Source: Rhodococcoides trifolii (GTDB taxonomy: Bacteria; Actinomycetota; Actinomycetes; Mycobacteriales; Mycobacteriaceae). Taken from it: a DNA stretch of 64,000 bases. The DNA is taken from positions 1,302,001 through 1,366,000 of the forward strand of contig NZ_BMCU01000001.1 of assembly GCF_014635345.1 (NCBI RefSeq), given 5' to 3'. Position numbers and translations under genes: made by a program. Under the pieces are notes generated by a model. It was not told the DNA's origin and did not search any database. It saw nothing but the letters and a program-made list of their open reading frames with translations. Below are positions 1-64,000 of the stretch, in pieces. The first letter of the stretch is position 1. Every line of letters starts with the position of its first letter.

Positions 1-1308
1 GGGCATGCCCTCCTTGAACTCGCGGCGACGACGGGTCGCGGTAGCGCCCACGTCGGCGACCGGGACGTAGAACAGATCTTCCTTCGGGCTGTACGCGGCG
101 TGCGTCCATTCCTTGGCGCCGGCGGGGCCGGGGTAGAAGTGGACGGGCTCGCCTTCCTTGTCCGGGTACTTACGAGGAGTGACCTTGCCGTCGCGGGTGA
201 TGACGCCCCAGTCGATGCGGTCGACGAAGGGGGTGACGTGCTGCAGTTCACCGTTGGTGCGATCCAACACGAACATGTAGCCGTTCTTGTCGAAGTGCGC
301 CAGCAGCTTCTTGCCGTCACGCTCGAAGAGCGTCATCTCCATCGTGGAGTCGTAGTCCCACAGATCGTGCGGCGTGAACTGGTAGTGCCACTTGATCTGG
401 CCTGTGTCGACGTCCAGCGCAACGACGCTGTCGGTGTAGAGGTTGTCGCCCTCACGAACGCCACCGTCGAAGTCGGGCGCGGGGTTGCCGGTACCGGCGT
501 AGTACAGGTTGGTCTCGGGATCGTATGTTCCGGTGACCCAGTGGTTTCCGCCGCCACGCTGCCATGCCTCGCCGTCGTCGGGCCATGTCTCCGAGCCGGG
601 CTCGCCGGGCTTGGGAACGGTGTAGGTGCGCCACATCTGCTCGCCGGTCTCGAGATCCCAGCAGTCGATGTGTCCACGAACGCCGAACTCGCCGCCCGCG
701 CTACCCGTGATCAGGGTGTTCTTGATGACGAGCGGTGCGAGAGAAGCACTTTCACCCGCGCGCACATCGCCGATGGTCTTCGTCCAGACCACGGAGCCGT
801 TGGTGGCGTCGAGCGCCAGCAGCTGGGCGTTCGGGGTCACGAAGTAGACCTTGCCGTTGGCAATCGCGCAGCCGCGGTTGACGTTGCCGCAGCACAGCGA
901 TACATCGAACGGCACTGCGTGCTTGTAGGTCCAGAGCTGCTCACCCGTCTTCGCGTCCAGGGCCCAGAACCACCCGTCCCAACCGGTGACGAACATGATG
1001 CCGTCGACGATCAAGGGGCAGTTCTCGAAGGCGTACGTCGACGCGCCGGCGATGGTGCCGGCCGTACCTGCCTGGAAGATCCAGGCGGGTCCGATGTTCG
1101 CGACGTTCTCGGCGTTGATCTGGTCCAGCAGGCTGTACCGCTGGCCGTCGTAGGCGCCGTAGTACGTGAGCCAGTTCTGCGACTCGTTGCGGGCGTCGAT
1201 GAGACGCTCCGAGTTGACGTTGTCCGTCACGGCGGGTGCGACACCGGGACGGGCGCTCAACGCTCCGTGGCTGATCGCTTCGCCGGCTTCGAGATATTCG
1301 ACAGTCAT
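1..1308 (-). CDS. PQQ-dependent alcohol dehydrogenase (methanol/ethanol family), 3' part beyond window
   Basis: Quinoprotein dehydrogenase that oxidises alcohols with pyrroloquinoline quinone. The reading frame starts at ATG 1308 after AGAAGGAAT and runs off the left edge, leaving about 436 residues. The adjacent Cys139-Cys140 in the segment CCGNVNRG is the vicinal disulfide that sits over PQQ in methanol and ethanol dehydrogenases. Repeated W-docking segments (for example ALDAKTGEQLW and ALDATNGSVVW) mark the beta-propeller. The motif WDYD at 317-320 holds the DYD signature used to predict lanthanide-dependent enzymes. No hydrophobic signal peptide is present, and an in-frame TAA at 1321-1323 rules out a longer N-terminus. 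It lies directly downstream of its PQQ-associated partner (12-nt gap), so the two are cotranscribed. The substrate cannot be told from the sequence. Confidence 0.93.
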   Translation of the reverse strand, partial: MTVEYLEAGEAISHGALSARPGVAPAVTDNVNSERLIDARNESQNWLTYYGAYDGQRYSLLDQINAENVANIGPAWIFQAGTAGTIAGASTYAFENCPLIVDGIMFVTGWDGWFWALDAKTGEQLWTYKHAVPFDVSLCCGNVNRGCAIANGKVYFVTPNAQLLALDATNGSVVWTKTIGDVRAGESASLAPLVIKNTLITGSAGGEFGVRGHIDCWDLETGEQMWRTYTVPKPGEPGSETWPDDGEAWQRGGGNHWVTGTYDPETNLYYAGTGNPAPDFDGGVREGDNLYTDSVVALDVDTGQIKWHYQFTPHDLWDYDSTMEMTLFERDGKKLLAHFDKNGYMFVLDRTNGELQHVTPFVDRIDWGVITRDGKVTPRKYPDKEGEPVHFYPGPAGAKEWTHAAYSPKEDLFYVPVADVGATATRRRREFKEGMP

Positions 1309-1320
1309 ATCTATTCCTTC

Positions 1321-1800
1321 TTAAGGCCGCGGCTGGTCGGGTCGATCGAGACGGGCTTCGGGCGGGACGTCGCCGAGGACGACGATGGCGGCGGTGAGGC
1401 CACGGCCTTCGTCGTTGCCGCCGGGCGAGCTGTACCAGTAGTAGCCGGGCCCATCGAGGTTGAGGGTGGCCGTACCGCGTGAGTGATTCATCAGCCACAG
1501 GAACTTGCTGTCCCCGTTGCTGGGAAAGAGAGCGGAGTGCGTGTTCGTGTCGTCGTTGACGACCGTCAGCTTGATCTCTCCGCCGTGGGGAAGGACCAGG
1601 ATCGCAGGGTCCCACGCGCACGTGTCTTCGACGATCGTGACCGTCGCTTCCATCGTGCCGTCGGGCAGCTCTTTCGCCTTGGCGATGTTGCCGGTTCCGA
1701 CGACTCGACCCATGGTCGCCCGGTTCTGAGCGTCCAGGCCGAGTTCCTGTAGCAGGTCTACGCGGTCCTGGGGCAGATCGTCTTCGATCACTGTGGTCAT
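1321..1800 (-). CDS. MSMEG_3727-type PQQ-associated protein, cupredoxin-like
   Basis: A 159-residue protein of the kind encoded next to actinobacterial PQQ alcohol dehydrogenases (MSMEG_3727 type). ATG 1800 is chosen over an upstream in-frame ATG at 1851 because AGAGGAGG lies 7 nt before it. The C-terminal half looks like a cupredoxin beta-sandwich: a strand with NTHSALFPSN, then GPGYYWYSSPGG. The position where cupredoxins carry the copper-ligand Cys (usually C-S-x-P-G-H) reads YSSPGG, so the Cys and following His are absent and copper binding is doubtful. No signal peptide is visible, as in the dehydrogenase. First gene of the two-gene operon. A role as electron acceptor or assembly partner is inference. 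Confidence 0.85.
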   Translation of the reverse strand: MTTVIEDDLPQDRVDLLQELGLDAQNRATMGRVVGTGNIAKAKELPDGTMEATVTIVEDTCAWDPAILVLPHGGEIKLTVVNDDTNTHSALFPSNGDSKFLWLMNHSRGTATLNLDGPGYYWYSSPGGNDEGRGLTAAIVVLGDVPPEARLDRPDQPRP

Positions 1801-2111
1801 GGGCTTGCCTCCTCTGTTCTCGTTCGATTGATCCGGTTGATGCTGTGCCACATCTCGTGACGTACTACCGCACTCGTTCGATCTGTTCGATTGTGCGAGC
1901 GCCTGTTTCGAGCTTTGCGGACACCACGAACGTTACGAACAAACGACATCCCCGTAAAGCGGGGACCGCTGGACCGTCACGCTCTCCCGTTCGCACCCCG
2001 AGAGGCACCGTTCGTGGTGACGGGTGTCACAACGGGGTGCAGCACTGGTCCGCCTCGGAACACACGAAAGCCCTCCCCGCAGCTGCGGGGAGGGCTCACG
2101 GTCGTGCGTTG
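1801..2111. promoter_or_regulatory. 311-nt intergenic region: PQQ operon promoter side and katG terminator
   Basis: No credible gene. It holds the upstream region of the PQQ operon (minus strand). A CRP/GlxR-like palindrome, GGTGA-N6-TCACA, lies at 2016-2031, about 216 nt upstream of the first start codon. A small hairpin, CCCCG-TAAAG-CGGGG, is at 1950-1964, and the katG terminator hairpin is at 2069-2096. Confidence 0.5.
2069..2096 (-). terminator. katG terminator hairpin
   Basis: Perfect 28-nt palindrome AGCCCTCCCCGCAG/CTGCGGGGAGGGCT, 16 nt downstream of the katG stop. It is followed on the minus strand by a short T-rich stretch (CTTTCGTG). The very stable GC stem without a long U-tract is typical of actinobacterial terminators. 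It could also stop transcripts from the other direction. Confidence 0.8.
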
Positions 2112-4337
2112 TCAGCGGCCGAACATGTCCAGATTCATGACCTTGTCCCACACGCGGACGAAGTCCGCTGCGAACGTCTCACGAGCGTCGTTCGATGCAT
2201 ATCGTTCTGCGAGACAACGCAATTGGGACGCCGACTCGAACACCATGTCGATACGGGTTCCGGTCCACGAGAGCTCACCGGTAACGCAGTGACGGCCCTC
2301 GTACACCGCCGCGTCCGTGGTGCTCGCACCCCAGACCATGTCGGGGTCGGTCAGGTTGACGAAGAAGTCGTTCGTCAACGTCCCCGGCCGTTCGGTGAAC
2401 ACCCCCAGGGGGGAGTGACCGTAATTGGCACCGAGCACCCGTAGGCCACCGAGCAGCACCGTCATTTCGGGTGCAGTCAGGGTCAACTGGTTGGCGCGCT
2501 CGAGAAGCAAGGCTTCGGGCGCCCAGCGGTTGCCCTTTCCCTCGTAGTTTCGGAACGCGTCCGACTTCGGTTCGAGTGCCGCGAACCACTCCTCGTCGGT
2601 CCATTCCTGAGTCGCATCGGTACGGCCCTGCCGGAAGGGGACTTCGATCTCGTAACCGGCGTCGGCCGAGGCCTTTTCGACCGCGACGCAGCCGCCGAGA
2701 ACGATCACGTCGGCCAGCGAGACCTCGGTGTCGTCGCCTCGGGACTCGTTGAACGTCTCCCGGATCTGCTCGAGTGTGTTCAGCACGGAAGAGAGCGCCT
2801 CGGGCTGATTCACATCCCAGTTCCGCTGCGGTTCGAGACGGATGCGTGCGCCGTTCGCGCCTCCACGCTTGTCGCTGTCGCGGTAGGTCGAAGCCGACGC
2901 CCATGCCGTGAACACGAGATCGGAGACGCTGAGGCCGGACTCGAGAATCAGGTCCTTCAGTGCGGCCATGCCTGCGGCACAGATGGTGTCGTGTCGAGCG
3001 GGAGGCACCGGGTCCTGCCAGATCAGCCGCTCGGCGGGGACGAGAGAGCCCAGGTACCGCTCGGCCGGGCCCATGTCGAGGTGCGTCAGCTTGAACCACG
3101 ATCGAGCGAACGCGTCGGCCAGCTGGTCCGGATGCTCGAGGAATCGCAACGCGATCTCTCGGTAGGCCGGATCCTCCTGCAGCGCAAGGTCTGTGGTGAG
3201 CATCGTCGGGACATGTGTCTTGGACGGGTCGTGGGCGTCGGGCACGGTGCCCTTGCCCTCACCGCCACGCGGAATCCATTGCCACATACCGCACGGGCTG
3301 AGCGCGACGTCCCATTCGTAGGCGAACATCGTCTCGAGGAAGCTGTTGTCCCACTTGGTCGGTGTGGGGGTCCAGGTCCCGTCGAGCCCACTGCTGATGG
3401 TGTCTTCGGCCTTGCCGGTGCCGTAGCTGCTCGCCCAGCCGATGCCCTGCGCTTCGAGCGGTGCATCCTCCGGTTCCGGCCCGTGGTGAGCACCCGGTTC
3501 TGCTGCCCCGTGGGTCTTGCCGAACGTGTGTCCGCCGGCGATGAGAGCGACGGTTTCTTCGTCGTTCATCCCCATCCGGGCGAACGTCTGACGGATGTCG
3601 CGAGCGGAGGCCCGCGGGTCGGGTGTCGTCGACGGTCCTTGCGGGTCCACGTAGATCAGTCCCATGACCGACGCCGCGAGAGGCTCGTCCAGATCGCGTA
3701 CGCCGCAATGGCGTTCGTCGGCGAGCCAGGTGTGCTCGGGACCCCAGTAGATCTCGTCGGCAACCCACACGTCTTCACGGCCGCCCGCGAAGCCGAACGT
3801 CTCGAGCCCCATCGACTCCAGCGCGCGGGTGCCCGCGAACACCATGAGATCAGCCCAGGAGAGCGCGGCGCCGTACTTCTGCTTGACGGGCCACAGAAGC
3901 CTGCGTGCCTTGTCGAGGTTGACGTTGTCGGGCCAGCTGTTCAACGGCGCGAACCGTTGCATGCCTGCGCTGGCGCCGCCGCGGCCGTCGCCCATCCGGT
4001 AGGTGCCTGCCGCATGCCAGGCCATGCGGAGGAGCAGCGGCCCGTAGTGGCCGTGGTCGGCGGGCCAGAATTCCTGTGAGCGCGTGAGCATTTCGTCCAC
4101 GTCGCGTCCGAGTTCGTCCAGATCCACGGACTGGAACGCAGTCGCGTAGTCGAAGTCCTCACCCATCGGGTTGGCGTTGTCGCTCGGGCGAGCGAGGTAC
4201 TTCAGGTCGAGTTTCGTCGGAAGGCACCCGTGCTGATCTCCACGGATGGCTTTCTTACCGCGATGCGCAATCGTTTTGCGCGCACCCAAGGTCTGCCCGT
4301 AGTTGCGGGCTACGTAGGTATCTGGACTCGCCGGCAT
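2112..4337 (-). CDS. katG: catalase-peroxidase KatG
   Basis: Bifunctional haem catalase-peroxidase (741 aa) removing hydrogen peroxide and organic peroxides. Active-site residues fall at the same numbers as in M. tuberculosis KatG: distal Arg104, Trp107, His108; Tyr229 and Met255, which with Trp107 form the Met-Tyr-Trp adduct needed for catalase activity; proximal His270 (GGHTFGKTH); and Ser315. Both N- and C-terminal peroxidase-like domains are present. ATG 4337 has AGAAGG 7 nt upstream. The first ~55 residues are unusual: the common NRDWWPNQLNL segment before PMGEDF is replaced by an unrelated basic stretch. The gene begins 28 nt after the GAF-LytTR regulator stop, so it is probably transcribed with that regulator, and it ends at a strong terminator. 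Confidence 0.97.
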
Positions 4338-4365
4338 GCGATCACCTTCTTCTTCGCGCGGGGCC

Positions 4366-5763
4366 TCAGACGCCCAGCGCGGCGCGCACTGCGTGCGCGT
4401 TGCGTCGGGACACCGGCACCATGGTGTTTTCGGAATCGTCCATCACGAGAACCAGTTCGCCCTTGTCGCGACGTTCGATCTCGCGAACACGGCTGAGATT
4501 GACGACGTACTGACGGTGGACACGCAGGAACCCTGCGTCGCTCAGTTCGTTGTCGAGCTTGTCCAGGCCGGGCGACGCGGCGCGCATCCTGCCCTGGTCC
4601 GTGGACAGCCAGACGTCGTTGCCGTCCGACTCGGCCAGCATCACCTCGGGAAGCCGGAGCAACACCATTCGGTTTTCCCGAACTCCCACGACGCGATGAG
4701 CGGGGTCGCTGGACACGAGCTTCGCGTCGGGTGTCGGTAGCTGCGCACCCTCGGAGACGCCGAACGTGACCACGTGGCCGACCAGGTTCCCCTGTCGGAA
4801 CACTGGGCGGATTCTGATCGGCGACGGTTCGTCCGTGAGGTGGGTGAAGATCTGACTCGTGCCGACCCAGTCGGGGTCGTGGGCGGCTCGTTTGCTGGCG
4901 TACTGGACGGCAGAAATGAACGCCGGAAGCTTCGGGTTCCACCGCAGCGCGGGATCGACGGCGGGAACGTTGTTGGGGACGCCGAGCAGCACGCTGGCGG
5001 TGTCGTTGGCGATGACGACCTTGCCCGAGGCGTCGACTGCGACAACCGGTTGCGCCGACCGGCCACGGGCGTGGTTGAAGGCACCGACCAGTTCGCTGCC
5101 ACCGTCACGGGCATAGACGCGGAGCCGACTCTGGGTGTGGGCGGCGGCGTTGGCCAGCCAGCCGCTTGCCGCTGCGGGCATTTCGTTGCGCCAGCACGAG
5201 ATGTTCAGGCTGGCGATGGGGGTTTTGGTCACCACGTCACGCACCGCAACGCCCGCGCACGTCCAGTCGTGAAACGCCTCGCACCAGTGCTCTTCGCGCT
5301 TGATGATCAACGGATTTCGGGTTCCGAGTGCGGTCCCGATGCCGTTGGTACCGACGGCGCGTTCCGACCAGTTGAACCACGGAGCCAGGTTGGCGTCGGC
5401 GGCGATCGCGAGAGTGGCCTTGTCGCCCCACTGGGCAAGGACTCGGCCGTCGGCGTCGGCGATGATGGCGATTCCACCGAATTTGGTGACTTCGTGCACG
5501 AGGGACGCGGTACGGAAGCCCAGCTCGGCGAACACGACGTCGTTCTCGAGCGGATGGTGGTCGACCTCTTCGACAGCCACCGGGGCTTCGGACAGAAACG
5601 GGTCGACGCGGAAGTGGTCACGAGAGCGCTGCCAGGACATCGCAACCTCGGGCCGGACGTCACCGACGTCGTTGTCGCCCTTGACGAAACGCTCCCATGC
5701 GCTGTACGCAGCATTACCCGTCAGCGTGCGAGGCATCGGCTTCATGCGCTGTGTACACAACAT
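4366..5763 (-). CDS. GAF domain regulator with LytTR DNA-binding domain
   Basis: A 465-residue one-component regulator. The N-terminal ~200 residues match the GAF sensor module of AcoR-like activators ([13 protein letters not shown] followed by [19 protein letters not shown]). The middle has a PAS-like segment ([17 protein letters not shown]). The C-terminal ~100 residues are a LytTR domain ([20 protein letters not shown] and [18 protein letters not shown]). There is no AAA+ or Fis domain, so it is not a sigma-54 activator. ATG 5763 has GAAGG 9 nt upstream; later ATGs at 5745 and 5736 are possible. A TGTGTACACA palindrome at 5750-5759 lies at the 5' end and may be an operator. Its position directly before katG suggests it responds to redox or an aromatic/peroxide signal; the ligand is unknown. 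Confidence 0.85.
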
Positions 5764-5875
5764 CGAGGACCGCCTTCGGTCGTAGATTTCTTCACTGCGT
5801 CTTCTCCGACTGACGAAGCAACAGTTACGAATTGACGCTCGGGCACGCCCCGCCAGCAGACTATTGTGACCTGCA

Positions 5876-7069
5876 TCATAGGTTTACCTGCTCCGAGCGG
5901 TTCCTGCAAACTGCCACAGGTGGACACGCCGAGTTCGAGGCCGTGTCCGATCGGCGTGTCGCATTCCGAACAGCGTCGGTAGAAAACGCGTCCGCAACGC
6001 CCTCGGCTGCTCTGAGCACGCGAAGGATGTTCGCCCCGGCGAGCTTGTCCAGCTCGGTTTCCGACCAACCTCGACCGGCGAGGGCCGCGAACAGCATCGG
6101 GTATCTCGACACGTCCTCGAGGTCTTCGGGCATCGGCTCGCCGCCCATGTAGTCGCCGCCGATACCGACATGGTCGATCCCGGCAACATCGCGGACGTGT
6201 TCGATGTGCTCCACGACCTGCGACAACGTGGCCGAAGGCTGTGGCGACCGCTCTTCGAGCTCGGCCATGAGGGCGCTGTACTCGGGAGTGCGCTTGCTGA
6301 TGTTCCGGAGTGTCGCCGTGGCCGTGGCGTCCGCGTGCCAGGCCCTGACGGCCGGTGAGACGAACGCCGGCAGGAAAGTGACCATGCAGATGCCGCCGTT
6401 GTCCGCCAGTGCCGTCAGGACGTCGTCCGGGACGTTTCGTGGGTGGTCGCACAGCGCTCGGGCGGAAGAATGACTGAAGATCACCGGTGCCGAGCTCACG
6501 CGGAGTGCGTGTCGCATGACGTCGGCGGACACGTGCGAGAGGTCGACGAGCATTCCCAGCCGGTTCATCTCGCGCACGACGCTCTCGCCGAACTCGGACA
6601 GACCGTTCAACACGGGAACGTCGGTGGCCGAGTCGGCCCAGGCAACGTTCTTGTTGTGAGTCAGGGTCAAGTAGCGCACGCCGAGCGCGTACATCATCCG
6701 CAGAACGGCGAGGGACCCGTCGATGCAGTGTCCGCCCTCCATGCCCACCAGAGACGCGATCCGGTGACCCGACGATTCGACCTCGTCGGCGGTGGTTGCC
6801 AGCACCAGTTCGTCGGGGAACCGTGCGACGAACCTCCTGACCAGGTCGATTTGTTCGAGTGTCGCGGTCACCGCAGAAGGGCCGGAGTAGGTGTCCGGGG
6901 AGACGTAGACGGACCAGAACTGCCCGGAGACCCCACCGACCTTCAAGCGGGGGAGATCGGTGTGCAGTTCGGGCACCGACCCGGCGAGGTCGACGGCATC
7001 GAGGTTCGACCCGTAGTCCTGACGAATTGCCCATGCGAGATCGTTGTGGCCGTCGACGATCGCCTGCAC
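5876..7069 (-). CDS. membrane dipeptidase family (peptidase M19)
   Basis: Renal-dipeptidase-family zinc hydrolase, 397 aa. The GTG start at 7069 has GAGGGGG 7 nt upstream. The N-terminal DGHNDL gives the first zinc ligands (His8, Asp10). The bridging Glu is in GMEGG, later His ligands are in DLSHVS and FSHSSA, and the active-site Asp is in GIGGDYMGG. Length and motif order fit bacterial M19 enzymes, which cleave dipeptides including D-amino-acid-containing ones. No signal peptide, so it is cytoplasmic here. The last ~40 residues (Ser/Arg/Cys rich) are not typical of the family. It stands alone between the katG regulator and the Nramp-like transporter; a GTGA-N6-TCAC site lies about 140 nt upstream. 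Confidence 0.9.
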   Translation of the reverse strand: MQAIVDGHNDLAWAIRQDYGSNLDAVDLAGSVPELHTDLPRLKVGGVSGQFWSVYVSPDTYSGPSAVTATLEQIDLVRRFVARFPDELVLATTADEVESSGHRIASLVGMEGGHCIDGSLAVLRMMYALGVRYLTLTHNKNVAWADSATDVPVLNGLSEFGESVVREMNRLGMLVDLSHVSADVMRHALRVSSAPVIFSHSSARALCDHPRNVPDDVLTALADNGGICMVTFLPAFVSPAVRAWHADATATATLRNISKRTPEYSALMAELEERSPQPSATLSQVVEHIEHVRDVAGIDHVGIGGDYMGGEPMPEDLEDVSRYPMLFAALAGRGWSETELDKLAGANILRVLRAAEGVADAFSTDAVRNATRRSDTASNSACPPVAVCRNRSEQVNL

Positions 7070-7210
7070 CTTCGTACCCCCTCAACCGTCCTGTTCTCGA
7101 ACTGGTTTCAGGGCCTAATTTTATTGTTCAACTATCCGTCTGAACGCGTTTCGCGCAAATCGCCGTCCGTTCCGGCTTGGTGACCGCTCGATGGAAAACC
7201 CGAGCCGCTC

Positions 7211-7224
7211 GTGACGGGGGTCAC
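7211..7224. promoter_or_regulatory. CRP/GlxR-like palindrome GTGA-N6-TCAC
   Basis: GTGACGGGGGTCAC sits in the 158-nt gap between the Nramp-like gene stop (7228) and the dipeptidase start (7069). It differs by one base from the site at 2017-2030. CRP/GlxR sites have the form TGTGA-N6-TCACA. Regulation of the dipeptidase is inferred from position only. Confidence 0.4.
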
Positions 7225-7227
7225 GCT

Positions 7228-8493
7228 CTAGAGGTAACTGGTGATGACCGAGTGAACCTGGTCGACGGCGAGCCAGGCGAACAAGATGGTGCAGACACCG
7301 AGAACGATGTTCGTGAACCACCCGTTGCGCCACTGCGTCGGGACGCGGTCCGAGTTCAGGAGCCTGAGCAGAGTGACGGCCAGGAACGGCATGAACACTG
7401 CGCCGAGCACGCCGTAGGCCAGCACGAGGCCGATCGGCTCGTCGAGCCACAGCAGGGCCATGGGCGGGAATGTCAGCCATACGACGTACCACTTGAAGTA
7501 CTTGCCGCCGACGCGTGTGTCCTCGTGGCCTTGCGGAAGTCCCTTCATGTTGCCGATGAAGTCGGCGAACATCAGGCTCACGCCGTTCCACACACCGATG
7601 AGCGACGAGAACGACGCCGACCAGAACCCGATCAGAAAGACGTAGCCGAAGACCGTGCCGTAGCGGTCGGCGAGGACGTCCGAAAGTTGGATCAGCCCTT
7701 GATCTCCGGTGCTGATGGCGATTTGCGACGAATAGAGGAGTTCGGCACCCACGATGAGCATCGCGAGCACGAAGATGCCGGAGATCACGTAGGCCATTGC
7801 GTTGTCGATGCGCATGACCTTCATGAACTTCGGTGTGATCCAGCCTTTCTCGCGCAGCCAGTACCCGTAGGCGGCGAGCGTGATGGTGCCGCCCACGCCG
7901 CCGGCCAGTCCGAGCACATAGACGATGGAGCCGTCGGGGATGGTCGGGACGATGCCCTTCACCACCGCTGGGATGTTCGGCACGGCGACGACGGCCGCAC
8001 CGATGACCGTCACGAACATGATGCCGACGAAGACCGTGATGATCTTCTCGAAGAATCCGTAGCTCCCCAGCCAGATCAGCGCGAACCCCAACAGGCCGGA
8101 AATGATGGCCACGGCTTTGAGGTTCAACGACGGAAACAGCGCGACGATGGGAAGTGCGCTCGACGACATCGCCGCTGCGCCGTACACGAATCCCCAGATC
8201 ACGATGTACGGCGCGAAGTACGCCGTCGTCCATTTGCCCAGCGATCGCCAACCCTGAAAGATCGTGTTGCCCGACGCCAACGTGTACCGCCCGGCGCCTT
8301 CGACGAGAACGACTTTCATGATGACGCCGACGATGATCACCCACAGCAAGGCGTATCCGTAGCGCGACCCGGCCACCAGTGTTGCGACGAGATCGGCCGC
8401 TCCGATACCCGTTGCGGCCACGACGAGTCCGGGGCCGACGACCTTCCATTTCGGTGGGGCCGATGACTCGACGTCTTCGCTCATGGCAAACAC
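7228..8493 (-). CDS. Nramp-related integral membrane transporter
   Basis: A 421-residue polytopic membrane protein (about 11 hydrophobic segments) resembling the Nramp/APC LeuT fold, as judged from the first helix region (residues 20-60) and overall hydropathy. It lacks the two metal-binding motifs of true Nramp Mn/Fe transporters: TM1 DPGN is replaced by TGIGAADL (28-35), and TM6 M-P-H-N by GGVGGTITLAAYG. It therefore belongs to the Nramp-related group with unknown or altered substrate, perhaps Mg2+ or an organic solute. The start is GTG 8493 or ATG 8484; neither has a clear ribosome site. It follows the AlkZ-like gene by 20 nt and is probably cotranscribed with it. Confidence 0.75.
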   Translation of the reverse strand: MFAMSEDVESSAPPKWKVVGPGLVVAATGIGAADLVATLVAGSRYGYALLWVIIVGVIMKVVLVEGAGRYTLASGNTIFQGWRSLGKWTTAYFAPYIVIWGFVYGAAAMSSSALPIVALFPSLNLKAVAIISGLLGFALIWLGSYGFFEKIITVFVGIMFVTVIGAAVVAVPNIPAVVKGIVPTIPDGSIVYVLGLAGGVGGTITLAAYGYWLREKGWITPKFMKVMRIDNAMAYVISGIFVLAMLIVGAELLYSSQIAISTGDQGLIQLSDVLADRYGTVFGYVFLIGFWSASFSSLIGVWNGVSLMFADFIGNMKGLPQGHEDTRVGGKYFKWYVVWLTFPPMALLWLDEPIGLVLAYGVLGAVFMPFLAVTLLRLLNSDRVPTQWRNGWFTNIVLGVCTILFAWLAVDQVHSVITSYL

Positions 8494-8513
8494 TGTGCCC
8501 CATTCGTACTGTT

Positions 8514-9683
8514 CTAGGAACGACCCCGAAGTTTTTTCTCGGTCGGGGTCGGGAAGGTCGGTACGACGGGCATGCCGTCGAGTACTGCCGTCAGCCTTTC
8601 GGCCTCGGCGTCGACCGCTGTGGCTGCGGCGCTGCCGATGTCGTCGAACAGCTCGGTCAGAACCTCACCGGTCGAGCTGACGGACCACCCGCCCACGATG
8701 CGACCGTCCGACCAGACGGTCGGCCCGATGTTGCCGAACGTGTCGAACAGCTTGGGTCCGTGATCGCCGAGGTACCAGTCGCGGCGTTTCCACCCCATCG
8801 GTGTGGGGTCGAGGGACGGCAGGAGTGCAATGCCGGGTGCCTTCCTCGGAAACTGCGTGTCGGGCAGCATGATTCCAGCGCCCTCGCTGAGTTCGACGTC
8901 GACGATGTCGATCGCCGATACCGCCGAACGCGTCTGCGTCTTGTTCCACCCGGTCCACCACTGCAGATCCTCGAACGTGGCCGGCCCGAACACCTCGAGC
9001 CAGCGTCGCGCCAATTCCGTTCGCGCAGTGGCTTCGTCGAGATGGGGGACGCCGTCTGGGTACCAGTGCTCGATCGGTGCCCACGTGTGATGGCGTGACG
9101 TCCACTTGCCGCGGGGCTCGGACCGGACCATGTGGCCTTCGGCGGCGAGCATGACGAGCACCTGCGAGGTGACGTTCTGCTTGACGTCGTAGGCCTTGTC
9201 CGTGGTGGGCAGCAGCGCGGTACGCAGGCCGGGGACCGCGGCGGACAGTTCGGCGCCGGTTGCCGTTCCGAGCTCTCGCAGTTTGGCAAGTGTGTCTCGC
9301 TCGACATCGGCGAGCCACGCGTCGACGTCGTCGACCACCGGATCGGTCGGCAGGGTGGTCACCTGCTTCACCAGCCGTGCGCGCATCACCCTGGCCACTC
9401 CCACACTGGCCGCGGAGTGAATCATCGGCACGTCGTCGTTGGCCACCACGAACATGGTTCTGCGCATGCCCATCATGCGAAGGAGGCTGCGCTGCTGGTA
9501 CATCGACGCCCGGATGTCGTCGACGGTGATTTTTCGTGACCTCGCGAAGATCGACAAATACACGCTGGCAGGGTCGGTGGCGTGCAACGCGAGCAGGGCC
9601 GAGACGACATCTTCCGGCCGAGTCTGCTGGGCGAGGTGAGTGCGCGTCAGTCGTGCCCGTCGCTGGGCGTCGGTGATCTTCAC
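8514..9683 (-). CDS. AlkZ-like winged-helix DNA-binding protein (HTH_42)
   Basis: A 389-residue protein of the AlkZ/YcaQ superfamily (PF06224): tandem winged helices, an LLRMMGMRRTMFVV core strand and the late GGWSVSS segment. Family members AlkZ and YcaQ are DNA glycosylases that unhook alkylated or crosslinked bases. The catalytic Q-x-Q or Q-x-D of those enzymes is not evident here; the equivalent early loop reads LHATDPAS, as in the large uncharacterised actinobacterial branch. Function in DNA repair is therefore uncertain. It starts with ATG 9683 and precedes the Nramp-like gene in the same transcript. Confidence 0.75.
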   Translation of the reverse strand: MKITDAQRRARLTRTHLAQQTRPEDVVSALLALHATDPASVYLSIFARSRKITVDDIRASMYQQRSLLRMMGMRRTMFVVANDDVPMIHSAASVGVARVMRARLVKQVTTLPTDPVVDDVDAWLADVERDTLAKLRELGTATGAELSAAVPGLRTALLPTTDKAYDVKQNVTSQVLVMLAAEGHMVRSEPRGKWTSRHHTWAPIEHWYPDGVPHLDEATARTELARRWLEVFGPATFEDLQWWTGWNKTQTRSAVSAIDIVDVELSEGAGIMLPDTQFPRKAPGIALLPSLDPTPMGWKRRDWYLGDHGPKLFDTFGNIGPTVWSDGRIVGGWSVSSTGEVLTELFDDIGSAAATAVDAEAERLTAVLDGMPVVPTFPTPTEKKLRGRS

Positions 9684-9737
9684 GGTGTCAGTGTGACGGG
9701 TTCGGGGGTTGGGGGCGATAGTCCGACGGAGGCGCGC

Positions 9738-10058
9738 TTATTCGGAGTTCGTGAGCCTCTCGGCGTTCTGGGCCTCGGTCTCGGCGTAGGCGCGGCCAGC
9801 GGCGAGGAAGGTTTCGTGCATTCGGTCGGCGATGTCGATGTGCTGCTGGATCACCGATGCGAAAGACCGGTCGGAGCCGACTGCAAGCTGGAGGAACTTG
9901 TTGCCGAGCAGCTGGCCGGAGGGGAGGGTGCCGAAAGCGTCGAGCCGGACGAATCTGCTTGCCTGGTACTTGAGATCCCGAAGCTTGTCGCCATACTCCC
10001 TCCACGCATCAGCGCAGGTTTCCGCGGCGCCTGGCTCGATACTCAACGGTTCTGTCAT
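9738..10058 (-). CDS. type VII secretion-like helical small protein (EspC/WXG-like)
   Basis: A 106-residue all-helical protein starting at ATG 10058 with GAGGG 8 nt upstream. It has a central loop LPSGQLLGN between two long helices and a C-terminal YAETEAQN, matching the Y-x-x-x-D/E general type VII export signal. The helix-loop-helix layout and the position next to a DUF3558 lipoprotein are common for ESX-associated EspC-like proteins in Rhodococcus and Nocardia. No ESX machinery is in the window, so secretion would rely on a distant locus. It starts 16 nt after the lipoprotein stop, forming a two-gene operon. The family assignment is inferred from pattern, not from strong identity. Confidence 0.65.
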   Translation of the reverse strand: MTEPLSIEPGAAETCADAWREYGDKLRDLKYQASRFVRLDAFGTLPSGQLLGNKFLQLAVGSDRSFASVIQQHIDIADRMHETFLAAGRAYAETEAQNAERLTNSE

Positions 10059-10074
10059 GAATGCACCCTCAGTC

Positions 10075-10587
10075 TTATCTCCGGAGAACGGGGTCAAGTA
10101 CGTTCGCAGATCGCACCGCAACAGCGCACGGGTCTTCAGCCTTAGCGAGCCCACCCTTGGTATCGATGCTGACGACGATTGCGCCCCGTGTCCATGCGAA
10201 TGCCACTTCGCAGACGTCCCGGTTTGTATCACTTTTGTCGATGTAGCTCACTGCATCACGTGCGCCGACCGGAACGGTTTGAAAATCGTAGCTTTGCGGG
10301 TTGTCCTTGATTTGCTGAAATGTATGCGTCGTGGACAAGACGGTCAGGTAGAACCAACCCGCGTCCCAGCCGCACAAATCCCAATCCTCCGCCTCCACCC
10401 CGAAGTAATCCCTCGCCACCACGTCGTCCGGATCCGCCCCCGCCGCTCGCACCGACTCTGCCGGGATCTCGCACGGGTCGAACAGTTCGAAGCTGTTCGC
10501 GTCGACCACCGGTGTTCCGGCCACGGTCTGACCACTGCATCCCGCCACGAGAGCCAGGCCCACCACCGCAACGCCTAGTCGACGCAT
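10075..10587 (-). CDS. DUF3558 family lipoprotein
   Basis: A 170-residue secreted lipoprotein. The N-terminus is a classical lipobox signal (LALVAGCSG, acylated Cys17). The mature part matches DUF3558: FDPCEIPAESV near the start, a conserved Cys in DLCGW and a late DPCAVAVRSANVL. DUF3558 proteins are common in mycolata, often beside type VII substrates; their function is unknown. ATG 10587 is preceded by AGGGGGTGGGGA. It is cotranscribed with the small helical protein downstream. Confidence 0.85.
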   Translation of the reverse strand: MRRLGVAVVGLALVAGCSGQTVAGTPVVDANSFELFDPCEIPAESVRAAGADPDDVVARDYFGVEAEDWDLCGWDAGWFYLTVLSTTHTFQQIKDNPQSYDFQTVPVGARDAVSYIDKSDTNRDVCEVAFAWTRGAIVVSIDTKGGLAKAEDPCAVAVRSANVLDPVLRR

Positions 10588-10672
10588 TCCCCACCCCCTG
10601 AGAACTTGGACGCATTGGGCACCGTATCGGTTCCCCGTGTTCTGCGCATGCAGGTCACCGCGTCCTGCAGCG

Positions 10673-10942
10673 CTAATCGTCAGTTTCTGAAGCGACGCCC
10701 TCGAGTTCTACAGATTCGACGTCGCCGCGACGCGCCTGGTTGATGCTCTCGTAGATATGACGGGCGTTAGTCGGGCTGGAAAGCAGGTGCAAAGTGGTCA
10801 GCATGGCGCCGTGATCCGACGTCGACATCAGCACGGCATCACCCGCGTCCGACTTGATGGCAATGGGTTCCGCACCGTTCGCGGCAGCGTCGACGAGGTC
10901 TTGGAAGTGGGTCAGTGCGTCGGCGAAGGTGACTGTCTTCAT
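10673..10942 (-). CDS. Phd/YefM family antitoxin, apparently without its toxin
   Basis: An 89-residue protein with the YefM/Phd plan: N-terminal DNA-binding fold (MKTVTFADALTHFQDLVDAA) followed by the toxin-neutralising tail (LLSSPTNARHIYESINQARRGD), close in pattern to E. coli YefM. ATG 10942 is supported by AGGAGA 5 nt upstream; the in-frame ATG at 11089 would add an implausible basic leader. YefM partners (YoeB/Txe) are normally encoded immediately downstream, but the 85 nt after the stop hold no gene and the next gene is the DUF3558 lipoprotein. It is therefore an orphan antitoxin or a stand-alone autorepressor. Confidence 0.8.
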   Translation of the reverse strand: MKTVTFADALTHFQDLVDAAANGAEPIAIKSDAGDAVLMSTSDHGAMLTTLHLLSSPTNARHIYESINQARRGDVESVELEGVASETDD

Positions 10943-11029
10943 ATAGATCTCCTGGTCTCGAATGGGCAGTAGAACAGATTTACACAGATCTGGAAGTTCG
11001 ACCAGCCTTTGAGGCCTCACCTCGAGCCC

Positions 11030-11062
11030 TCTGCTCTGAGCAGACCCGCTGCCCACAGCAGA
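11030..11062. promoter_or_regulatory. tandem palindromes upstream of the clpP paralogue operon
   Basis: TCTGCT-CTG-AGCAGA at 11030-11044 is a perfect inverted repeat. A weaker copy, GCTGCC-CAC-AGCAGA, follows at 11048-11062, ending 41 nt before the clpP start. The same motif, TCTGCT-CAC-AGCAGA, is upstream of the PopR/ClgR-like regulator at 12636-12650. This is the expected layout for operators of that regulator. Confidence 0.7.
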
Positions 11063-11103
11063 ACCACTGGCGCACAACACAACCCGCATTCGACACTTGG
11101 GTC

Positions 11104-11712
11104 ATGAGCGAATCACCGCGAATGTTCCCGCCCGAACTCCGTAATCAACTACTGCGCCACCGCGTCCTTGTCCTCGACGGTGTACTCGACGACGACAACG
11201 GAACTGTCCTCACTACTCACCTCCTCACCCTTGCCGCAGAGAATCCCTCGGCCGACATCGCGCTGTGGATCCATTCGCCCGGCGGATCGGTGCCCTCCAT
11301 GCTGGCCATCCGCGACGTCATGCGTCTCGTCCCGTGCGACGTGTCGACCCTGGCTCTCGGATTGGCCTGCAGCGCCGGTCAATTCCTGTTATCGTCCGGG
11401 ACACCCGGCAAGCGATTCGCCCTGCCGCACTCGCGGATTCTGATGCACCAGGGATCGTCCGGGATCGGAGGATCCGCCGTCGAGGTGGAGGTGCAGGCGA
11501 ACGACCTGCGGCACACGCGCGACACCGTGCTCGGTCTGATTGCAGACGACACCGGCCAGACCCGTGAGCAGATCTTCGAGGACTCGCTGCACGACCGATG
11601 GTTCACCGCCGACGCCGCCCGCGACTACGGCTTCGTCGACGCCATCGTCGACTCGTTCGATCAAGTCATGCCCGCTCGACGGGCGTCCTTCGGAATGGCG
11701 GTGGCCCGATGA
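11104..11712 (+). CDS. clpP: ClpP-family serine protease paralogue, catalytically intact
   Basis: A 202-residue ClpP-fold protease subunit. The catalytic triad is present: Ser90 (GLACSAGQFLL), His115 (RILMHQG) and Asp164 (LHDRWFTADAARDYG). ClpP rings degrade unfolded or tagged proteins with ClpX or ClpC unfoldases. This is not the housekeeping clpP1P2 type: it lacks the typical N-terminal propeptide and axial loop spacing, and it pairs with a second, inactive ClpP. Its stop overlaps the next gene by 4 nt (ATGA). The start ATG 11104 has no strong ribosome site. The best comparison is Streptomyces clpP3-clpP4 beside popR. Confidence 0.88.
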   Translation: MSESPRMFPPELRNQLLRHRVLVLDGVLDDDNGTVLTTHLLTLAAENPSADIALWIHSPGGSVPSMLAIRDVMRLVPCDVSTLALGLACSAGQFLLSSGTPGKRFALPHSRILMHQGSSGIGGSAVEVEVQANDLRHTRDTVLGLIADDTGQTREQIFEDSLHDRWFTADAARDYGFVDAIVDSFDQVMPARRASFGMAVAR

Positions 11713-12296
11713 GCACGTACACGATTCCCAATGTCATCACGCGAGATTCGCGGGGCGAACGCGTCGTCGACGTGTATTCGCACCTGCTCAGCGAGCGAAT
11801 CGTCTACCTCGGAACCGGCATCGACGCGGGCGTTGCGAACGCGTTGATCGCGCAATTGCTGCACCTAGAGGCGGATTCTCCCGACCAAGAGATCTCGATG
11901 TACATCAACTGCGAGGGCGGCGACACCGCCGCGATGCTCGCTGTCTACGACACCATGCAGTTCATCGGATCACCGGTTGCAACAACATGTGTGGGGCAAG
12001 CGGTCGCGGCGGGAGCGGTACTGCTGGCCGCAGGAGCGCCGGGACGACGATCAGCGCTCACGCACAGCCGGGTGGTATTGCACCAGCCTGCGGCGCAGGG
12101 TCGCGGCACCATTCCGGACCTCATCCTCGCCGCCGACGAGGTGGTTCGGGTGCGCTCGGAAATGGAAGCGATTCTGGCCAAGCACACGGGCCGCGATGCG
12201 CAGACGCTCCGTCACGACACCGACCGCGACCTGGTGCTGACGGCATCGGCCGCACTCGCCTATGGCGTCGTCGATCAGGTATTGGAACGCCGCTAA
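11709..12296 (+). CDS. ClpP paralogue lacking the catalytic serine (ClpR-like pseudoenzyme)
   Basis: A 195-residue ClpP-fold subunit. The oxyanion/nucleophile region reads VGQAVAAGAVLLAAG where active ClpPs have GQAASMGA, so the nucleophile is Ala100. His125 (VVLHQP) and Asp174 (TDRDLVLTAS) remain. The codons (GTC GCG GCG GGA) leave no Ser nearby. By analogy with cyanobacterial and plastid ClpR, it probably forms mixed rings with the intact subunit encoded just before it and tunes assembly or substrate access. It overlaps the preceding stop by 4 nt, implying translational coupling and fixed stoichiometry, and converges with the regulator gene by a 3-nt overlap. Confidence 0.88.
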   Translation: MSTYTIPNVITRDSRGERVVDVYSHLLSERIVYLGTGIDAGVANALIAQLLHLEADSPDQEISMYINCEGGDTAAMLAVYDTMQFIGSPVATTCVGQAVAAGAVLLAAGAPGRRSALTHSRVVLHQPAAQGRGTIPDLILAADEVVRVRSEMEAILAKHTGRDAQTLRHDTDRDLVLTASAALAYGVVDQVLERR

Positions 12297-12595
12297 GCGG
12301 CGAGAAGGGTTGCGCCACCGCGCGATAGATCCTGGTGCGCCTGGCCGGCGATCTCCGCCATGGACGTCCCCAGCGCGCCGACGACGGCCGCGAGGATCTC
12401 GCTCGACGCATCCTTGCGGCCCCGTTCGAGTTCGGACAGGTACTGCGGCGAGATGCCGGCCCGCGCTGCGGTCTCGGTCAAGGTGCTTTTCCGACTCTGC
12501 CGGCGCTCGCGCAATCGTTTGCCGACAACCTCGCGCCAGAGGGGTTCGACGGTGCGCGCTGCTCGACGTTCATCGATTCGAATGACCTCGCCCAT
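12293..12595 (-). CDS. XRE-family regulator of the PopR/ClgR type
   Basis: A 100-residue single-domain helix-turn-helix protein. The core LTETAARAGISPQYLSELERGRKDASSEILAAV closely follows the ClgR/PopR pattern (E-x-S-x-x-Y-L-S-E-x-E-R-G-R-K-x-A-S-S-E). These actinobacterial activators control clp protease genes and are themselves Clp substrates. It is convergent with the clpP pair and shares the operator motif TCTGCT-N3-AGCAGA with them. The C-terminal end, TLLAA, ends in the hydrophobic Ala-Ala degron typical of ClgR/PopR and ssrA-like tags, fitting feedback degradation by ClpP. Confidence 0.85.
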   Translation of the reverse strand: MGEVIRIDERRAARTVEPLWREVVGKRLRERRQSRKSTLTETAARAGISPQYLSELERGRKDASSEILAAVVGALGTSMAEIAGQAHQDLSRGGATLLAA

Positions 12596-12635
12596 GACCG
12601 AACCCTAGCCCCGACGCCCCGAACTGGTCGGCCGT

Positions 12636-12650
12636 TCTGCTCACAGCAGA
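12636..12650. promoter_or_regulatory. palindrome TCTGCT-N3-AGCAGA before the PopR-like gene
   Basis: A perfect 6+6 inverted repeat, 41 nt upstream of the regulator start (12595, minus strand) and 24 nt upstream of the divergent DUF2332-like gene. It is identical in both arms to the clpP site at 11030-11044, suggesting autoregulation. Confidence 0.7.
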
Positions 12651-12673
12651 GACACGGCGCCTAGGGTCATCGG

Positions 12674-13348
12674 GTGCCCACGTCGAAGAAGGTCCGCGCC
12701 GTGTCGGGTCGCCATTCCGTGCTGTATCCGGCCATCGTCGAGGCGGCGCGACGGGTCGACGCGACCGCGGTGGGATTGATCGACGTCGAATGCGGCGCGG
12801 GTCTGAATTTGATCGTCGACCGTGTCGGCATCTCGTACGGCAGCGGACACACGTTGGGCGACATGGCCTCTCCCGTTCAGGTGTCGGCTCGGGTCGTCGG
12901 CGAGCGTTCTGTGCCCAGCGGTTCGATTCCGCCGGTGGTTGCTCGAATCGGTGTGGACTCTGACCCGGTCGACACCGGCGGATACCCGTCCGCCGAGGCA
13001 GAGCTGCTCGCGTCGACTCCTCATCTTCTGTTGCGCTCCAGCGTGTCCGATGCGATCGGCAGGGTGCCGGTCGATGCGATACCGATCGTGACGACGACGT
13101 GGGCGCTGTCGCGGTTGTCGCGTGAGCACCGGCTGCGTTTCCTCGAGGAACTGCGGGGGGCGAGTCGCCCGCTGGCGTGGGTGTCGGCAGAGGGAGTCGG
13201 CGTCGCCCCTGATGTTCCGACGCTCGGAGACCGTCCGGCATCCGGTCACAGCATCATCGGGGTGGCCGTCGTCGATGACGGAATGGTGCACGCAGAGGCA
13301 GTGGGTCGGTGCTGGTCGAAGGGCGCTGTGCTGTCCTGGCTGGTCTGA
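12674..13348 (+). CDS. DUF2332-like protein, N-terminally short
   Basis: 224 residues from GTG 12674. GLIDVECGAGLNLIVDRVGISYGSG matches the glycine-rich S-adenosylmethionine-like motif of DUF2332. Later segments (ARIGVDSDPVDT, IPIVTTTWALSRLSREHRLRFLEEL, PLAWVSAEG) also match in order. DUF2332 proteins are usually about 330 residues. The first ~100, including the conserved N-terminal helical part, are missing, and an in-frame TAG at 12662 prevents extension. It is either a degenerate remnant or a short subfamily. Function unknown; a methyltransferase-like fold is possible. Confidence 0.65.
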   Translation: MPTSKKVRAVSGRHSVLYPAIVEAARRVDATAVGLIDVECGAGLNLIVDRVGISYGSGHTLGDMASPVQVSARVVGERSVPSGSIPPVVARIGVDSDPVDTGGYPSAEAELLASTPHLLLRSSVSDAIGRVPVDAIPIVTTTWALSRLSREHRLRFLEELRGASRPLAWVSAEGVGVAPDVPTLGDRPASGHSIIGVAVVDDGMVHAEAVGRCWSKGAVLSWLV

Positions 13349-13349
13349 G

Positions 13350-13769
13350 TCAGGTATCGAGAAGTTCGAGCGTCCGGGAATCGGGACCGTCGTAGAACTT
13401 GGCGATGACGTCGTCGAGCAGCGTCTCGTTCTCGGCTACCTGCGCGAACAGCGTCATGGATGAGCGCAGTTTGAGGTCGTCTGGTGAGCCGAGAATCGCC
13501 GAAATATTGGTGCTCGTGCTGTCCAACAACGCCTGGCTGCACTCCCGTAAGCGAGCTCCCAGAATCGGATGTGCAAGGTACGCAACCGCTTCTGCTTTGT
13601 TTGCGATGGCGAAGAATTGGGATGTCGCCGTCATCCCGAGGCCGGCGATCTGCGGGAAGACGAACCACATCCAGTGGCTTCGCTTGCGCTCGGCTTTCAG
13701 CTCCGCGAGGGCCGTCTCGTAGACGGTCTCCTGCGCGTCGGTGAATCGGGTGATGTCGACGTCGGTCAT
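13350..13769 (-). CDS. DUF1810 family protein
   Basis: A 139-residue protein matching DUF1810: F-x-x-AQETVYETALAEL, then SHWMWFVFPQIAGLG, YLAHPILGARLRECSQALL and LRSSMTLFAQV. These small proteins are predicted calpastatin-like by old annotation, but the real function is unknown. ATG 13769 has GAGAG at -9; the longer ORF start at 13922 has no support. It converges with the DUF2332-like gene (1-nt gap) and is divergent from the deaminase gene. Confidence 0.85.
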   Translation of the reverse strand: MTDVDITRFTDAQETVYETALAELKAERKRSHWMWFVFPQIAGLGMTATSQFFAIANKAEAVAYLAHPILGARLRECSQALLDSTSTNISAILGSPDDLKLRSSMTLFAQVAENETLLDDVIAKFYDGPDSRTLELLDT

Positions 13770-13797
13770 GGCACTCTCATCGTATGGAGCAGAGCAG

Positions 13798-14253
13798 TTG
13801 AGCACCACCGACCACCTGGCCCGCAGTATCGAGCTCGCGGCGGAAGCGGGCGGGCATGGAAACCGCCCGTATGGCGCGGTCATCGTTGCGGCGTCCGGCG
13901 ATATCCTGGCCGAGGGCCGCAACGAGGTCGCTGCGACCGGTGACGTGACCGCCCACGCCGAGCTGATGGCGATTCAGCAGCTCACGGCCGGTCAGCTCGC
14001 GGGTGCAACTGTGTACGCCAGTGGCGAGCCCTGCCCGATGTGTGCGGCGGCGTGCGTGTGGGCAGGTGTCGCTCGAATCGTCTTTGCGGCGTCGGCGTCG
14101 GCGTGCGCCGCGGTTCTGTCGGAGGGGCCGCGGATCGAGCTGTCGTGTGCGGATGTTGCCGGCGCCTACGTCGAGGTCGAAGGCCCCGCCCGGGAGAGCG
14201 ACGCGGTGGAGGCGATGCGGGCGTCGATCCTTACGCCAACTGAGCAGACGTAG
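13798..14253 (+). CDS. zinc-dependent nucleoside/guanine deaminase family (CMP/dCMP deaminase fold)
   Basis: A 151-residue cytidine-deaminase-fold enzyme. Zinc motifs are HAEL (His-Ala-Glu, catalytic Glu) and PCPMCAAAC (two Cys ligands), with 28 residues between them as in guanine deaminases and TadA-like proteins. It most resembles nucleoside deaminases acting on guanine or small bases. I chose TTG 13798 because GGAG lies 8 nt upstream. An in-frame ATG at 13768 overlaps the DUF1810 start and has no ribosome site. The substrate is not determined. Confidence 0.8.
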   Translation: MSTTDHLARSIELAAEAGGHGNRPYGAVIVAASGDILAEGRNEVAATGDVTAHAELMAIQQLTAGQLAGATVYASGEPCPMCAAACVWAGVARIVFAASASACAAVLSEGPRIELSCADVAGAYVEVEGPARESDAVEAMRASILTPTEQT

Positions 14254-14411
14254 GCCGACGCTGTAGCGCACGCGTACGTCTGGCCAGTGCGCGTACTGAT
14301 CGGCGACCTCCACCGACGTGATCAACCTCTCGATCCGGAATAGCTCGACCCGTCCTGGAAGTTACCGACAGTAATTGTCCAAACTTCAATGACGGAAAGA
14401 GTTCGAACCAC

Positions 14412-15485
14412 ATGAAGTTGTTTACCCCGTTGGAGCTCGGTGACCTGAAGCTGGCGAACAGGCTGGTCATGGCGCCACTGACCCGTACACGATCCGGCCA
14501 GGACGGAATTCCCGGCCCGCTCGTCGTCGAGCACTACCGTCAGCGTGCGTCGCTCGGACTGATCGTGACCGAGGGGACGTATCCCACTCACGCAGGTCAG
14601 GGCTTCCCCGGACAGCCAGGACTCGTCACCCCCGAGCAGATCGAGGGATGGCGGAACGTCGCGGAGGCAGTGCACGCCGAGGGCGGATTGATCGTCGCCC
14701 AGGTCATGCATGCGGGACGGGTGACGCACGAGGCGACGACGGGTGGCCGCGAGGTCGTCGGTCCGAGCGCCATCGCCATCGAGGGCGAGACTCACACGTA
14801 CGAGGGCAAGAAGCCGTACCCGGTGCCGCATGCGCTGAGCGCAGACGAGCTGCAGACGGTGATCGCGGACTTCGTGCAGGCGTCGAAGAACGCGATCGAC
14901 GCAGGCTTGGACGGTGTCGAGATCCATTCCGCGAACGGTTACCTCCTTCACGAGTTCCTTTCGCCGGCCTCCAACGTTCGCGACGACACGTACGGTGGCT
15001 CGCCCGAGAACCGTGCGCGACTCGTGGCCGAAGTGGTCGAGGCGGTAGTGGCGGAACTCGGCGCAGGACGCGTCGGCATTCGCATTTCCCCCGAACACAA
15101 CATTCAGGACGCGCTGGAGACGGACCGAGACGACGTGCGGGCGACGTATCGCGCGCTGGTCGACCGGATCGCGCCGCTGGGACTCGCGTACCTCAGTGTG
15201 CTGCACAAGGATCCGAAGGGCGCACTGGTGCAGGACCTGCGCCAGGCCTTCGGCGGTCCTTTCCTGGTGAACAGTGGCTTCGGTGAGATCACCACCCGTG
15301 ACGAAGCAGTGGCTCTCGCGGAAGACGGGATCGGCGACGCAATCGTCGTCGGACGTCCCGCGATCGCAAACCCGGACTTGGCATACCGGTGGCGTGAAGA
15401 TCTGCCGCTGAACGCGCCGGACCAGAACACGTTCTACACCGACGGCGCAAAGGGTTACACGGATTACCCTGCCCTGCAGCACTGA
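14412..15485 (+). CDS. old yellow enzyme family alkene reductase
   Basis: A 357-residue FMN-dependent ene-reductase. Seen: the N-terminal barrel strand RLVMAPLTRTRS, the substrate-anion-binding His and Asn in EIHSANGYLLHEFLSP, the NRARL signature after YGGSPE, and the C-terminal phosphate-binding IVVGRPAIANPDL. This class reduces alpha/beta-unsaturated carbonyls, nitrate esters and similar electrophiles with NADPH. It stands alone with 158 nt of upstream sequence and ends at a strong hairpin (15500-15530). Confidence 0.93.
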   Translation: MKLFTPLELGDLKLANRLVMAPLTRTRSGQDGIPGPLVVEHYRQRASLGLIVTEGTYPTHAGQGFPGQPGLVTPEQIEGWRNVAEAVHAEGGLIVAQVMHAGRVTHEATTGGREVVGPSAIAIEGETHTYEGKKPYPVPHALSADELQTVIADFVQASKNAIDAGLDGVEIHSANGYLLHEFLSPASNVRDDTYGGSPENRARLVAEVVEAVVAELGAGRVGIRISPEHNIQDALETDRDDVRATYRALVDRIAPLGLAYLSVLHKDPKGALVQDLRQAFGGPFLVNSGFGEITTRDEAVALAEDGIGDAIVVGRPAIANPDLAYRWREDLPLNAPDQNTFYTDGAKGYTDYPALQH

Positions 15486-15499
15486 CGGATGACGACGCG

Positions 15500-15530
15500 A
15501 CGGCCCGCACCACCACAGGGTGCGGGCCGT
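15500..15530. terminator. bidirectional terminator between ene-reductase and kinase-aldolase genes
   Basis: A 12-bp perfect stem, ACGGCCCGCACC/GGTGCGGGCCGT, with a 7-nt loop. It lies 15 nt after the + strand stop (15485) and 10 nt after the minus-strand stop (15540), in position to serve both convergent genes. Confidence 0.85.
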
Positions 15531-15539
15531 CTGCGTTTG

Positions 15540-17780
15540 TCAGCCGTTGACTGCTGCGCGCAGTTCGTTCAACCGCGGCAGTGCACGGTTCGTCAGCAGG
15601 TCTTCACGCGTCTCGGCGGAGACCGCCATGCTGTCCTTCCAGAGTGACCGACCGGCCATGGCGCCGCTGGCACCGTTGGCGACCGCGGTGCGGACCTGCT
15701 CGATGAAGGTTTCGTGATCGACGCCTGCGGAGAGGACGGCCCACGGAACACCCTGTGCCGCTTTGGTGACCGCGGCGCAGGCGTCGGCGGAACCCGGGTA
15801 CGGAAGCTTGAGCACCTTGGCGCCGCATTCGACGGAGATCTGCGTTGCGTCGGCGATCAGGGTGGGGAAGACGGCCTTGTAGTCCTCGTCCGGTTCGCCC
15901 TCGAGCTTGTACGTGAGGATTTCGACGATCAGCAGCAGACCCTCGTCGGTGCACGCCTTGACGAGTTCGCGGATCTCGTCGCCGACGCGGGAATCGATGG
16001 TTTGCTTGTCCGAACGCATGTACCACAGCATTTTTGCCGCGGACCCACCGAGATCGCGCACCTTGCGCGGGGTCATACCCTCGACGAAACGAGTGAAGCG
16101 GATGCCGTCGACTTCCTCGAAACCGGAGGCGTCCATGCCGACGACCAGGGCGGTGTCACGCGAGAGGACGTCCTCGTCGACGATCTGGGGGAGCGCAACC
16201 TCGGGATCGAGAAGGATTGCGGGTGCGTGGTTTCCGAGGAAGCGAACCAGATCGGCCTTGGCGTCGGCGAGCTGCTCCTTGGTGATCGAGCCCGGTCCGT
16301 CGACGGCGTCGGTCATGACGGCCTTCATTCCGTTGCGCTGGTCGCCGGCAACGATGAGCATGTTGCCCTCGTCGGTGGAAATTGCGGCCATTCCGCGGCG
16401 TTCGAGAGTGGTGAGCTCGTTCATGGTCTTCTCCTGTTGTTGTGGTGCGGGTTCGGGGGTGAGTAGCCGTGCAGCGAAAAGGGCTGCACCGTAGGCGGTG
16501 TCCTGGGATCGGGTGGAAACGGAGACGTCCGGCAGTACAGCTGCGCGGGTGTCGCGGACGCTGGCCATGTCGGCCCAGCCGCCAGTCAGAAGGGTGCTGC
16601 GCGCCGCCGGCACTTCGGCGTCGAGAGCCTCGATGAGCCGGGCGATCTCGTCGTTGCCGTGCAGCAGGATGGCGCGGAACAGTTCGGCGGAGTCGACGCC
16701 GTCGGTGCGGATCGTCACGGAGAGCACACCGTCGTCGTTGCGCGCGCCGGTGATCTCGACGCCGCCGTCGGAAATGGAGTCGACGGGCAACGCGGCGATT
16801 CGGGCGTCGAGAGCGTCACGGCCGGCGCGGTCATGAATGTCGCTGAGCTGGAGTGCACGCCGCATCAGCAATCCGGTTTTCACTCCGGCGACCAGAACAT
16901 GTTGTCCCGGAACGACATGACGGACCGCATTGATGAGGTGATCGGCGAGCCGGGTCCGTGCAGCACGGTTCAGGGGAGCGTCGACGACGCGCAGCAGGAC
17001 CTCGGCGGTGCCCATCGACACGTGGTACCGGTCGTTCGGAATCGCACCGCCGGAGACAGCCGAGACCAAGTGGTCATGGCCGGCGACGGTCAGCCGTGCA
17101 CCGGACACCGACTCGGGAAGCGCAGGGGCGGTGGCGCATCCTAGGTCGGCGCCCGCAGCGACGAGGGGCGGTAGGAAGTCGGGACCGACGCCGATGTAGT
17201 CGAGCATCTCGGTCCACGGCTCGCCCGAGTCCTGATCGAGCAACCCGGTGCGTGAACTGAGCGACAGTTCGCTGACGGCGTCGCCGCCGAGTGAGAGCAC
17301 GACGAACTCGGGCAGGTTGAACCAGCGGAGACCAGCGAGGTCGAGTCCGGTGTCGCGAAGGTGGAGGATTTTGACCACCGACACCTGCACCCCGACGGGA
17401 AGTCCTGTCACCCCGGCGAACTCGTCCGTGAGCGAGGAGGGGAGCGCGTCGACTTGCTCTTGCCCCCGCGGGTCGAACCACGCGAACGCCGGTGCGGTGA
17501 CAACGTTGTCTCCTGAGACAAGGAAACCGGTTTCGCCCATGCCGGACACCGCGATGGCGTCGATGCGCGACCCCTCCGGAAGCTCGGCCGCCACATCGTC
17601 GAGCAATGCAGAGATGGTGGCGAGCAGGTCGGCGGCCAACAGGTCGGTCGTGCCGCCCGCGCCGTGACGCCACGGCGTCGGCCGCTGCTCGATCAGCACT
17701 TCCTCGCCGTGCGCATCGGTCACGAGGACCTTGACACCGGTGCTGCCGAGGTCAAGTCCCGCAACGTATCTGGGGCTCAC
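15540..17780 (-). CDS. fusion: FGGY carbohydrate kinase + tagatose-1,6-bisphosphate aldolase (LacD-type)
   Basis: A single 746-residue reading frame. Residues 1-~445 are an FGGY kinase: phosphate-1 motif GLDLGSTGVKVLVTD, ISGMGE-like AVSGMGETG, catalytic Asp in AWFDPRG, and a late GGWADMASV and AYGAALFAA. Residues 453-746 are a class I LacD/tagatose-bisphosphate aldolase: RRGMAAISTDEGNMLIVAGDQR, then VEILTYKLEG and the Schiff-base Lys region AKVLKLPYPG. At the junction (16424) AGGAGA precedes an ATG, so a free 294-residue aldolase could also be made. The start is GTG 17780, overlapping the lacI stop by 3 nt. Kinase plus aldolase in one chain would phosphorylate a ketose and cleave the bisphosphate to trioses, but a second phosphorylation step is required between them. 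An internal LacI-1-type palindrome lies at 17499-17510. Confidence 0.88.
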   Translation of the reverse strand: MSPRYVAGLDLGSTGVKVLVTDAHGEEVLIEQRPTPWRHGAGGTTDLLAADLLATISALLDDVAAELPEGSRIDAIAVSGMGETGFLVSGDNVVTAPAFAWFDPRGQEQVDALPSSLTDEFAGVTGLPVGVQVSVVKILHLRDTGLDLAGLRWFNLPEFVVLSLGGDAVSELSLSSRTGLLDQDSGEPWTEMLDYIGVGPDFLPPLVAAGADLGCATAPALPESVSGARLTVAGHDHLVSAVSGGAIPNDRYHVSMGTAEVLLRVVDAPLNRAARTRLADHLINAVRHVVPGQHVLVAGVKTGLLMRRALQLSDIHDRAGRDALDARIAALPVDSISDGGVEITGARNDDGVLSVTIRTDGVDSAELFRAILLHGNDEIARLIEALDAEVPAARSTLLTGGWADMASVRDTRAAVLPDVSVSTRSQDTAYGAALFAARLLTPEPAPQQQEKTMNELTTLERRGMAAISTDEGNMLIVAGDQRNGMKAVMTDAVDGPGSITKEQLADAKADLVRFLGNHAPAILLDPEVALPQIVDEDVLSRDTALVVGMDASGFEEVDGIRFTRFVEGMTPRKVRDLGGSAAKMLWYMRSDKQTIDSRVGDEIRELVKACTDEGLLLIVEILTYKLEGEPDEDYKAVFPTLIADATQISVECGAKVLKLPYPGSADACAAVTKAAQGVPWAVLSAGVDHETFIEQVRTAVANGASGAMAGRSLWKDSMAVSAETREDLLTNRALPRLNELRAAVNG
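17499..17510. promoter_or_regulatory. LacI-1-type operator core inside the kinase coding region
   Basis: GACAACGTTGTC, identical to the 12-bp core of the sites at 18812-18827 and 23920-23931. It is about 270 nt inside the kinase-aldolase gene. It may be an auxiliary operator for looping, or a roadblock. Confidence 0.5.
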
Positions 17781-18787
17781 AGTGATTCTCGTTTCGTGGG
17801 AGTGATGGTGTGTGAATCTCGTTCCATCAGAACGGTGGGTGCAACTTGTTCGGTGACGTCGAGGTAGGGGTCGTCGAAGCGGTGGACCAGTCGGTCGAAG
17901 GCCAGGTTGCCGATGCGATACGGGTCCTGGTCGATGCACGTGACCGACGGTGTGACGGCCCCGGCGAGAGCGAAGCTGCCGAACGACACCAAGGCGACAT
18001 CGGTCCGGTTCAGCTCGTGAAGCAGCGACACCACGGCGGTGGCGTGACGCGCGTTCGCGACGAAGAACGCCGTCGGTGGATCGGGAAGCAGAAGCAGGCG
18101 CGTCACCACCGGGCGCACGGCGTCGGCCGCGTGTGACACGGACGGGAACAATTGTGGGTCCGGTGTGACGCCGGCTTGGTTGAGAACCTGCAGATACGCA
18201 TCCCGCCTGAGCCGAGCGGTCTGCAGTCGATCGTCGAAGCCCACCAGCGCAATCCGACTGTGCCCGCTCTCGACCAGTTTCGAGACGGCCTGCCGAGCTG
18301 CACCGAAATCGTCGACGATCACCGAGTCGAATCCGGAAATCGCGCGGTCGATCGTCACGGTCGGCAAGGTCCGGCGTCGCGGTTCGAGGAAGTCGCGGTG
18401 GTCACCGACAGGCGCCAGGATGATGCCCCGAACGTGTTGGCCGGCCATGCGTTCGAGCTGATCGCGTTCACGGTCCGCGTCGAAACCGGTGCTGCCGACG
18501 ATGACCGCCAGACCGTGCTCGAGTGCGCGGTCCTCTACCGCGCTCACGAGCGATGCGAAGAACACGTCGTCGATCGAGTCGACGACGATGCCGATCGTAT
18601 TGCCCGATCCGGACTTGAGGGAGCGAGCAGCCGAGTTGGGTACGTAGTTCAGTTCGATCACCGCGGCCTCGACCCGCTCACGAAGCTCGGGGAGGACCGT
18701 GTCGACGCCGTTGACGACGCGGGACACGGTCTTGAAGCTGACGCCGGCCAAGGCCGCGACGTCTTTGATGCTTGCTCGCTCTGACAC
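17777..18787 (-). CDS. LacI-family transcriptional repressor (LacI-1)
   Basis: 336 residues. The N-terminal LacI helix-turn-helix is SIKDVAALAGVSFKTVSRVVNG with hinge helix NYVPNSAARSLKSG, followed by a periplasmic-binding-protein-like ligand domain (TIGIVVDSIDDVFFASLVSAVED ... IALVGFDD). GTG start at 18787. Its operator is almost certainly GAGACAACGTTGTCTC, found just upstream of its own gene and before the P-loop kinase/HAD gene. It is cotranscribed with the kinase-aldolase. The inducer is unknown, probably a ketose or ketose phosphate handled by those enzymes. Confidence 0.93.
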   Translation of the reverse strand: MSERASIKDVAALAGVSFKTVSRVVNGVDTVLPELRERVEAAVIELNYVPNSAARSLKSGSGNTIGIVVDSIDDVFFASLVSAVEDRALEHGLAVIVGSTGFDADRERDQLERMAGQHVRGIILAPVGDHRDFLEPRRRTLPTVTIDRAISGFDSVIVDDFGAARQAVSKLVESGHSRIALVGFDDRLQTARLRRDAYLQVLNQAGVTPDPQLFPSVSHAADAVRPVVTRLLLLPDPPTAFFVANARHATAVVSLLHELNRTDVALVSFGSFALAGAVTPSVTCIDQDPYRIGNLAFDRLVHRFDDPYLDVTEQVAPTVLMERDSHTITPTKRESL

Positions 18788-18811
18788 TGACTTCTTACTG
18801 CTTGGGGGCGT

Positions 18812-18858
18812 GAGACAACGTTGTCTCCAATGATCCAGGCAAGCCCCGCCAGTGTCAA
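18812..18858 (-). promoter_or_regulatory. lacI-1 promoter with operator GAGACAACGTTGTCTC
   Basis: On the minus strand there is a consensus -35 TTGACA (18858-18853) and, after a 17-nt spacer, a -10 GATCAT (18835-18830). The perfect 16-bp palindrome at 18812-18827 follows immediately and covers the predicted transcription start. The -35 overlaps the stop of the upstream SDR gene, so the promoter drives lacI-1 and the kinase-aldolase. Confidence 0.8.
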
Positions 18859-19595
18859 GACCCGACCCTGATTCCGCTCATCCCCCCGTCGACCGCGAGC
18901 ATCGTTCCGGTCGTCGATCCCGCCGCAGGACTCGCCAGGTACGCGATGGCCGCAGCGACCTCGGCCGGAGTGACGAGTCGACCCATCGGTTGACGTCCGC
19001 GCAGAGCGGCAGCCGCCTCTCGGGCGTCGGGCGCAGCGTCCAGCAGTCGCTCGACCCACGGCGTATCGGCGGTGCCCGGGGTGACACCGTTGACCCGGAT
19101 GCCCTCCTTGACGTGATCGGCCGCCATCGCCAGCGTGAGGGCCTGCACTGCGCCCTTGCTCGCGGAGTACAGGGCGCGCTGCGGCACACCGACGTTGGCG
19201 ACCACCGAGCAGGTGTTGACGATTGCCGCGTGCGGCGACCGGCGCAGCTCGCCCAGAAGTGCACGGGTGACGAGCGCGATGCTCAGCACGTTCACCCGCA
19301 TGACCGTGATCCACTCGTCCTCGTCGTTGGCCGAGACGTCGCCCACCGCACCGATTCCGGCGTTGTTGACGAGGATGTCCACGCCGCCCAGGAACTCGAC
19401 GGCGCGAGCAGTTGCGGGACTGATCGATGTCGCATCGCCGACGTCGCAGGGGATGTCGCCGTCCACGTCTCCGGTGTTGGACAGGTCGAGCGACGCCACC
19501 CGGGCTCCACGAGATCGAAGCAGTTCCACGGTGGCAGCTCCGATTCCGCTCGCCCCACCGGTCACCACCGCGCGTAATCCGTCGAAGTCGTTCAT
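18855..19595 (-). CDS. SDR-family dehydrogenase (SDR-1)
   Basis: A 246-residue classical short-chain dehydrogenase starting at ATG 19595, which overlaps the FAH gene stop by 4 nt. Cofactor motif is TGGASGIG, then NNAGIG, catalytic Ser in NTCSVVANVG, the Y-x-x-x-K pair in YSASKGA, and the C-terminal DGGMSG. Last gene of the SDR-2/lactonase/FAH/SDR-1 operon. In known L-fucose and L-rhamnose oxidative pathways two SDRs are needed, one for the sugar and one for the 2-keto-3-deoxy acid; this could be either. The larger ORF start at 19931 runs through the FAH gene and is not used. Confidence 0.9.
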   Translation of the reverse strand: MNDFDGLRAVVTGGASGIGAATVELLRSRGARVASLDLSNTGDVDGDIPCDVGDATSISPATARAVEFLGGVDILVNNAGIGAVGDVSANDEDEWITVMRVNVLSIALVTRALLGELRRSPHAAIVNTCSVVANVGVPQRALYSASKGAVQALTLAMAADHVKEGIRVNGVTPGTADTPWVERLLDAAPDAREAAAALRGRQPMGRLVTPAEVAAAIAYLASPAAGSTTGTMLAVDGGMSGIRVGS

Positions 19596-20443
19596 CGCGG
19601 GCCGACCACGTTCTGGCGCTGGTGTCCGAGTCCGTCGATCGACAACTCCATCACGTCGCCCGGTTGCAGCCACACCGGCGGTTTCATGCCGAGTCCGACG
19701 CCGGGCGGAGTGCCGGTGTTGATCAGGTCGCCGGGCTCGAGCACCATGAACTGGCTCAGATAGTGCACGATCACGTGCGGATCGAAGATCATCGTCGACG
19801 TGGATCCAGTCTGACGACGAATTCCGTTCACGTCCAACGACATCGACAGGTTCGTGGTGTCGATCTCGTCCTCGGTGGCCAGCCACGGACCCGCCGGGTT
19901 GAACGTCTCGGCGGATTTTCCTTTGCACCACTGGCCGCCGCGCTCCATCTGGAACGCTCGCTCGCTGACGTCGTTCACGAGTACGTAGCCCGCAATCGAG
20001 GCACGCGCCTCCTCGACGGAGTCCAGGTAGCTGGTTCGGCGTCCGATCACGATACCGAGCTCGATCTCCCAGTCCGGTTTGGTGGACCCGCGCGGAATTC
20101 GCACGTCGTCGTCGGGGCCGACCAGGGTGTTCGGCGACTTGGTGAACAGGATGGGCTCGTCCGGCACCGGCTGCCCGGTCTCGGCGGCGTGATCGCTGTA
20201 ATTAAGCCCGATGCAGAGGATCTGGTGAGGTCGAGCGATCGGGGCACCGATTCGCTCGCCTCGGAACGGGAGCACTTCGTTCCGACGCTCGGCGACGAGG
20301 TCGCGCAAGCTGTCGAGGCCGCCATCGGCGAAAAATTGCTCGTCGAAGTCACGGAACGTGTCGGAGACGTCGATGTAGTTGTCCTCGTCGACGCGGACCA
20401 CGGGGCTTTCGGCACCGACCGGTCCAATGCGCATCAGTTTCAT
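19592..20443 (-). CDS. fumarylacetoacetate hydrolase (FAH) family protein
   Basis: 283 residues with the FAH fold core: ILCIGLNYSDHAAETG, then SPNTLVGPDDDVRIP, metal ligand Glu residues in DWEIELGIVIG, Asp in YVLVNDVSER and the late NTGTPPGVGLGMKPP. Family members hydrolyse or decarboxylate beta-diketo acids. The closest pattern is the 2,4-diketo-3-deoxy-L-fuconate/rhamnonate hydrolase and ureidoglycolate-lyase-like branch. In this operon it would be the last step, releasing pyruvate. It starts 29 nt after the lactonase stop. Confidence 0.9.
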   Translation of the reverse strand: MKLMRIGPVGAESPVVRVDEDNYIDVSDTFRDFDEQFFADGGLDSLRDLVAERRNEVLPFRGERIGAPIARPHQILCIGLNYSDHAAETGQPVPDEPILFTKSPNTLVGPDDDVRIPRGSTKPDWEIELGIVIGRRTSYLDSVEEARASIAGYVLVNDVSERAFQMERGGQWCKGKSAETFNPAGPWLATEDEIDTTNLSMSLDVNGIRRQTGSTSTMIFDPHVIVHYLSQFMVLEPGDLINTGTPPGVGLGMKPPVWLQPGDVMELSIDGLGHQRQNVVGPR

Positions 20444-20472
20444 CGGGTGTCACTTTCTGTTCGTGGTGTGGT

Positions 20473-21315
20473 TCATCCGGCGTAGCGAGCGACGGGAACA
20501 CCGCGCGCGCCGAGTTCGTGGACGGCCAGAACGGAGCCGTCGATTCGTGAGGGGGACTGCAGTCCGTCACGGGCCGACGTGACGATCAGGACGTCGAGCT
20601 CCGGCCCGGCAAAGGCGCACGAACTGGGTTGCTGCACTGGCACATCGATACGGCTCAGCTCGACCCCCGCGGGCGACAGCCGGCGCACCGAGCCGCCTCC
20701 CCACATCGCGACCCAGATACAGCCGTCCTCGTCGATGCAGAGACCGTCGGGTAGTCCGTCGGCATCCTCGAAGCGGGCAAGAGTGCGCTGGTTGTCGACA
20801 GCTCCCGTGTCGAGATCGAAATCCCATGCGTGCACGGTGTGTTCGACACTGTCGACAAGGTAGAACGTGTCGTTCGCCGGACTCCAGCCGAGACCGTTGG
20901 GAAGCGAGAAACCCGTGGCCGCCGTGCGCACGCCGAGCTCCGAGTCGAGGACGTGCAGAACGCCGGCTCCCGCCGAGAACTGTTGGTGGCAACTGCCGGC
21001 CCACAGCCGCCCCCGCGCATCGCATTTGGCATCGTTCATGCGGTGGTCTCTCGGAAGGATCGGGTGCGTGACCTCGAGTTCGTCGCCCACGACAGTGCCG
21101 AAACCCTCGCCGATGGCGACCACGTAACCGGGTCCGGACGAGCGCGGAATCGCGGCGCCGACGGTGGTCGGAACATGAGTCGTCGTGGTGTGGCCGTCGG
21201 TCCGGTGGATGAGCCCGCGGGGGATGTCCACCCAGTGCAGGATTGCCTCGCGCTCGTCCCAGAACGGACCTTCGCCCACCTGAGCGTCGGCGTCCACGAA
21301 CTCGACGATTCTCAC
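20473..21315 (-). CDS. SMP-30/gluconolactonase family lactonase
   Basis: A 280-residue six-bladed propeller lactonase. Metal ligands are Glu15 in GEGPFWD, Asn in RMNDAKCD, Asn in FSLPNGLGWS and Asp in GLPDGLCIDEDG, all in the family order. It opens sugar lactones to aldonates. GTG start at 21315 overlaps the SDR-2 stop by 4 nt, so it is translationally coupled to the presumed sugar dehydrogenase. Confidence 0.93.
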   Translation of the reverse strand: MRIVEFVDADAQVGEGPFWDEREAILHWVDIPRGLIHRTDGHTTTTHVPTTVGAAIPRSSGPGYVVAIGEGFGTVVGDELEVTHPILPRDHRMNDAKCDARGRLWAGSCHQQFSAGAGVLHVLDSELGVRTAATGFSLPNGLGWSPANDTFYLVDSVEHTVHAWDFDLDTGAVDNQRTLARFEDADGLPDGLCIDEDGCIWVAMWGGGSVRRLSPAGVELSRIDVPVQQPSSCAFAGPELDVLIVTSARDGLQSPSRIDGSVLAVHELGARGVPVARYAG

Positions 21316-22121
21316 CGATCGGCCAGCGACACAGCGAGTCTCGCGGTCAGTCCGCCGTCCACGGGCAACGAGATCCCGGTGATGAAGCTGGACCGTTCGC
21401 TCGCAAGATAAGCCACGGCGTCACCGATCTCTGATGCGCGTGCGACGCGGCCCAGTGGGTGCGCTGCGCCCCATTGGTCGACGACGGCCTGCTCGCCGGC
21501 ATCCGTTCCGTCCGAGAACTGCCGTGCGCTGGCGCGCAGCATCGGGGTGTCGACCGACGCGGGGCAGACGGCATTGGCCCGGATGCCGTGCACTGCTTCG
21601 TCGACGGCAATCGAGCGGACCAGGGCATTGAGCGCGGCCTTGCTCGTCGAGTAGGCGGCAACGTCGGATTGACAGGCGAAACCCTGAACCGACGACACGA
21701 GCACGATCGAACCGCCGCGCCTCGAACGGAGGTGCGGAACAGCGTATTTGACAGCGAGGAACGCTCCGGTCAGGTTGACGTCGAAAGTGCGTTTCCAGGC
21801 TGCGAGATCGGTGTCGGCGGCGCTGCCGTACGTCTGGATCCCGGCTGCGCAGACGAGCACGTCCAGTCCGCCGAAGTGGTCGGCGGACTGATTCACGAAC
21901 GTGCTCAGTCCCACCTCGTCGGTCACGTCGACGGTGCTGCCGTGCACACGGTCCGCTCCGTACGCAACCTCGAGACTCTCGACGCAGGATCGGGTCACGT
22001 CGTCGCCGACGCCGCACACTGCAACGGACGCTCCGGCGGCGAGCAGGGCTTCTGCACTCGCACGGCCGATTCCGCTGGTTCCGCCGACCACGAGAGCGAC
22101 CTTGTTCACCATCTCCGCCAT
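21312..22121 (-). CDS. SDR-family dehydrogenase (SDR-2), first gene of the operon
   Basis: A 269-residue classical short-chain dehydrogenase: GGTSGIG cofactor motif, CAAGIQ, catalytic Ser in VLVSSVQG, YSTSK, and DGGLTARL near the end. ATG 22121 is taken as start; GTG or ATG a few codons later are alternatives, since a GGAG lies inside the first codons. It leads the four-gene minus-strand operon and is divergent from the GntR gene across a 47-nt promoter region that holds a palindrome. The best guess is the aldose (sugar to lactone) dehydrogenase. Confidence 0.9.
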   Translation of the reverse strand: MAEMVNKVALVVGGTSGIGRASAEALLAAGASVAVCGVGDDVTRSCVESLEVAYGADRVHGSTVDVTDEVGLSTFVNQSADHFGGLDVLVCAAGIQTYGSAADTDLAAWKRTFDVNLTGAFLAVKYAVPHLRSRRGGSIVLVSSVQGFACQSDVAAYSTSKAALNALVRSIAVDEAVHGIRANAVCPASVDTPMLRASARQFSDGTDAGEQAVVDQWGAAHPLGRVARASEIGDAVAYLASERSSFITGISLPVDGGLTARLAVSLADR

Positions 22122-22130
22122 GGTTCGAAT

Positions 22131-22144
22131 ACTTGCATACAAGT
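22131..22144. promoter_or_regulatory. GntR operator ACTTG-CATA-CAAGT
   Basis: A perfect inverted repeat in the 47-nt gap between SDR-2 and the GntR gene. It has the FadR-subfamily layout (T-x-G-N3-A-C-x-A-like). It overlaps the -35 side of the GntR promoter and the leader of SDR-2, and could control both. Confidence 0.7.
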
Positions 22145-22168
22145 TGTGACCTGTGCAACTATAAACCG

Positions 22169-22873
22169 GTGAACACCGACGCGGAGCTCGAGCTTCCCGC
22201 GATCCGTCGAGACGCGAGTAGAGCGCGTACCTCCGATCTCGTCTTCGACGAACTGATGGCGGCAATCCGGGACCTGCGGCTGGCGCCCGGTCGAGAACTG
22301 TCGGAGAGTGCGCTGACGTCTCGGTTCGGCGTCAGTCGAACGCCGGTACGCGAAGCGCTGGCACGACTGGTGTCGGCCGGGCTTGTGCACGTGATTCCAC
22401 AGGTGGGGACACAGGTTGCGCGTATCAGTGCGGCCGGTGTGCTCGAATCACAGTTCGTCAGAGAACATCTCGAACTCGGAGCGTTCGAGGCGGCCTGTGC
22501 CCGAGACGGCGTCACCACGGACCGGCTGGAGTATTTGCTCGACGAGCAGAACACAGCTTTTCAGGCGGGCGACGACGAGATGTTCTTCGCCAGTGACGAG
22601 CAGCTGCATCGGACGATCTTCGAATTGGCAGGATTTCCCGGTGCGTGGGAAGTGTGCCAAAGCTCGAAGGTCGACCTCGATCGACTGCGTCGACTCACAC
22701 TCCCCGAGCGCGACACGACCCGAGATCTGATCGCCGAGCACACCGCCATCGTCGACGCGCTCCGGGACGGTCGGGCGTCGGACGGGCGAGACACCATCTG
22801 CGTTCACTTGCGCCGCGCTGCGGCCGAACTGCCGCGGCTTCGGCGCGAACATCCCCACTACTTTCAAGCGTAA
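22169..22873 (+). CDS. GntR/FadR-family regulator (FCD domain)
   Basis: 234 residues. The winged helix is LVFDELMAAIRDLRLAPGRELSESALTSRFGVSRTPVREALARLVSAGLV, followed by an all-helical FCD ligand domain with a metal-site His in EQLHRTIFELA and EHTAIVDAL. GTG 22169 has no ribosome site, but TATAAA lies 3 nt upstream, so the transcript is probably leaderless. It forms an operon with the dehydratase 13 nt downstream and faces the SDR operon. FCD regulators of this type usually sense an aldonate or uronate. Confidence 0.88.
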   Translation: MNTDAELELPAIRRDASRARTSDLVFDELMAAIRDLRLAPGRELSESALTSRFGVSRTPVREALARLVSAGLVHVIPQVGTQVARISAAGVLESQFVREHLELGAFEAACARDGVTTDRLEYLLDEQNTAFQAGDDEMFFASDEQLHRTIFELAGFPGAWEVCQSSKVDLDRLRRLTLPERDTTRDLIAEHTAIVDALRDGRASDGRDTICVHLRRAAAELPRLRREHPHYFQA

Positions 22874-22886
22874 CGGAGCAGATTCC

Positions 22887-23921
22887 ATGGCCATCCGCCT
22901 CTCACTCGGGCACATCGACGAGTTCGACGACACCGTCGCACAATTCGCCGTTCAGCTCGGTTTGCCGAGCGTTCAGTTCCACACCCCCAGCAACCTGGCG
23001 GGAGACACGCCGTACTGGGGAGTCCCGGAGCTCCGTGCGCTGCGCGAGCGGTGCGATCGTGCGGGTCTCGCAATCGAAGGGTTGGAAAACGTTCCAGCCG
23101 AACAATTCTGGAAGATCCAGCGCGGAGTCGACGGTCGAGACGAGCAGATCGAGAACTACCATCGGACCATTCGGAACATGGCCGCCACCGGCTACTCGCT
23201 CCTCGGCTTCAATTTTCTTCCGACCTACGTCTGGCGCACCGACATGAATGCAGTCGGACGGGGTGGGGCCGGCGTGACGTCGTTCGATGCAGCGGATGCG
23301 CATCGAGGGAACGCGTTGGCCGGGTACAAACTGTCGTCGGCTCCGCCCATCGAGGAGGTCATCGACGCCGACCGGATGTGGGAGAACTACCAGTACTTCC
23401 TCGACGCCGTACTGCCGGTGGCCGAGGAAGTCGGGATGCGGCTCGCGCTGCATCCGGACGATCCACCGGTACGCGACGCCCTCGGCGGCGCCGAACGAAT
23501 CTTCATCACGCCGGCGGCGATCGCAGAGGCAGCACGGCGCGCCGGCGGGAGTCCGTCGTGGGGACTGAACTTCTGTCTCGGAACGGTGTCCGAGATGGGT
23601 GGTGAACCCGCGATAAACGAGGTGATCGATCTTCTGGGGCCGAAGGGGCAGATCTTCTACGTTCACTTCCGGGATGTGTCCGGGACTGTGCCCAGATTCT
23701 CCGAATGCTTCCTGGGCGAGGGGAACTTCGATCCTGCGCGGGTCATCAGGCGTCTGGCGTCGGTCGGGTTCGACGGTTTCATGATCGACGACCATGTGCC
23801 GGCGATGGTGGGCGACATCGCGACGTGGGGTGACACGTCTCCTGAGGCCTACTGCAGCCGAGGCCGTGCGTATGCGATCGGCTACTTGCAAGGGGTGCTC
23901 AACGCGATCTCCGGTGACTGA
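22887..23921 (+). CDS. mannonate dehydratase (UxuA) family
   Basis: A 344-residue TIM-barrel Mn-dependent dehydratase. Family landmarks in order are FNFLPTYVWRTD, the MRLALHPDDPP ligand segment, WGLNFCLGTVSEM with the Cys ligand, IFYVHFRDV and MIDDHVPAM. It is somewhat shorter than E. coli UxuA (394). UxuA converts D-mannonate to 2-keto-3-deoxy-gluconate. Here no uronate isomerase or KDG kinase is nearby; the divergent operon has dehydrogenases, a lactonase and an FAH hydrolase, so the likely substrate is the aldonate made by the lactonase. ATG 22887 has GGAG 8 nt upstream. Confidence 0.88.
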   Translation: MAIRLSLGHIDEFDDTVAQFAVQLGLPSVQFHTPSNLAGDTPYWGVPELRALRERCDRAGLAIEGLENVPAEQFWKIQRGVDGRDEQIENYHRTIRNMAATGYSLLGFNFLPTYVWRTDMNAVGRGGAGVTSFDAADAHRGNALAGYKLSSAPPIEEVIDADRMWENYQYFLDAVLPVAEEVGMRLALHPDDPPVRDALGGAERIFITPAAIAEAARRAGGSPSWGLNFCLGTVSEMGGEPAINEVIDLLGPKGQIFYVHFRDVSGTVPRFSECFLGEGNFDPARVIRRLASVGFDGFMIDDHVPAMVGDIATWGDTSPEAYCSRGRAYAIGYLQGVLNAISGD

Positions 23922-23940
23922 CAACGTTGTCTTGTATCCT
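23920..23940 (+). promoter_or_regulatory. LacI-1 operator and -10 box before the kinase/HAD gene
   Basis: GACAACGTTGTC at 23920-23931, overlapping the dehydratase stop, is followed by TATCCT (23935-23940) 6 nt before ATG 23947. The spacing predicts a leaderless transcript whose promoter would be blocked by LacI-1. Confidence 0.7.
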
Positions 23941-23946
23941 TCGTCT

Positions 23947-25128
23947 ATGCAGAGCACTGTCGAATCGGCGTCCACCATCGTCGTTGCCGGTGTCGCGGGC
24001 AGCGGAAAGAGCACGCTCGGAAAGGCATTGGCGCGCAGACTGAGGCGACCGTTGCTCGATCTCGACACCGCGACCAACCCACTGCTCGAGCGCCTCGAAG
24101 GGCCGCAGTGGAATACTGCCGGTCCGCGAACCGAGCTGATCCGCGACGGTCGGTACGCGGCACTGCGATCTATTGCCCGAGAGCTGATCGACCTCGATCA
24201 GTCTCCGATCCTGGTAGCGCCGTTCACCCGCGAACTCGCCGGCGGCGACGACTGGAATGCTCTGACCGAACTGGGAGATATCGCGGTCGTCTACGTCGAT
24301 GGAAGCCCGGAACTGCTGCACTGCAGGCGGACTGCACGTGGTGAATCGCGGGACGCGCACCGCGCTCCCGACGCACCGGCGCCGGTTCCGACCGTTCCCC
24401 ACCTGCGCGTCGATGCCACCCTGAGCACGGACCAGCAGCTTTTCCGCGTGCTTCGGCATTTGGGCATCGTTGCCCCGATCGACCGCGGCAACGACATCTT
24501 CGCCGCAACCTTCGACGCAGTCATGTTCGACCTCGACGGCACTTTGGTCGACTCGACCGCTGCGGTGCACCGCAGTTGGGACCGGTTGGCGCGCGAATTC
24601 GGTTTCGACCTCGACGCGATCGGACATGGCATGCCCGCTGCGGCATCACTGGCACTGGTGCTGGATCCGGATCGAGCAGCGGCAGCACTGGTACGCATGA
24701 CCGAGCTCGAGACCACCGACGTCTCCGATATCGTTCCGATTCCAGGCGCGATCGAATTGCTGAACTCGTTGCCGGACACCGCGAAAGCTGTTGTCACATC
24801 AGGTTCACCGCCCATCGCCCACGCCCGGATGGCGGCAGGTGGCGTCCCGGTACCAACGCGGGTCGTCACGTCGGCCGACATCACCAGGGGAAAGCCTGAT
24901 CCCGAGCCATTTCTGCTGGGAGCGGCGAAGTTGGGTGTCGACCCGACGCGGTGCTTGGTGATCGAGGACGCGCCTGCCGGAGTCACGGCCGCGAAGGCAG
25001 CGGGATGCACAGTGCTGGCGGTGGGTGGGACGTCGGGTCCCGAGGGTCTCGACGCGGATCTCTACGTCGAATCGCTGTCGCCGCTTCGGTTCGAGAAGGC
25101 GGGGGACGGCTATCGTCTGGTGCTGTGA
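23947..25128 (+). CDS. fusion: P-loop carbohydrate kinase + HAD sugar phosphatase
   Basis: 393 residues. The N-terminal half is a gluconokinase/shikimate-kinase-like P-loop domain (GVAGSGKST at 15-23; LDLDTATNPLLERL substrate loop). The C-terminal half, from ~185, is a HAD subfamily IA phosphatase/phosphoglucomutase: DLDGTLVDS 195-203, TSGSPP, RGKPDPEPFLLGA and IEDAPAGVTAAKAAG. One chain holding kinase and phosphatase is unusual and suggests either opposing control of a sugar phosphate or kinase-then-phosphatase remodelling of a bisphosphate. It is preceded by a LacI-1 operator and a -10 giving a leaderless start. Its 3' end overlaps the lacI-2 end by 19 nt. Confidence 0.85.
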   Translation: MQSTVESASTIVVAGVAGSGKSTLGKALARRLRRPLLDLDTATNPLLERLEGPQWNTAGPRTELIRDGRYAALRSIARELIDLDQSPILVAPFTRELAGGDDWNALTELGDIAVVYVDGSPELLHCRRTARGESRDAHRAPDAPAPVPTVPHLRVDATLSTDQQLFRVLRHLGIVAPIDRGNDIFAATFDAVMFDLDGTLVDSTAAVHRSWDRLAREFGFDLDAIGHGMPAAASLALVLDPDRAAAALVRMTELETTDVSDIVPIPGAIELLNSLPDTAKAVVTSGSPPIAHARMAAGGVPVPTRVVTSADITRGKPDPEPFLLGAAKLGVDPTRCLVIEDAPAGVTAAKAAGCTVLAVGGTSGPEGLDADLYVESLSPLRFEKAGDGYRLVL

Positions 25129-26120
25129 TGCTCTGTCGGAGAGCATGACTCGCGCACGACGAGGTCGACCGAAAGCACATTTCGTCGACGGTACCGGCGG
25201 TTGGGGTTCTCGATCCGCCCGATGATCCGCTCGATTGCCTGCCTGCCCAGTTCGGCCGGGTTCTGATCGATCACGGTGACCGGCGGGCAGACGGCGTCGG
25301 CGAGTGGAAAGTCTCCGAAGCCGACGAATGCCAAGTGGGACAGCTTCATCTGCTGAAGGACGGGCACGCACGACATCGACACTCTTGCGTTCGACAGGAA
25401 GAGGGCAGTCGGCGGATCGTCCAACGCCATGAGTCGACGCAGCGCCGCCGCGGCGTCGTCGCGGCTGAGAACGCCGAGAACGACCAGTGATTCGTCGAAG
25501 TCGATGCGGCCGCGCTCCAGTGCGTCGCGATACCCTTCCAGCCGGTTTCGGCTCGTCGGGATGGACGCACTGTCTCCGATGATGGCAATGCGCGTGTGCC
25601 CCAGCTCCATCAGGTGCTCGGTGGCCATGACCGCACCACTGAGGTCGTCGTCGACAAAGCTGTCCGCGGTGAGGCCGTCGGGCGCCCGGTCGACGAACAC
25701 GGTCGGGGTTCTGTCGATCCAGCGCTTGAGGTAACCGTGGTCGGTTCCGATCGGCGCGATGATCAGCCCGCTCAACTGTCGTCGAAGCAAGGACTCGACC
25801 AGCGACTGTTCCTGGCTGCCGTCGTGACCCAGGCTGGTCACGAAGACCGCCATGTCCTCCTCGCGGGCACGGACCTCGATCGCGCGGGCGATGGACGCGA
25901 AGAAGGGGTCGTCGATGTCGGGAATGGCGACGCCGATCGCCGCCGATTGACCGGTGCGGAAGGACGTCGCCATCGTGTTCGGGACGTAGTTCAGCGACTC
26001 CAATGCGGCGGTGACGCGAGCCCGGGTCGCGGGATCGACGTGTGGGTCGTCGTTGTAGACCCGTGACACCGTCTTCGCGCTCACCCTGGCCAGGGCGGCC
26101 ACGTCTTGCATGGTGGTCAT
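25110..26120 (-). CDS. LacI-family transcriptional repressor (LacI-2)
   Basis: 336 residues: TMQDVAALARVSAKTVSRVYND helix-turn-helix, hinge NYVPNTMATSFRTG, and a PBP-like effector domain (AIGVAIPDIDDPFFASIARAIEV ... IAIIGDS). ATG 26120 has GGGAAG upstream. It is paralogous to LacI-1 but with a different recognition helix; its likely sites are the three palindromes at 26900-27080. It lies downstream of the SDR-3 gene (26-nt gap) and would be cotranscribed and autoregulated. A 7-bp hairpin at 25128-25146 lies across its 3' end and may terminate the converging kinase/HAD transcript. Confidence 0.92.
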   Translation of the reverse strand: MTTMQDVAALARVSAKTVSRVYNDDPHVDPATRARVTAALESLNYVPNTMATSFRTGQSAAIGVAIPDIDDPFFASIARAIEVRAREEDMAVFVTSLGHDGSQEQSLVESLLRRQLSGLIIAPIGTDHGYLKRWIDRTPTVFVDRAPDGLTADSFVDDDLSGAVMATEHLMELGHTRIAIIGDSASIPTSRNRLEGYRDALERGRIDFDESLVVLGVLSRDDAAAALRRLMALDDPPTALFLSNARVSMSCVPVLQQMKLSHLAFVGFGDFPLADAVCPPVTVIDQNPAELGRQAIERIIGRIENPNRRYRRRNVLSVDLVVRESCSPTEHHSTRR

Positions 26121-26146
26121 CTGTTCACTTCCCTACCGGTCGGCAG

Positions 26147-26872
26147 TCACGCGCAGGTGTAGCCACCGTCGATGGGCAACGAGACTCCCGTGATCATCGA
26201 TGCATCGTCGCTGAGCAGGAATGCGATCGGCGCGGCGATTTCGTTCTCCGTGGCCCATCGTCCCAGAGGCATCTGCTTGAGGAAGGGCTCCTCGATCTCG
26301 GGACGTCCCCAGTAGAACGCGGACATCTCCGTCATGACGACGGTCGGGTTCACGCTGTTGACGCGAATACCGTGTCCGCCGAGCTCGAGTGCAGCGACTC
26401 GGGTGATGTTGTCGAGCGCGGCCTTGGACGAGCCGTACGAGATGTGCCCCGGAAGTGCGACCAGGCTGGCCTGACTCGACACGTTCACGATGGACCCCGC
26501 GCCGGCCTCGATCATCGCCGGCGCCGCGTACTTGATGACGAGAAGACTGCCGCGGGCGTTGATGCTGATGACCTTGTCGAAGATCGAGATGTCCGTGTCT
26601 TGCGGGGTGGCGATTTCGCCGCCGAACCCACCGCAGTTGACGACGCCGTACAGCGACAGCCCGGTGAGCGCCTCTTTGACGCTGTCCTCCGAGGTGAGGT
26701 CGAAAGGCAACGGACGCGCGCCGGTCTCGGCAGCGAGTTTGTCCAACGCGTCCATCGACTGGCCCGACGCAATGACGTCGGCGCCGTCGGCGACCAGCCG
26801 CCGTACTGTCGCGGAGCCGATGCCGCCGCTGGCGCCGGTTACCAGAATGGTGCGGCCGTCGAACCGAGTCAT
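26147..26872 (-). CDS. SDR-family dehydrogenase (SDR-3), L-xylulose reductase-like
   Basis: 241 residues: GASGGIG cofactor motif, VNCGGFGG in the place of NNAG, catalytic Ser in VNVSSQASL, YGSSK, and DGGYTCA at the C-terminus. The short layout, FDLTSEDSVKEALTGL and the VVNCGG motif resemble dicarbonyl/L-xylulose reductases, which interconvert polyols and ketoses. ATG 26872 has GAAGG 10 nt upstream. It is divergent from the sugar ABC transporter and preceded by two inverted LacI-2 sites. Confidence 0.88.
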   Translation of the reverse strand: MTRFDGRTILVTGASGGIGSATVRRLVADGADVIASGQSMDALDKLAAETGARPLPFDLTSEDSVKEALTGLSLYGVVNCGGFGGEIATPQDTDISIFDKVISINARGSLLVIKYAAPAMIEAGAGSIVNVSSQASLVALPGHISYGSSKAALDNITRVAALELGGHGIRVNSVNPTVVMTEMSAFYWGRPEIEEPFLKQMPLGRWATENEIAAPIAFLLSDDASMITGVSLPIDGGYTCA

Positions 26873-27184
26873 GGGTTGTCTACCTTCTCTTCGCTGATGA
26901 TGACACCGATGTCATGGGGAGGTTTGGGGAGTGTGGATGACATCGGTGTCATGGACGGTACAACAGGGCCGTCGATCGAAGACGAGAATCGGCGAAATAC
27001 CACGTTGAAGGCCGATTTCGACCTGCTGTGCAGGCCGATTCGAGACGCATAGGACGCGGCGTCATGTCACCGGTGACATGAATTTTCGGAAAACAGTGAC
27101 AAACGGCAGTCGCGTAGGTCACACTCGTCTTCATCGAGCCTCAGGCGAGGCGCACGGCAACGCAGCCATCAGCAAGGAGTTCGC
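26873..27184. promoter_or_regulatory. 312-nt divergent control region with three LacI-2-type palindromes
   Basis: No gene. It holds ATGACACCGATGTCAT (26900-26915), its exact reverse complement ATGACATCGGTGTCAT (26937-26952, centres 37 bp apart), and the perfect 18-bp palindrome CATGTCACCGGTGACATG (27063-27080). The first two lie 28-80 nt before SDR-3, the third about 105 nt before the ABC transporter. The transporter start has AAGGAG at -10. Confidence 0.8.
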
Positions 27185-27955
27185 ATGACAACCCCGCAGA
27201 CACCGATTCTGGAAGCGAGGGCGCTGACGAGAAGTTTCGGCAACGTGCGTGCTCTCGACGGCGCGGACTTCGACATCTACCCCGGTGAGGTGGTCGCTCT
27301 GATCGGCGACAACGGCGCCGGTAAGTCGACCATGGTCAAGGCCTTGTCGGGCAGCCTCGCGCTCGACTCGGGCGAGATCCTGTTCAACGGGTCGCCCGTC
27401 GACCTCGACAGCCCCACTGCCGCAGCAGACCTCGGAATCGAGACGGTGTTCCAGGACCTTGCACTGGCTCCGCACCTCAATGCCGCGCAGAACATGTTCC
27501 TCGGACGTGAAAAGCCGGCGAAGGGCATTCTGGGTCGACTCGGCTTCATGGACGCACCGACGATGCGCAAGGAGTCGCAGGCGGCGCTGGACATGCTCGG
27601 TGCCACCGTTCGCAGCCTGACCGACCCGGTCGGCGCGATGTCGGGTGGACAGCAACAGGCCATCGCGATCGCCCGTGCCGTCGCCTGGGCCAAGGGCGTC
27701 GTGTTCCTCGACGAGCCGACCGCCGCACTCGGCGTCGTGCAGACCCGCAACGTTCTCGACACGATCCGCCGCGTCGCCGACAACGGCGTCGCCGTGGTGT
27801 TCATCAGCCACTCCATGCCGCACGTGATGGAGGTGGCAGACCGAGTTCAGGTGCTGCGCATGGGAAAGCGCGTGGCAACCCTCGAAGCCAAGAAGACGTC
27901 CATGGAAGAACTCGTCGGCGCAATGACCGGCGCAACGGTCGGAGCCACGTCATGA
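27185..27955 (+). CDS. sugar ABC transporter ATP-binding protein (FrcA-type, single NBD)
   Basis: 256 residues: Walker A GDNGAGKS, Q-loop in VFQDLALAP, signature MSGGQQQAIAIARA, Walker B VVFLDEPTAAL, and the switch His in FISHSMPH. A single ATPase domain, unlike the duplicated RbsA/XylG type, matches fructose/FrcA transporters. It powers import of the sugar bound by the lipoprotein two genes on. Start ATG 27185 with AAGGAG. It overlaps the permease by 4 nt. Confidence 0.94.
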   Translation: MTTPQTPILEARALTRSFGNVRALDGADFDIYPGEVVALIGDNGAGKSTMVKALSGSLALDSGEILFNGSPVDLDSPTAAADLGIETVFQDLALAPHLNAAQNMFLGREKPAKGILGRLGFMDAPTMRKESQAALDMLGATVRSLTDPVGAMSGGQQQAIAIARAVAWAKGVVFLDEPTAALGVVQTRNVLDTIRRVADNGVAVVFISHSMPHVMEVADRVQVLRMGKRVATLEAKKTSMEELVGAMTGATVGATS

Positions 27956-29049
27956 CCAACCAGACCATCTCGCCCTCGCTCGAGCCGAAGCAGCCGAGCG
28001 ACCGGCCGGCCAAGCACAAGTTCGCTCTCGCCGATTCCCTCGGAAAACTCGCCCGCATCCAGGTGTTCCAGATCGTGCTGGTCTTGATCGCCATCTGCGT
28101 CGTGTTCTCGATCCTGGCTCCGAACAGCTTCCCCGAGTGGGGCAACGCCCGTCAGATCATCCAGAACGTCTCGATCCTGGCGGTCCTCGGAATCGGTATG
28201 ACGTTCGTGATCGTCACCAGCGGCATCGACCTCTCGGTCGGATCCGTGCTCGTCTTCTCCGGGGTGGTTGCGGCAAAAGCCATGCGCGCCATCGGTGGTG
28301 ACGGGTGGGGAGTGGCCACCGTCGGCATCGTCGTCGCCGTGCTGTGCGGCCTTGCCTGGGGCCTGCTGAACGGATTTCTCATCGGTAAGGCGAAAGTGCC
28401 TCCGTTGATCGTCACGCTGGGTACGCTCGGCGGCGCACTGGGACTGTCCCAGGTGATCACCGGCGGCGTCGACATCCGCGACGTCCCGCCGGTACTGGTC
28501 GACACGATCGGCTACGGCAACCTTCCGTCCACCACGCTTCCACTCATCTCCGTGATCGCCCTGATCTTCGTCGTTGTATTCGGAATCATCCTGCACCGCA
28601 CGAAGTTCGGTCTCTACACCTTCGCCGTCGGTTCCAAGGAGCAGTCCGCTCGCCGCGTCGGAATCAAGGTCGATCTGCACCTGGTGAAGGTCTACGCATT
28701 GTCCGGAGCTCTCGCGGGCCTCGCCGGAATCCTCTCGCTCTCCCAGTACGGCACCACGGCCATCGCCGGCCAGTCGCAGACCAACCTGAACGTCATCGCG
28801 GCCGTCGTGATCGGTGGAACATCGCTCTTCGGTGGTGTCGGAACCATGTTCGGAACGGTCATCGGACTCTTCATTCCCGCCGTTCTCCTGAACGGCTTCG
28901 TCATCATCGGCGTGCAGCCGTTCTGGCAGCAGGTCGCTGTCGGTGCCGTGCTGATCGTCGCCGTCTACTTCGATCAGCGTCGAAGGGACGCAGCCAGCCG
29001 CGGGCAATCACCCAACTCGTTGAAGAAGCTGTGGTCGAAAAGCCCATAG
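27952..29049 (+). CDS. sugar ABC transporter permease (FrcC/RbsC-type)
   Basis: A 365-residue membrane permease of the ribose/fructose branch: about ten hydrophobic segments, with the conserved TSGIDLSVGSVLVFSGVVAA, the EAA-like loop GSKEQSARRVGIKVDLHLVKVYALSG and GGTSLFGGVGTMFGTVIG. It forms the homodimeric channel in the membrane. A cytoplasmic N-terminal ~45 residues precede the first helix. ATGA overlap with the ATPase gene; the binding-protein gene follows after 50 nt. Confidence 0.94.
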   Translation: MTNQTISPSLEPKQPSDRPAKHKFALADSLGKLARIQVFQIVLVLIAICVVFSILAPNSFPEWGNARQIIQNVSILAVLGIGMTFVIVTSGIDLSVGSVLVFSGVVAAKAMRAIGGDGWGVATVGIVVAVLCGLAWGLLNGFLIGKAKVPPLIVTLGTLGGALGLSQVITGGVDIRDVPPVLVDTIGYGNLPSTTLPLISVIALIFVVVFGIILHRTKFGLYTFAVGSKEQSARRVGIKVDLHLVKVYALSGALAGLAGILSLSQYGTTAIAGQSQTNLNVIAAVVIGGTSLFGGVGTMFGTVIGLFIPAVLLNGFVIIGVQPFWQQVAVGAVLIVAVYFDQRRRDAASRGQSPNSLKKLWSKSP

Positions 29050-29099
29050 CCGTTCTCGTGAAACAGCTTTACCCAACACCCCTCAGTAGAAAGACAGAC

Positions 29100-30065
29100 A
29101 TGATCAAATCTCGCAAGGCCGCCGTCGCACTGACCGTCGCGTCCGTGTCCGCCGTCATGCTCGCCGGATGTTCTTCGGACTCCGGTAGCGGCAGTGGCAA
29201 GATCGCCTTCATCCAGGGCGTCAGCGGCGACGAGTTCTACATCAGCATGCAGTGCGGAATCGAAGCTGCGGCAAAGGATGCCGGCCTCACCGTCGACACC
29301 CAGGGCCCGGCGAAGTTCGATCCCACCCTGCAGAAGCCGATCGTGGACTCCGTCGTCGCATCGCGTCCGTCGGCCATCCTCATCGCCCCGACGGATGTTG
29401 CTGCAATGCAGGCACCTCTCGCCGCCGCCGCGAACGCCGGCATCAAGGTCGTCCTCGTCGACACCACTCTCGACGATCCGTCGATCGCCGCCTCGGCCAT
29501 CTCGTCCGACAACGTGGGCGGCGGCGCCGAGGCGTTCAAGGCCATCGAGTCGCTGAACCCGAACGGCGGCAAGGTTCTCATCATCTCCACCGATCCCGGC
29601 GTCTCCACCGTCGACGCTCGCGTCAAGGGCTTCGAGGACGCTGCGGCGGAGAACTCCTCGTTCGACTACCTCGGCGTGCAGTACAGCCACAACGATCCGG
29701 CCGAGGCGGCCAAGCTGGTTTCTGCCGCACTGGCCAAGGACCCCGACATCGTCGGTGTGTTCGCCACCAACACGTTCTCCGCTGAGGGAACGGCAACCGG
29801 CGTCCGTCAGGCCGGTAAGCAGGACCAGGTCAAGATCGTCGGCTTCGACGCCGGCCCCGCGCAGGTCAAGCAGCTCCGCGAAGGCACGGTCCAGGCGCTC
29901 ATCGCCCAGCAGCCCGACACCATCGGCAAGGACGGCATCGAGCAGGCCAAGGCCGCGATCGACGGCGGCGAGGTCACCAAGGACATCTCCACCGGTTTCC
30001 ACGTGATAACCGCCGACAACATCGACGGTGAAGGCGCGCAGTACATCTACAAGTCCGCCTGCTGA
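29100..30065 (+). CDS. sugar ABC transporter substrate-binding lipoprotein
   Basis: 321 residues. Lipobox signal VMLAGCSS, then a ribose/galactose-type periplasmic binding domain (KIAFIQGVSGDEFYISMQCGIEAAAKDAG ... KIVGFDAGPAQVKQLREG). It is anchored outside the membrane and delivers the sugar or polyol to the permease. ATG 29100 is chosen because the signal peptide starts there. A 13-bp hairpin after the stop separates it from the dehydrogenase gene and probably lets it be made in excess. Confidence 0.94.
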   Translation: MIKSRKAAVALTVASVSAVMLAGCSSDSGSGSGKIAFIQGVSGDEFYISMQCGIEAAAKDAGLTVDTQGPAKFDPTLQKPIVDSVVASRPSAILIAPTDVAAMQAPLAAAANAGIKVVLVDTTLDDPSIAASAISSDNVGGGAEAFKAIESLNPNGGKVLIISTDPGVSTVDARVKGFEDAAAENSSFDYLGVQYSHNDPAEAAKLVSAALAKDPDIVGVFATNTFSAEGTATGVRQAGKQDQVKIVGFDAGPAQVKQLREGTVQALIAQQPDTIGKDGIEQAKAAIDGGEVTKDISTGFHVITADNIDGEGAQYIYKSAC

Positions 30066-30070
30066 TACTT

Positions 30071-30104
30071 GCGGTGGCGCTTCCTGACTCTCGGAAGCGC
30101 CACC
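30071..30104 (+). terminator. hairpin between binding protein and mannitol-dehydrogenase-family gene
   Basis: Perfect 13-bp stem CGGTGGCGCTTCC/GGAAGCGCCACCG, loop of 8, followed by TATTCCACTTTT. It is a likely partial terminator or mRNA stabiliser for the transport genes, with read-through into the dehydrogenase 32 nt later. Confidence 0.8.
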
Positions 30105-30135
30105 GTATTCCACTTTTGTACCGAGGAGACCGACC

Positions 30136-31617
30136 ATGACCGAGTTGCGTCGAGACACGCTCGCCGAACTGTCACCGACGGTCTCCGTCCCTACCTATCG
30201 TGCCGAGCGTCCCTGCGGCATCGTGCATTTCGGAGTTGGCGGATTCCACCGAGCCCATCAGGCCATGTACGTCGATCGGTTGCTCGCCGCCGGGCACGGT
30301 GATTGGGCCGAGTGCGGAGTCGGAGTGCTGCCCGGCGACGCACGGATGCGGGACGTTCTTCGCGCGCAGGACAACCTCTACACCCTGGTGACCGTCGACC
30401 CCGACGGCCGACGCAACGCCCGCGTGGTCGGTTCCATCACCCGGTACGTGTTCGCACCGGACGATCCTCGAGCCGTGATCGAGCTGTTGGCCTCTCCGAC
30501 AACGCGAATCGTGTCGTTGACCATCACCGAAGCCGGGTACGGCGTCGACGATACGACCGGTGAGTTCGACCCACGCGACGACGACGTTCTGCACGATCTC
30601 ACCAGCATCTCCCCACCCACCAGCGTATTCGGCTATCTCACTGCGGCATTGGCCCTGCGCCGCTCGCGCGGGATGGCGCCGTTCACGGTGATGTCGTGCG
30701 ACAACATCACGCACAACGGCTCGGTTGCCCGCACCGCGTTGACCAGCTTCGCGTGGCACCACGATCCCGAGTTGGCCTCCTGGATAGACGAGAACGTCGC
30801 CTTTCCCAGCTCGATGGTCGACCGCATCACTCCTGCAACGACACCCGGAGTTGTCGACGATCTGCGCGTCGAATTCGGAGTCGAGGACGAGTGGCCCGTG
30901 CGGTCCGAATCGTTCGCGCAGTGGGTTCTCGAAGACTCGTTCTCCGACGGACGTCCGCCCTTCGAAGACGTCGGCGTGCAGGTGGTCGACGACGTGCTGC
31001 CGTACGAGCACATGAAGCTGCGGCTGCTGAACGCCTCACACCAGGTGATGAGTTACCTGGGTGTCCTGGCCGGCCACACCCACGTGCACGACGTGATGGC
31101 CGATCCCGAACTGTCGGCCTTCGTCGAGTCCTACATGCGCCGAGAGGCCGCGCCCACCCTCGGTCCGGTGCCGGGAATCGACGTGTCCGAGTACATCGAT
31201 CAACTCCAAGAACGGTTTTCGAGCTCTGCGCTGCGTGACACCCTGGAACGGCAGATCGTCGACGCGTCCACCCGCATGGCGAAGTTCGTCGTACCGGTCC
31301 TACGAGATCGGTTGTCGCACAACCAATCTATCGATCACATCGCTCTCGTCCTGGCCGCGTGGTGCGACGTGTACGACCGCGCGTCGGTGCCCATGGTCGA
31401 CTCGGACGCGGACCACCTCAGACGACTGTCCTGGGCCGATCACGACAACCCCGGTGCCTTCCTCGACAACCGTGCCGTCTTCGGCGAGCTCGCCACCAGT
31501 CCGCGGCTGCGGGGTGCGTACCAGCGGGCGAAGCGCTTACTGCAGGACCTGGGGCCGCGGGGGGCGGCGGGTGCGGTGGCCATTGCGTCAGCGGGAGAGC
31601 GCACACGGGTTTCCTAA
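30136..31617 (+). CDS. mannitol dehydrogenase family (polyol/uronate NAD oxidoreductase)
   Basis: 493 residues. The long-chain mannitol-2-dehydrogenase family is marked by the N-terminal dinucleotide motif IVHFGVGGFHRAHQA, then VMSCDNITHNG and the catalytic segment KLRLLNASHQVMSYLG (Lys, Asn, His). Members oxidise mannitol, arabinitol or altronate/mannonate at C2 or C3. With a polyol-type importer just upstream, a hexitol or pentitol substrate is most likely, feeding a ketose to the kinase-aldolase fusion. ATG 30136 has GAGGAG at about -10. Confidence 0.92.
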   Translation: MTELRRDTLAELSPTVSVPTYRAERPCGIVHFGVGGFHRAHQAMYVDRLLAAGHGDWAECGVGVLPGDARMRDVLRAQDNLYTLVTVDPDGRRNARVVGSITRYVFAPDDPRAVIELLASPTTRIVSLTITEAGYGVDDTTGEFDPRDDDVLHDLTSISPPTSVFGYLTAALALRRSRGMAPFTVMSCDNITHNGSVARTALTSFAWHHDPELASWIDENVAFPSSMVDRITPATTPGVVDDLRVEFGVEDEWPVRSESFAQWVLEDSFSDGRPPFEDVGVQVVDDVLPYEHMKLRLLNASHQVMSYLGVLAGHTHVHDVMADPELSAFVESYMRREAAPTLGPVPGIDVSEYIDQLQERFSSSALRDTLERQIVDASTRMAKFVVPVLRDRLSHNQSIDHIALVLAAWCDVYDRASVPMVDSDADHLRRLSWADHDNPGAFLDNRAVFGELATSPRLRGAYQRAKRLLQDLGPRGAAGAVAIASAGERTRVS

Positions 31618-31677
31618 ACCGCACACCCCTTCCAGTCGGCCGAAACCCGTGTGAGGTCGACAGAACCCGTGTGCGCT
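31598..31677. repeat. inverted repeat set after the mannitol-dehydrogenase-family gene
   Basis: AGCGCACACGGGTT (31598-31611) pairs perfectly over 14 bp with AACCCGTGTGCGCT (31664-31677). An inner copy, AAACCCGTGTG (31643-31653), pairs with CACACGGGTTT (31602-31612). Two mutually exclusive hairpins are possible. The left arm overlaps the dehydrogenase stop, so this may be a terminator; the repeated ACCCGTGTG units also resemble a small REP-like element. Confidence 0.6.
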
Positions 31678-31729
31678 TGCCTGTGGATAAAGATCAGCGA
31701 GAAACCACGGCTCCGTTCCAGTCTGAGGG

Positions 31730-32662
31730 ATGCCTGAAATCATCCGCCGTGCCGATGCGATCGCCCGAGGTGTCACCGATTCCGAACTGAGGAGCTACTG
31801 CCGGACGGGCACGTACCGACAGCTGATCCGAGGTGTCTACGTCGAACGCGCCGAGTTCGACGCCCTGACGCCGAGCGCGCAGCACAGACTCACTGCGCGA
31901 GCGGTCCTTGCGAGCGACGCTGCGGTCCTGAGCCACGTGACCGCGGCTGTCGTTCACGGCATCGACGTCTGGAACATCCCGCTCGATTACGTCCACGTCA
32001 CCAGAAACCGGAGTACCGGCGGACGCTTGGAAGGTGCTCGCCACGTGCACTCGTCGCCCTACAGCGACGACGAAACAGTCGTGAAGGATGGACTCCGCAT
32101 CACTTCCGTCGCCCGCACCATCGCCGATATCGCCCGCACCGTGCCGTTCGAGGAAGCCGTCTGTGCCGCGGATTGCGCGGCCAGACGCTTCGGCCTCACC
32201 CGCGAACACATCGAAGAATGCCTGGACCGCCGACCCACTCACCCTGGCAATCGCAGGGCACGCCGCGTCGCTGCGTTCATGGATCGGCGGTCGGAAAGCG
32301 TGGGCGAGTCGAGAAGCAGGGTGATGTTGGCCGACTTCGAACCGTCGTTGCAGGATGAGTTCCCCTGCGAAGGTCGAATGGTGCGAGTCGACTTTCTGAT
32401 CAAGAAGCGCGTAGTTGGAGGGTTCGACGGGCGCATGAAGTATCAGGGGAAAGATGCCGACGACGTCCTGTGGGCGGAGAAGCGGCGAGAGAACGCGTTG
32501 CGCGGCTTGGGGTTGGAAGTGGTGCGCTGGACGTGGGCCGATCTCTACACACCCGACGTCGTCATCGAACGGATACGCCGAGCCCTCGCGAGAACTACTC
32601 CACCAACCCCCGAATATCGTCCGCCGACAGGCTCGACCCGAAGGCCGCCCCGTCGTCCATGA
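31730..32662 (+). CDS. AbiEi-like antitoxin-domain protein with DUF559-like C-terminus
   Basis: 310 residues. The N-terminal winged helix and core (GVTDSELRSYCRTGTYRQLIRGVYV, AVLSHVTAAVVHGID, ITSVARTIADIAR) match actinobacterial proteins annotated as type IV antitoxin AbiEi domain. The C-terminal part (MVRVDFLIKKRVVGGFDGRMKYQ ... ENALRGLGLEVVRWTWADL) resembles a DUF559/Vsr-like nuclease fold with D-x-L and E/K positions. No AbiEii toxin is adjacent. These are common stand-alone genes in Rhodococcus; function unknown. Its last 68 nt overlap the SNF2 gene tail-to-tail, and the extra Pro/Arg-rich end is encoded there. Confidence 0.75.
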   Translation: MPEIIRRADAIARGVTDSELRSYCRTGTYRQLIRGVYVERAEFDALTPSAQHRLTARAVLASDAAVLSHVTAAVVHGIDVWNIPLDYVHVTRNRSTGGRLEGARHVHSSPYSDDETVVKDGLRITSVARTIADIARTVPFEEAVCAADCAARRFGLTREHIEECLDRRPTHPGNRRARRVAAFMDRRSESVGESRSRVMLADFEPSLQDEFPCEGRMVRVDFLIKKRVVGGFDGRMKYQGKDADDVLWAEKRRENALRGLGLEVVRWTWADLYTPDVVIERIRRALARTTPPTPEYRPPTGSTRRPPRRP

Positions 32663-35600
32663 CGCTGCGGAAGAGGGCCGCCTTCTTCTCCTTCAGGGCC
32701 ATCACCTTCTCCTCGATGGTCCCGCGCGCGACGTAGCGGTTCACGAACACGGTCTTCGTCTGGCCGATGCGGTGGGTTCGGTCGACGGCCTGCGCCTCGG
32801 TGGCGGGGTTCCACCAGGGGTCGAGGACGAAGCAGTAGTCGGCTTCGGTGAGGGTCAAACCGACACCGCCTGCCTTCAACGAGATCAGGAAGACCGGCGC
32901 CGAACCCTCGCGGAATCGTTCGATGACCGACCCGCGGTTGCGGGTGCGACCGTCGAGGTATTCGGTCTCGATGCCGCTGTCGGACAACCGCTCTCGCACG
33001 CGCGTCAGATAGCTGGTGAACTGGCTGAACACCAGCGCCCGGTGCCCACCGGCGATGACCTCTTCCAGTTGATCGACGAGTTCGTCCGTCTTGGAGCTCG
33101 GAATATCGTAGTGGGCAGGGTCGATCAGGACAGGGTCCAGAGCCAGTTGGCGCAGCAAGGTCAACGACGTCAGAATGGTGAAGCGATTCTTGTCCAGCTC
33201 GCCCAGCAGTCCGAGGATCTTCTGCCGCTCGCGGTTGAACGTGACGTCGTAGAGCCGTTGGTGCGCCGGGTTCAGATCGACTTCGACGGTCACTTCCTGC
33301 TTCGGGGGCAGATCGGTGGCGACGAACTCCTTGGTGCGGCGCATGACGAGCGGCCGTATCCGTCGACGCAGACGAGCGAGAACGTCACTGTCACCGTCGT
33401 TTTCGATCGGTCGGCGGTACATGTCCGTAAACACCTTAGGCGACGGGAACAACCCGGGTGACGTGATGGACAGCAACGACCACAACTCCATGACGCTGTT
33501 CTCCATGGGTGTACCGGTGATGGCCAGCTTGAACGGCGTGTCCAGCCGACGCGCACACTGATACGACTTGCCCTGGTGGTTCTTGACCGACTGCGCTTCG
33601 TCCAAGACGAGTCCCGACCATGTGCGGGAATCGAAGTCGTCGAAATCGATGCGAAAAATGGTGTACGAAGTGACGACGATGTCGGCGCCCTCGGTGATGT
33701 CGGCGACGCTCTGCCCGCGCCGGGCCATCGTCTCCGACGCGGTGACCACACGCAGGCCGGGGGTGAAGGTGGCAGCTTCGCGCGCCCAGTTGTGCACGAC
33801 GCTGGTGGGCGCGACGATCAGGAACGGAGACGCCAACGTCGACGTCTCCGAGAGCGTCTGAACGAGGGCCAACGTCTGAATGGTCTTGCCGAGTCCCATG
33901 TCGTCGGCCAGAATTCCGCCGAGACCGTGGTTGTAGACGAACGAGAGCCAGGTCAACCCTTCGAGCTGATAGGTGCGCAGCGTGGCATCCAGCCCCAGTG
34001 GCGGCTTCACCGGCTCCACCTCGTCGAGCGTCAGCAGCCCCGACACCTGCGCCTGCCAGGCTTCCGCCTGTGAGGTCACGACACCGAGTGCGGCGAACTC
34101 GTCCCACAGCCCGACCTGAAACCGGCTCAAGCGCAACGAGTTACCGGGCGCATCCTGCAGCGAGCGCGCCTCCTCGACCAGGGCACGCAATCGCGTCAAG
34201 TGCTCCGACGCGAGATCGAAGTACCGACCGTCGTTCAGGATGAGGTGCGAATCACCGCGCGCAATTCCCGAAATGACCTCGGCCACGGGCACGCTGGTTC
34301 CGTCGACCACGACGTCGATGCCGAGGTCGAACCAGTCGTTGCTGCCCTTGATCGAACTGGTGCTCACCGAGATCGCCACGTCGTCGCTGACGTCCTCGAA
34401 GGACGGCGGCTCCCCGGTCACGATCACCGTGACACCGTCGATCGCGTCCAACGCGGGAACTCCGTGCGAAATCAACTGCGCTGCATCGAAACCCGTTCGC
34501 ACGAACGATCGCAGCATGCCACCGAGCGACGGGACGTCGAGAATGTCCGCGACGGCGGTGAGCAGCGCGAGTTCGGCGGAGGTGTTTCGGTTCGCGTCGG
34601 CGACGGGTGCACGTTCGGTCGAGACGTACATCGGCACGGTATCGATGGTGTAGTGCCACTGTCCCGACACCGTCACCCGGTGCCCGGGGGTGTAGGTCAT
34701 CACCAGATCCAGTGCAGGACCGGTGATCACGGGCTCGCGGAACGACGAATCAGACGAGACCACCGACGTCGTCCGTCTGATGGCGGGTAGGTAGCGAGAG
34801 GAGAAGGAGTCGCGGTCCTCGCGCGGGACCATCAGCCCACCCTCCGTCGTCGCGATCGAGATCAGCGCCGACGGAACGGGAGTGGACATGCGGGCCAATC
34901 GAAACGGGCGTTTCGCGAGCTCGTCCGTCGTCGACGGGTCCCAGTGGACCAGACCCGTGCCGTCGTCACCGACGAACGAGAACGCCGAGCTGGGGAGGGT
35001 CGCGTCGTCCACCGCGGTGCGCCCCGTGACGGTCAGCGAACCCGAATCATGGGACACCACATCGACTTCGAAGGTGGCAGTCTCGATGGGCGGGATGTCG
35101 CCCAGCGTGCGCGTGGCGTGCATCAGTGGCAATCCAGCGTCGTGCGCACTGTCCAACACGCTCCACATCGACCGGCCGGGCAGATCGCCGAGGTCGAGGT
35201 TGCCGATCTGTTGATACGAATAGCGTGAGCGCCCTGCACGCGACTTCACCAGATGCAGCGAGTAGAGCTCCTCGAGAATCTCGAGTTGCTCGGCGAAACC
35301 GCGTTCCTGCGAGTACGGCATTCGGTCCCACGCGATGCCCGTGGTGGCCCATGCGCCGGTGCGTCCCCGTCGCAGCGGACGGGCGAGAAGACGGACCGAG
35401 CCGGCGTGCTCCTTGGTCGTCGCCAACGAGAGCTGCAAGGCCAGATGGGGCTGCTCGCTGTCCTCGTCGACAAGCGGTTCGAGGACCTTGGTCCAGTGCG
35501 ACGGCGCGGGAGCGGTGGTGACCGCCGAGCGGATGGCGTGCAGCACGACGGCCGCGGCGTGCTTGCAGCGAACCTGCATCGGGCACGAGCACGAGGTGCG

Positions 35601-35828
35601 GGCGATCCCGGTGAACGCGTCGTTCTCGACGATCACGTCCACGCGAGTCTCGTACGGCACCGCGCGCTGCCCACGCACTCGGGCGCGCAGCGACGTCCCG
35701 TCCCACTCCAACGCGGACACCCGACCGGCGCGGGCGTACGCGTCGCCGCGGGAGTAGCTGTCACCGGTGAAGGTCCGCTTGATTGCGGTGGGTGCGGTGA
35801 CGGAGAGGCGAGGCAGAGAAGAGGTCAT
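32595..35828 (-). CDS. SWIM zinc-finger + SNF2-family helicase (DEAD/DEAH ATPase)
   Basis: 1077 residues from ATG 35828. A SWIM finger (Cys80, Cys82, Cys88, His90 in CSCPMQVRCKH) is followed by a long helicase-accessory region and a C-terminal SNF2 motor: LADDMGLGKTIQTL (motif I), LDEAQSVKN (II), MRRTK, VFSQFTSYL (V region) and AVDRTHRIGQTK (VI). Bacterial SWIM-SNF2 proteins are RapA-like remodellers that act on RNA polymerase or DNA during stress and repair. Divergent from a LuxR response regulator with a ~48-nt gap. The ORF upstream of ATG 35828 belongs to another frame. Confidence 0.93.
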   Translation of the reverse strand: MTSSLPRLSVTAPTAIKRTFTGDSYSRGDAYARAGRVSALEWDGTSLRARVRGQRAVPYETRVDVIVENDAFTGIARTSCSCPMQVRCKHAAAVVLHAIRSAVTTAPAPSHWTKVLEPLVDEDSEQPHLALQLSLATTKEHAGSVRLLARPLRRGRTGAWATTGIAWDRMPYSQERGFAEQLEILEELYSLHLVKSRAGRSRYSYQQIGNLDLGDLPGRSMWSVLDSAHDAGLPLMHATRTLGDIPPIETATFEVDVVSHDSGSLTVTGRTAVDDATLPSSAFSFVGDDGTGLVHWDPSTTDELAKRPFRLARMSTPVPSALISIATTEGGLMVPREDRDSFSSRYLPAIRRTTSVVSSDSSFREPVITGPALDLVMTYTPGHRVTVSGQWHYTIDTVPMYVSTERAPVADANRNTSAELALLTAVADILDVPSLGGMLRSFVRTGFDAAQLISHGVPALDAIDGVTVIVTGEPPSFEDVSDDVAISVSTSSIKGSNDWFDLGIDVVVDGTSVPVAEVISGIARGDSHLILNDGRYFDLASEHLTRLRALVEEARSLQDAPGNSLRLSRFQVGLWDEFAALGVVTSQAEAWQAQVSGLLTLDEVEPVKPPLGLDATLRTYQLEGLTWLSFVYNHGLGGILADDMGLGKTIQTLALVQTLSETSTLASPFLIVAPTSVVHNWAREAATFTPGLRVVTASETMARRGQSVADITEGADIVVTSYTIFRIDFDDFDSRTWSGLVLDEAQSVKNHQGKSYQCARRLDTPFKLAITGTPMENSVMELWSLLSITSPGLFPSPKVFTDMYRRPIENDGDSDVLARLRRRIRPLVMRRTKEFVATDLPPKQEVTVEVDLNPAHQRLYDVTFNRERQKILGLLGELDKNRFTILTSLTLLRQLALDPVLIDPAHYDIPSSKTDELVDQLEEVIAGGHRALVFSQFTSYLTRVRERLSDSGIETEYLDGRTRNRGSVIERFREGSAPVFLISLKAGGVGLTLTEADYCFVLDPWWNPATEAQAVDRTHRIGQTKTVFVNRYVARGTIEEKVMALKEKKAALFRSVMDDGAAFGSSLSADDIRGLVE

Positions 35829-35876
35829 CGCCCACGACACTAGGCGAGAGCGTGAAGGGTGCGACAGAATCACCGG

Positions 35877-36542
35877 ATGCACCGACAGGAACTGGGCGCG
35901 CGGGTACTGCGGATCGGGGTCGTCGACGACCATCACTCGATCGTTCGGGGCCTCGCGTCGATCGCCGACGAGCACGAGGACATGTCGGTCGTGGCCGGCG
36001 CGGAGACCGTGGCCGAGCTACTGACCGAAGTCGACGACCTGGACCTGGTGGTGCTCGACCTCCGACTGGCCGACGGTTCCTCCCCGCGAGCGAACGTCGA
36101 ACGCCTGCGCGATGCCGGGATGAAGACACTGGTGTACACCTCGGGAGACGAGCCCTACCTGGTGCGTCAGGCCGCCGCCGCGGGTGTGCTCGGGGTGCTG
36201 CGGAAGTCGGCGCGCCCGTCGGAGATCGTCGACGCCATCCGGTGCGCGGCGGCGGGGGAGCAGTTCGCCACGATGGACTGGGCCGCGGCCATCGATTCCG
36301 ACGAGGACTTCGTCGATCTTCCGCCGAGGTTGCGTCAGGTCCTGGAGCTGTACGCGGCGGGGGAGCCGACCAGTCGGGTGGCCGCGCAGACGGAGCTGTC
36401 GACGGAGACCGTCAACGCGTACGTCGGGCGAATCCGCGCCAAGTACAGCGCGGTGGGGCGTCCCGCGCCGACGAAGACAGATCTGTACAAACGAGCGATC
36501 GAGGACGGCTGGCTGCCCATTCCGCGGCGCTTCCGGCGCTGA
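35877..36542 (+). CDS. LuxR/NarL-type response regulator (no kinase nearby)
   Basis: 221 residues. Receiver domain with acidic pocket DDHH, phospho-Asp in LVVLDLRLAD, Thr/Ser in YTSGDE and Lys in LRKSARP; then a C-terminal NarL-like helix-turn-helix (LPPRLRQVLELYAAG ... TSRVAAQTELSTETVNAYVGRIRAKY). ATG 35877 is used; an in-frame GTG at 35859 is an alternative, and neither has a clear ribosome site. It starts 48 nt from the divergent SNF2 gene and lies 20 nt before poxB. No histidine kinase is in the window, so it may be an orphan. Confidence 0.85.
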   Translation: MHRQELGARVLRIGVVDDHHSIVRGLASIADEHEDMSVVAGAETVAELLTEVDDLDLVVLDLRLADGSSPRANVERLRDAGMKTLVYTSGDEPYLVRQAAAAGVLGVLRKSARPSEIVDAIRCAAAGEQFATMDWAAAIDSDEDFVDLPPRLRQVLELYAAGEPTSRVAAQTELSTETVNAYVGRIRAKYSAVGRPAPTKTDLYKRAIEDGWLPIPRRFRR

Positions 36543-36562
36543 TCTGCCGCATACTGTCGGCC

Positions 36563-38296
36563 ATGGCAACCGTCGCAGACCATTACGTCCAGACCCTGAC
36601 CGAGAGTGGCGTGACCCACGTCTACGGTCTTCCCGGAGATTCACTGAACGGCTTCACCGACGCGATCCGTCGGCACGAGGGCATGACGTGGCAGCACGTC
36701 CGCAACGAGGAGACCGCAGCGTTCGCCGCCGCCGGTGACGCCGCGATCACGGGCGAACTCGCGGTGTGTGCCGGTAGTTGCGGACCCGGCAACTTGCATT
36801 TGATCAACGGGTTGTTCGACGCGCACCGCAGCCGCGTGCCGGTCCTGGCGATCGCCGCCCACATTCCGCGCAGCGAGATCGGGTCGCAGTATTTTCAGGA
36901 AACGCACCCGCAGAGCCTGTTTCAGGAATGCAGCGTCTTCTGCGAACTGGTCAGCGACCCCGACATGGCCGAGCATGTTCTCGCCATGGCGATGCGCGCC
37001 GCCATCGAGGAGCGCGGCGTCGCGGTCGTGGTGGTGCCGGGCGAAATCTTCCTCGCGCACGCCGAGCAGAAGAAGGCGACGCCGGCCATCCGCGCCACCA
37101 CCTCGCACGTACGCCCCGACGACGCGTCGCTCGATCACGCTGCCTCGATCCTGAACGCGGGCAGCAACATCACGATTCTGGCCGGCGCCGGTGTGGCCGG
37201 AGCGCACCAGCAGTTGCTCGACATCGCCGGTGCGCTCAACGCCCCGGTAGTGCACGCCCTGCGCGGCAAAGAGCATGTGGAATACGACAATCCGTACGAC
37301 GTCGGTATGACGGGTCTGCTCGGCTTCGCCTCGGGATACCGCGCCATCTCCCACGCCGATGTACTGCTGATGCTGGGCACCGACTTTCCCTACCGCAACT
37401 TCTACCCCGACGACGCGAAGATCATCCAGGTGGACATCCGCGGGCAGAATCTAGGCCGCAGAGCAACGTTGGACGTCGGTCTCGTCGGGACCGTGGCCGA
37501 CACCGTCGACGCGCTGCTGCCGCGCATCCACGCGAAGACCGACCGGGAACATCTGGACAAGTCCCTGAAGCACTACCGCAAGACACGAAAGAACCTCGAT
37601 TCCTTCGCCGTCGACGATCGACACCGCACCCCCATACGGCCGGAGTATTTGGCGCGCTTGGCAAACGAGCTCGCCGACGACGACGCGGTCTTCACCGTCG
37701 ACGTCGGCTCGCCCGTCGTGTGGGCCGCGCGGTACCTCACGATGAACGGCAAGCGCCGACTCCTCGGATCCTTCAACCACGGCTCGATGGCCTGCGCGCT
37801 GCCGCTGGCCATCGGAGCGCAGACGGCGCAGCCGGGCCGACAGGTGGTGGCGTTCGCCGGTGACGGTGGACTGACCATGGGCTTCGGTGAGCTGATCACG
37901 TTGATGCAGAGCGGGTTACCGGTCAAGGTGATCATTTTCGACAACTCGTCGCTGAACTTCGTCGAGCTGGAGATGAAGGCCGCCGGCATCGTCAACTACG
38001 GCACCGATCTGAAGAACCCCGACTTCGGTGCGGTCGCCAGGGCGCTGGGGATGTTCGGTCGGCGGGTGGAGAAGCCGCAGGATCTCGAGGCCGCTCTCAC
38101 CGAGGCGTTCGCGTACGACGGGCCGGCCGTGATCGACGTCGTCACCGCGGCGCAGGAGCTGTCCATTCCGCCCAAGATCACCTTGGAACAGGCAAAAGGC
38201 TTCACCCTCTACGGCATTCGGACGATTCTGTCCGGGCGCGCGGACGAGCTGGTCGACCTTGCCGACACCAATGTCCTACGCCGCATCTTCGACTAG
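36563..38296 (+). CDS. poxB: pyruvate:quinone oxidoreductase (PoxB)
   Basis: A 577-residue ThDP/FAD enzyme oxidising pyruvate to acetate and CO2 with electrons to quinone at the membrane. ThDP motif is GDGGLTMGFGELITLMQSGLPVKVIIFDNSSLN (GDG...NN type), with catalytic Glu in RNEETAAFAAAG; FAD-binding region around AGAGVAGAHQQLLDIAG; C-terminal membrane-binding-like tail LRRIFD. Length equals E. coli PoxB (572). Its start lies 20 nt after the response regulator stop, so the two are likely an operon. It converges with DUF5996 by a 4-nt overlap. Confidence 0.95.
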   Translation: MATVADHYVQTLTESGVTHVYGLPGDSLNGFTDAIRRHEGMTWQHVRNEETAAFAAAGDAAITGELAVCAGSCGPGNLHLINGLFDAHRSRVPVLAIAAHIPRSEIGSQYFQETHPQSLFQECSVFCELVSDPDMAEHVLAMAMRAAIEERGVAVVVVPGEIFLAHAEQKKATPAIRATTSHVRPDDASLDHAASILNAGSNITILAGAGVAGAHQQLLDIAGALNAPVVHALRGKEHVEYDNPYDVGMTGLLGFASGYRAISHADVLLMLGTDFPYRNFYPDDAKIIQVDIRGQNLGRRATLDVGLVGTVADTVDALLPRIHAKTDREHLDKSLKHYRKTRKNLDSFAVDDRHRTPIRPEYLARLANELADDDAVFTVDVGSPVVWAARYLTMNGKRRLLGSFNHGSMACALPLAIGAQTAQPGRQVVAFAGDGGLTMGFGELITLMQSGLPVKVIIFDNSSLNFVELEMKAAGIVNYGTDLKNPDFGAVARALGMFGRRVEKPQDLEAALTEAFAYDGPAVIDVVTAAQELSIPPKITLEQAKGFTLYGIRTILSGRADELVDLADTNVLRRIFD

Positions 38297-39192
38297 AAGA
38301 TCACCGCGTCCGACCACTCACCGAGTTCGGCGGCCACGCGGTAGGTCGATTCGAGGAACTCCATCAGGAGCGCATCCGGGTCGGCCGCCGCGCGGACTTC
38401 GGCGTAGGGAAGCACGTATTCACCGAGCGCATTGTCGTAGAAAGCAGCGTCGGGGGTGATGGTGCGCGCGTCGAACCCGATCGGCGACGGGTACGCGTAC
38501 GAGTAGAAGACGCCCTCGTCCGCGCCACCCGGCCAGTAGCCGCAGCTCGAGACCTCGTCGCTGTACGCCTCGGTCATCACCCAGTCCGGGCAGTTGGGGA
38601 TGCCACCGGGGTGCGGCTCGGCTTTCCGTCCGGAAAAGCGCGTGACGGCCAGATCGAAAGCGCCCCAGAAGAAGTGCACCGGGCTCGCCTTTCCACGGAA
38701 GCGTCCGCGGAAGTCGGAGAACACGCGATGCGCACTGACCAACGACGTCCAGAAATCCGTCATGGCGTCGGCGTCGTAGCTCGCGTGTTCGGTGTCGTCC
38801 TCGAATGGGATTGCGTGTACCAGTTCGACCGGAACGGGATTGATGGCCACGTCGATGTCGAGATCGGCCAGCAGCGAACGGAATTCGGCGTAGAAGTCGG
38901 CCACGGTGCGCGGCGCGAGCACCATGCTGCGTGATCGACCGTCCGTCGTCAGGATGGTCAGGGTGTGCGCGCGGAAATCCATACGTATCTCGATGCCGAT
39001 GGACTTGTAGGGCATCAGTGAGGTCGTCAGCCCCGTGGCGTCGACGTAGAGGGGGACGCCCCACCAGTGGTTGACGTCCGGGGCCAGCGCGAGGCGCACC
39101 TTCCCGACGATCTGAGTCCACAGGTGAACGGTGTCGCGGGTGGCGATCCAGTTTTCGACGGGAAGTGCGGGCCAGGCAGCGTTCTCGGTCAT
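38293..39192 (-). CDS. DUF5996 family protein
   Basis: 299 residues. It matches DUF5996 by WPALPVENWIATRDTVHLWTQIVGKVRLALAP at the start, NHWWGVPLYV, ISSCGYWPG-like SSCGYWPGGAD and FYSYAYPSP. No catalytic motif is recognised; function unknown. No signal or membrane segment. ATG 39192. It is divergent from the amylosucrase-like gene with a 41-nt gap and converges with poxB. Confidence 0.9.
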   Translation of the reverse strand: MTENAAWPALPVENWIATRDTVHLWTQIVGKVRLALAPDVNHWWGVPLYVDATGLTTSLMPYKSIGIEIRMDFRAHTLTILTTDGRSRSMVLAPRTVADFYAEFRSLLADLDIDVAINPVPVELVHAIPFEDDTEHASYDADAMTDFWTSLVSAHRVFSDFRGRFRGKASPVHFFWGAFDLAVTRFSGRKAEPHPGGIPNCPDWVMTEAYSDEVSSCGYWPGGADEGVFYSYAYPSPIGFDARTITPDAAFYDNALGEYVLPYAEVRAAADPDALLMEFLESTYRVAAELGEWSDAVIF

Positions 39193-39233
39193 GGCCCATA
39201 CTCTGGCACGTCGACCCGTGAAATGATCGCTTC

Positions 39234-41135
39234 ATGGCAACTCCCGACGCGGTGTACGACGCAGTGCGCGACATCCTTGCCGATGCCCCGGTCCATCAGC
39301 GCAAGTCGTTCGAGTTGCGGCTCGAGCGATGGTGGCCCGACCTGCACGATGCCGTCACCGCGCTGTATCCCGACCCCGACCACGTCGCGCTGCGATTGGT
39401 GTCCGTCGCAGCGCACGGGTTCGTCGCCCGACCGGCAGACCTGCACCGCCTCGACGAGCGCCGACTGCTTCGCCCCGACTGGTTCCAGCGGCCCGACATG
39501 TTCGGGTACGCCTGCTACGTCGATCGCTACGGCGGCACCCTCGCCGGAGTGGGCGATCGACTCGACCACCTCACCGATCTCGGCGTCACGTACCTGCATC
39601 TGATGCCTCTGCTGACGCCGCGGCCGGGAGACAACGACGGCGGGTACGCCGTCATGGACTACCGCACCGTCCGCTCGGATCTCGGCACGAACGACGACCT
39701 GTCCGATCTGTGCTCGAAGCTTCGCGAGCGTGGTATCAGTCCGGTCATCGACCTCGTACTCAATCATGTAGCGCGTGAACACGAGTGGGCTGTCGAGGCG
39801 CGTGCGGGTGACGCCGCGCGCCGTGACTATTTCCTGCTCTATCCGGACCGGACGACACCCGATGCGTACGAGCGCACTCTCCCCGAGGTCTTTCCCGATT
39901 TCGCGCCGGGGAGTTTCACTCTCGACCCCGATCTGAACGAATGGGTCTGGACGACGTTCAACGAGTGGCAATGGGACCTGAACTGGGCCAATCCAGCGGT
40001 TCTCGTCGAATTCGCCGACATCGTCATGCATCTCGCGAATCTCGGTGTCGAGGTGTTGCGCCTCGACGCCATCGCGTTCCTCTGGAAGCGGCTCGGAACC
40101 AATTGCCAGAACCAGCCCGAGGTGCACGCCATCACGCAGGCGCTGCGGGCCACTGCTCGGTTGGCGGCGCCCGCGGTGTTGTTCAAGGCCGAGGCCATCG
40201 TCGGCCCACGCGAGTTGCTGCCGTATCTCGGAGCCGGTCGACACACGGGGCGAGTGTCCGACATCGCCTACCACAACAGCCTCATGGTGCAGGTGTGGTC
40301 GATGCTGGCCACCGGGCGGACCGATCTGGCGGTGCACGCACTGTCGTCGCTGCCGCCGACCCCGCCGAGCGGCACCTGGGTCACGTACGTCCGCTGTCAC
40401 GACGACATCGGGTGGGCCATCGACGACGCCGACGCCGCGGCCGTGGGGGTGTCCGGGTTCGGGCACCGCAGCTTCCTGGCCGACTGGTACTCGGGCGAGT
40501 TCGACGGGTCCTGGGCCGAAGGGCTTGTCTTTCAACACAACCGGGAGACCGGGGACCGTCGGATCAGCGGTGCTGCCGCGGCGCTGGCCGGACTGCGGAC
40601 CGACCGGGACCACGCTCTGGCGCGACTGTTCCTCGCGCACGCGATCATTGCGGTCTGGGGCGGGATGCCGGTCGTGTGGAGCGGCGACGAGATCGGCCAC
40701 CTCGGTGATCCAGACTGGGCGTCGGAAGACGGCCACTCCGGCGACAACCGGTGGGTGCACCGCCCACGTGTCACCGACGCCGACCGCGCCCGACGGCTCG
40801 AACCGGGGACCGACGCGGGCCGCGTGTTCGACGGCCTCGCCCACATCGCCCGGATCCGCGCCGATCTGCCGATGCTGCACGCCGAAGCGCCCGTGGAAGT
40901 GCTGACCGACGCCCCCGACGGGCTGCTTGCCGTTGTCCGGCGCCATCCGAGTGGGACCCTCGTCGGCCTGTTCAACGTGACCACGCGGCCGCTCCCGTTC
41001 CCGCGGTACCGATTCGACGACTATGCGGTGTTCGAGCCGCGTGAGGTGCTCTCGCAGCACGATCCGACGACCGACGCGGACGGGATGGTGTGGGTGCCCC
41101 CGTATGCGGCGTGGTGGGTGGTGGAGAGCCTCTAG
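39234..41135 (+). CDS. GH13 amylosucrase-like enzyme
   Basis: 633 residues. A GH13 subfamily 4 layout: N-terminal helical domain (1-90), then a (beta/alpha)8 barrel with nucleophile Asp278 (VLRLDAIAF), acid/base Glu320 (KAEAIVG) and third acid Asp390 (YVRCHDDIGW), and a C-terminal beta domain. Amylosucrases split sucrose and build alpha-1,4-glucan; close relatives hydrolyse sucrose, so the product cannot be fixed from this sequence alone. The ATG 39234 start follows a 41-nt spacer with the divergent DUF5996. It converges with the glyoxalase-fold gene by a 4-nt overlap. Confidence 0.9.
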   Translation: MATPDAVYDAVRDILADAPVHQRKSFELRLERWWPDLHDAVTALYPDPDHVALRLVSVAAHGFVARPADLHRLDERRLLRPDWFQRPDMFGYACYVDRYGGTLAGVGDRLDHLTDLGVTYLHLMPLLTPRPGDNDGGYAVMDYRTVRSDLGTNDDLSDLCSKLRERGISPVIDLVLNHVAREHEWAVEARAGDAARRDYFLLYPDRTTPDAYERTLPEVFPDFAPGSFTLDPDLNEWVWTTFNEWQWDLNWANPAVLVEFADIVMHLANLGVEVLRLDAIAFLWKRLGTNCQNQPEVHAITQALRATARLAAPAVLFKAEAIVGPRELLPYLGAGRHTGRVSDIAYHNSLMVQVWSMLATGRTDLAVHALSSLPPTPPSGTWVTYVRCHDDIGWAIDDADAAAVGVSGFGHRSFLADWYSGEFDGSWAEGLVFQHNRETGDRRISGAAAALAGLRTDRDHALARLFLAHAIIAVWGGMPVVWSGDEIGHLGDPDWASEDGHSGDNRWVHRPRVTDADRARRLEPGTDAGRVFDGLAHIARIRADLPMLHAEAPVEVLTDAPDGLLAVVRRHPSGTLVGLFNVTTRPLPFPRYRFDDYAVFEPREVLSQHDPTTDADGMVWVPPYAAWWVVESL

Positions 41136-41473
41136 TACTCGACGCGGAATCCGCCGAGGAACGTGATCTGGTTCCCGTCGGGATCCGAGACCGTGCAGAG
41201 CCGAACGCCCTTGTTCGCCTCCACGATCTCGCCGCTCATTCCGACCTCACGGAGATGCGTGTCCAGGTCGTCCACGGCCAGGTTGAGCTGGCCCCGGCCG
41301 GCGCGGTTCTCGTCGACCGTCACCTGCACCCACGCCTGTGGCAAGACCTGCCATTCGACCAGGCTCGGCATCGGATTGTTGTCGGCGTCGCGGCCGAACA
41401 GTTGCGCGTAGAACGAGCGCGCCGCGTCGATATCACTGACCGGCACCACAGCAAGGACATGTTGGATAGTCAT
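41132..41473 (-). CDS. VOC/glyoxalase-fold protein
   Basis: A 113-residue single VOC domain: DIDAARSFYAQLFGRDAD near the N-terminus, then GQLNLAVDDLDTHLREVGM, and the conserved SDPDGNQITFLGGF end. VOC members bind metal for isomerisation or ring cleavage, or act as resistance proteins; here the metal residues are not clear enough to assign. ATG 41473 starts MTIQHVLAVV; the longer ORF from 41572 reads through the tandem repeat and is rejected. Confidence 0.82.
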   Translation of the reverse strand: MTIQHVLAVVPVSDIDAARSFYAQLFGRDADNNPMPSLVEWQVLPQAWVQVTVDENRAGRGQLNLAVDDLDTHLREVGMSGEIVEANKGVRLCTVSDPDGNQITFLGGFRVEY

Positions 41474-41502
41474 GACGTTGTGACTGGAAGCGAAGCGGAA
41501 AT

Positions 41503-41556
41503 TCATCGGGCACAGTGGTCTCATCGGGCCCAGTGGTCTCATCGGGCACAGTGGTG
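41503..41556. repeat. 18-bp tandem repeat x3 between VOC and terD genes
   Basis: Three direct units of TCATCGGGCACAGTGGTC: unit 1 exact, unit 2 with one change (A to C), unit 3 ending in G. They fill most of the 113-nt divergent promoter region, 30 nt upstream of terD. A change in copy number would shift promoter spacing. Confidence 0.9.
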
Positions 41557-41586
41557 AGGACTCGGCAAACACGGAAGAGGTGCGGC

Positions 41587-42162
41587 ATGGCAGTGACCCT
41601 CGCCAAAGGTGGCAACGTCTCGTTGAGCAAGGAAGCGCCGGACATGACCGCGGTCAGCGTCGGGCTCGGGTGGGATGTGCGCTCCACCAGCGGCGGCGAC
41701 TACGACCTCGACGCCAGCGCGATCGGTCTGAACCCGTCGAAGAAGGCCCTCGGAGACCTGTGGTTCGTCTTCTACAACAACCTGAAGTCCCCCGACGGAG
41801 CGATCGAACACACCGGCGACAATCGGACCGGTGAGGGCGACGGTGACGACGAGGTGATCAACATCGACCTCCGCGCGCTCTCACCCGAGGTCGATTCGAT
41901 CGTGTTCCCCGTCTCCATTCACGACGCCGATGCGCAACGGCAGAACTTCGGACAGGTGGTGAACGCGTTCATTCGCGTGGTGAACCAGAACGACGGCAAG
42001 GAGATTGCCCGGTTCGATCTGTCCGAGGATGCGTCGACCGAGACCGCGATGGTGTTCGGCGAAATCTACCGACGCGGCGGCGAATGGAAATTCCGGGCGA
42101 TAGGGCAGGGATACGTCTCCGGCCTCGCCGGTATTGTCCGTGACTACGGGATCAACGTCTGA
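41587..42162 (+). CDS. terD: TerD family stress/tellurite-resistance protein
   Basis: A 191-residue TerD-domain Ca2+-binding protein: [11 protein letters not shown] start, [24 protein letters not shown], and the conserved Asp-rich [18 protein letters not shown] that binds calcium; ends in [19 protein letters not shown]. Ter proteins act with TerC in stress responses at the membrane. ATG 41587. The next gene (54 nt on) is a TerC-like DUF475 protein, so the pair is one module. Confidence 0.95.
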
Positions 42163-42216
42163 AAAGACACCCCCGCAGGGTAATTCGGGCAAAACCGACA
42201 AAAGGGTTCTTCGACA

Positions 42217-43278
42217 ATGGTGCTCCGCATCTTCGGCATGTCCATCGTGTTCACCGTGCTCGCCGTCGTCGTGGGGTTCGTCTACGGAGGACCGCAGGCA
42301 GCGGTCCTCGTGTTGATCCTGGGCGTGCTGGAGATTTCGCTCTCCTTCGACAACGCGGTCATCAATGCGACTGTGCTGCAACGGATGAGCGACTTCTGGC
42401 AGAAGATCTTCCTCACCGTCGGCGTGCTGATCGCGGTCTTCGGCATGCGCCTGGTGTTCCCGCTCGTCATCGTCTGGGCGGCGTCGGGTCTCGGACCCGT
42501 TGCCGCACTGGATCTTGCGCTCAATCCACCGGCGGACGGCGCCGCGACCTTCCCGGACGGCAGCCCCAGTTACGAGACTCTGCTGACGGACGCGCACCCG
42601 CAGATCGCCGCGTTCGGTGGCATGTTCCTGCTGATGCTCTTCCTGGGCTTCGTCTTCGAGGAGCGGGACATCACCTGGCTGTCCTTCGTCGAGAAGCCGC
42701 TCGCGAAGGCGGGAAAGCTCGACATGCTGGCGGTGGTCGTCGCGGGAATCGCCCTGGTGCTGACCGCCGAATTCCTCGCGCCCGAGGACAAGGTGTCGAC
42801 CGTCATGGTCGCGGGTGTGCTCGGCATGGTCACGTATATCGCCGTCAACGGGCTCGGTGAGTTCTTCGACACCGGCGACGGTGACGGGCCCTCCGAACTG
42901 GCGAAAGCCACCGGCAAGGCCGGGTTCTTCCTCTTCCTCTATCTGGAAGTGCTCGACGCGTCGTTCAGCTTCGACGGTGTCATCGGAGCGTTCGCCATCA
43001 CCGCCGACCCGATCATCATCGCGTTGGGTCTCGGCTTCGTGGGCGCTCTCTTCGTCCGATCGCTGACGGTCTACCTGGTGCGCAAGGGAACCCTCTCCGA
43101 GTACGTGTACCTCGAACACGGTGCGCACTGGGCCATCGGCGCACTGTCTGTCATCCTGCTGGTCTCCATCGGAGTCGAGATCAACGACATCATCACGGGT
43201 CTGGTGGGCGTGGTGCTCATCGGCCTGTCGTTGATGAGCAGCGTGCGACGGAACAGGACCTTGGCGGCAACCTCCTGA
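42217..43278 (+). CDS. DUF475/TerC-like integral membrane protein
   Basis: 353 residues with about nine transmembrane helices and the TerC/DUF475 acidic signatures LEISLSFDNAVINA in the first helices and LDASFSFDGVIGAF near the end, predicted metal-binding sites. TerC-like proteins handle Mn2+ or associate with TerD. ATG 42217 has AAAAGGG at -12. Ends at the hairpin 43292-43333. Confidence 0.9.
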   Translation: MVLRIFGMSIVFTVLAVVVGFVYGGPQAAVLVLILGVLEISLSFDNAVINATVLQRMSDFWQKIFLTVGVLIAVFGMRLVFPLVIVWAASGLGPVAALDLALNPPADGAATFPDGSPSYETLLTDAHPQIAAFGGMFLLMLFLGFVFEERDITWLSFVEKPLAKAGKLDMLAVVVAGIALVLTAEFLAPEDKVSTVMVAGVLGMVTYIAVNGLGEFFDTGDGDGPSELAKATGKAGFFLFLYLEVLDASFSFDGVIGAFAITADPIIIALGLGFVGALFVRSLTVYLVRKGTLSEYVYLEHGAHWAIGALSVILLVSIGVEINDIITGLVGVVLIGLSLMSSVRRNRTLAATS

Positions 43279-43291
43279 CCGATCGACACGA

Positions 43292-43333
43292 CGGCCGGCG
43301 CGCTCAGCGTTCGTGAGCGAGCGGCGCCGGCCG
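43292..43333 (+). terminator. terminator of the terD-DUF475 operon
   Basis: Stem CGGCCGGCGC/GCGCCGGCCG with a nested stem CGCTCA/TGAGCG, followed by CATCTTTCTCC. It lies 14 nt after the DUF475 stop and 107 nt before recC. The remaining 162-nt gap holds no gene. Confidence 0.8.
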
Positions 43334-43440
43334 CCGCATCTTTCTCCCCCCACTCTCTTCGACGCACGCGCACCCCGAACGGTTCCGTCGACCCTCGAAT
43401 GCGTGGAAGCCTGTCCGACCCACCGGCTACGGTGCAGGGC

Positions 43441-46400
43441 ATGTTGATTCTGCATCGCGCCGAGCGTTCCGGAACGCTCGCCGATGCCCTGGGACAGGTG
43501 CTGTCGACGCCACTCGCAGATCCCTTCACTCGGGAGATCGTTTCCGTACCGGCCAAAGGCGTCGAGCGGTGGCTGAACCAACGGCTGTCGACGGTGCTGG
43601 GTACGTCGACCGGGGACGGCATTGCCGCCAACATCGACTTCCCGACGCCCACCCGACTGGTCGACACCGCGATATCCGCTGCGAGCGGCCTCGAGGCAGA
43701 CGACGATCCGTGGTCGCCGGGTCGGGTCCTGTGGGCCACGCTGGCGGTCATCGACGACAGTCTCAGCGAACCGTGGTGCGCGGTGTTGGCCAGGCACCTC
43801 GGGTACGACTCCTCGACGGGCTCGACCGAGGGGTACCGCGCGGGCCGACGGTGGGCCACCGCAGCACACGTCACCGATCTTCTCCGTGGCTACGCCGCTG
43901 CTCGCCCCCAGATGCTGATCGACTGGTCCGCCGGTGCGTACACGGACGGTGTGGGGGAGTCGTTGCCGTCCGACCTCCTGTGGCAGGCGGAGTTGTGGCA
44001 ACGACTGCGCACACGCATCGGTAGCCCGAGTCCGGCCGAACGCCTGGGAGAAGCGTGCGATGCGCTCCGTCGTCAGCCCGACCTGGTCGACTTCCCCGAG
44101 CGGCTGTCGCTGTTCGGTCCGACTCGCCTGAGTGCCGATCAACTGCAGGTGGTGTCCGCGCTGGCGACCGGTCGAGATGTGCACCTGTGGATTCCCCATC
44201 CCAGCCCCGCCATGTGGACGTCCCTGGCCACGAAGCCGACTCACCTCCGCCGATCCGCCGACAACACCGCTCTCGACGTCCCGCACCCGCTCTTGTCCTC
44301 GCTCGCGCGAGACGTCCGCGAACTTCAGGTGCGCCTCGGCTCGCTCGACGTCGAGGACGTTCATCACGAGGCTGTCGACGCGCCGGCCACGTTGCTGGGC
44401 CGCATTCAGGACGACATTCGCCTCGACCGCACGCCGACGACCAGCGCCACCCTGGACGGCACCGTTCAGGTGCATGCGTGCCACGGGGCGCCGCGCCAGG
44501 TCGAGGTGCTGCGAGAGTGCTTGCTGCACTTGTTCACCGAGGACCCGACGCTGGAACCGCGGGACGTGCTCGTCCTGTGTCCTGACGTCGAGACCTATGC
44601 GCCGCTCGTACGTGCAACCTTCGGGCAGGGTCTGTTGGGGCATCCCGGGCATCGGCTGCGCGTGCGACTCGCCGATCGCGGTCTGCGTCAGACCAATCCG
44701 CTGCTCGCCTCCGTTGCCACGTTCCTCGAACTGGCCGAGGGCCGTGTGACTGCCAGCCAGGTACTCGACCTCGCCACGAGTGCGCCCGTGCGCACCATGT
44801 TTCGCTTCACCGACGACGACCTCGAGCGGTTGCGGGAGTGGACGCATGCGTCGGGCGCGCGGTGGGGAATCGGATCGAGACAGCGCGAGGCCTACGGACT
44901 CGGCGACTTCCCGCAGAACACGTTCAACACCGCTGTCGATCGCATTCTGCTCGGCGTCGCGGCGGACGAGACCGACAACAGCTGGCTCGACCTCGCGCTC
45001 CCGCTCGACGACGTCGACGGCAACGACATCGATCTGGCCGGCCGGTTCGCCGAGATGGTCGATCGCCTCGCCGTGGTCCTGCGCGATCTGCAAGGGCCGC
45101 AGACGGTCTCGGACTGGATACGGGTGCTGCGCCGCTCGCTGGATCTACTGACCGACGTCCGCGTCGCGGACCAGTGGCAGGTGGCGGGGGCGCACCGAGA
45201 GCTGGCCGACGCCACCGAACACGGCGCGACGACCGAGCTGCGCCTCGCCGACGTGCGGGCCATGTTGGCGAGCCGGTTGGCGGGTCGCCCGACACGGGCC
45301 AATTTCCGCACCGGCGAACTGACGGTGTGCACCATGGTCCCCATGCGGTCGGTGCCGCACCGCGTGGTGGTCCTGCTCGGGTTGGACGACGACGTCTTCC
45401 CGCGCACGAGCAACACCGACGGAGACGACGTCCTGGCACGGAATCCGCTTGTCGGCGAACGAGATCTGCGCAGCGAGGATCGTCAGCTGCTTCTCGATGC
45501 CGTGATGTCCGCGAGCGATCGACTGCTGTTGTTCTACACGGGCGCCGATCCGGTATCGGGGGTGTCGAAGCCGCCCGCCATTCCGCTGAGCGAGTTGTTG
45601 GACGTGGTCACGCTGACCGCGGGGGCCGACCCTGTCCAGCGCCACCCGTTGCAGCCGTTCGACCCTCGCAACTTCGACGCGGTGACGCCATTCAGTTTCG
45701 ACACCGGTGCGCTGGCGGGTGCGAGAGCCAGTCGACGGCCTTCCGAGCCGATTCCGCCCTTCCTGCCGTCGCCGTTGCCCGAGATGCCGACCGGCGACGT
45801 GAACCTCTCCGACCTGGTTGCCTTCGTACAGAACCCGACGCAGGCATTCCTACGACAGCGGCTGCGATTCCGTGTCCCCGAAGTCGACGACGACATTGCC
45901 GACGCGCTCGATGTGGAGTTGGCGCCGCTCTCCCGGTGGAACATCGGTGACCGGATGCTGTCCGCGGTGCTCGGCGGCACCGAACTGTCCGAGTTCGCCG
46001 CCGCAGAATGGCGGCGCGGAACACTGCCCCCGTTCAAACAAGGTGCGCGGCAACTGAACTTCATCGAGAGCGGCGTCATGGCGCTGGCGGCGGCGTCGCG
46101 GTCGGTGCACGTGGGCGCTCCGACCAGCGTCGACGTCGCCGTCGACCTCGGTGACGGCCGCCGCATCACCGGAACGATCCCCGGCATTCACGGCTATGTG
46201 GTTGCGCGGACCCGCTATTCGACGCTCGGCCCCAAACACCGGTTGGAAGCGTGGGTTCATCTGCTGGCGTTGTCGGCGTATGCACCGGACGGCATCTGGG
46301 AGGCTGTCACCACCGGCAAGGGCAAACGCAGCATTCCTATCTCCCGGTCGACGATGTCCGCACCGGCGCACGCGGTCGACATTCTGCGGCAACTGGTCGA

Positions 46401-46719
46401 CCTCCGCGACCGAGGAATGGCGGCTCCGCTGCCGATGGCCACCGACTCGACTGCCGTGTACGCGGAACGCCGAGCGAGAGGGGTGAACGCCGATGCTGCC
46501 CTCACGGCAGCAAGTGAGACGTTCTCGGACAAGTTCGGCGACAACACCGATCGCAGCATCGTCTACGTCTACGGAAAGTCCCCAACGCTCGCGTCGCTCG
46601 GCGATGGGCCACCCGAGGGTGACGAAGCTTCGTGGAGCGACGATCCGACGCGATTCGGCGCCTTGGCCTTCCGCCTGTGGCGTCCACTTCTGGACCGGGA
46701 AACGCAGGGACAGCCATGA
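43441..46719 (+). CDS. recC: exodeoxyribonuclease V subunit RecC
   Basis: 1092 residues. RecC is the inactivated-helicase subunit of RecBCD that recognises Chi and holds the complex. Seen: N-terminal MLILHRAERSGTLADALGQVL, RecC-type KGVERWLNQRLS, and the long helicase-like region with motif remnants and the GDVNLSDLVAFVQNPTQAFLRQRL segment typical of RecC. It has no P-loop, as expected. Start ATG 43441. It overlaps recB by 4 nt (ATGA), so the three genes are one operon. Confidence 0.95.
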   Translation: MLILHRAERSGTLADALGQVLSTPLADPFTREIVSVPAKGVERWLNQRLSTVLGTSTGDGIAANIDFPTPTRLVDTAISAASGLEADDDPWSPGRVLWATLAVIDDSLSEPWCAVLARHLGYDSSTGSTEGYRAGRRWATAAHVTDLLRGYAAARPQMLIDWSAGAYTDGVGESLPSDLLWQAELWQRLRTRIGSPSPAERLGEACDALRRQPDLVDFPERLSLFGPTRLSADQLQVVSALATGRDVHLWIPHPSPAMWTSLATKPTHLRRSADNTALDVPHPLLSSLARDVRELQVRLGSLDVEDVHHEAVDAPATLLGRIQDDIRLDRTPTTSATLDGTVQVHACHGAPRQVEVLRECLLHLFTEDPTLEPRDVLVLCPDVETYAPLVRATFGQGLLGHPGHRLRVRLADRGLRQTNPLLASVATFLELAEGRVTASQVLDLATSAPVRTMFRFTDDDLERLREWTHASGARWGIGSRQREAYGLGDFPQNTFNTAVDRILLGVAADETDNSWLDLALPLDDVDGNDIDLAGRFAEMVDRLAVVLRDLQGPQTVSDWIRVLRRSLDLLTDVRVADQWQVAGAHRELADATEHGATTELRLADVRAMLASRLAGRPTRANFRTGELTVCTMVPMRSVPHRVVVLLGLDDDVFPRTSNTDGDDVLARNPLVGERDLRSEDRQLLLDAVMSASDRLLLFYTGADPVSGVSKPPAIPLSELLDVVTLTAGADPVQRHPLQPFDPRNFDAVTPFSFDTGALAGARASRRPSEPIPPFLPSPLPEMPTGDVNLSDLVAFVQNPTQAFLRQRLRFRVPEVDDDIADALDVELAPLSRWNIGDRMLSAVLGGTELSEFAAAEWRRGTLPPFKQGARQLNFIESGVMALAAASRSVHVGAPTSVDVAVDLGDGRRITGTIPGIHGYVVARTRYSTLGPKHRLEAWVHLLALSAYAPDGIWEAVTTGKGKRSIPISRSTMSAPAHAVDILRQLVDLRDRGMAAPLPMATDSTAVYAERRARGVNADAALTAASETFSDKFGDNTDRSIVYVYGKSPTLASLGDGPPEGDEASWSDDPTRFGALAFRLWRPLLDRETQGQP

Positions 46720-49700
46720 ACTTCGACCTCACCGCACCGCTCCCGACGGGCACGACAGTCCTGGAAGCGAGCGCCGGCACCGGCAAGACGTACGCCATCG
46801 TCGGTCTCGCGACCCGCTTCGTCGCCGAGGGCGTCGCCGACGTGTCCCAGCTTCTCCTCGTGACGTTCAGCAAAACGGCCACCCAGGAACTTCGCGATCG
46901 CACTCGCTCCCGGTTCGCCTCGGTGTCAACGGCATTGGCCGACATCGAGACTGCGCGCACGCACGCCGACGAAGTAGTGCGCTGCCTTGCCGACACCGAT
47001 CCGGCGGAGGTCGAGCTGCGGCGGCGACGCCTCACCAAAGCGCTGTCGGATTTCGACTCCGGCACCATCGCCACGACGCACAGCTTCTGCCAGCGGATGC
47101 TCGACGGGTTGGGCATCGGCGGTGAACGCGAGCCCGATTCGGTGTTCGTCGAGGACCTCGACGACCTCGTAGCGGAAGTCGCCGACGATCTGTACCTACG
47201 GACGTACTCCCGATCGGACGCCCCGGCCACCATCGAACCGAAGGAGGCTCGCTCGGTCGCGATGGCCGCCGTCGGGGACCGGCAGGCCATTCTGGTGCCG
47301 GAGGAGAACGAGGACTCCGTCGCGGGCCACCGAGTCATCTTTGCGCGGAAGGCGCGCGCCGAGGTCGAGAGGCGCAAAAGAGTTCTGGGCGTGCGTGATT
47401 ACGACGATCTACTCCAGATGCTGCGCGACGTGATCGTCGACCCGAACCACGGCGACGCGGCCTGCGCGCGAATCAGCAACCGGTTCCGTGTCGTGCTCGT
47501 CGACGAGTTCCAGGACACCGATCCGTTGCAGTGGGAGATCCTGGAACACGCGTTCCACCGCAGCAGCACCTTGGTCCTGGTCGGCGATCCGAAGCAGGCC
47601 ATCTACGCGTTCCGCGGCGCGGAGGTACTGAGTTATCTGGAGGCTTCTCGCATAGCGGACAGCCATCAAGAGCTCACCACCAATTGGCGCAGCGACAAGC
47701 CCCTGCTCGATGCCCTGGAGCACGTCTATCAAGGTGCCGCGCTGGGCCACGACGACATCGTGGTGCACCACGTGGACGCGAACCACCCCGAATCGCGCAT
47801 CCCGTCGGTGGTGCCGTTGCGAGTCCGCTACCTGCCGCGTACCGGAATGGGTCCGCTGAATCGGTCGGGTTTTCCCACGGTCGGGCCTGTACGCGAGCGG
47901 GTCGCGGAGGACGTGGCGGCGGACATCGTCGAATTACTCACCAGTGCAACCACAGTGGAGCTCCACGGAGAGTCTCGACCGGTAGCGCCGGGTGACGTCG
48001 CCGTGCTGCTGCGGACGTGGCGACAGGTGGGCCTCGTGCGCGACGCGTTGGATCGGGCCGGTGTGCCCTCGGTGCTCGCCGGCGGAACGTCGGTGTTCGC
48101 CACCGCCGGCGCCACCGACTGGCTGTGGGTACTGCAGGCTCTGGAACAACCGCACAGATCCGATCGGGTGCGGTTGGCCGCTCTGACACCGCTGCTCGGA
48201 TGGACTGCCGCCGATCTCGACTCCCGCGGCGACGACGCGGTCGCCGCGGTGAGCAACCAGCTTCGTAACCTTTCGATGTTGTTCGCGCAGGCGGGTTTTG
48301 CGGCCGTCTTCGAGCGCATGTCCTGGGAGGCGCACCTGGAAAGTCGGCTGCTCGCACTCGACGCGGGGGAGCGGCACCTGACCGACCTTCGGCACATCGC
48401 GCAGTTGCTGAACAAGGCCGCGGTGGAGGAGTCGTTCGGCCTCACGGCACTGACACGGTGGTTGACCGATCGCGTAAAAGATCCCTCGGGCGGCCCCGCA
48501 GACCGCAGCCGTCGGCTCGACAGTGACGCCGCCGCCGTTCAGGTCGCGACCATTCACGCCACCAAGGGCCTCGAGTTTCCGATCGTCTACGTCCCGTACG
48601 TGTGGGACGCGTTCTCCATGTACGAGCCTGCGTCACTCCTGCTGCACGAGGACGACGGGCGGCGCGTGCTGGACGTCGGCGGGTCCACCGGGCCGGGGTA
48701 CTCGGGCCGGAAGTCGATGCACGACACCGAGCAAGCGGGTGAGGAACTGCGGCTGTTCTACGTCGCCCTCACCCGCGCGCAGTGCGCCGTCACCATGTGG
48801 TGGGCCCCGAGCTGGGGAACGCGCGACTCACCTGCGCACCGGTTGCTGTTCGGCCGACTGCCGGGCGTGCGCACACCCGAGCCGAAACCGAAAGTCCCGG
48901 CCGACGACATCGTGCAGTCTCATCTCGAAAACTGGGCCGGTGACGGTCCGGACGGCGCGATCTCGGTCGAATTCGTCGACACCCGCGCAGTGCCCGAGGC
49001 GCACTGGGCGCCGACCGCGTCGCAGACGGGTTCCCTGGCGGCCGCCCGATTCGACCGCATCCTCGACATGGCGTGGCGCCGCACGTCGTACTCGGCCCTC
49101 ACGGCCTCCGCGCACGAGACCCCCGGTGTCGGCAGCGAGACCGAACGTGAGGAGAAGACCGACGAGCCCGACGGGGAGCCACCCGTCGAGGACGTGCTGA
49201 CAGGGATACCGTCGCCGATGAACGGAATGCCTGCCGGCGCGGCGTTCGGGACCCTGGTGCACGAGGTGCTCGAACACGTCGACACCGGAGTCGAGGATCT
49301 GAACGCAGAGGTGGTGCGGCGTTGCCGAGAAGCGGTGGCATCTCGCTTGGCCGACGTCGATCCGGAGGCTCTCGCCGCCGCGCTGATACCGGTGCTCCAC
49401 ACGCCGCTGGGCTTCGGAACACTGGCCGACATCGGGCCGGCGGATCGTCTGGCCGAGCTGGATTTCGAACTGCCGCTCGTCGGTGGCGACGATCCCGAGA
49501 CCGAGCTGGTCACCGTGAAGAACATTGCTGCGCTTGTTCGTTCGCATCTGCCGGCCGACGATGTGCTGGCCCCGTACGCCGACATGCTCGACACCCTCGC
49601 GGCCGTTCCCCTGCGCGGGTACCTGACCGGCAGCATCGACTCGGTGCTCCGCGTCGACGGAGAGCGGTTCGTGATCGTCGACTACAAGACCAACCGCATT

Positions 49701-49991
49701 TCGCGCGGTGACCTCACTGTGGCCCATTTCAGTCGTGAGCGGATGGCGGGGGAGATGATGCGGTCCCACTACCCGTTGCAGGCCTTGCTGTATTCGGTTG
49801 CACTGCATCGGTATCTGCGGTGGCGACTGCCCGGTTACCGCGCCGATCGACACCTGGGCGGGGCGCAGTATCACTTCGTGCGCGGGATGGTCGGCCCCGA
49901 GACTCCAGCTGGGTGCGGGGTATTCGACTGGAATCCGCCGGCTGCGCTCGTGTCGGAACTGTCCGACCTCCTCGCCGGGGTGGGCGCGTGA
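46716..49991 (+). CDS. recB: exodeoxyribonuclease V subunit RecB
   Basis: 1091 residues. Helicase motif I LEASAGTGKTYAIVG, motif II VLVDEFQDTDPLQW, RecB-type TIHATKGLEFPIVYVPYVWD, and a C-terminal nuclease with catalytic GSIDSVLR and DYKTNR. RecB unwinds 3'-5' and cuts DNA at double-strand breaks and Chi. The frame starts at ATG 46716 in the recC stop. Its 3' end overlaps recD by 4 nt (GTGA). Confidence 0.96.
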   Translation: MNFDLTAPLPTGTTVLEASAGTGKTYAIVGLATRFVAEGVADVSQLLLVTFSKTATQELRDRTRSRFASVSTALADIETARTHADEVVRCLADTDPAEVELRRRRLTKALSDFDSGTIATTHSFCQRMLDGLGIGGEREPDSVFVEDLDDLVAEVADDLYLRTYSRSDAPATIEPKEARSVAMAAVGDRQAILVPEENEDSVAGHRVIFARKARAEVERRKRVLGVRDYDDLLQMLRDVIVDPNHGDAACARISNRFRVVLVDEFQDTDPLQWEILEHAFHRSSTLVLVGDPKQAIYAFRGAEVLSYLEASRIADSHQELTTNWRSDKPLLDALEHVYQGAALGHDDIVVHHVDANHPESRIPSVVPLRVRYLPRTGMGPLNRSGFPTVGPVRERVAEDVAADIVELLTSATTVELHGESRPVAPGDVAVLLRTWRQVGLVRDALDRAGVPSVLAGGTSVFATAGATDWLWVLQALEQPHRSDRVRLAALTPLLGWTAADLDSRGDDAVAAVSNQLRNLSMLFAQAGFAAVFERMSWEAHLESRLLALDAGERHLTDLRHIAQLLNKAAVEESFGLTALTRWLTDRVKDPSGGPADRSRRLDSDAAAVQVATIHATKGLEFPIVYVPYVWDAFSMYEPASLLLHEDDGRRVLDVGGSTGPGYSGRKSMHDTEQAGEELRLFYVALTRAQCAVTMWWAPSWGTRDSPAHRLLFGRLPGVRTPEPKPKVPADDIVQSHLENWAGDGPDGAISVEFVDTRAVPEAHWAPTASQTGSLAAARFDRILDMAWRRTSYSALTASAHETPGVGSETEREEKTDEPDGEPPVEDVLTGIPSPMNGMPAGAAFGTLVHEVLEHVDTGVEDLNAEVVRRCREAVASRLADVDPEALAAALIPVLHTPLGFGTLADIGPADRLAELDFELPLVGGDDPETELVTVKNIAALVRSHLPADDVLAPYADMLDTLAAVPLRGYLTGSIDSVLRVDGERFVIVDYKTNRISRGDLTVAHFSRERMAGEMMRSHYPLQALLYSVALHRYLRWRLPGYRADRHLGGAQYHFVRGMVGPETPAGCGVFDWNPPAALVSELSDLLAGVGA

Positions 49992-51871
49992 TCACCGCGA
50001 CGGTGGCCCAGCGTGGCAAGGGCGTTCTGCGCGAGTTCAACGAGGCCGGGGTGCTCGCCGCGGCCGACGTCCACGTCGCGCTCCGGCTCGCGCACCTCGG
50101 CGGCGAGGCGTCGGAGGACGTGTTGTTGGCCACGGCGCTGGCGGTGCGCGCCGTCCGATCCGGCTCGGTGTGTCTGGATCTCAACAGGTTTCGGGACGTC
50201 ACGGTGGACGACGAGTCGGAGGTCGACGTCGACGCTCTGCCGTGGCCGGACGTTGCCGACGTCACGGCCGCGCTGCGCCGCAGCCCTCTGATCATCGGGG
50301 GCGAGCGGGGGCCACTGCGGCCGTTGCGCCTGGTGGAGACGGACGAGGGGCTGTTGCTGTACCTCGACCGATACTTTCTGCAGGAGCAGATGATTCGGCA
50401 GGTGCTCGACCAGCGGTCGGCGTCACATCCCGAGGTGGACGTCGATGCCTTGGCGTCACAACTGACGCTGCGGTTCGGAGATGCATCGGCGCCCGACCGT
50501 CAGCGCATCGCCGCGGCCCTCGCCGCGACCACCTGGACGACGGTGATCGCCGGCGGACCCGGCACCGGCAAGACGCACACCGTGGCACGCATTCTTGCGA
50601 TCCTCGTTGCGGCACAGGGGAAGTCGTTACGGATCGGACTTGCTGCGCCCACCGGGAAGGCTGCCGCACGCCTACAGGAGTCCGTAAGCGAGCAGTCCGC
50701 GGAACTGTCGCTGCCGCCCGACCTGTCGGCGATGACGCTGCACCGTTTACTCGGGTGGCAACCCGGCAGCAAATCCCGGTTCAAGTACAACGCCGGCAAT
50801 CGATTGCCGTACGACGTGGTGGTGGTCGACGAGACCTCGATGGTGTCACTGACGATGATGAGTCGGCTCCTCGAAGCGGTCCGTCCGGACACCCGTGTGC
50901 TGCTGGTGGGCGATCCCGACCAGTTGACGTCCGTCGACGCAGGGGCCGTGCTGGCCGATCTGGTGGCGCGGCCCGTGACCGGTTCTCTCACACCGGCTCT
51001 GACGTCCCTCGTCGGACACGACTTGGACGCCGCCGACGATCCCGACGAGAAGGCGCTGACCGCGGTCGAGCGCGACCGTTTGCGCAGCGGGGTGGTGCGA
51101 TTGAGCCGGGGCCGGCGGTTCGGTGGTGAGATCGCCGACCTGGCGGTGGCCGTGCGCGACGGCGACGCCGATGCCGTGCTCCGCCTGCTCGGCGGCGCGT
51201 CGTCGAACTTGTCGTTCCACGGTCCCGAGGATCTGGTCGGCGTCAGGAAGGATGTCGTCGACACCGCTGCCGTGGTGACCGAGGCCGCCCTGCAGGGTCG
51301 CGCGGTCGAGGCACTGGACGGACTCGAACGACATCGCCTGCTGTGTGCGCACCGAGACGGTCCGTACGGAGTGCAGCGGTGGGCCCGCACCGCGATGGAG
51401 TGGGTCGGTGAGGCGCAGGGAACGATTCTCGACCCCGCGCGCTGGTATCCGGGCCAGCCGTTGCTGGTGACGGCGAACGATCACGAAACGCGCATCTACA
51501 ACGGCGACACCGGCGTCATCGTGCAGGGAGAAGACGAACGAGCCGACGACCCGGCCGTCCCCGGGCCTGCCCGCCTGTGGGCCGCATTCCAGCGCGGCTC
51601 CACACCGTTCTTGCTGCACCCGAGTCAATTGTCGGCAATTCAGACGGTGTACGCCATGACAATTCACAGAAGCCAGGGCAGTCAGTACAACACCGTCACA
51701 GTGTTGCTACCGGCGGAAGCATCGTCGCTTCTCACTCGCGAGCTCCTGTACACGGCGATTACCCGCGCCCGGAAGCACGTTCGGGTGATCGGAACGGAGG
51801 CCGCTGTGCGTGCAGGGGTCGAGCGGCAGGTTCTGCGAGCCAGTGGCTTGAGGCGCACGTTGCGCGAGTGA
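49988..51871 (+). CDS. recD: exodeoxyribonuclease V subunit RecD
   Basis: 627 residues from GTG 49988, which overlaps the recB stop. The 5'-3' helicase of RecBCD: motif I GGPGTGKTHTVARIL, motif II VVVDETSMVS, GDPDQLTSV, and C-terminal TIHRSQGSQYNTVTVLLP and LLYTAITRARKHVRV. Length and order fit RecD1. With recC and recB it completes the nuclease-helicase; the operon ends here and 160 nt of gene-free DNA follow. Confidence 0.96.
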   Translation: MITATVAQRGKGVLREFNEAGVLAAADVHVALRLAHLGGEASEDVLLATALAVRAVRSGSVCLDLNRFRDVTVDDESEVDVDALPWPDVADVTAALRRSPLIIGGERGPLRPLRLVETDEGLLLYLDRYFLQEQMIRQVLDQRSASHPEVDVDALASQLTLRFGDASAPDRQRIAAALAATTWTTVIAGGPGTGKTHTVARILAILVAAQGKSLRIGLAAPTGKAAARLQESVSEQSAELSLPPDLSAMTLHRLLGWQPGSKSRFKYNAGNRLPYDVVVVDETSMVSLTMMSRLLEAVRPDTRVLLVGDPDQLTSVDAGAVLADLVARPVTGSLTPALTSLVGHDLDAADDPDEKALTAVERDRLRSGVVRLSRGRRFGGEIADLAVAVRDGDADAVLRLLGGASSNLSFHGPEDLVGVRKDVVDTAAVVTEAALQGRAVEALDGLERHRLLCAHRDGPYGVQRWARTAMEWVGEAQGTILDPARWYPGQPLLVTANDHETRIYNGDTGVIVQGEDERADDPAVPGPARLWAAFQRGSTPFLLHPSQLSAIQTVYAMTIHRSQGSQYNTVTVLLPAEASSLLTRELLYTAITRARKHVRVIGTEAAVRAGVERQVLRASGLRRTLRE

Positions 51872-52031
51872 CTCGTGATTCGAGTTGTGGATTAACACAT
51901 AACTGCGAGTGCGGTTATCTCCCACGCCATTAATCGGTGCGCTAATATTCGGACGGTTTCGGGCGTAAAGATTGTTTTGCTGCGGAAACCGGTACGTGAG
52001 GGGGATAGCCCGTCCGCGGAGGGAATCAGGC

Positions 52032-53621
52032 ATGGCAACTTCGGTAGAGCCCGAGCGCGGCGTACGTCGCGTTCGTTCCGGCACGCCCGACGCCCCGCCT
52101 GTCGAAAGCGGACCGGCCCGGTGGGGCCTGCGCGGCAAGGTGAACGAGCTGTTCGGCGGCGCGTCGCTGCTCTCGGCCAGTGCCGCCGAACTCGAGGCTC
52201 GGGACGACATCAACGCCATTCGGTGCGCGCTCCCGGCCCGCCAGTCGATCGTCGTCGCGAACACCGAAGGCGGCATGGGTAAGACGCCGACCGTCGTCAT
52301 GCTCGCCAACCTCTTCGGGCGTCATCGCGGAGGCGACGTCGTCGCGTGGGACATCGCCGGAGTCCGAGGAAATCTCGGTCAACGCTCCGCCACCAACACC
52401 GCCGACGGCCACACCGTGTGGGGGTTGCTCGCCGACACGAACGAAGCGCAGTCCGCCGATTCCGGGTTGTCGCGTTACCTGTGTCGACAGCCCACGGGCG
52501 ACGAGATCCTGGCGTCCGATCGCGCAGCCCGGCACATGGAGTCGATCACGACACCCGAACTCGTCGCGATCGGGAACACGCTGGCACAGCACCGCCAGAT
52601 CACCATCTTCGACACCGGCAACGACGATCGCGCGACCGCGTGGAAGTGGGCGACGTCGTCGGCGGATCAACTGGTGATTCCGATTCCCTACCGCCGCGGC
52701 GCCGCGTCGTCGGTGACATCCATGCTTGCAACGCTCAGCGCGCGCGGTCTCGACGATCTCGTCGAGCGCGCCATCGTGATCGCCTCCCCGCCCCCACGCG
52801 GAGCGCCCGCGGCCGTCGTCGACGAAGTGCGTCGGCGTCTGACCGAATGCGGAGTGCGCACCATCGTCGACGTACCCTTCGAGCCCGCGCTGGCCTCGTG
52901 GGAGCGCATCGACCATGCCGCCCTTCCCGAGGGGACGTTGCGGGCATGGACGCATGCCGCTGCAGTGATCGCGCACTCGATGGCCACCGGACCCTCTCGC
53001 TCCGATGCCGTTGCTGCGACCGAGGATTCGCAGTCCTTCGACGTGACCACCGCTGCCCTGCGGCAGTGGTCGACGCGGGGCGGCTCCGCTCCCGTCGACG
53101 ATCACGACCCAACGCCGCGACGTTTCCCGGTTCGCGGCGTGGTGGCGTGCGCCACGGTGGCGCTCGCGGCGGTGAGTGCAGTCGGTGTGTTCCACCTCGC
53201 CGATCGATCGGATGCGGACACGGTGTCGCCCACTGCCGTTGCTGCGCAATCGGTTCCGAGCCTGGACGCAGCGCGCGCGAGCGGACCCGCGGTCATTCAG
53301 GCGTACGACGACAGGTACTACACCGATCGCAGCGCGGACGGGGCCGCGTCGCTGTGGACTCTTCCGGAGGTCTCACCGGCCGACGCCGCTGCCCGGACCG
53401 ACGAGTTGCAGAAGACCATCGACGCGGTCGATCCGGCCATGCAACACCGGTTGGCCGTCACGCCGACGTCGGATCCCTCCGTGTTCGATGCGGTTCTCAC
53501 CCTGACGACGTCCGACGGCGTCGAGCATCCGTACAACCAACAATTCACGGTCGCCGAGAACGACGGCATCTACTCGATCGTGTCGAAGACCGATTGTGAG
53601 CAGCAGTGCCCTGCTCCGTAA
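52032..53621 (+). CDS. ParA/MinD-like ATPase with C-terminal membrane helix and exported domain
   Basis: 529 residues from ATG 52032. The N-terminal ~340 form a SIMIBI ATPase: P-loop ANTEGGMGKTPTVV (Walker A with the ParA signature Lys replaced by Glu), a WDIAGVRGNLG segment in the A' position, and Walker B ITIFDTGNDD. A single transmembrane helix (VVACATVALAAVSAVGVFHLA) follows near 390, then a ~130-residue extracytoplasmic tail. A ParA fold fused to a membrane anchor is seen in some type VII-associated proteins. It forms an operon with the proline-rich secreted protein downstream. Confidence 0.75.
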   Translation: MATSVEPERGVRRVRSGTPDAPPVESGPARWGLRGKVNELFGGASLLSASAAELEARDDINAIRCALPARQSIVVANTEGGMGKTPTVVMLANLFGRHRGGDVVAWDIAGVRGNLGQRSATNTADGHTVWGLLADTNEAQSADSGLSRYLCRQPTGDEILASDRAARHMESITTPELVAIGNTLAQHRQITIFDTGNDDRATAWKWATSSADQLVIPIPYRRGAASSVTSMLATLSARGLDDLVERAIVIASPPPRGAPAAVVDEVRRRLTECGVRTIVDVPFEPALASWERIDHAALPEGTLRAWTHAAAVIAHSMATGPSRSDAVAATEDSQSFDVTTAALRQWSTRGGSAPVDDHDPTPRRFPVRGVVACATVALAAVSAVGVFHLADRSDADTVSPTAVAAQSVPSLDAARASGPAVIQAYDDRYYTDRSADGAASLWTLPEVSPADAAARTDELQKTIDAVDPAMQHRLAVTPTSDPSVFDAVLTLTTSDGVEHPYNQQFTVAENDGIYSIVSKTDCEQQCPAP

Positions 53622-53650
53622 CTGCGCTCAACCGAAGGGGTTCCCGGACT

Positions 53651-53704
53651 GTGTCCGCCAACAAGCCTGTGTCCGCCAACAAGCCAGTGTCCGTCGACAA
53701 GCCT
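53651..53704 (+). repeat. 18-bp tandem repeat x3 at the 5' end of the proline-rich protein gene
   Basis: Units GTGTCCGCCAACAAGCCT, GTGTCCGCCAACAAGCCA and GTGTCCGTCGACAAGCCT, with a partial fourth GTGTCGCTG. Each begins with GTG, so each unit could serve as a start codon, and loss or gain of a unit stays in frame. Confidence 0.9.
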
Positions 53705-54583
53705 GTGTCGCTGCCGTATTGGAAATCGATGGTCATCGCCGGGTTGGGTGTGGCGGCAGCTGCGACCATCGGTCTGGTCGGCCCGTCGACGGCGTGGGCT
53801 GCTCCCACCGACGACGACAAGCCGACCGGTGCTGCCGCCGTCGAGAAGCAGCGGCAGGACCAGAACGAGAAGCTCGACAAGATGAGAGCCGACGCCAAGG
53901 CGGCGCAGGATGCGAAGGACGCGGAGGCAGACGCCCAGCGCGAGGAGCGGCAGAAGGAGCAGCGCGAGGAGGATCGGCAGAGCTCGGAAGCAGCCGCTCC
54001 GCCGCCGCCCCCGTGGGTCCCGCCGGTGTTCGTCCTACCGGAGTTGCCGTTCGAGATTCCCGGTTACGTGCCGCCCGTAGAGCAGGCACTGGTCGAGCAG
54101 GCTCCTGTCGAGCAGGCACCTGCACCGCAGCAGCCGCCGCCTGCACCCGAGGTCGTCGCACCCGCAGTGGTGGCGCCGCCCGAGCCCGAGCCGGAACCCG
54201 TCACGCAGACCCCTCCGGCGGCGCAGACGCCTGCGCCGCAACCGCCGAGGCGAGACCCGGATCCCGAACCGGCGCCTGTCCCCGCACCGCAACCGGCTCC
54301 GTTGCCCGCGCAACCGCAGGTGCAGTCCGCACCGACGCATCAGCCGACGCCGGGGCCGGGCCCCGATCCCGAGCCCGACCCGGAACCTTCGGATCCGCCT
54401 GTGCCGCAGCAGCATTCGCAGGCCGATTCGACACAGATGGCCAATCCCGCCCCGACATCCGAGCCCGCGCCGCAGGCACCATCACCGTCGGACGAGCCGA
54501 CGGTCGGCATGATGACGAATCCGTCGCCAACGGTGGAGAAGGCTGCGCCCGCCGGGCCCAACCTGGGTAACCCGACGCCCTAG
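53651..54583 (+). CDS. proline-rich secreted protein with N-terminal tandem repeat
   Basis: 310 residues from GTG 53651 (AAGGGG 10 nt upstream); an in-frame ATG at 53606 lies in the end of the preceding gene. After three VSANKP-like units comes a signal peptide (WKSMVIAGLGVAAAATIGLVGPSTAWA), a charged coiled-coil-like stretch (EKQRQDQNEKLDKMRADAK) and a ~200-residue Pro/Glu/Gln-rich, low-complexity extracellular tail. No catalytic domain. Such proteins often span the cell envelope. It follows the membrane ATPase by 29 nt, implying a joint role; what that is cannot be said. Confidence 0.75.
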   Translation: MSANKPVSANKPVSVDKPVSLPYWKSMVIAGLGVAAAATIGLVGPSTAWAAPTDDDKPTGAAAVEKQRQDQNEKLDKMRADAKAAQDAKDAEADAQREERQKEQREEDRQSSEAAAPPPPPWVPPVFVLPELPFEIPGYVPPVEQALVEQAPVEQAPAPQQPPPAPEVVAPAVVAPPEPEPEPVTQTPPAAQTPAPQPPRRDPDPEPAPVPAPQPAPLPAQPQVQSAPTHQPTPGPGPDPEPDPEPSDPPVPQQHSQADSTQMANPAPTSEPAPQAPSPSDEPTVGMMTNPSPTVEKAAPAGPNLGNPTP

Positions 54584-54589
54584 CTGGGG

Positions 54590-55264
54590 CTACGGGGCGT
54601 TGACGACTCCCGCGACCGGCAGGTAGTCGCACTGCGTACCGAAGATGGTCTGGGTCGAACCGTGAATCACGGCCGCGACGAGGCCGGGTCCGGTCGGGAC
54701 GGTCACGGACAACGTCTCCGGACCGGTGGGCAGGCCGGCGAGCTGCTGCGCAACCCAGGTGCGCTCGCTGCGCAGGGGCGCGTCGCCGCGCTGGCCGTTG
54801 GCGAGGTTGAACCAGGTGACCCACAGCGTGTCGGTCTGCTTGCCCATGTCGATCGGGGTGTCGATGCCGAAGAACATGAAATGGACACTGCCGGGCTCGA
54901 TGAAGTACGGCAGCGTCGGATCCGCCGCAGGTCCGGAGACGCCCCACGCGCGACCCTGTGACGAGTTGCGCAGCGGGTTGCGGTTGTTGTAGTAGCCGGT
55001 GCAGCTGTTCGCGAAGGTGTCGTAGAAGAACTGCTGCTGCGGTGCGAGCATGTTCGTTCCGAAGGGAACCGGGATGGGGTAGGCGGCAACGTCCGTCTGC
55101 GCCCGCTGGACGCCGGACTGCGCAGCCGCGATCGCTGCGTCCAGCGCGATGTCGACGGGAGACTTCGGCGGTGCGGGAGCCGGCTCGGCGGCTGCGGTAG
55201 TGGAGCCGGTCAACGCGATCACAGCAGCCATCACGCCACACGCCAGCAGTTTCGTACCCTTCAT
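54590..55264 (-). CDS. secreted protein of unknown function
   Basis: 224 residues. Signal peptide KLLACGVMAAVIALTGSTTAAA with cleavage near AAA-EP. The mature protein has two Cys (NSCTGYYNN and GTQCDYLP), likely a disulfide, and repeated WVTWFNLANG, RTWVAQQLAG and VPTGPGLVAAVIHGS segments typical of a beta-rich exported protein in Rhodococcus/Nocardia. Function not recognised. ATG 55264 lacks a strong ribosome site. Converges with the proline-rich protein gene (6-nt gap). Confidence 0.8.
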   Translation of the reverse strand: MKGTKLLACGVMAAVIALTGSTTAAAEPAPAPPKSPVDIALDAAIAAAQSGVQRAQTDVAAYPIPVPFGTNMLAPQQQFFYDTFANSCTGYYNNRNPLRNSSQGRAWGVSGPAADPTLPYFIEPGSVHFMFFGIDTPIDMGKQTDTLWVTWFNLANGQRGDAPLRSERTWVAQQLAGLPTGPETLSVTVPTGPGLVAAVIHGSTQTIFGTQCDYLPVAGVVNAP

Positions 55265-55354
55265 GGCGATGATGTTAGCGGGTCTACGGGCCTCACCACG
55301 CCGCGCGAGTATCGATACGGAGTCGGTCTGATGACTCCTCGTTACCTCTTCTCG

Positions 55355-55849
55355 CTACCGGAACGGCGTCAACAGTCGGCGCGGGCTTCTCAACGCGACC
55401 GAGATCATGTCGGACCGAATCGCTGGATCCGCTCCTGGTCCGGCCCGCATGTCGACCCGATCGGGCGTCGGCGACACCTCGCATCTCGGGCACCGACCTG
55501 CGTCCAGATCGGTTCCGCAGTCGGCGTGTGTGAAGACGCGGCGGGGTCCGTTCGGTGATCGACGTTCCGCCCATGACGTCAACGCGACCAGTGCCGGCCA
55601 CAGAGCGAGTGCATCGTCGGTCGGGAGGTACTCCTCGCCCGTCTTGACGAGCAGTCCGTCGTCGACCAGGGAAGTGAGTCGCGTGGTCAGCACGGCCTTG
55701 GAGATGTCGAGGTGCACCTGGAAGTCGGTGAAGCGCCGGACCCCGAAGACGCTGTCGCGCAGGATCAGCAAGGTCCAACGTTCGCCGACCGTCTCCAGTG
55801 CGCGGGCGAGCGAGCAGTCCTGTCGCGTGTAGTCGACTCCGAGTGCCAT
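55355..55849 (-). CDS. HxlR-family transcriptional regulator
   Basis: 164 residues, start ATG 55849. The winged-helix HxlR core is CSLARALETVGERWTLLILRDSVFGVRRFTDFQ and DISKAVLTTRLTSLVDDGLL. A C-terminal extension with HADCG and CPRCE has four Cys positions that could bind zinc. HxlR proteins are repressors that respond to toxic or redox-active compounds. It is divergent from an MFS exporter across a 58-nt gap containing a palindrome, so it is the likely repressor of the exporter. Confidence 0.9.
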   Translation of the reverse strand: MALGVDYTRQDCSLARALETVGERWTLLILRDSVFGVRRFTDFQVHLDISKAVLTTRLTSLVDDGLLVKTGEEYLPTDDALALWPALVALTSWAERRSPNGPRRVFTHADCGTDLDAGRCPRCEVSPTPDRVDMRAGPGADPAIRSDMISVALRSPRRLLTPFR

Positions 55850-55867
55850 GCGACCGATCCTACGCAT

Positions 55868-55886
55868 CGGTCTGTTCACCAGACCG
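55868..55886. promoter_or_regulatory. HxlR operator CGGTCTG-N5-CAGACCG
   Basis: A 7-bp perfect inverted repeat in the 58-nt gap between the HxlR and MFS genes. A candidate -10 (AATAATGC) for the exporter follows at 55887-55894, so binding would block both divergent promoters. Confidence 0.75.
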
Positions 55887-55907
55887 AATAATGCTACGTT
55901 GACCGTC

Positions 55908-57305
55908 ATGAATCGCTCGCACGCACTGGCCGTGTCTGCACTCGGCACAATGCTGACGCTCGTCGCGTTCACCGCACCACTGGCCACGTTGAACGCCACG
56001 GCGTCCACCCTCGGCGCCGACACCGCGGGCAGGACGTGGATCCTGAGCTCGATGGCCATCGGCCTCGGTGCCGCGTTGCTCTCGAGCGGCACGATCTCCG
56101 ACGACTTCGGCCGCCGCCGCGCGTTCGTGATCGGCTGCGCGGTCCTCGCGATCGGGTCCCTCGCCTGCGCTCTGGCACCCACCACGCAGGTGTTCGTCGG
56201 CGCCCGCGTCGTGCAGGGTCTCGGTGGCGCTGCCATCGTCGCCGCCAGCCTCGGAATCATCGCGCATGCGTTCCCTCCCGGTCCGGAACGCGCGGCGGCA
56301 TCGGGGGTGTGGGGTGCCAGCGTGGGCGGCGGTATCGCACTGGGGCCGCTGGTCTCGGCGACTCTCGATCGGTTCGCGAACTGGCGGGACGCGTACTGGT
56401 TGCTCGTCGTCGCTGTCGTGGTTCTCGCCGTCGCGGCAATGCGCGTCGTCGAGGAATCGCGGGCGGACAACCGACGTGGGCTGGACCTGACAGGAACGAT
56501 CCTGCTTGCCGCCGGCGTCAGTACGTTGCTGGCGACGCTCGTCGAAGGACGTCAGGGGTGGGTGCAGGTACACGTCGTCGTCCTCGCAGTCGCAGCCGTG
56601 GTTCTGCTCGGATTGTTCGTGGTGGTCGAATTACGAAGCGACACAGCGATGCTCGATCTCGGCCTGTTCCGTCAGCCGCCGTTCGTGGCCGCGACGGTCG
56701 CGGCTCTGGCGACCGGCGCCGGGATCATTGCGCTCATGTCCTACATGGGTGCGTTCCTCGGCGGGGCACTCGGCATCTCGGCCCTGGGAGGAGCGTTTCT
56801 ACTCTTCGCGTGGTCGGGGTCGAGTGTCGTCACCGCCCTGTTGGCGCGACGCATCCCGCCGCGCTTCGGCGGTCGGCCGCAGCTGGGTGTCGGGTTGATC
56901 GGCGTGGCCGTCGGCCAGTTGGCGCTGGTGGGCATCTCCGCCGACTCGACGTGGGTGCGTTTCCTGCCCGGACTTCTCGTCGCCGGTGTTGCCAGCGGTG
57001 TGCTGAACGCGGCACTCGGACGTGAGGCCGTCGCCAGCGTTCCGGCCGGACGCGGCGGTCTCGGCAGCGGCGCAAACAACACCGCTCGATACGTGGGGTC
57101 GGCCATCGGGGTCACGGTCGTGGCCGTCATCGCGGCACGGCCGGGGTCCGGGCCGGCCGTGGCGGCGTCTCTCGCCACCGGGTGGAATCACGCAGCCGTG
57201 GTCACAGCGGTCATCTCACTGGTCGGCGCGGCGGCGGTGTTCTGGGCTCACCGAGCGACGCGTTCGAGCACTTCGATTCCGTCGACGTCGGCAGTCAACA
57301 CATAA
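55908..57305 (+). CDS. MFS drug efflux transporter
   Basis: 465 residues with 12-14 transmembrane segments and major-facilitator motifs: loop 2-3 DDFGRRRAFVIG (motif A) and GARVVQGLGGAAIVAASLGIIAHAFPP (motif C region, drug/H+ antiporter DHA2-like). It exports a toxic compound. ATG 55908, directly under the presumed HxlR operator. Its last 58 nt overlap the end of the DUF2079 gene on the other strand. Confidence 0.92.
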   Translation: MNRSHALAVSALGTMLTLVAFTAPLATLNATASTLGADTAGRTWILSSMAIGLGAALLSSGTISDDFGRRRAFVIGCAVLAIGSLACALAPTTQVFVGARVVQGLGGAAIVAASLGIIAHAFPPGPERAAASGVWGASVGGGIALGPLVSATLDRFANWRDAYWLLVVAVVVLAVAAMRVVEESRADNRRGLDLTGTILLAAGVSTLLATLVEGRQGWVQVHVVVLAVAAVVLLGLFVVVELRSDTAMLDLGLFRQPPFVAATVAALATGAGIIALMSYMGAFLGGALGISALGGAFLLFAWSGSSVVTALLARRIPPRFGGRPQLGVGLIGVAVGQLALVGISADSTWVRFLPGLLVAGVASGVLNAALGREAVASVPAGRGGLGSGANNTARYVGSAIGVTVVAVIAARPGSGPAVAASLATGWNHAAVVTAVISLVGAAAVFWAHRATRSSTSIPSTSAVNT

Positions 57306-58678
57306 CCGTCGGCCAGGGCGTCGCTGATCGCCTTGTCGTCGCCGACCCGGTCGAGGGGCCAGCCGGGCGGGTGGGCTCGGTTGACCACTATCCAATCGGG
57401 TGTCGAGGTATCGGCCGGTCGCTGCGGAAACACGGTCACGTCATGGGTCGAGACGAATTGCGGCACCAGGTTGTTGGACGCGGCGATGGAGTCGCCGGCG
57501 GGGATGCTCGACGCGATGTCGGCGGCCGTGACGGCCTGCGGATCGACGCGCCAACCGTCGGCGTTCGCCAGGCGCGAGAGCGGGGTGAACGGGAGCGACC
57601 CGATGGCCACGACTGCGACCGCACCGAAGATCACCCGCTGAGCGCGACGCGACAGGTGCATATCTCGTCGACCGCGGATCACGGCGTCGATCAGCGCCGC
57701 GAAGAGAATTGGCATCAGGATCGCGTTGTAGTGGTAGATCGGCACCCAGTAGTTCGAGTTGCCGCTCAGGAAGCGCCACGCGACGGTCGGGGCGGCGATC
57801 AGGGTGAGCGGTGACCGCAGTGCCGCAAATCCGGTGATGGCGAGAAGAAGAAGGATCGTCGCCGCCCGAGAGTCGCCGGCCACCAGTCCATGCGCGGTGT
57901 CGGCGATGCCGGAGCCCAGCGGAGGGAGGTTCGACCCCTGGTTGTATGCGTCGTCGCTGCTCAGGGCCGGAATGATCACCTTGACAGCCAGGGCAGTCCA
58001 CCCGAGCCCCCACACAGCCGTTGCGATTCCCCAGAAGCGAGTACGTCCGGATGTCCAGAAGGCCACCAGTGCGCCGATCACGGCGACGGTGAGGCCCATG
58101 TCCTCCTTGACGAACACGAGAGGCAGCGCCCAGAGCATGGCCGTCCGCCACCGGCCCTGCCCGAGCGCGACCACCGAGAACGCCAGGATGGGGACAGCGA
58201 ACGCGATTTCGTGAAAGTCGAAGTTCAGCGCCGACTGCAGACCGAACGAGAGGCCGTAGCCGAGCGCCACGATCAGAGCGATGCGCTTACCGAAGGCGTT
58301 CTGCGCCCAACGGGTCAGGGGGACGACGCCGACCGCGAACAGAACGGCTTGGGCGATCAGCAGCGTGTCCGGTGACGGGAACGCCCGGTAGAACGGCGCG
58401 AGCAGGGCGGTGATGGGCGAGAAGTGGTCACCGAGCGTGGTGTAGCCGGTGCCGAGCAGGTTGGACACCGGTGCCCGCAGATGTGCGTATCCCGACACTT
58501 CCTGAACGAAGATGCCCAAATCGAAGCCCGACGTCCGAAGTTGGCGCTGGCCCATGAGCGACAGAGCCGAGTACAGCGCGGCAAAGATGCCGAAGGCCGA
58601 CAGCGGCAGCGCCCACCCGCGATGACGAGCCGGCGCGGGAGGCGACGTCACCTCGGGGGAGTTGCGTAAAGCTGTCAC
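57248..58678 (-). CDS. DUF2079 polytopic membrane protein
   Basis: 476 residues, about ten transmembrane helices. DUF2079 signs: FDLGIFVQEVSGYAHLRAPVSNLLGTGYTTLGDHFSPI near the N-terminus with conserved DxG and H, and LIVALGYGLSFGLQSALNFDFHE later. The fold resembles glycosyltransferase/ArnT-like membrane enzymes. GTG 58678 is the start, 43 nt after jetC, in the place jetD normally occupies. It may be part of the same transcript, but no role in defence is known for the family. Confidence 0.85.
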   Translation of the reverse strand: MTALRNSPEVTSPPAPARHRGWALPLSAFGIFAALYSALSLMGQRQLRTSGFDLGIFVQEVSGYAHLRAPVSNLLGTGYTTLGDHFSPITALLAPFYRAFPSPDTLLIAQAVLFAVGVVPLTRWAQNAFGKRIALIVALGYGLSFGLQSALNFDFHEIAFAVPILAFSVVALGQGRWRTAMLWALPLVFVKEDMGLTVAVIGALVAFWTSGRTRFWGIATAVWGLGWTALAVKVIIPALSSDDAYNQGSNLPPLGSGIADTAHGLVAGDSRAATILLLLAITGFAALRSPLTLIAAPTVAWRFLSGNSNYWVPIYHYNAILMPILFAALIDAVIRGRRDMHLSRRAQRVIFGAVAVVAIGSLPFTPLSRLANADGWRVDPQAVTAADIASSIPAGDSIAASNNLVPQFVSTHDVTVFPQRPADTSTPDWIVVNRAHPPGWPLDRVGDDKAISDALADGYVLTADVDGIEVLERVAR

Positions 58679-58721
58679 GGGAAGTCAGTTCTACTCGTCG
58701 AAAATGAGATGGGGCTGTGAA

Positions 58722-61700
58722 TTACCCGAGCGCATGCAGATGTTTGTGCTTGCCGTCCCAGTGCACTCGCGTGGTGATGACGGCACTGTCGCCGAGTCGT
58801 CGGATCTCGTAGATGTCCAGTGCAGGTACCTCGGGAACCGTTCCCCAGAGCGCGTGGCCGGTCATCACGAAGTCGATGTCCAACCGAACGAGGAGGCCCA
58901 TCAGCTCGCCGATCGTGCTCTCGTCGATCTTGGCGAACGCGTCGTCGAGCAGCACGAGCCGCAGGGCGTTGTCGGCGTCGGGAAGGCTCGACAGGTACCC
59001 GTCCGCCGCCGCGAAGAGAGCCGCGTACGACACGAAGCGCGTCTCGCCCTGCGAGATCTTGGCGCGTTTGGAGATGCGGCGCTGCTGATCGGGCTCGGGA
59101 CCGAGAATGGTGACCTCGACGGCGTGCCACGTTCGGTAGTCGAGCGCCGTGGCCAGGTGGGCGGCGTACCCGGCGCTGGGATCCTCGGCGTGCAACTGCT
59201 CGACGCGGCCCCGCAGAAGTCCGACGAGCTCGTCGGAGTTCGACGAGTGCTCGGCTGACAGCAACTCGAGAATGCGCGCCAACTCGGGCTCGTCCTTCTC
59301 GAGGTGCCACCCCATCCGCACACCGATTCCGTGCGAGGTCCGGCTGGTACTCAGACTCGAATTCATCGCCTCGATCAACTCGCGCGCCTGCTCGATCCGC
59401 CTACGCAGTTCGTCGGACACCCCGCCGAGCACGAAGCCGGTGAACACGTCTCGCTCGCGCTGGCCGAGTGCTTGCTTGCCCTCGGTGACGCGACGGTTCA
59501 GATAGTCCAGCACCTCGACGGGATGGTGACTGTCACCCGCTCCGTCGATGTGCACCACGTACACACCGTCCTCGACGCGTTCGGAGACGTCGAGTTGCCC
59601 GGAGGAGTCGCGCTGGAAGCGCTGCAGGGCAGTGATGAGCTCGTTGACGGTCACCGCGTCGTGCGTGCCGACGGCGCCCAAGGCCGAGGCGACGATCTGG
59701 CGGATGTGTTCGGTGTCGTCCGGATGCGCGACCACGGGGATGGATGCGTCAGTCACCGCAGGTGCCAGACCCGGAAGGCGTACGCGCGCGTTGTATTCGG
59801 TTACCCGCTCGATGAGCTCTGCGGCGCGCGCCGACTCTTTCTCGGCCGCCACCGCCACGTCCGTCCGTGCCGCCGCGAGCTGATTCTGCAGATCGTTGAC
59901 CGCACGCGACGCGTCGTTCAGGTTGTCCTCGGTGACCCGATGCTGCTCCAGCGTCCGATTCAGTTCGATGCTCAGCTCCTGAAGTGGAACCTCCAGTGCA
60001 TCGTGGGCCGAGGCAAGCTTGGACGCGTGATCGTGCCACTGCAACCGCCGATCCTCCGCCGCGCTCTCGGCGTGCACACGATCGTTGGTCGCGTATCCGA
60101 ACTCGGTCGCCGCGGACGTGGCTGCCGCGGTGCGCCGAACAGTGGTACGGCAGGCGGCACCGAACCCGGTGGCCGACAGAGACACTCGCCGGCACGCCGC
60201 GTCGACGGCGGCCAGGTCGGCCACACTCACCGGCAGGTCCATACCGTGGCACGCGAGACGGTGATTCTCGAATTCGGCACTCCACGAGTCGCGTTCACGG
60301 CCGGCGTCCCGCTCGGCGTCGCGGGCGCGGCGAGTACTCGTCAGGGCGAACTCGGCCAGGGCGGACGCCGTCGCACGGGCCGCGACCAGCGCGGTGGACG
60401 ACGGCGCCGAGTCGAGATGCGCGTCCAGCGTGGACCGGTCGCGCTCGATCTCGGCACGCCTGTCTCCGTACTCACCGAGCGTGGCGAGTTCGACAGCCCA
60501 CTGCTCCCGAACCGAGCGGGCGGCCCGAGCGGGAAGCGCGTCGAGGTCGGGTCCGGACACCGACTCACCGGCGAAGGCCTCGATGTCGGACAGTACGGCG
60601 TCGACCTCGGGGCGGGCGGCAATATCGGGCAGCACCGATTGCGTCGTCGGGTTCGAGAACCATTGCCGCCAGGCGTGATTCGTGGTGATCGCAAGCTCGT
60701 CACGCGCCTCGGCCGCATCGGTGGCGCGTGCGTCGTCACGATCGGCTTCCGCGCGAGCATGTTCGGCGTGCAGTTCGAGTTCCCGAATGCGCCCGCGTTC
60801 GACCTCGAGGCGGGTAGCTTCCTGCAGCCTCCGCGTCGCCTGCTGATGACGATGTTCGGCGGCCTCGGCGGCCCTCTCGGCAGCGGTCGCTGCGGGCCCG
60901 AGATCAGCTGGGACGGTGGTCGCCTCGGTGAAGGTCGGACGGACGATCGAGGACGGGAAGCCGTCCAGTGAATCGGTGACGGTTCCCTGCTCGGGCTCGC
61001 GGACCCGATCGACGATGTGGATCTCGGTCGGTAGGTCGTCTGTTCCGAGTCCGGCAGAACTCGAATCCTGCAGCACCGCCGTGAGAGTCGTAGCCGCATC
61101 TCGCGCCGCGGTGCGCACGTCGTCGTAGCGGCCGATGAGTCGGTCCGCGGCGTTCACCTCGGCGATGCGGGCACGCCGAGCGAAGCCGAGCGACTGCTCT
61201 GCCGTGTTGCGCAGCGCCGCCACCGCCACGTCTCGCTGGTGCAGATCGTCGGCCGACTTGAACAGGTCGTGTTCGCGGAAGGCGTCGAGCGCACGCACCA
61301 GTTCGGCTCGCTCGTCCGTCAGATCCTGGCGCAGTGCGGTCGCTGCGCCGAGTTCCGACGCCAACCGCTCCGCGATCGCGACGTGCGTGCCCTCGATTCC
61401 CCGCGCGGTGGAGACGGCGTCGACGCCCTCGCGCACACGGACGGCGGTGTCGTGCAGAATCGTTGCGGCGTAGTCGGAATAGGTGCTGCGGAACCGCTCG
61501 ACGTTCTCGAGGGTGGCTTCGAGGCGTTGCTGCGACTGACGAGTTTCGGTGAGGCCGTCGAGTTGTTCGCCCGCCGCTCCCAAGGTCTGCTCGCTCAGCG
61601 GCGGGAGCGCGTCCGACAAAATCTGCGGAAGCTTGCCCTCGTCGATGCGGTTACCGACGTCGGGCGAGCGCAAGGTGTGCAGCAACTGCATCAGCCCGGC

Positions 61701-62264
61701 GAATCGATCCTTGCCGGACTCGCCCTGCAGCCCGAACACCTTGGTGCGGACGGCTTCCCGATGCTCCTCCGGAGTCTTGGACAGGTTGCCGGGGCCGACA
61801 GCGGCGGTCAGGTCGTCCCGCGACAGTGCCTCTCGGTTGTCGGCGATCAACCGAAGATCGTGCCCGACGCGTCGGTGGGTGGTGAAGAACAGCACTTCGC
61901 TGCGGTTCGCCGTGGTGCTGTACTTGACGTGTGCGCCGACGGTGAGATGCCCGCGGTCGTTCTCGAGCTCCATCCACAGATATCCCAGCCGGTTGTTCTG
62001 TCCGCGCGCGCCGGTTCGCATGAGCTCGTCGAGGTTGACCTTGTTCGACCCGGTCGCATCCATCCGTCGACGGTCACCGTCGAGGAGGTAGGGAAGCAGC
62101 ATCTCCAGAGCGCGTGATTTACCGGATCCGTTGGCGCCACGCAGGATCAGCCGACCACCCGAGATGGTGAACTCGGTGTCGAGGTAGTGCCACACGTTCA
62201 CGACGCCGGCGCGGGTGAGTCGCCAGCGATGGTCGTAATGTTTGGCACCTAGTGGTTCGGTCAC
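58722..62264 (-). CDS. jetC: JetC (TIGR02680), SMC-like ATPase of type II Wadjet
   Basis: 1180 residues from GTG 62264, overlapping jetB by 4 nt. Walker A GANGSGKS at 43-50, long coiled-coil arms between roughly 220 and 950 rich in Ala/Arg/Glu, then signature ISQGETRFVSYAALF and Walker B LRLVLLDDAFAKID from 1101. This is the SMC motor of the JetABCD (EptABCD in mycobacteria) condensin-like machine that extrudes plasmid DNA loops and triggers cleavage of small circles. Expected next in the operon is jetD (TIGR02679, TOPRIM nuclease), which is missing. Confidence 0.93.
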   Translation of the reverse strand: MTEPLGAKHYDHRWRLTRAGVVNVWHYLDTEFTISGGRLILRGANGSGKSRALEMLLPYLLDGDRRRMDATGSNKVNLDELMRTGARGQNNRLGYLWMELENDRGHLTVGAHVKYSTTANRSEVLFFTTHRRVGHDLRLIADNREALSRDDLTAAVGPGNLSKTPEEHREAVRTKVFGLQGESGKDRFAGLMQLLHTLRSPDVGNRIDEGKLPQILSDALPPLSEQTLGAAGEQLDGLTETRQSQQRLEATLENVERFRSTYSDYAATILHDTAVRVREGVDAVSTARGIEGTHVAIAERLASELGAATALRQDLTDERAELVRALDAFREHDLFKSADDLHQRDVAVAALRNTAEQSLGFARRARIAEVNAADRLIGRYDDVRTAARDAATTLTAVLQDSSSAGLGTDDLPTEIHIVDRVREPEQGTVTDSLDGFPSSIVRPTFTEATTVPADLGPAATAAERAAEAAEHRHQQATRRLQEATRLEVERGRIRELELHAEHARAEADRDDARATDAAEARDELAITTNHAWRQWFSNPTTQSVLPDIAARPEVDAVLSDIEAFAGESVSGPDLDALPARAARSVREQWAVELATLGEYGDRRAEIERDRSTLDAHLDSAPSSTALVAARATASALAEFALTSTRRARDAERDAGRERDSWSAEFENHRLACHGMDLPVSVADLAAVDAACRRVSLSATGFGAACRTTVRRTAAATSAATEFGYATNDRVHAESAAEDRRLQWHDHASKLASAHDALEVPLQELSIELNRTLEQHRVTEDNLNDASRAVNDLQNQLAAARTDVAVAAEKESARAAELIERVTEYNARVRLPGLAPAVTDASIPVVAHPDDTEHIRQIVASALGAVGTHDAVTVNELITALQRFQRDSSGQLDVSERVEDGVYVVHIDGAGDSHHPVEVLDYLNRRVTEGKQALGQRERDVFTGFVLGGVSDELRRRIEQARELIEAMNSSLSTSRTSHGIGVRMGWHLEKDEPELARILELLSAEHSSNSDELVGLLRGRVEQLHAEDPSAGYAAHLATALDYRTWHAVEVTILGPEPDQQRRISKRAKISQGETRFVSYAALFAAADGYLSSLPDADNALRLVLLDDAFAKIDESTIGELMGLLVRLDIDFVMTGHALWGTVPEVPALDIYEIRRLGDSAVITTRVHWDGKHKHLHALG

Positions 62265-63394
62265 GTGGGTGATCCCGTCGTGGGTCGGTAGCGGGCGGCG
62301 TGGGCGTGGAGGGCAAGTCCGTTCTCGCGGGACTCGGCCATGCGGAAGTCGTGGAGGAGTGCCACCACGTCGGTGCGCAGCGCGACAACCGAATCGACGT
62401 ACTCCTGCTTCCACGACCGCTCGTTCTCCGCGGTCAGTTCGGACAGGATCTGATCGACCAGCGGCCACGGCGCGAGCAGTTCGGTTCGCGCCTGCGCAGC
62501 CGGAAGCCGTTCCACCAGCTCCCCGACCAGCAGCAGGGTGGCCTGCTTGAGGCTTCCGCTGCCGGGGAACTCGATGTCGCTGAGGCGGGCATCGGAGTCG
62601 TACGCGAGGACTCCCTCGGCGCGGACCTCCAACGTGAGACCGAAGTACTCGTCCAGTTGCCGTGTCAGGTCGGTCTTCTCGCGCGCGAGAACGTCCTGTT
62701 CACTGTCGCTGAGGTCTCGGCGCAAGCTGATCGGGTCCTCCACGAGACGTCGACGCAGACGCTTCCTCGGGTCGTCGGTCGGGACGGCGAGAACGTGCGC
62801 GAGCTCGGTGTCGGGTCCCAACGGGTGGGTCAGCAAGTGGGGCAGCAGGGGACGCGCGACGGAGAGCAGGGCGTCGTTGCTCGCGTTGTCGCCCCACGCC
62901 GTCACAGTTCCGTCGGTCTCGCCGAGCAGGCCCCACTCGACGAGGACCTGCAGGGCGGCGACGAGTCGTCGACGATCGGTGATGTTCTCCGACAGGGCAA
63001 TTCCGCGTGCTGCGGCGTCCTCGCGGACTTGGGCGACGAGCGTCGACAGCAGTACCTGATCACCCATTCCGGGCGCCAGAAGGGCCGCGCCGGTGAGCGC
63101 CAGCAGCGCGTACGACGATGCGCCGAGCGGAACACCGTTGGGCCGGCGCAGCGCTCGCGTCGGTGCCGTCGGTTCGAGCGGGGTCTTGACCAGCCGCGCG
63201 AACGTCGACTCGACGATCAGTGTGTATCCGAGTTCCGAGGCGAAGGTCGACTTGAGGGCCGTCGCGTGTTTGCGGATGAGCGACAACAACTCCGGGTCAC
63301 GCGCCGCGGTGATGATGGGCCGCTGCAACAACTCCCGGCTGGCCTCCTGCCTACCCGCGGCGTCCTGCGAAAGGGTGCCCAGAGATTCGGTCAC
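62261..63394 (-). CDS. jetB: JetB (TIGR02678), kite-like subunit of type II Wadjet
   Basis: 377 residues from GTG 63394, which overlaps the jetA stop by 4 nt. Matches the TIGR02678 family by SRELLQRPIITAARDPELLSLIRKHATALKSTFASELGYTLIVESTFARL and the late RFRMAESRENG-like DFRMAESRENGLALHAHAARY. JetB is the winged-helix kleisin-partner that couples JetA to the SMC subunit. The frame ends within the jetC start. GC and codon use resemble the neighbouring genes. Confidence 0.93.
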   Translation of the reverse strand: MTESLGTLSQDAAGRQEASRELLQRPIITAARDPELLSLIRKHATALKSTFASELGYTLIVESTFARLVKTPLEPTAPTRALRRPNGVPLGASSYALLALTGAALLAPGMGDQVLLSTLVAQVREDAAARGIALSENITDRRRLVAALQVLVEWGLLGETDGTVTAWGDNASNDALLSVARPLLPHLLTHPLGPDTELAHVLAVPTDDPRKRLRRRLVEDPISLRRDLSDSEQDVLAREKTDLTRQLDEYFGLTLEVRAEGVLAYDSDARLSDIEFPGSGSLKQATLLLVGELVERLPAAQARTELLAPWPLVDQILSELTAENERSWKQEYVDSVVALRTDVVALLHDFRMAESRENGLALHAHAARYRPTTGSPT

Positions 63395-64000
63395 CGCGCG
63401 CTCCGGCGGGCGTCGTCCGCATGCCGACTGTTCAGCGGCTCCACCGCGAGCACCAGATCGTGCACGGTGAGTGTCCCGTCGGGTGACTGCACGACCGTGT
63501 CCGCGCCGGTTGTCGCCGTCAGACGCAGCCCGAGATCGTCGTCGCTCCACTGGCCGCCCAGCCCCGGATCGTCGGCTGCAGCCAGCAGGCGGCCCAGCTG
63601 TTCGAGCAGCAGTACCCTTGCGGCACTGGACAATCGAGCGCCATCGAGCGGTCCGAGGGTGGCGAGTTCGGCGGCAGCGTCACGGGTGCGGAGGGCGTCG
63701 GAACGGGCGATCTCGTCCACTCGCCGCCGGTCGGCGGTCGTGTCCGGCACCCGCGAGACACGGCCGCGCGAGACGCGGTCTCCGCGCTCGCGCAGCGACA
63801 CCGGGACGGTGATGGGATCGGCGGTCCACCACGATGTTCCGGGGCCCACACGCGGGTCGGGTTCGTCGGGGCCGAGCAGCAGGTGTCGGGTGGGCTGGGC
63901 GCCGAACGTGGCGGCGAAGAGACGCTCGGCATCCTCGTCGGAGGACGAGTCGAACCACGACGCGAGCCGCAGCAGGTCCGCTCGCCGGGAGAAGCCGGAG
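63391..64000 (-). CDS. jetA: JetA (TIGR02677), kleisin-like subunit of type II Wadjet, 5' part beyond window
   Basis: The last ~202 residues of the TIGR02677 protein are visible: FSRRADLLRLASWFDSSSDEDAERLFAATFG, RHLLLGPDEPDPRVGPGTSWWTADPITVPVSLRERG, then DLVLAVEPL near the end. JetA is the kleisin that clamps the SMC dimer. The gene continues beyond position 64000. Overlap with jetB by 4 nt (GTGA) shows the standard jetA-jetB-jetC order. Confidence 0.9.
   Translation of the reverse strand, partial: SGFSRRADLLRLASWFDSSSDEDAERLFAATFGAQPTRHLLLGPDEPDPRVGPGTSWWTADPITVPVSLRERGDRVSRGRVSRVPDTTADRRRVDEIARSDALRTRDAAAELATLGPLDGARLSSAARVLLLEQLGRLLAAADDPGLGGQWSDDDLGLRLTATTGADTVVQSPDGTLTVHDLVLAVEPLNSRHADDARRSAR

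What the first reader, a model, noticed from the sequence alone, without database searches (positions are those of the whole stretch)
57248..64000. Type II Wadjet operon without jetD; a DUF2079 membrane gene sits in its place
jetA, jetB and jetC (TIGR02677, TIGR02678, TIGR02680) overlap in the usual order on the minus strand. In known type II Wadjet/Ept loci the TOPRIM nuclease jetD (TIGR02679) follows jetC. Here 43 nt after the jetC stop a GTG begins a DUF2079 membrane protein, and no TOPRIM gene appears anywhere downstream in the window. Either jetD has moved upstream of jetA, the system has lost its nuclease and become a loop extruder without cutting, or the membrane protein replaced it.
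Basis: partly seen in the sequence, partly recalled or inferred. Interest (0 to 1): 0.72.

Follow-up and report, generated by a model that had tools for sequence, protein, structure and literature searches.

The report
Wadjet SMC operons without their nuclease
This bacterium carries two sets of a DNA-looping plasmid-defence machine that have both lost their DNA-cutting part, as many relatives have too, while the looping part is kept; in the set found here the looping protein has also lost its central joining domain.

Summary
Observation confirmed: jetC (58722-62264), jetB (62261-63394) and jetA (63391-64875, running past the window) overlap by 4 nt. No jetD was found beside them or elsewhere in the genome. 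DUF2079 starts 43 nt after jetC but is a bystander: 32 of 37 genus genomes have it, and in 13 opened relatives it lies near the RelA-like or ABC2 gene without jet genes. The genome holds a second jetABC, at the genus-wide mshC site, also without jetD. Of 401 family genomes 159 have jetA; 56 of these have JetD, 103 do not. In two sister comparisons jetD is missing just after the jetC stop. Nuclease-free jetABC stays under purifying selection. I conclude that type II Wadjet has repeatedly lost its nuclease here and that JetABC is kept as a non-cutting SMC motor; the motor role is inferred. The window copy is odder: its JetC lacks the hinge, alone among 104 aligned JetCs, although its ATPase motifs are intact. 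Without another way to close the ring it is probably inactive or decaying; a working hinge-less extruder is the bold alternative. Loss of JetD is already proposed in print for MksBEF, so this is a new variant of a known kind.

The parts
58722..62264 (-). jetC (SMC subunit), 1180 aa, GTG start overlapping jetB by 4 nt; Walker A, signature and Walker B motifs present; central hinge missing
   Evidence: TIGR02680 538 bits; PDLC00553 807 bits; motifs and hinge count; start
60443..60509 (-). place of the missing hinge in jetC (about residues 586-608), where relatives carry some 190 more residues; reads ...REQWAVELATL-GEYGD-RRAEIERDR...
   Evidence: alignment with 18 relatives of the subfamily and 4 others; 6 of 137 hinge columns filled against 124 or more in 103 other JetCs; solved JetC 9qe0 matched in the two head regions only
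62261..63394 (-). jetB (KITE subunit), 377 aa
   Evidence: TIGR02678 161 bits; PDLC00543 326 bits; start
63391..64000 (-). 3' part of jetA (kleisin subunit); the gene runs on to window-equivalent 64875, 494 aa in all
   Evidence: TIGR02677 partial match; complete gene PF09660 E 4e-107 and PDLC00541 556 bits
57248..58678 (-). DUF2079 membrane protein gene, a bystander and not part of the system
   Evidence: PF09852; in 32 of 37 genus genomes; lies near RelA or ABC2 genes without jet genes in 13 of 13 opened relatives

Best explanation
The window holds a second type II jetABC operon of a subfamily that elsewhere has jetD. Its nearest relatives, in genus g22, have jetABCD, so jetD was most likely lost. 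Shown: no JetD was found in the genome, DUF2079 is a bystander, and across this family jetD is missing from many jetABC operons that stay intact and under purifying selection, with recent loss visible in two sister comparisons. Inferred: without JetD, JetABC works as a non-cutting SMC motor that loops chromosomal or plasmid DNA, in the manner of Pseudomonas MksBEF. In this genome that role would belong to the copy at the mshC site. The window copy, whose JetC lacks its hinge, can close a ring only if its arms or kleisin bridge dimerise some other way, so it is most likely impaired or decaying.
For: JetD absent by three models with positive controls. 58 loci without JetD give no tblastn hit to 15 JetD proteins at E 1e-3, while both control loci hit. 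159 jetA+ family genomes: 56 with a strong JetD match, 103 without; none of the 56 lacks jetA. jetD missing in place in sister comparisons G255/G145 and G036/G203. At least 8 changes of jetD state on a 74-tip tree of chosen loci. JetC dN/dS 0.04-0.12 in 11 jetD-less pairs of the main locus. The window copy groups with jetABCD of g22, 100% support. Hinge missing only in the window copy. Sites without jet genes in relatives. [quoted passage not shown]
Against: No functional data. JetC dN/dS is somewhat higher in jetD-less pairs (0.04-0.12) than in five jetD-bearing pairs of genus g1 (0.05-0.08), so constraint may be partly relaxed; in the window's subfamily it is higher in both states (0.13-0.20 in five jetD-less pairs, 0.29 in the one jetD-bearing pair; JetA up to 0.48). 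In C. glutamicum MksBEFG has no effect on chromosome folding (PMC7083940), so a chromosomal role need not follow. The N-terminal part of JetB, where JetD contacts JetABC in type I, is not visibly decayed in jetD-less lineages. In the wider order a JetD or JetD-like gene can lie two or three genes away from jetC, so absence beside jetC alone is not proof of loss.
Confidence: 0.6

Rival explanations
1. Both operons are disarmed remnants: jetD goes first because the nuclease is costly or toxic, and jetABC decays slowly afterwards. The hinge-less window copy is an advanced stage.
For: Hinge missing in the window copy; degenerate Walker A in the G068 copy L110 (GPTGVGRT) with a short jetA call; higher dN/dS in the window's subfamily.
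Against: Walker A, signature and Walker B motifs are intact in 40 of 40 main-type jetD-less JetCs, and jetABC there is under clear purifying selection; jetC is in 37 of 37 genus genomes; g9 (14 genomes) and g21 (6) have jetA and no strong JetD match in any.
Confidence: 0.25
2. JetABC works with another effector in trans, a nuclease or other toxin-like enzyme, so defence still occurs.
For: The JetB N-terminal region is kept; a DUF559 endonuclease-like gene lies between jetC and mshC in L048 and L051, and a gene with a weak DUF559 match in L050 (E 8e-4); in one genome of the wider order (G638) a JetD N-terminal domain is fused to a TIR domain near jetABC.
Against: No shared gene in jetD's place at the jetD-less loci inspected; the DUF559 genes are on the opposite strand and seen in 3 of 8 g1 loci; the JetD model that finds the TIR fusion (PDLC00557) finds nothing in this genome at E 1e-3.
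Confidence: 0.12
3. The DUF2079 membrane protein is the new fourth component, for example anchoring JetABC to the membrane.
For: Same strand, 43 nt after jetC.
Against: The gene exists in 31 other genus genomes, none with this jetA subfamily, and sits there near RelA or ABC2 genes in 13 of 13 opened; not beside jetC at the 18 other family loci of the subfamily inspected.
Confidence: 0.04
4. The window JetC is a natural hinge-less short-arm SMC that still extrudes DNA, closing its ring through arm contacts or the kleisin cross-bridge.
For: Frame and ATPase motifs intact, GC3 of 0.81 like its neighbours; the join reads as a possible helical hairpin around GEYGD (by eye); an engineered hinge-less type I JetC core still supports cleavage (PMC12647877 section 10); hinge-less SMC homologues are reported from ocean metagenomes (PMC12153180).
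Against: The engineered core needed an added disulfide at the elbow, and reduction abolished activity; alone among 104 JetCs; no CxxC hook.
Confidence: 0.15

Closest known systems
Type II Wadjet / EptABCD (JetABCD with TIGR02677, 02678, 02680, 02679)
   Same: jetA, jetB and jetC families, order and 4-nt overlaps; ATPase motifs of JetC
   Different: No jetD found here or elsewhere in the genome; the window JetC also lacks the hinge
MksBEF of Pseudomonas aeruginosa, a Wadjet-like condensin without nuclease
   Same: Kleisin, KITE and SMC subunits without nuclease; [quoted passage not shown]
   Different: Here the genes are of type II; no chromosome role shown here; here the missing jetD is seen in many genomes and as recent loss at one site. 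Kinship to P. aeruginosa MksB was not tested
Engineered ecJET(core) without elbow-to-hinge segment (PMC12647877, section 10 read)
   Same: JetC without hinge
   Different: Made in the laboratory in type I, with a stabilising disulfide and with JetD; here natural, type II and without JetD
Hinge-less SMC homologues of ocean metagenomes (PMC12153180, passages read)
   Same: SMC-like protein with head and coiled coil but no hinge, and no CxxC hook
   Different: Those form a clade of relatives of canonical SMC; this is a single JetC of a Wadjet operon

Membership tests
Type II Wadjet (JetABCD) | jetA, jetB and jetC of TIGR02677, 02678 and 02680 in overlapping order | tested here: met
   (TIGR02677 was run on the part of jetA in the window only; the whole gene by Pfam and PADLOC)
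Type II Wadjet (JetABCD) | jetD nuclease (TIGR02679) in the operon or genome | tested here: not met
   positive controls
Type II Wadjet (JetABCD) | JetC ATPase motifs intact | tested here: met
   GANGSGKS, SQGET, LLDDAF, the last as in g22 members that have jetD
Type II Wadjet (JetABCD) | restriction of small circular plasmids | not testable with these tools
   needs a bench test
SMC protein (head, coiled coil, hinge) | central hinge domain in the window JetC | tested here: not met
   that the missing central stretch is the hinge is inferred from its place
SMC protein (head, coiled coil, hinge) | central hinge in JetC of the second operon (G000:C2) | tested here: met
MksBEF-like condensin without nuclease | kleisin, KITE and SMC subunits without nuclease gene | tested here: met
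MksBEF-like condensin without nuclease | role in chromosome organisation or segregation | not testable with these tools
   needs deletion and chromosome contact maps
MksBEF-like condensin without nuclease | close sequence kinship to P. aeruginosa MksB | not tested
   no comparison made

The most novel reading that the evidence does not exclude
Type II Wadjet has been repeatedly turned into a nuclease-free core SMC complex in this actinobacterial family. The window copy goes a step further: a natural hinge-less, nuclease-free JetABC that still moves or holds DNA, which would show that neither cutting nor the hinge is needed for its cellular role.
Probability: 0.15. Interest if true: 0.78.

Novelty: new variant of a known kind. 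Interest (0 to 1): 0.52.

Why it matters
Published models treat JetABC as the sensor and JetD as the executor, and suggest that condensins such as MksBEF came from Wadjet by loss of the nuclease. Here such loss can be seen at one chromosomal site, in sister genomes that keep jetABC. That makes it directly testable what JetABC does without a nuclease, and whether defence systems become housekeeping SMC complexes. It also warns that tools which call Wadjet from jetABC may overcount active plasmid restriction in actinobacteria (not tested here). A natural hinge-less JetC, if real, bears on which parts of an SMC are needed for DNA looping.

Tried and rejected
DUF2079 as jetD replacement: rejected. 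jetD upstream of jetA: rejected; a RelA/SpoT-domain gene lies there. RelA as a partner: not found beside jetABC at the other family loci of this subfamily and present near DUF2079 without jet genes in 8 of 13 relatives. The ABC2 pair as a partner: a similar pair (50% and 28% identity) lies upstream of jetA in one of those loci, L106, and in no other. A shared replacement gene in the jetD slot: none seen. Decay of JetD contact sites: column entropies are not informative, because 18 of the 22 jetD-bearing main loci are from one genus; the JetB N-terminus shows no decay. Related loci in genome contigs: one weak metagenome hit only; viral contigs: none; plasmids: 28 records, none covering 80% of the query.
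Full report
What is there. On the minus strand lie jetA (63391-64875, the last 875 nt outside the window), jetB (62261-63394) and jetC (58722-62264), each overlapping the next by 4 nt. They match TIGR02677 (a partial match, on the part in the window), TIGR02678 and TIGR02680 and the PADLOC type II models. After 43 nt comes DUF2079 (57248-58678). Upstream of jetA, 66 nt away, is a RelA/SpoT-domain gene, then an ABC2 transporter pair.

No jetD. TIGR02679 has no match in the genome. PDLC00557, which scores 3e-107 on a jetD of the genus, gives only a chance match (E 0.039). PF09664, the JetD C-terminal domain, gives none. The last search covered 30 genomes: 3 of 3 with jetD rang over the cut-off, and 0 of 27 without; 12 of those 27 gave matches under the cut-off with E of 0.04 or more.

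DUF2079 is a bystander. It is in 32 of 37 genus genomes, in three of them in two pieces, whereas the strong form of this jetA subfamily is, within the genus, in this genome alone. I opened 13 of the 31 others; distances are from tblastn ends. In 5 the DUF2079 gene sits 160-247 nt from the ABC2 genes. In 4 it sits 188-212 nt from the RelA gene, and in 4 more RelA lies 0.5-2.2 kb away, with genes between that I did not name. None showed a jet gene there (matches over 45% identity were printed), and the one jetC place of each of those genomes lies elsewhere. So jetABC stands between RelA and DUF2079 only here.

A second jetABC. All 37 genus genomes have a jetC over the cut-off. In the 12 whose site I opened it lies next to mshC (the name is borne out by TIGR03447, 716 bits, for this genome). 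In 29 of 37 a jetD is found; in 8, including this genome, it is not. In these 8 the three genes are full length.

How general it is. In 401 family genomes, drawn evenly from a larger group, 161 match the JetA model, 159 of them strongly. JetD by PDLC00557 is found strongly in 56, every one of which has jetA; 9 more genomes have weak matches (E 9e-8 to 3e-4), one of them (G240) with jetA, counted here as without JetD. So 103 of 159 have JetA without a strong JetD match: 25 of 43 in g22, 8 of 37 in g1, 24 of 26 in g23, 16 of 18 in g27, 14 of 14 in g9 and 16 of 20 in six other genera that lack it in part or whole (g21, g13, g15, g25, g28, g17 together 16 of 17; g8 and g30 0 of 4). The count is by genome, so a genome with two jetABC sets and one jetD counts as having it, and it rests on one JetD model. 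For 58 loci without JetD that I had opened (3 of them stretches of this genome), 15 JetD proteins found nothing at E 1e-3, while 2 control loci hit.

The wider order. The window's jetA subfamily is in 51 of 348 order genomes. Of 52 listed places I opened 20. jetD directly follows jetC in 13. One (L213) is in pieces and has a jetD. In L201 a shortened JetD lies 2.4 kb beyond jetC, past other genes. In L196 (G638) a JetD N-terminal domain joined to a TIR domain lies 1.75 kb beyond. In four (L195, L204, L205, L214) I saw none, nor in 14-18 kb downstream of these and of three more genomes (G531, G653, G677). Those genomes were not searched whole for JetD.

Loss, not gain. In G255 the jetC end, its stop and 10 more nt match G145, and the match resumes beyond the place where G145 has jetD. 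G036 against G203 shows the same with 2 nt. A third, more distant comparison (G023, G110) is less clean at the jetC end. JetD of g1, and of the two g23 genomes that have it, form their own branches; the deep order is not resolved and does not match the JetABC tree at all nodes. A JetABC tree of 74 loci (29 with jetD; chosen by me, not at random) needs at least 8 changes of state, gain or loss.

Selection. For 11 jetD-less pairs at the main locus dN/dS is 0.01-0.19 (jetA), 0.02-0.24 (jetB) and 0.04-0.12 (jetC). For 5 jetD-bearing pairs of g1 it is 0.04-0.06, 0.08-0.21 and 0.05-0.08. For 5 jetD-less pairs of the window's subfamily JetC is 0.13-0.20 and JetA reaches 0.48; the one jetD-bearing pair has JetC 0.29. 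Some pairs are so close (dS 0.01) that their ratio is rough. Constraint is clear but perhaps a little weaker without jetD.

The hinge. The window JetC has 1180 aa; the other 103 JetCs have 1332-1558. The alignment puts the missing part, about 190 aa, between residues 586 and 608. The solved JetC 9qe0 matches a relative (L092) in three stretches, the two head halves and a central one (chain residues 605-783), but matches the window JetC in the head halves only. Of 107 JetC loci I left out three with pieces under 1000 aa (L095, L173, L213); of the 104 kept, 103 fill at least 124 of 137 hinge columns and the window copy fills 6. That this central stretch is the hinge is inferred from its place between the arms. 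An assembly error cannot be excluded without reads.

Kinship of the window copy. With jetABC of 42 loci, the window copy groups with three g22 operons that have jetD (100% support), next to 15 g27 loci without jetD, inside groups that have jetD. So an ancestor most likely had jetD, and losses in the window line and in g27 are most simply separate. At the g27 loci the jet genes lie among shared neighbours and no jetD follows jetC.

Mechanism. Published work, seen as passages: JetABC extrudes plasmid DNA and then activates JetD (PMC12647877); MksBEF of P. [quoted passage not shown] C. glutamicum MksBEFG acts on plasmids, not on chromosome folding (PMC7083940); MksG binds the kleisin (PMC10123090). 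From these I infer that the jetD-less JetABC is a non-cutting motor. For the window copy, section 10 of PMC12647877 (read whole) says a hinge-less JetC core works only when its arms are cross-linked, so the window complex is probably impaired unless its ring closes otherwise.

Print. Searches listed nothing that by title or abstract start treats type II jetABC without jetD in this family or a hinge-less JetC; two searches showed only 15 of 1,124 and 12 of 2,467 papers. Only an open library was searched, no preprints. I saw passages of 8 papers. Wadjet is reported in 42% of actinobacteria, and 73% of Rhodococcus genomes have Wadjet together with certain other systems (PMC10482375); the term JetD does not occur in that text.

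Noticed in passing
L196:9028-10134 (same gene in L215:1828-2934; genome G638): A 368-aa protein near jetABC joins a JetD N-terminal domain (PDLC00557, residues 4-233) to a TIR domain (ThsB-like, residues 225-349) in place of the nuclease domain: a possible effector swap in a Wadjet relative. Not seen within 17 kb downstream of jetC in three sister genomes (G474, G531, G653).
   Followed up: partly
L219:13440-14459, L220:3120-4187, L221:4640-5659 (G582, G588, G665): JetD shortened by about 90 model positions where the nuclease domain begins; directly after jetC in G588, two or three genes away in the other two.
   Followed up: no
G000:C2, about 1140795-1147743 (L046:6796-13744): Second jetABC without jetD; between its jetC and mshC lies a 122-aa glyoxalase-like gene (PF19581).
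   Followed up: yes
window-equivalent 64942-65895 (L013:11943-12896): RelA/SpoT-domain gene upstream of jetA that matches PADLOC candidate PDC-S33 over residues 91-179 (54 bits); found near DUF2079 in 8 of 13 opened relatives.
   Followed up: partly
L048:11135-11953, L050:11419-12060, L051:5542-6537: Genes between jetC and mshC on the opposite strand in three jetD-less genomes; those of L048 and L051 match DUF559 (PF04480), an endonuclease-like family; the L050 one has only a weak DUF559 match (E 8e-4).
   Followed up: partly
L110 (G068), jetC 6224-10393: Copy of the window's jetABC subfamily with a degenerate Walker A (GPTGVGRT) and a short jetA call, so probably decaying.
   Followed up: no
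L106:3884-5616 (G242): An ABC transporter pair resembling the window's (50% and 28% identity) lies upstream of jetA in this one g27 locus.
   Followed up: no
43441-51871: recC, recB and recD genes (RecBCD nuclease) on the plus strand; present near DUF2079 in many of the opened relatives too.
   Followed up: no
L118 (G077): A more distant jetABC type, also without jetD beside it, in genus g13.
   Followed up: no
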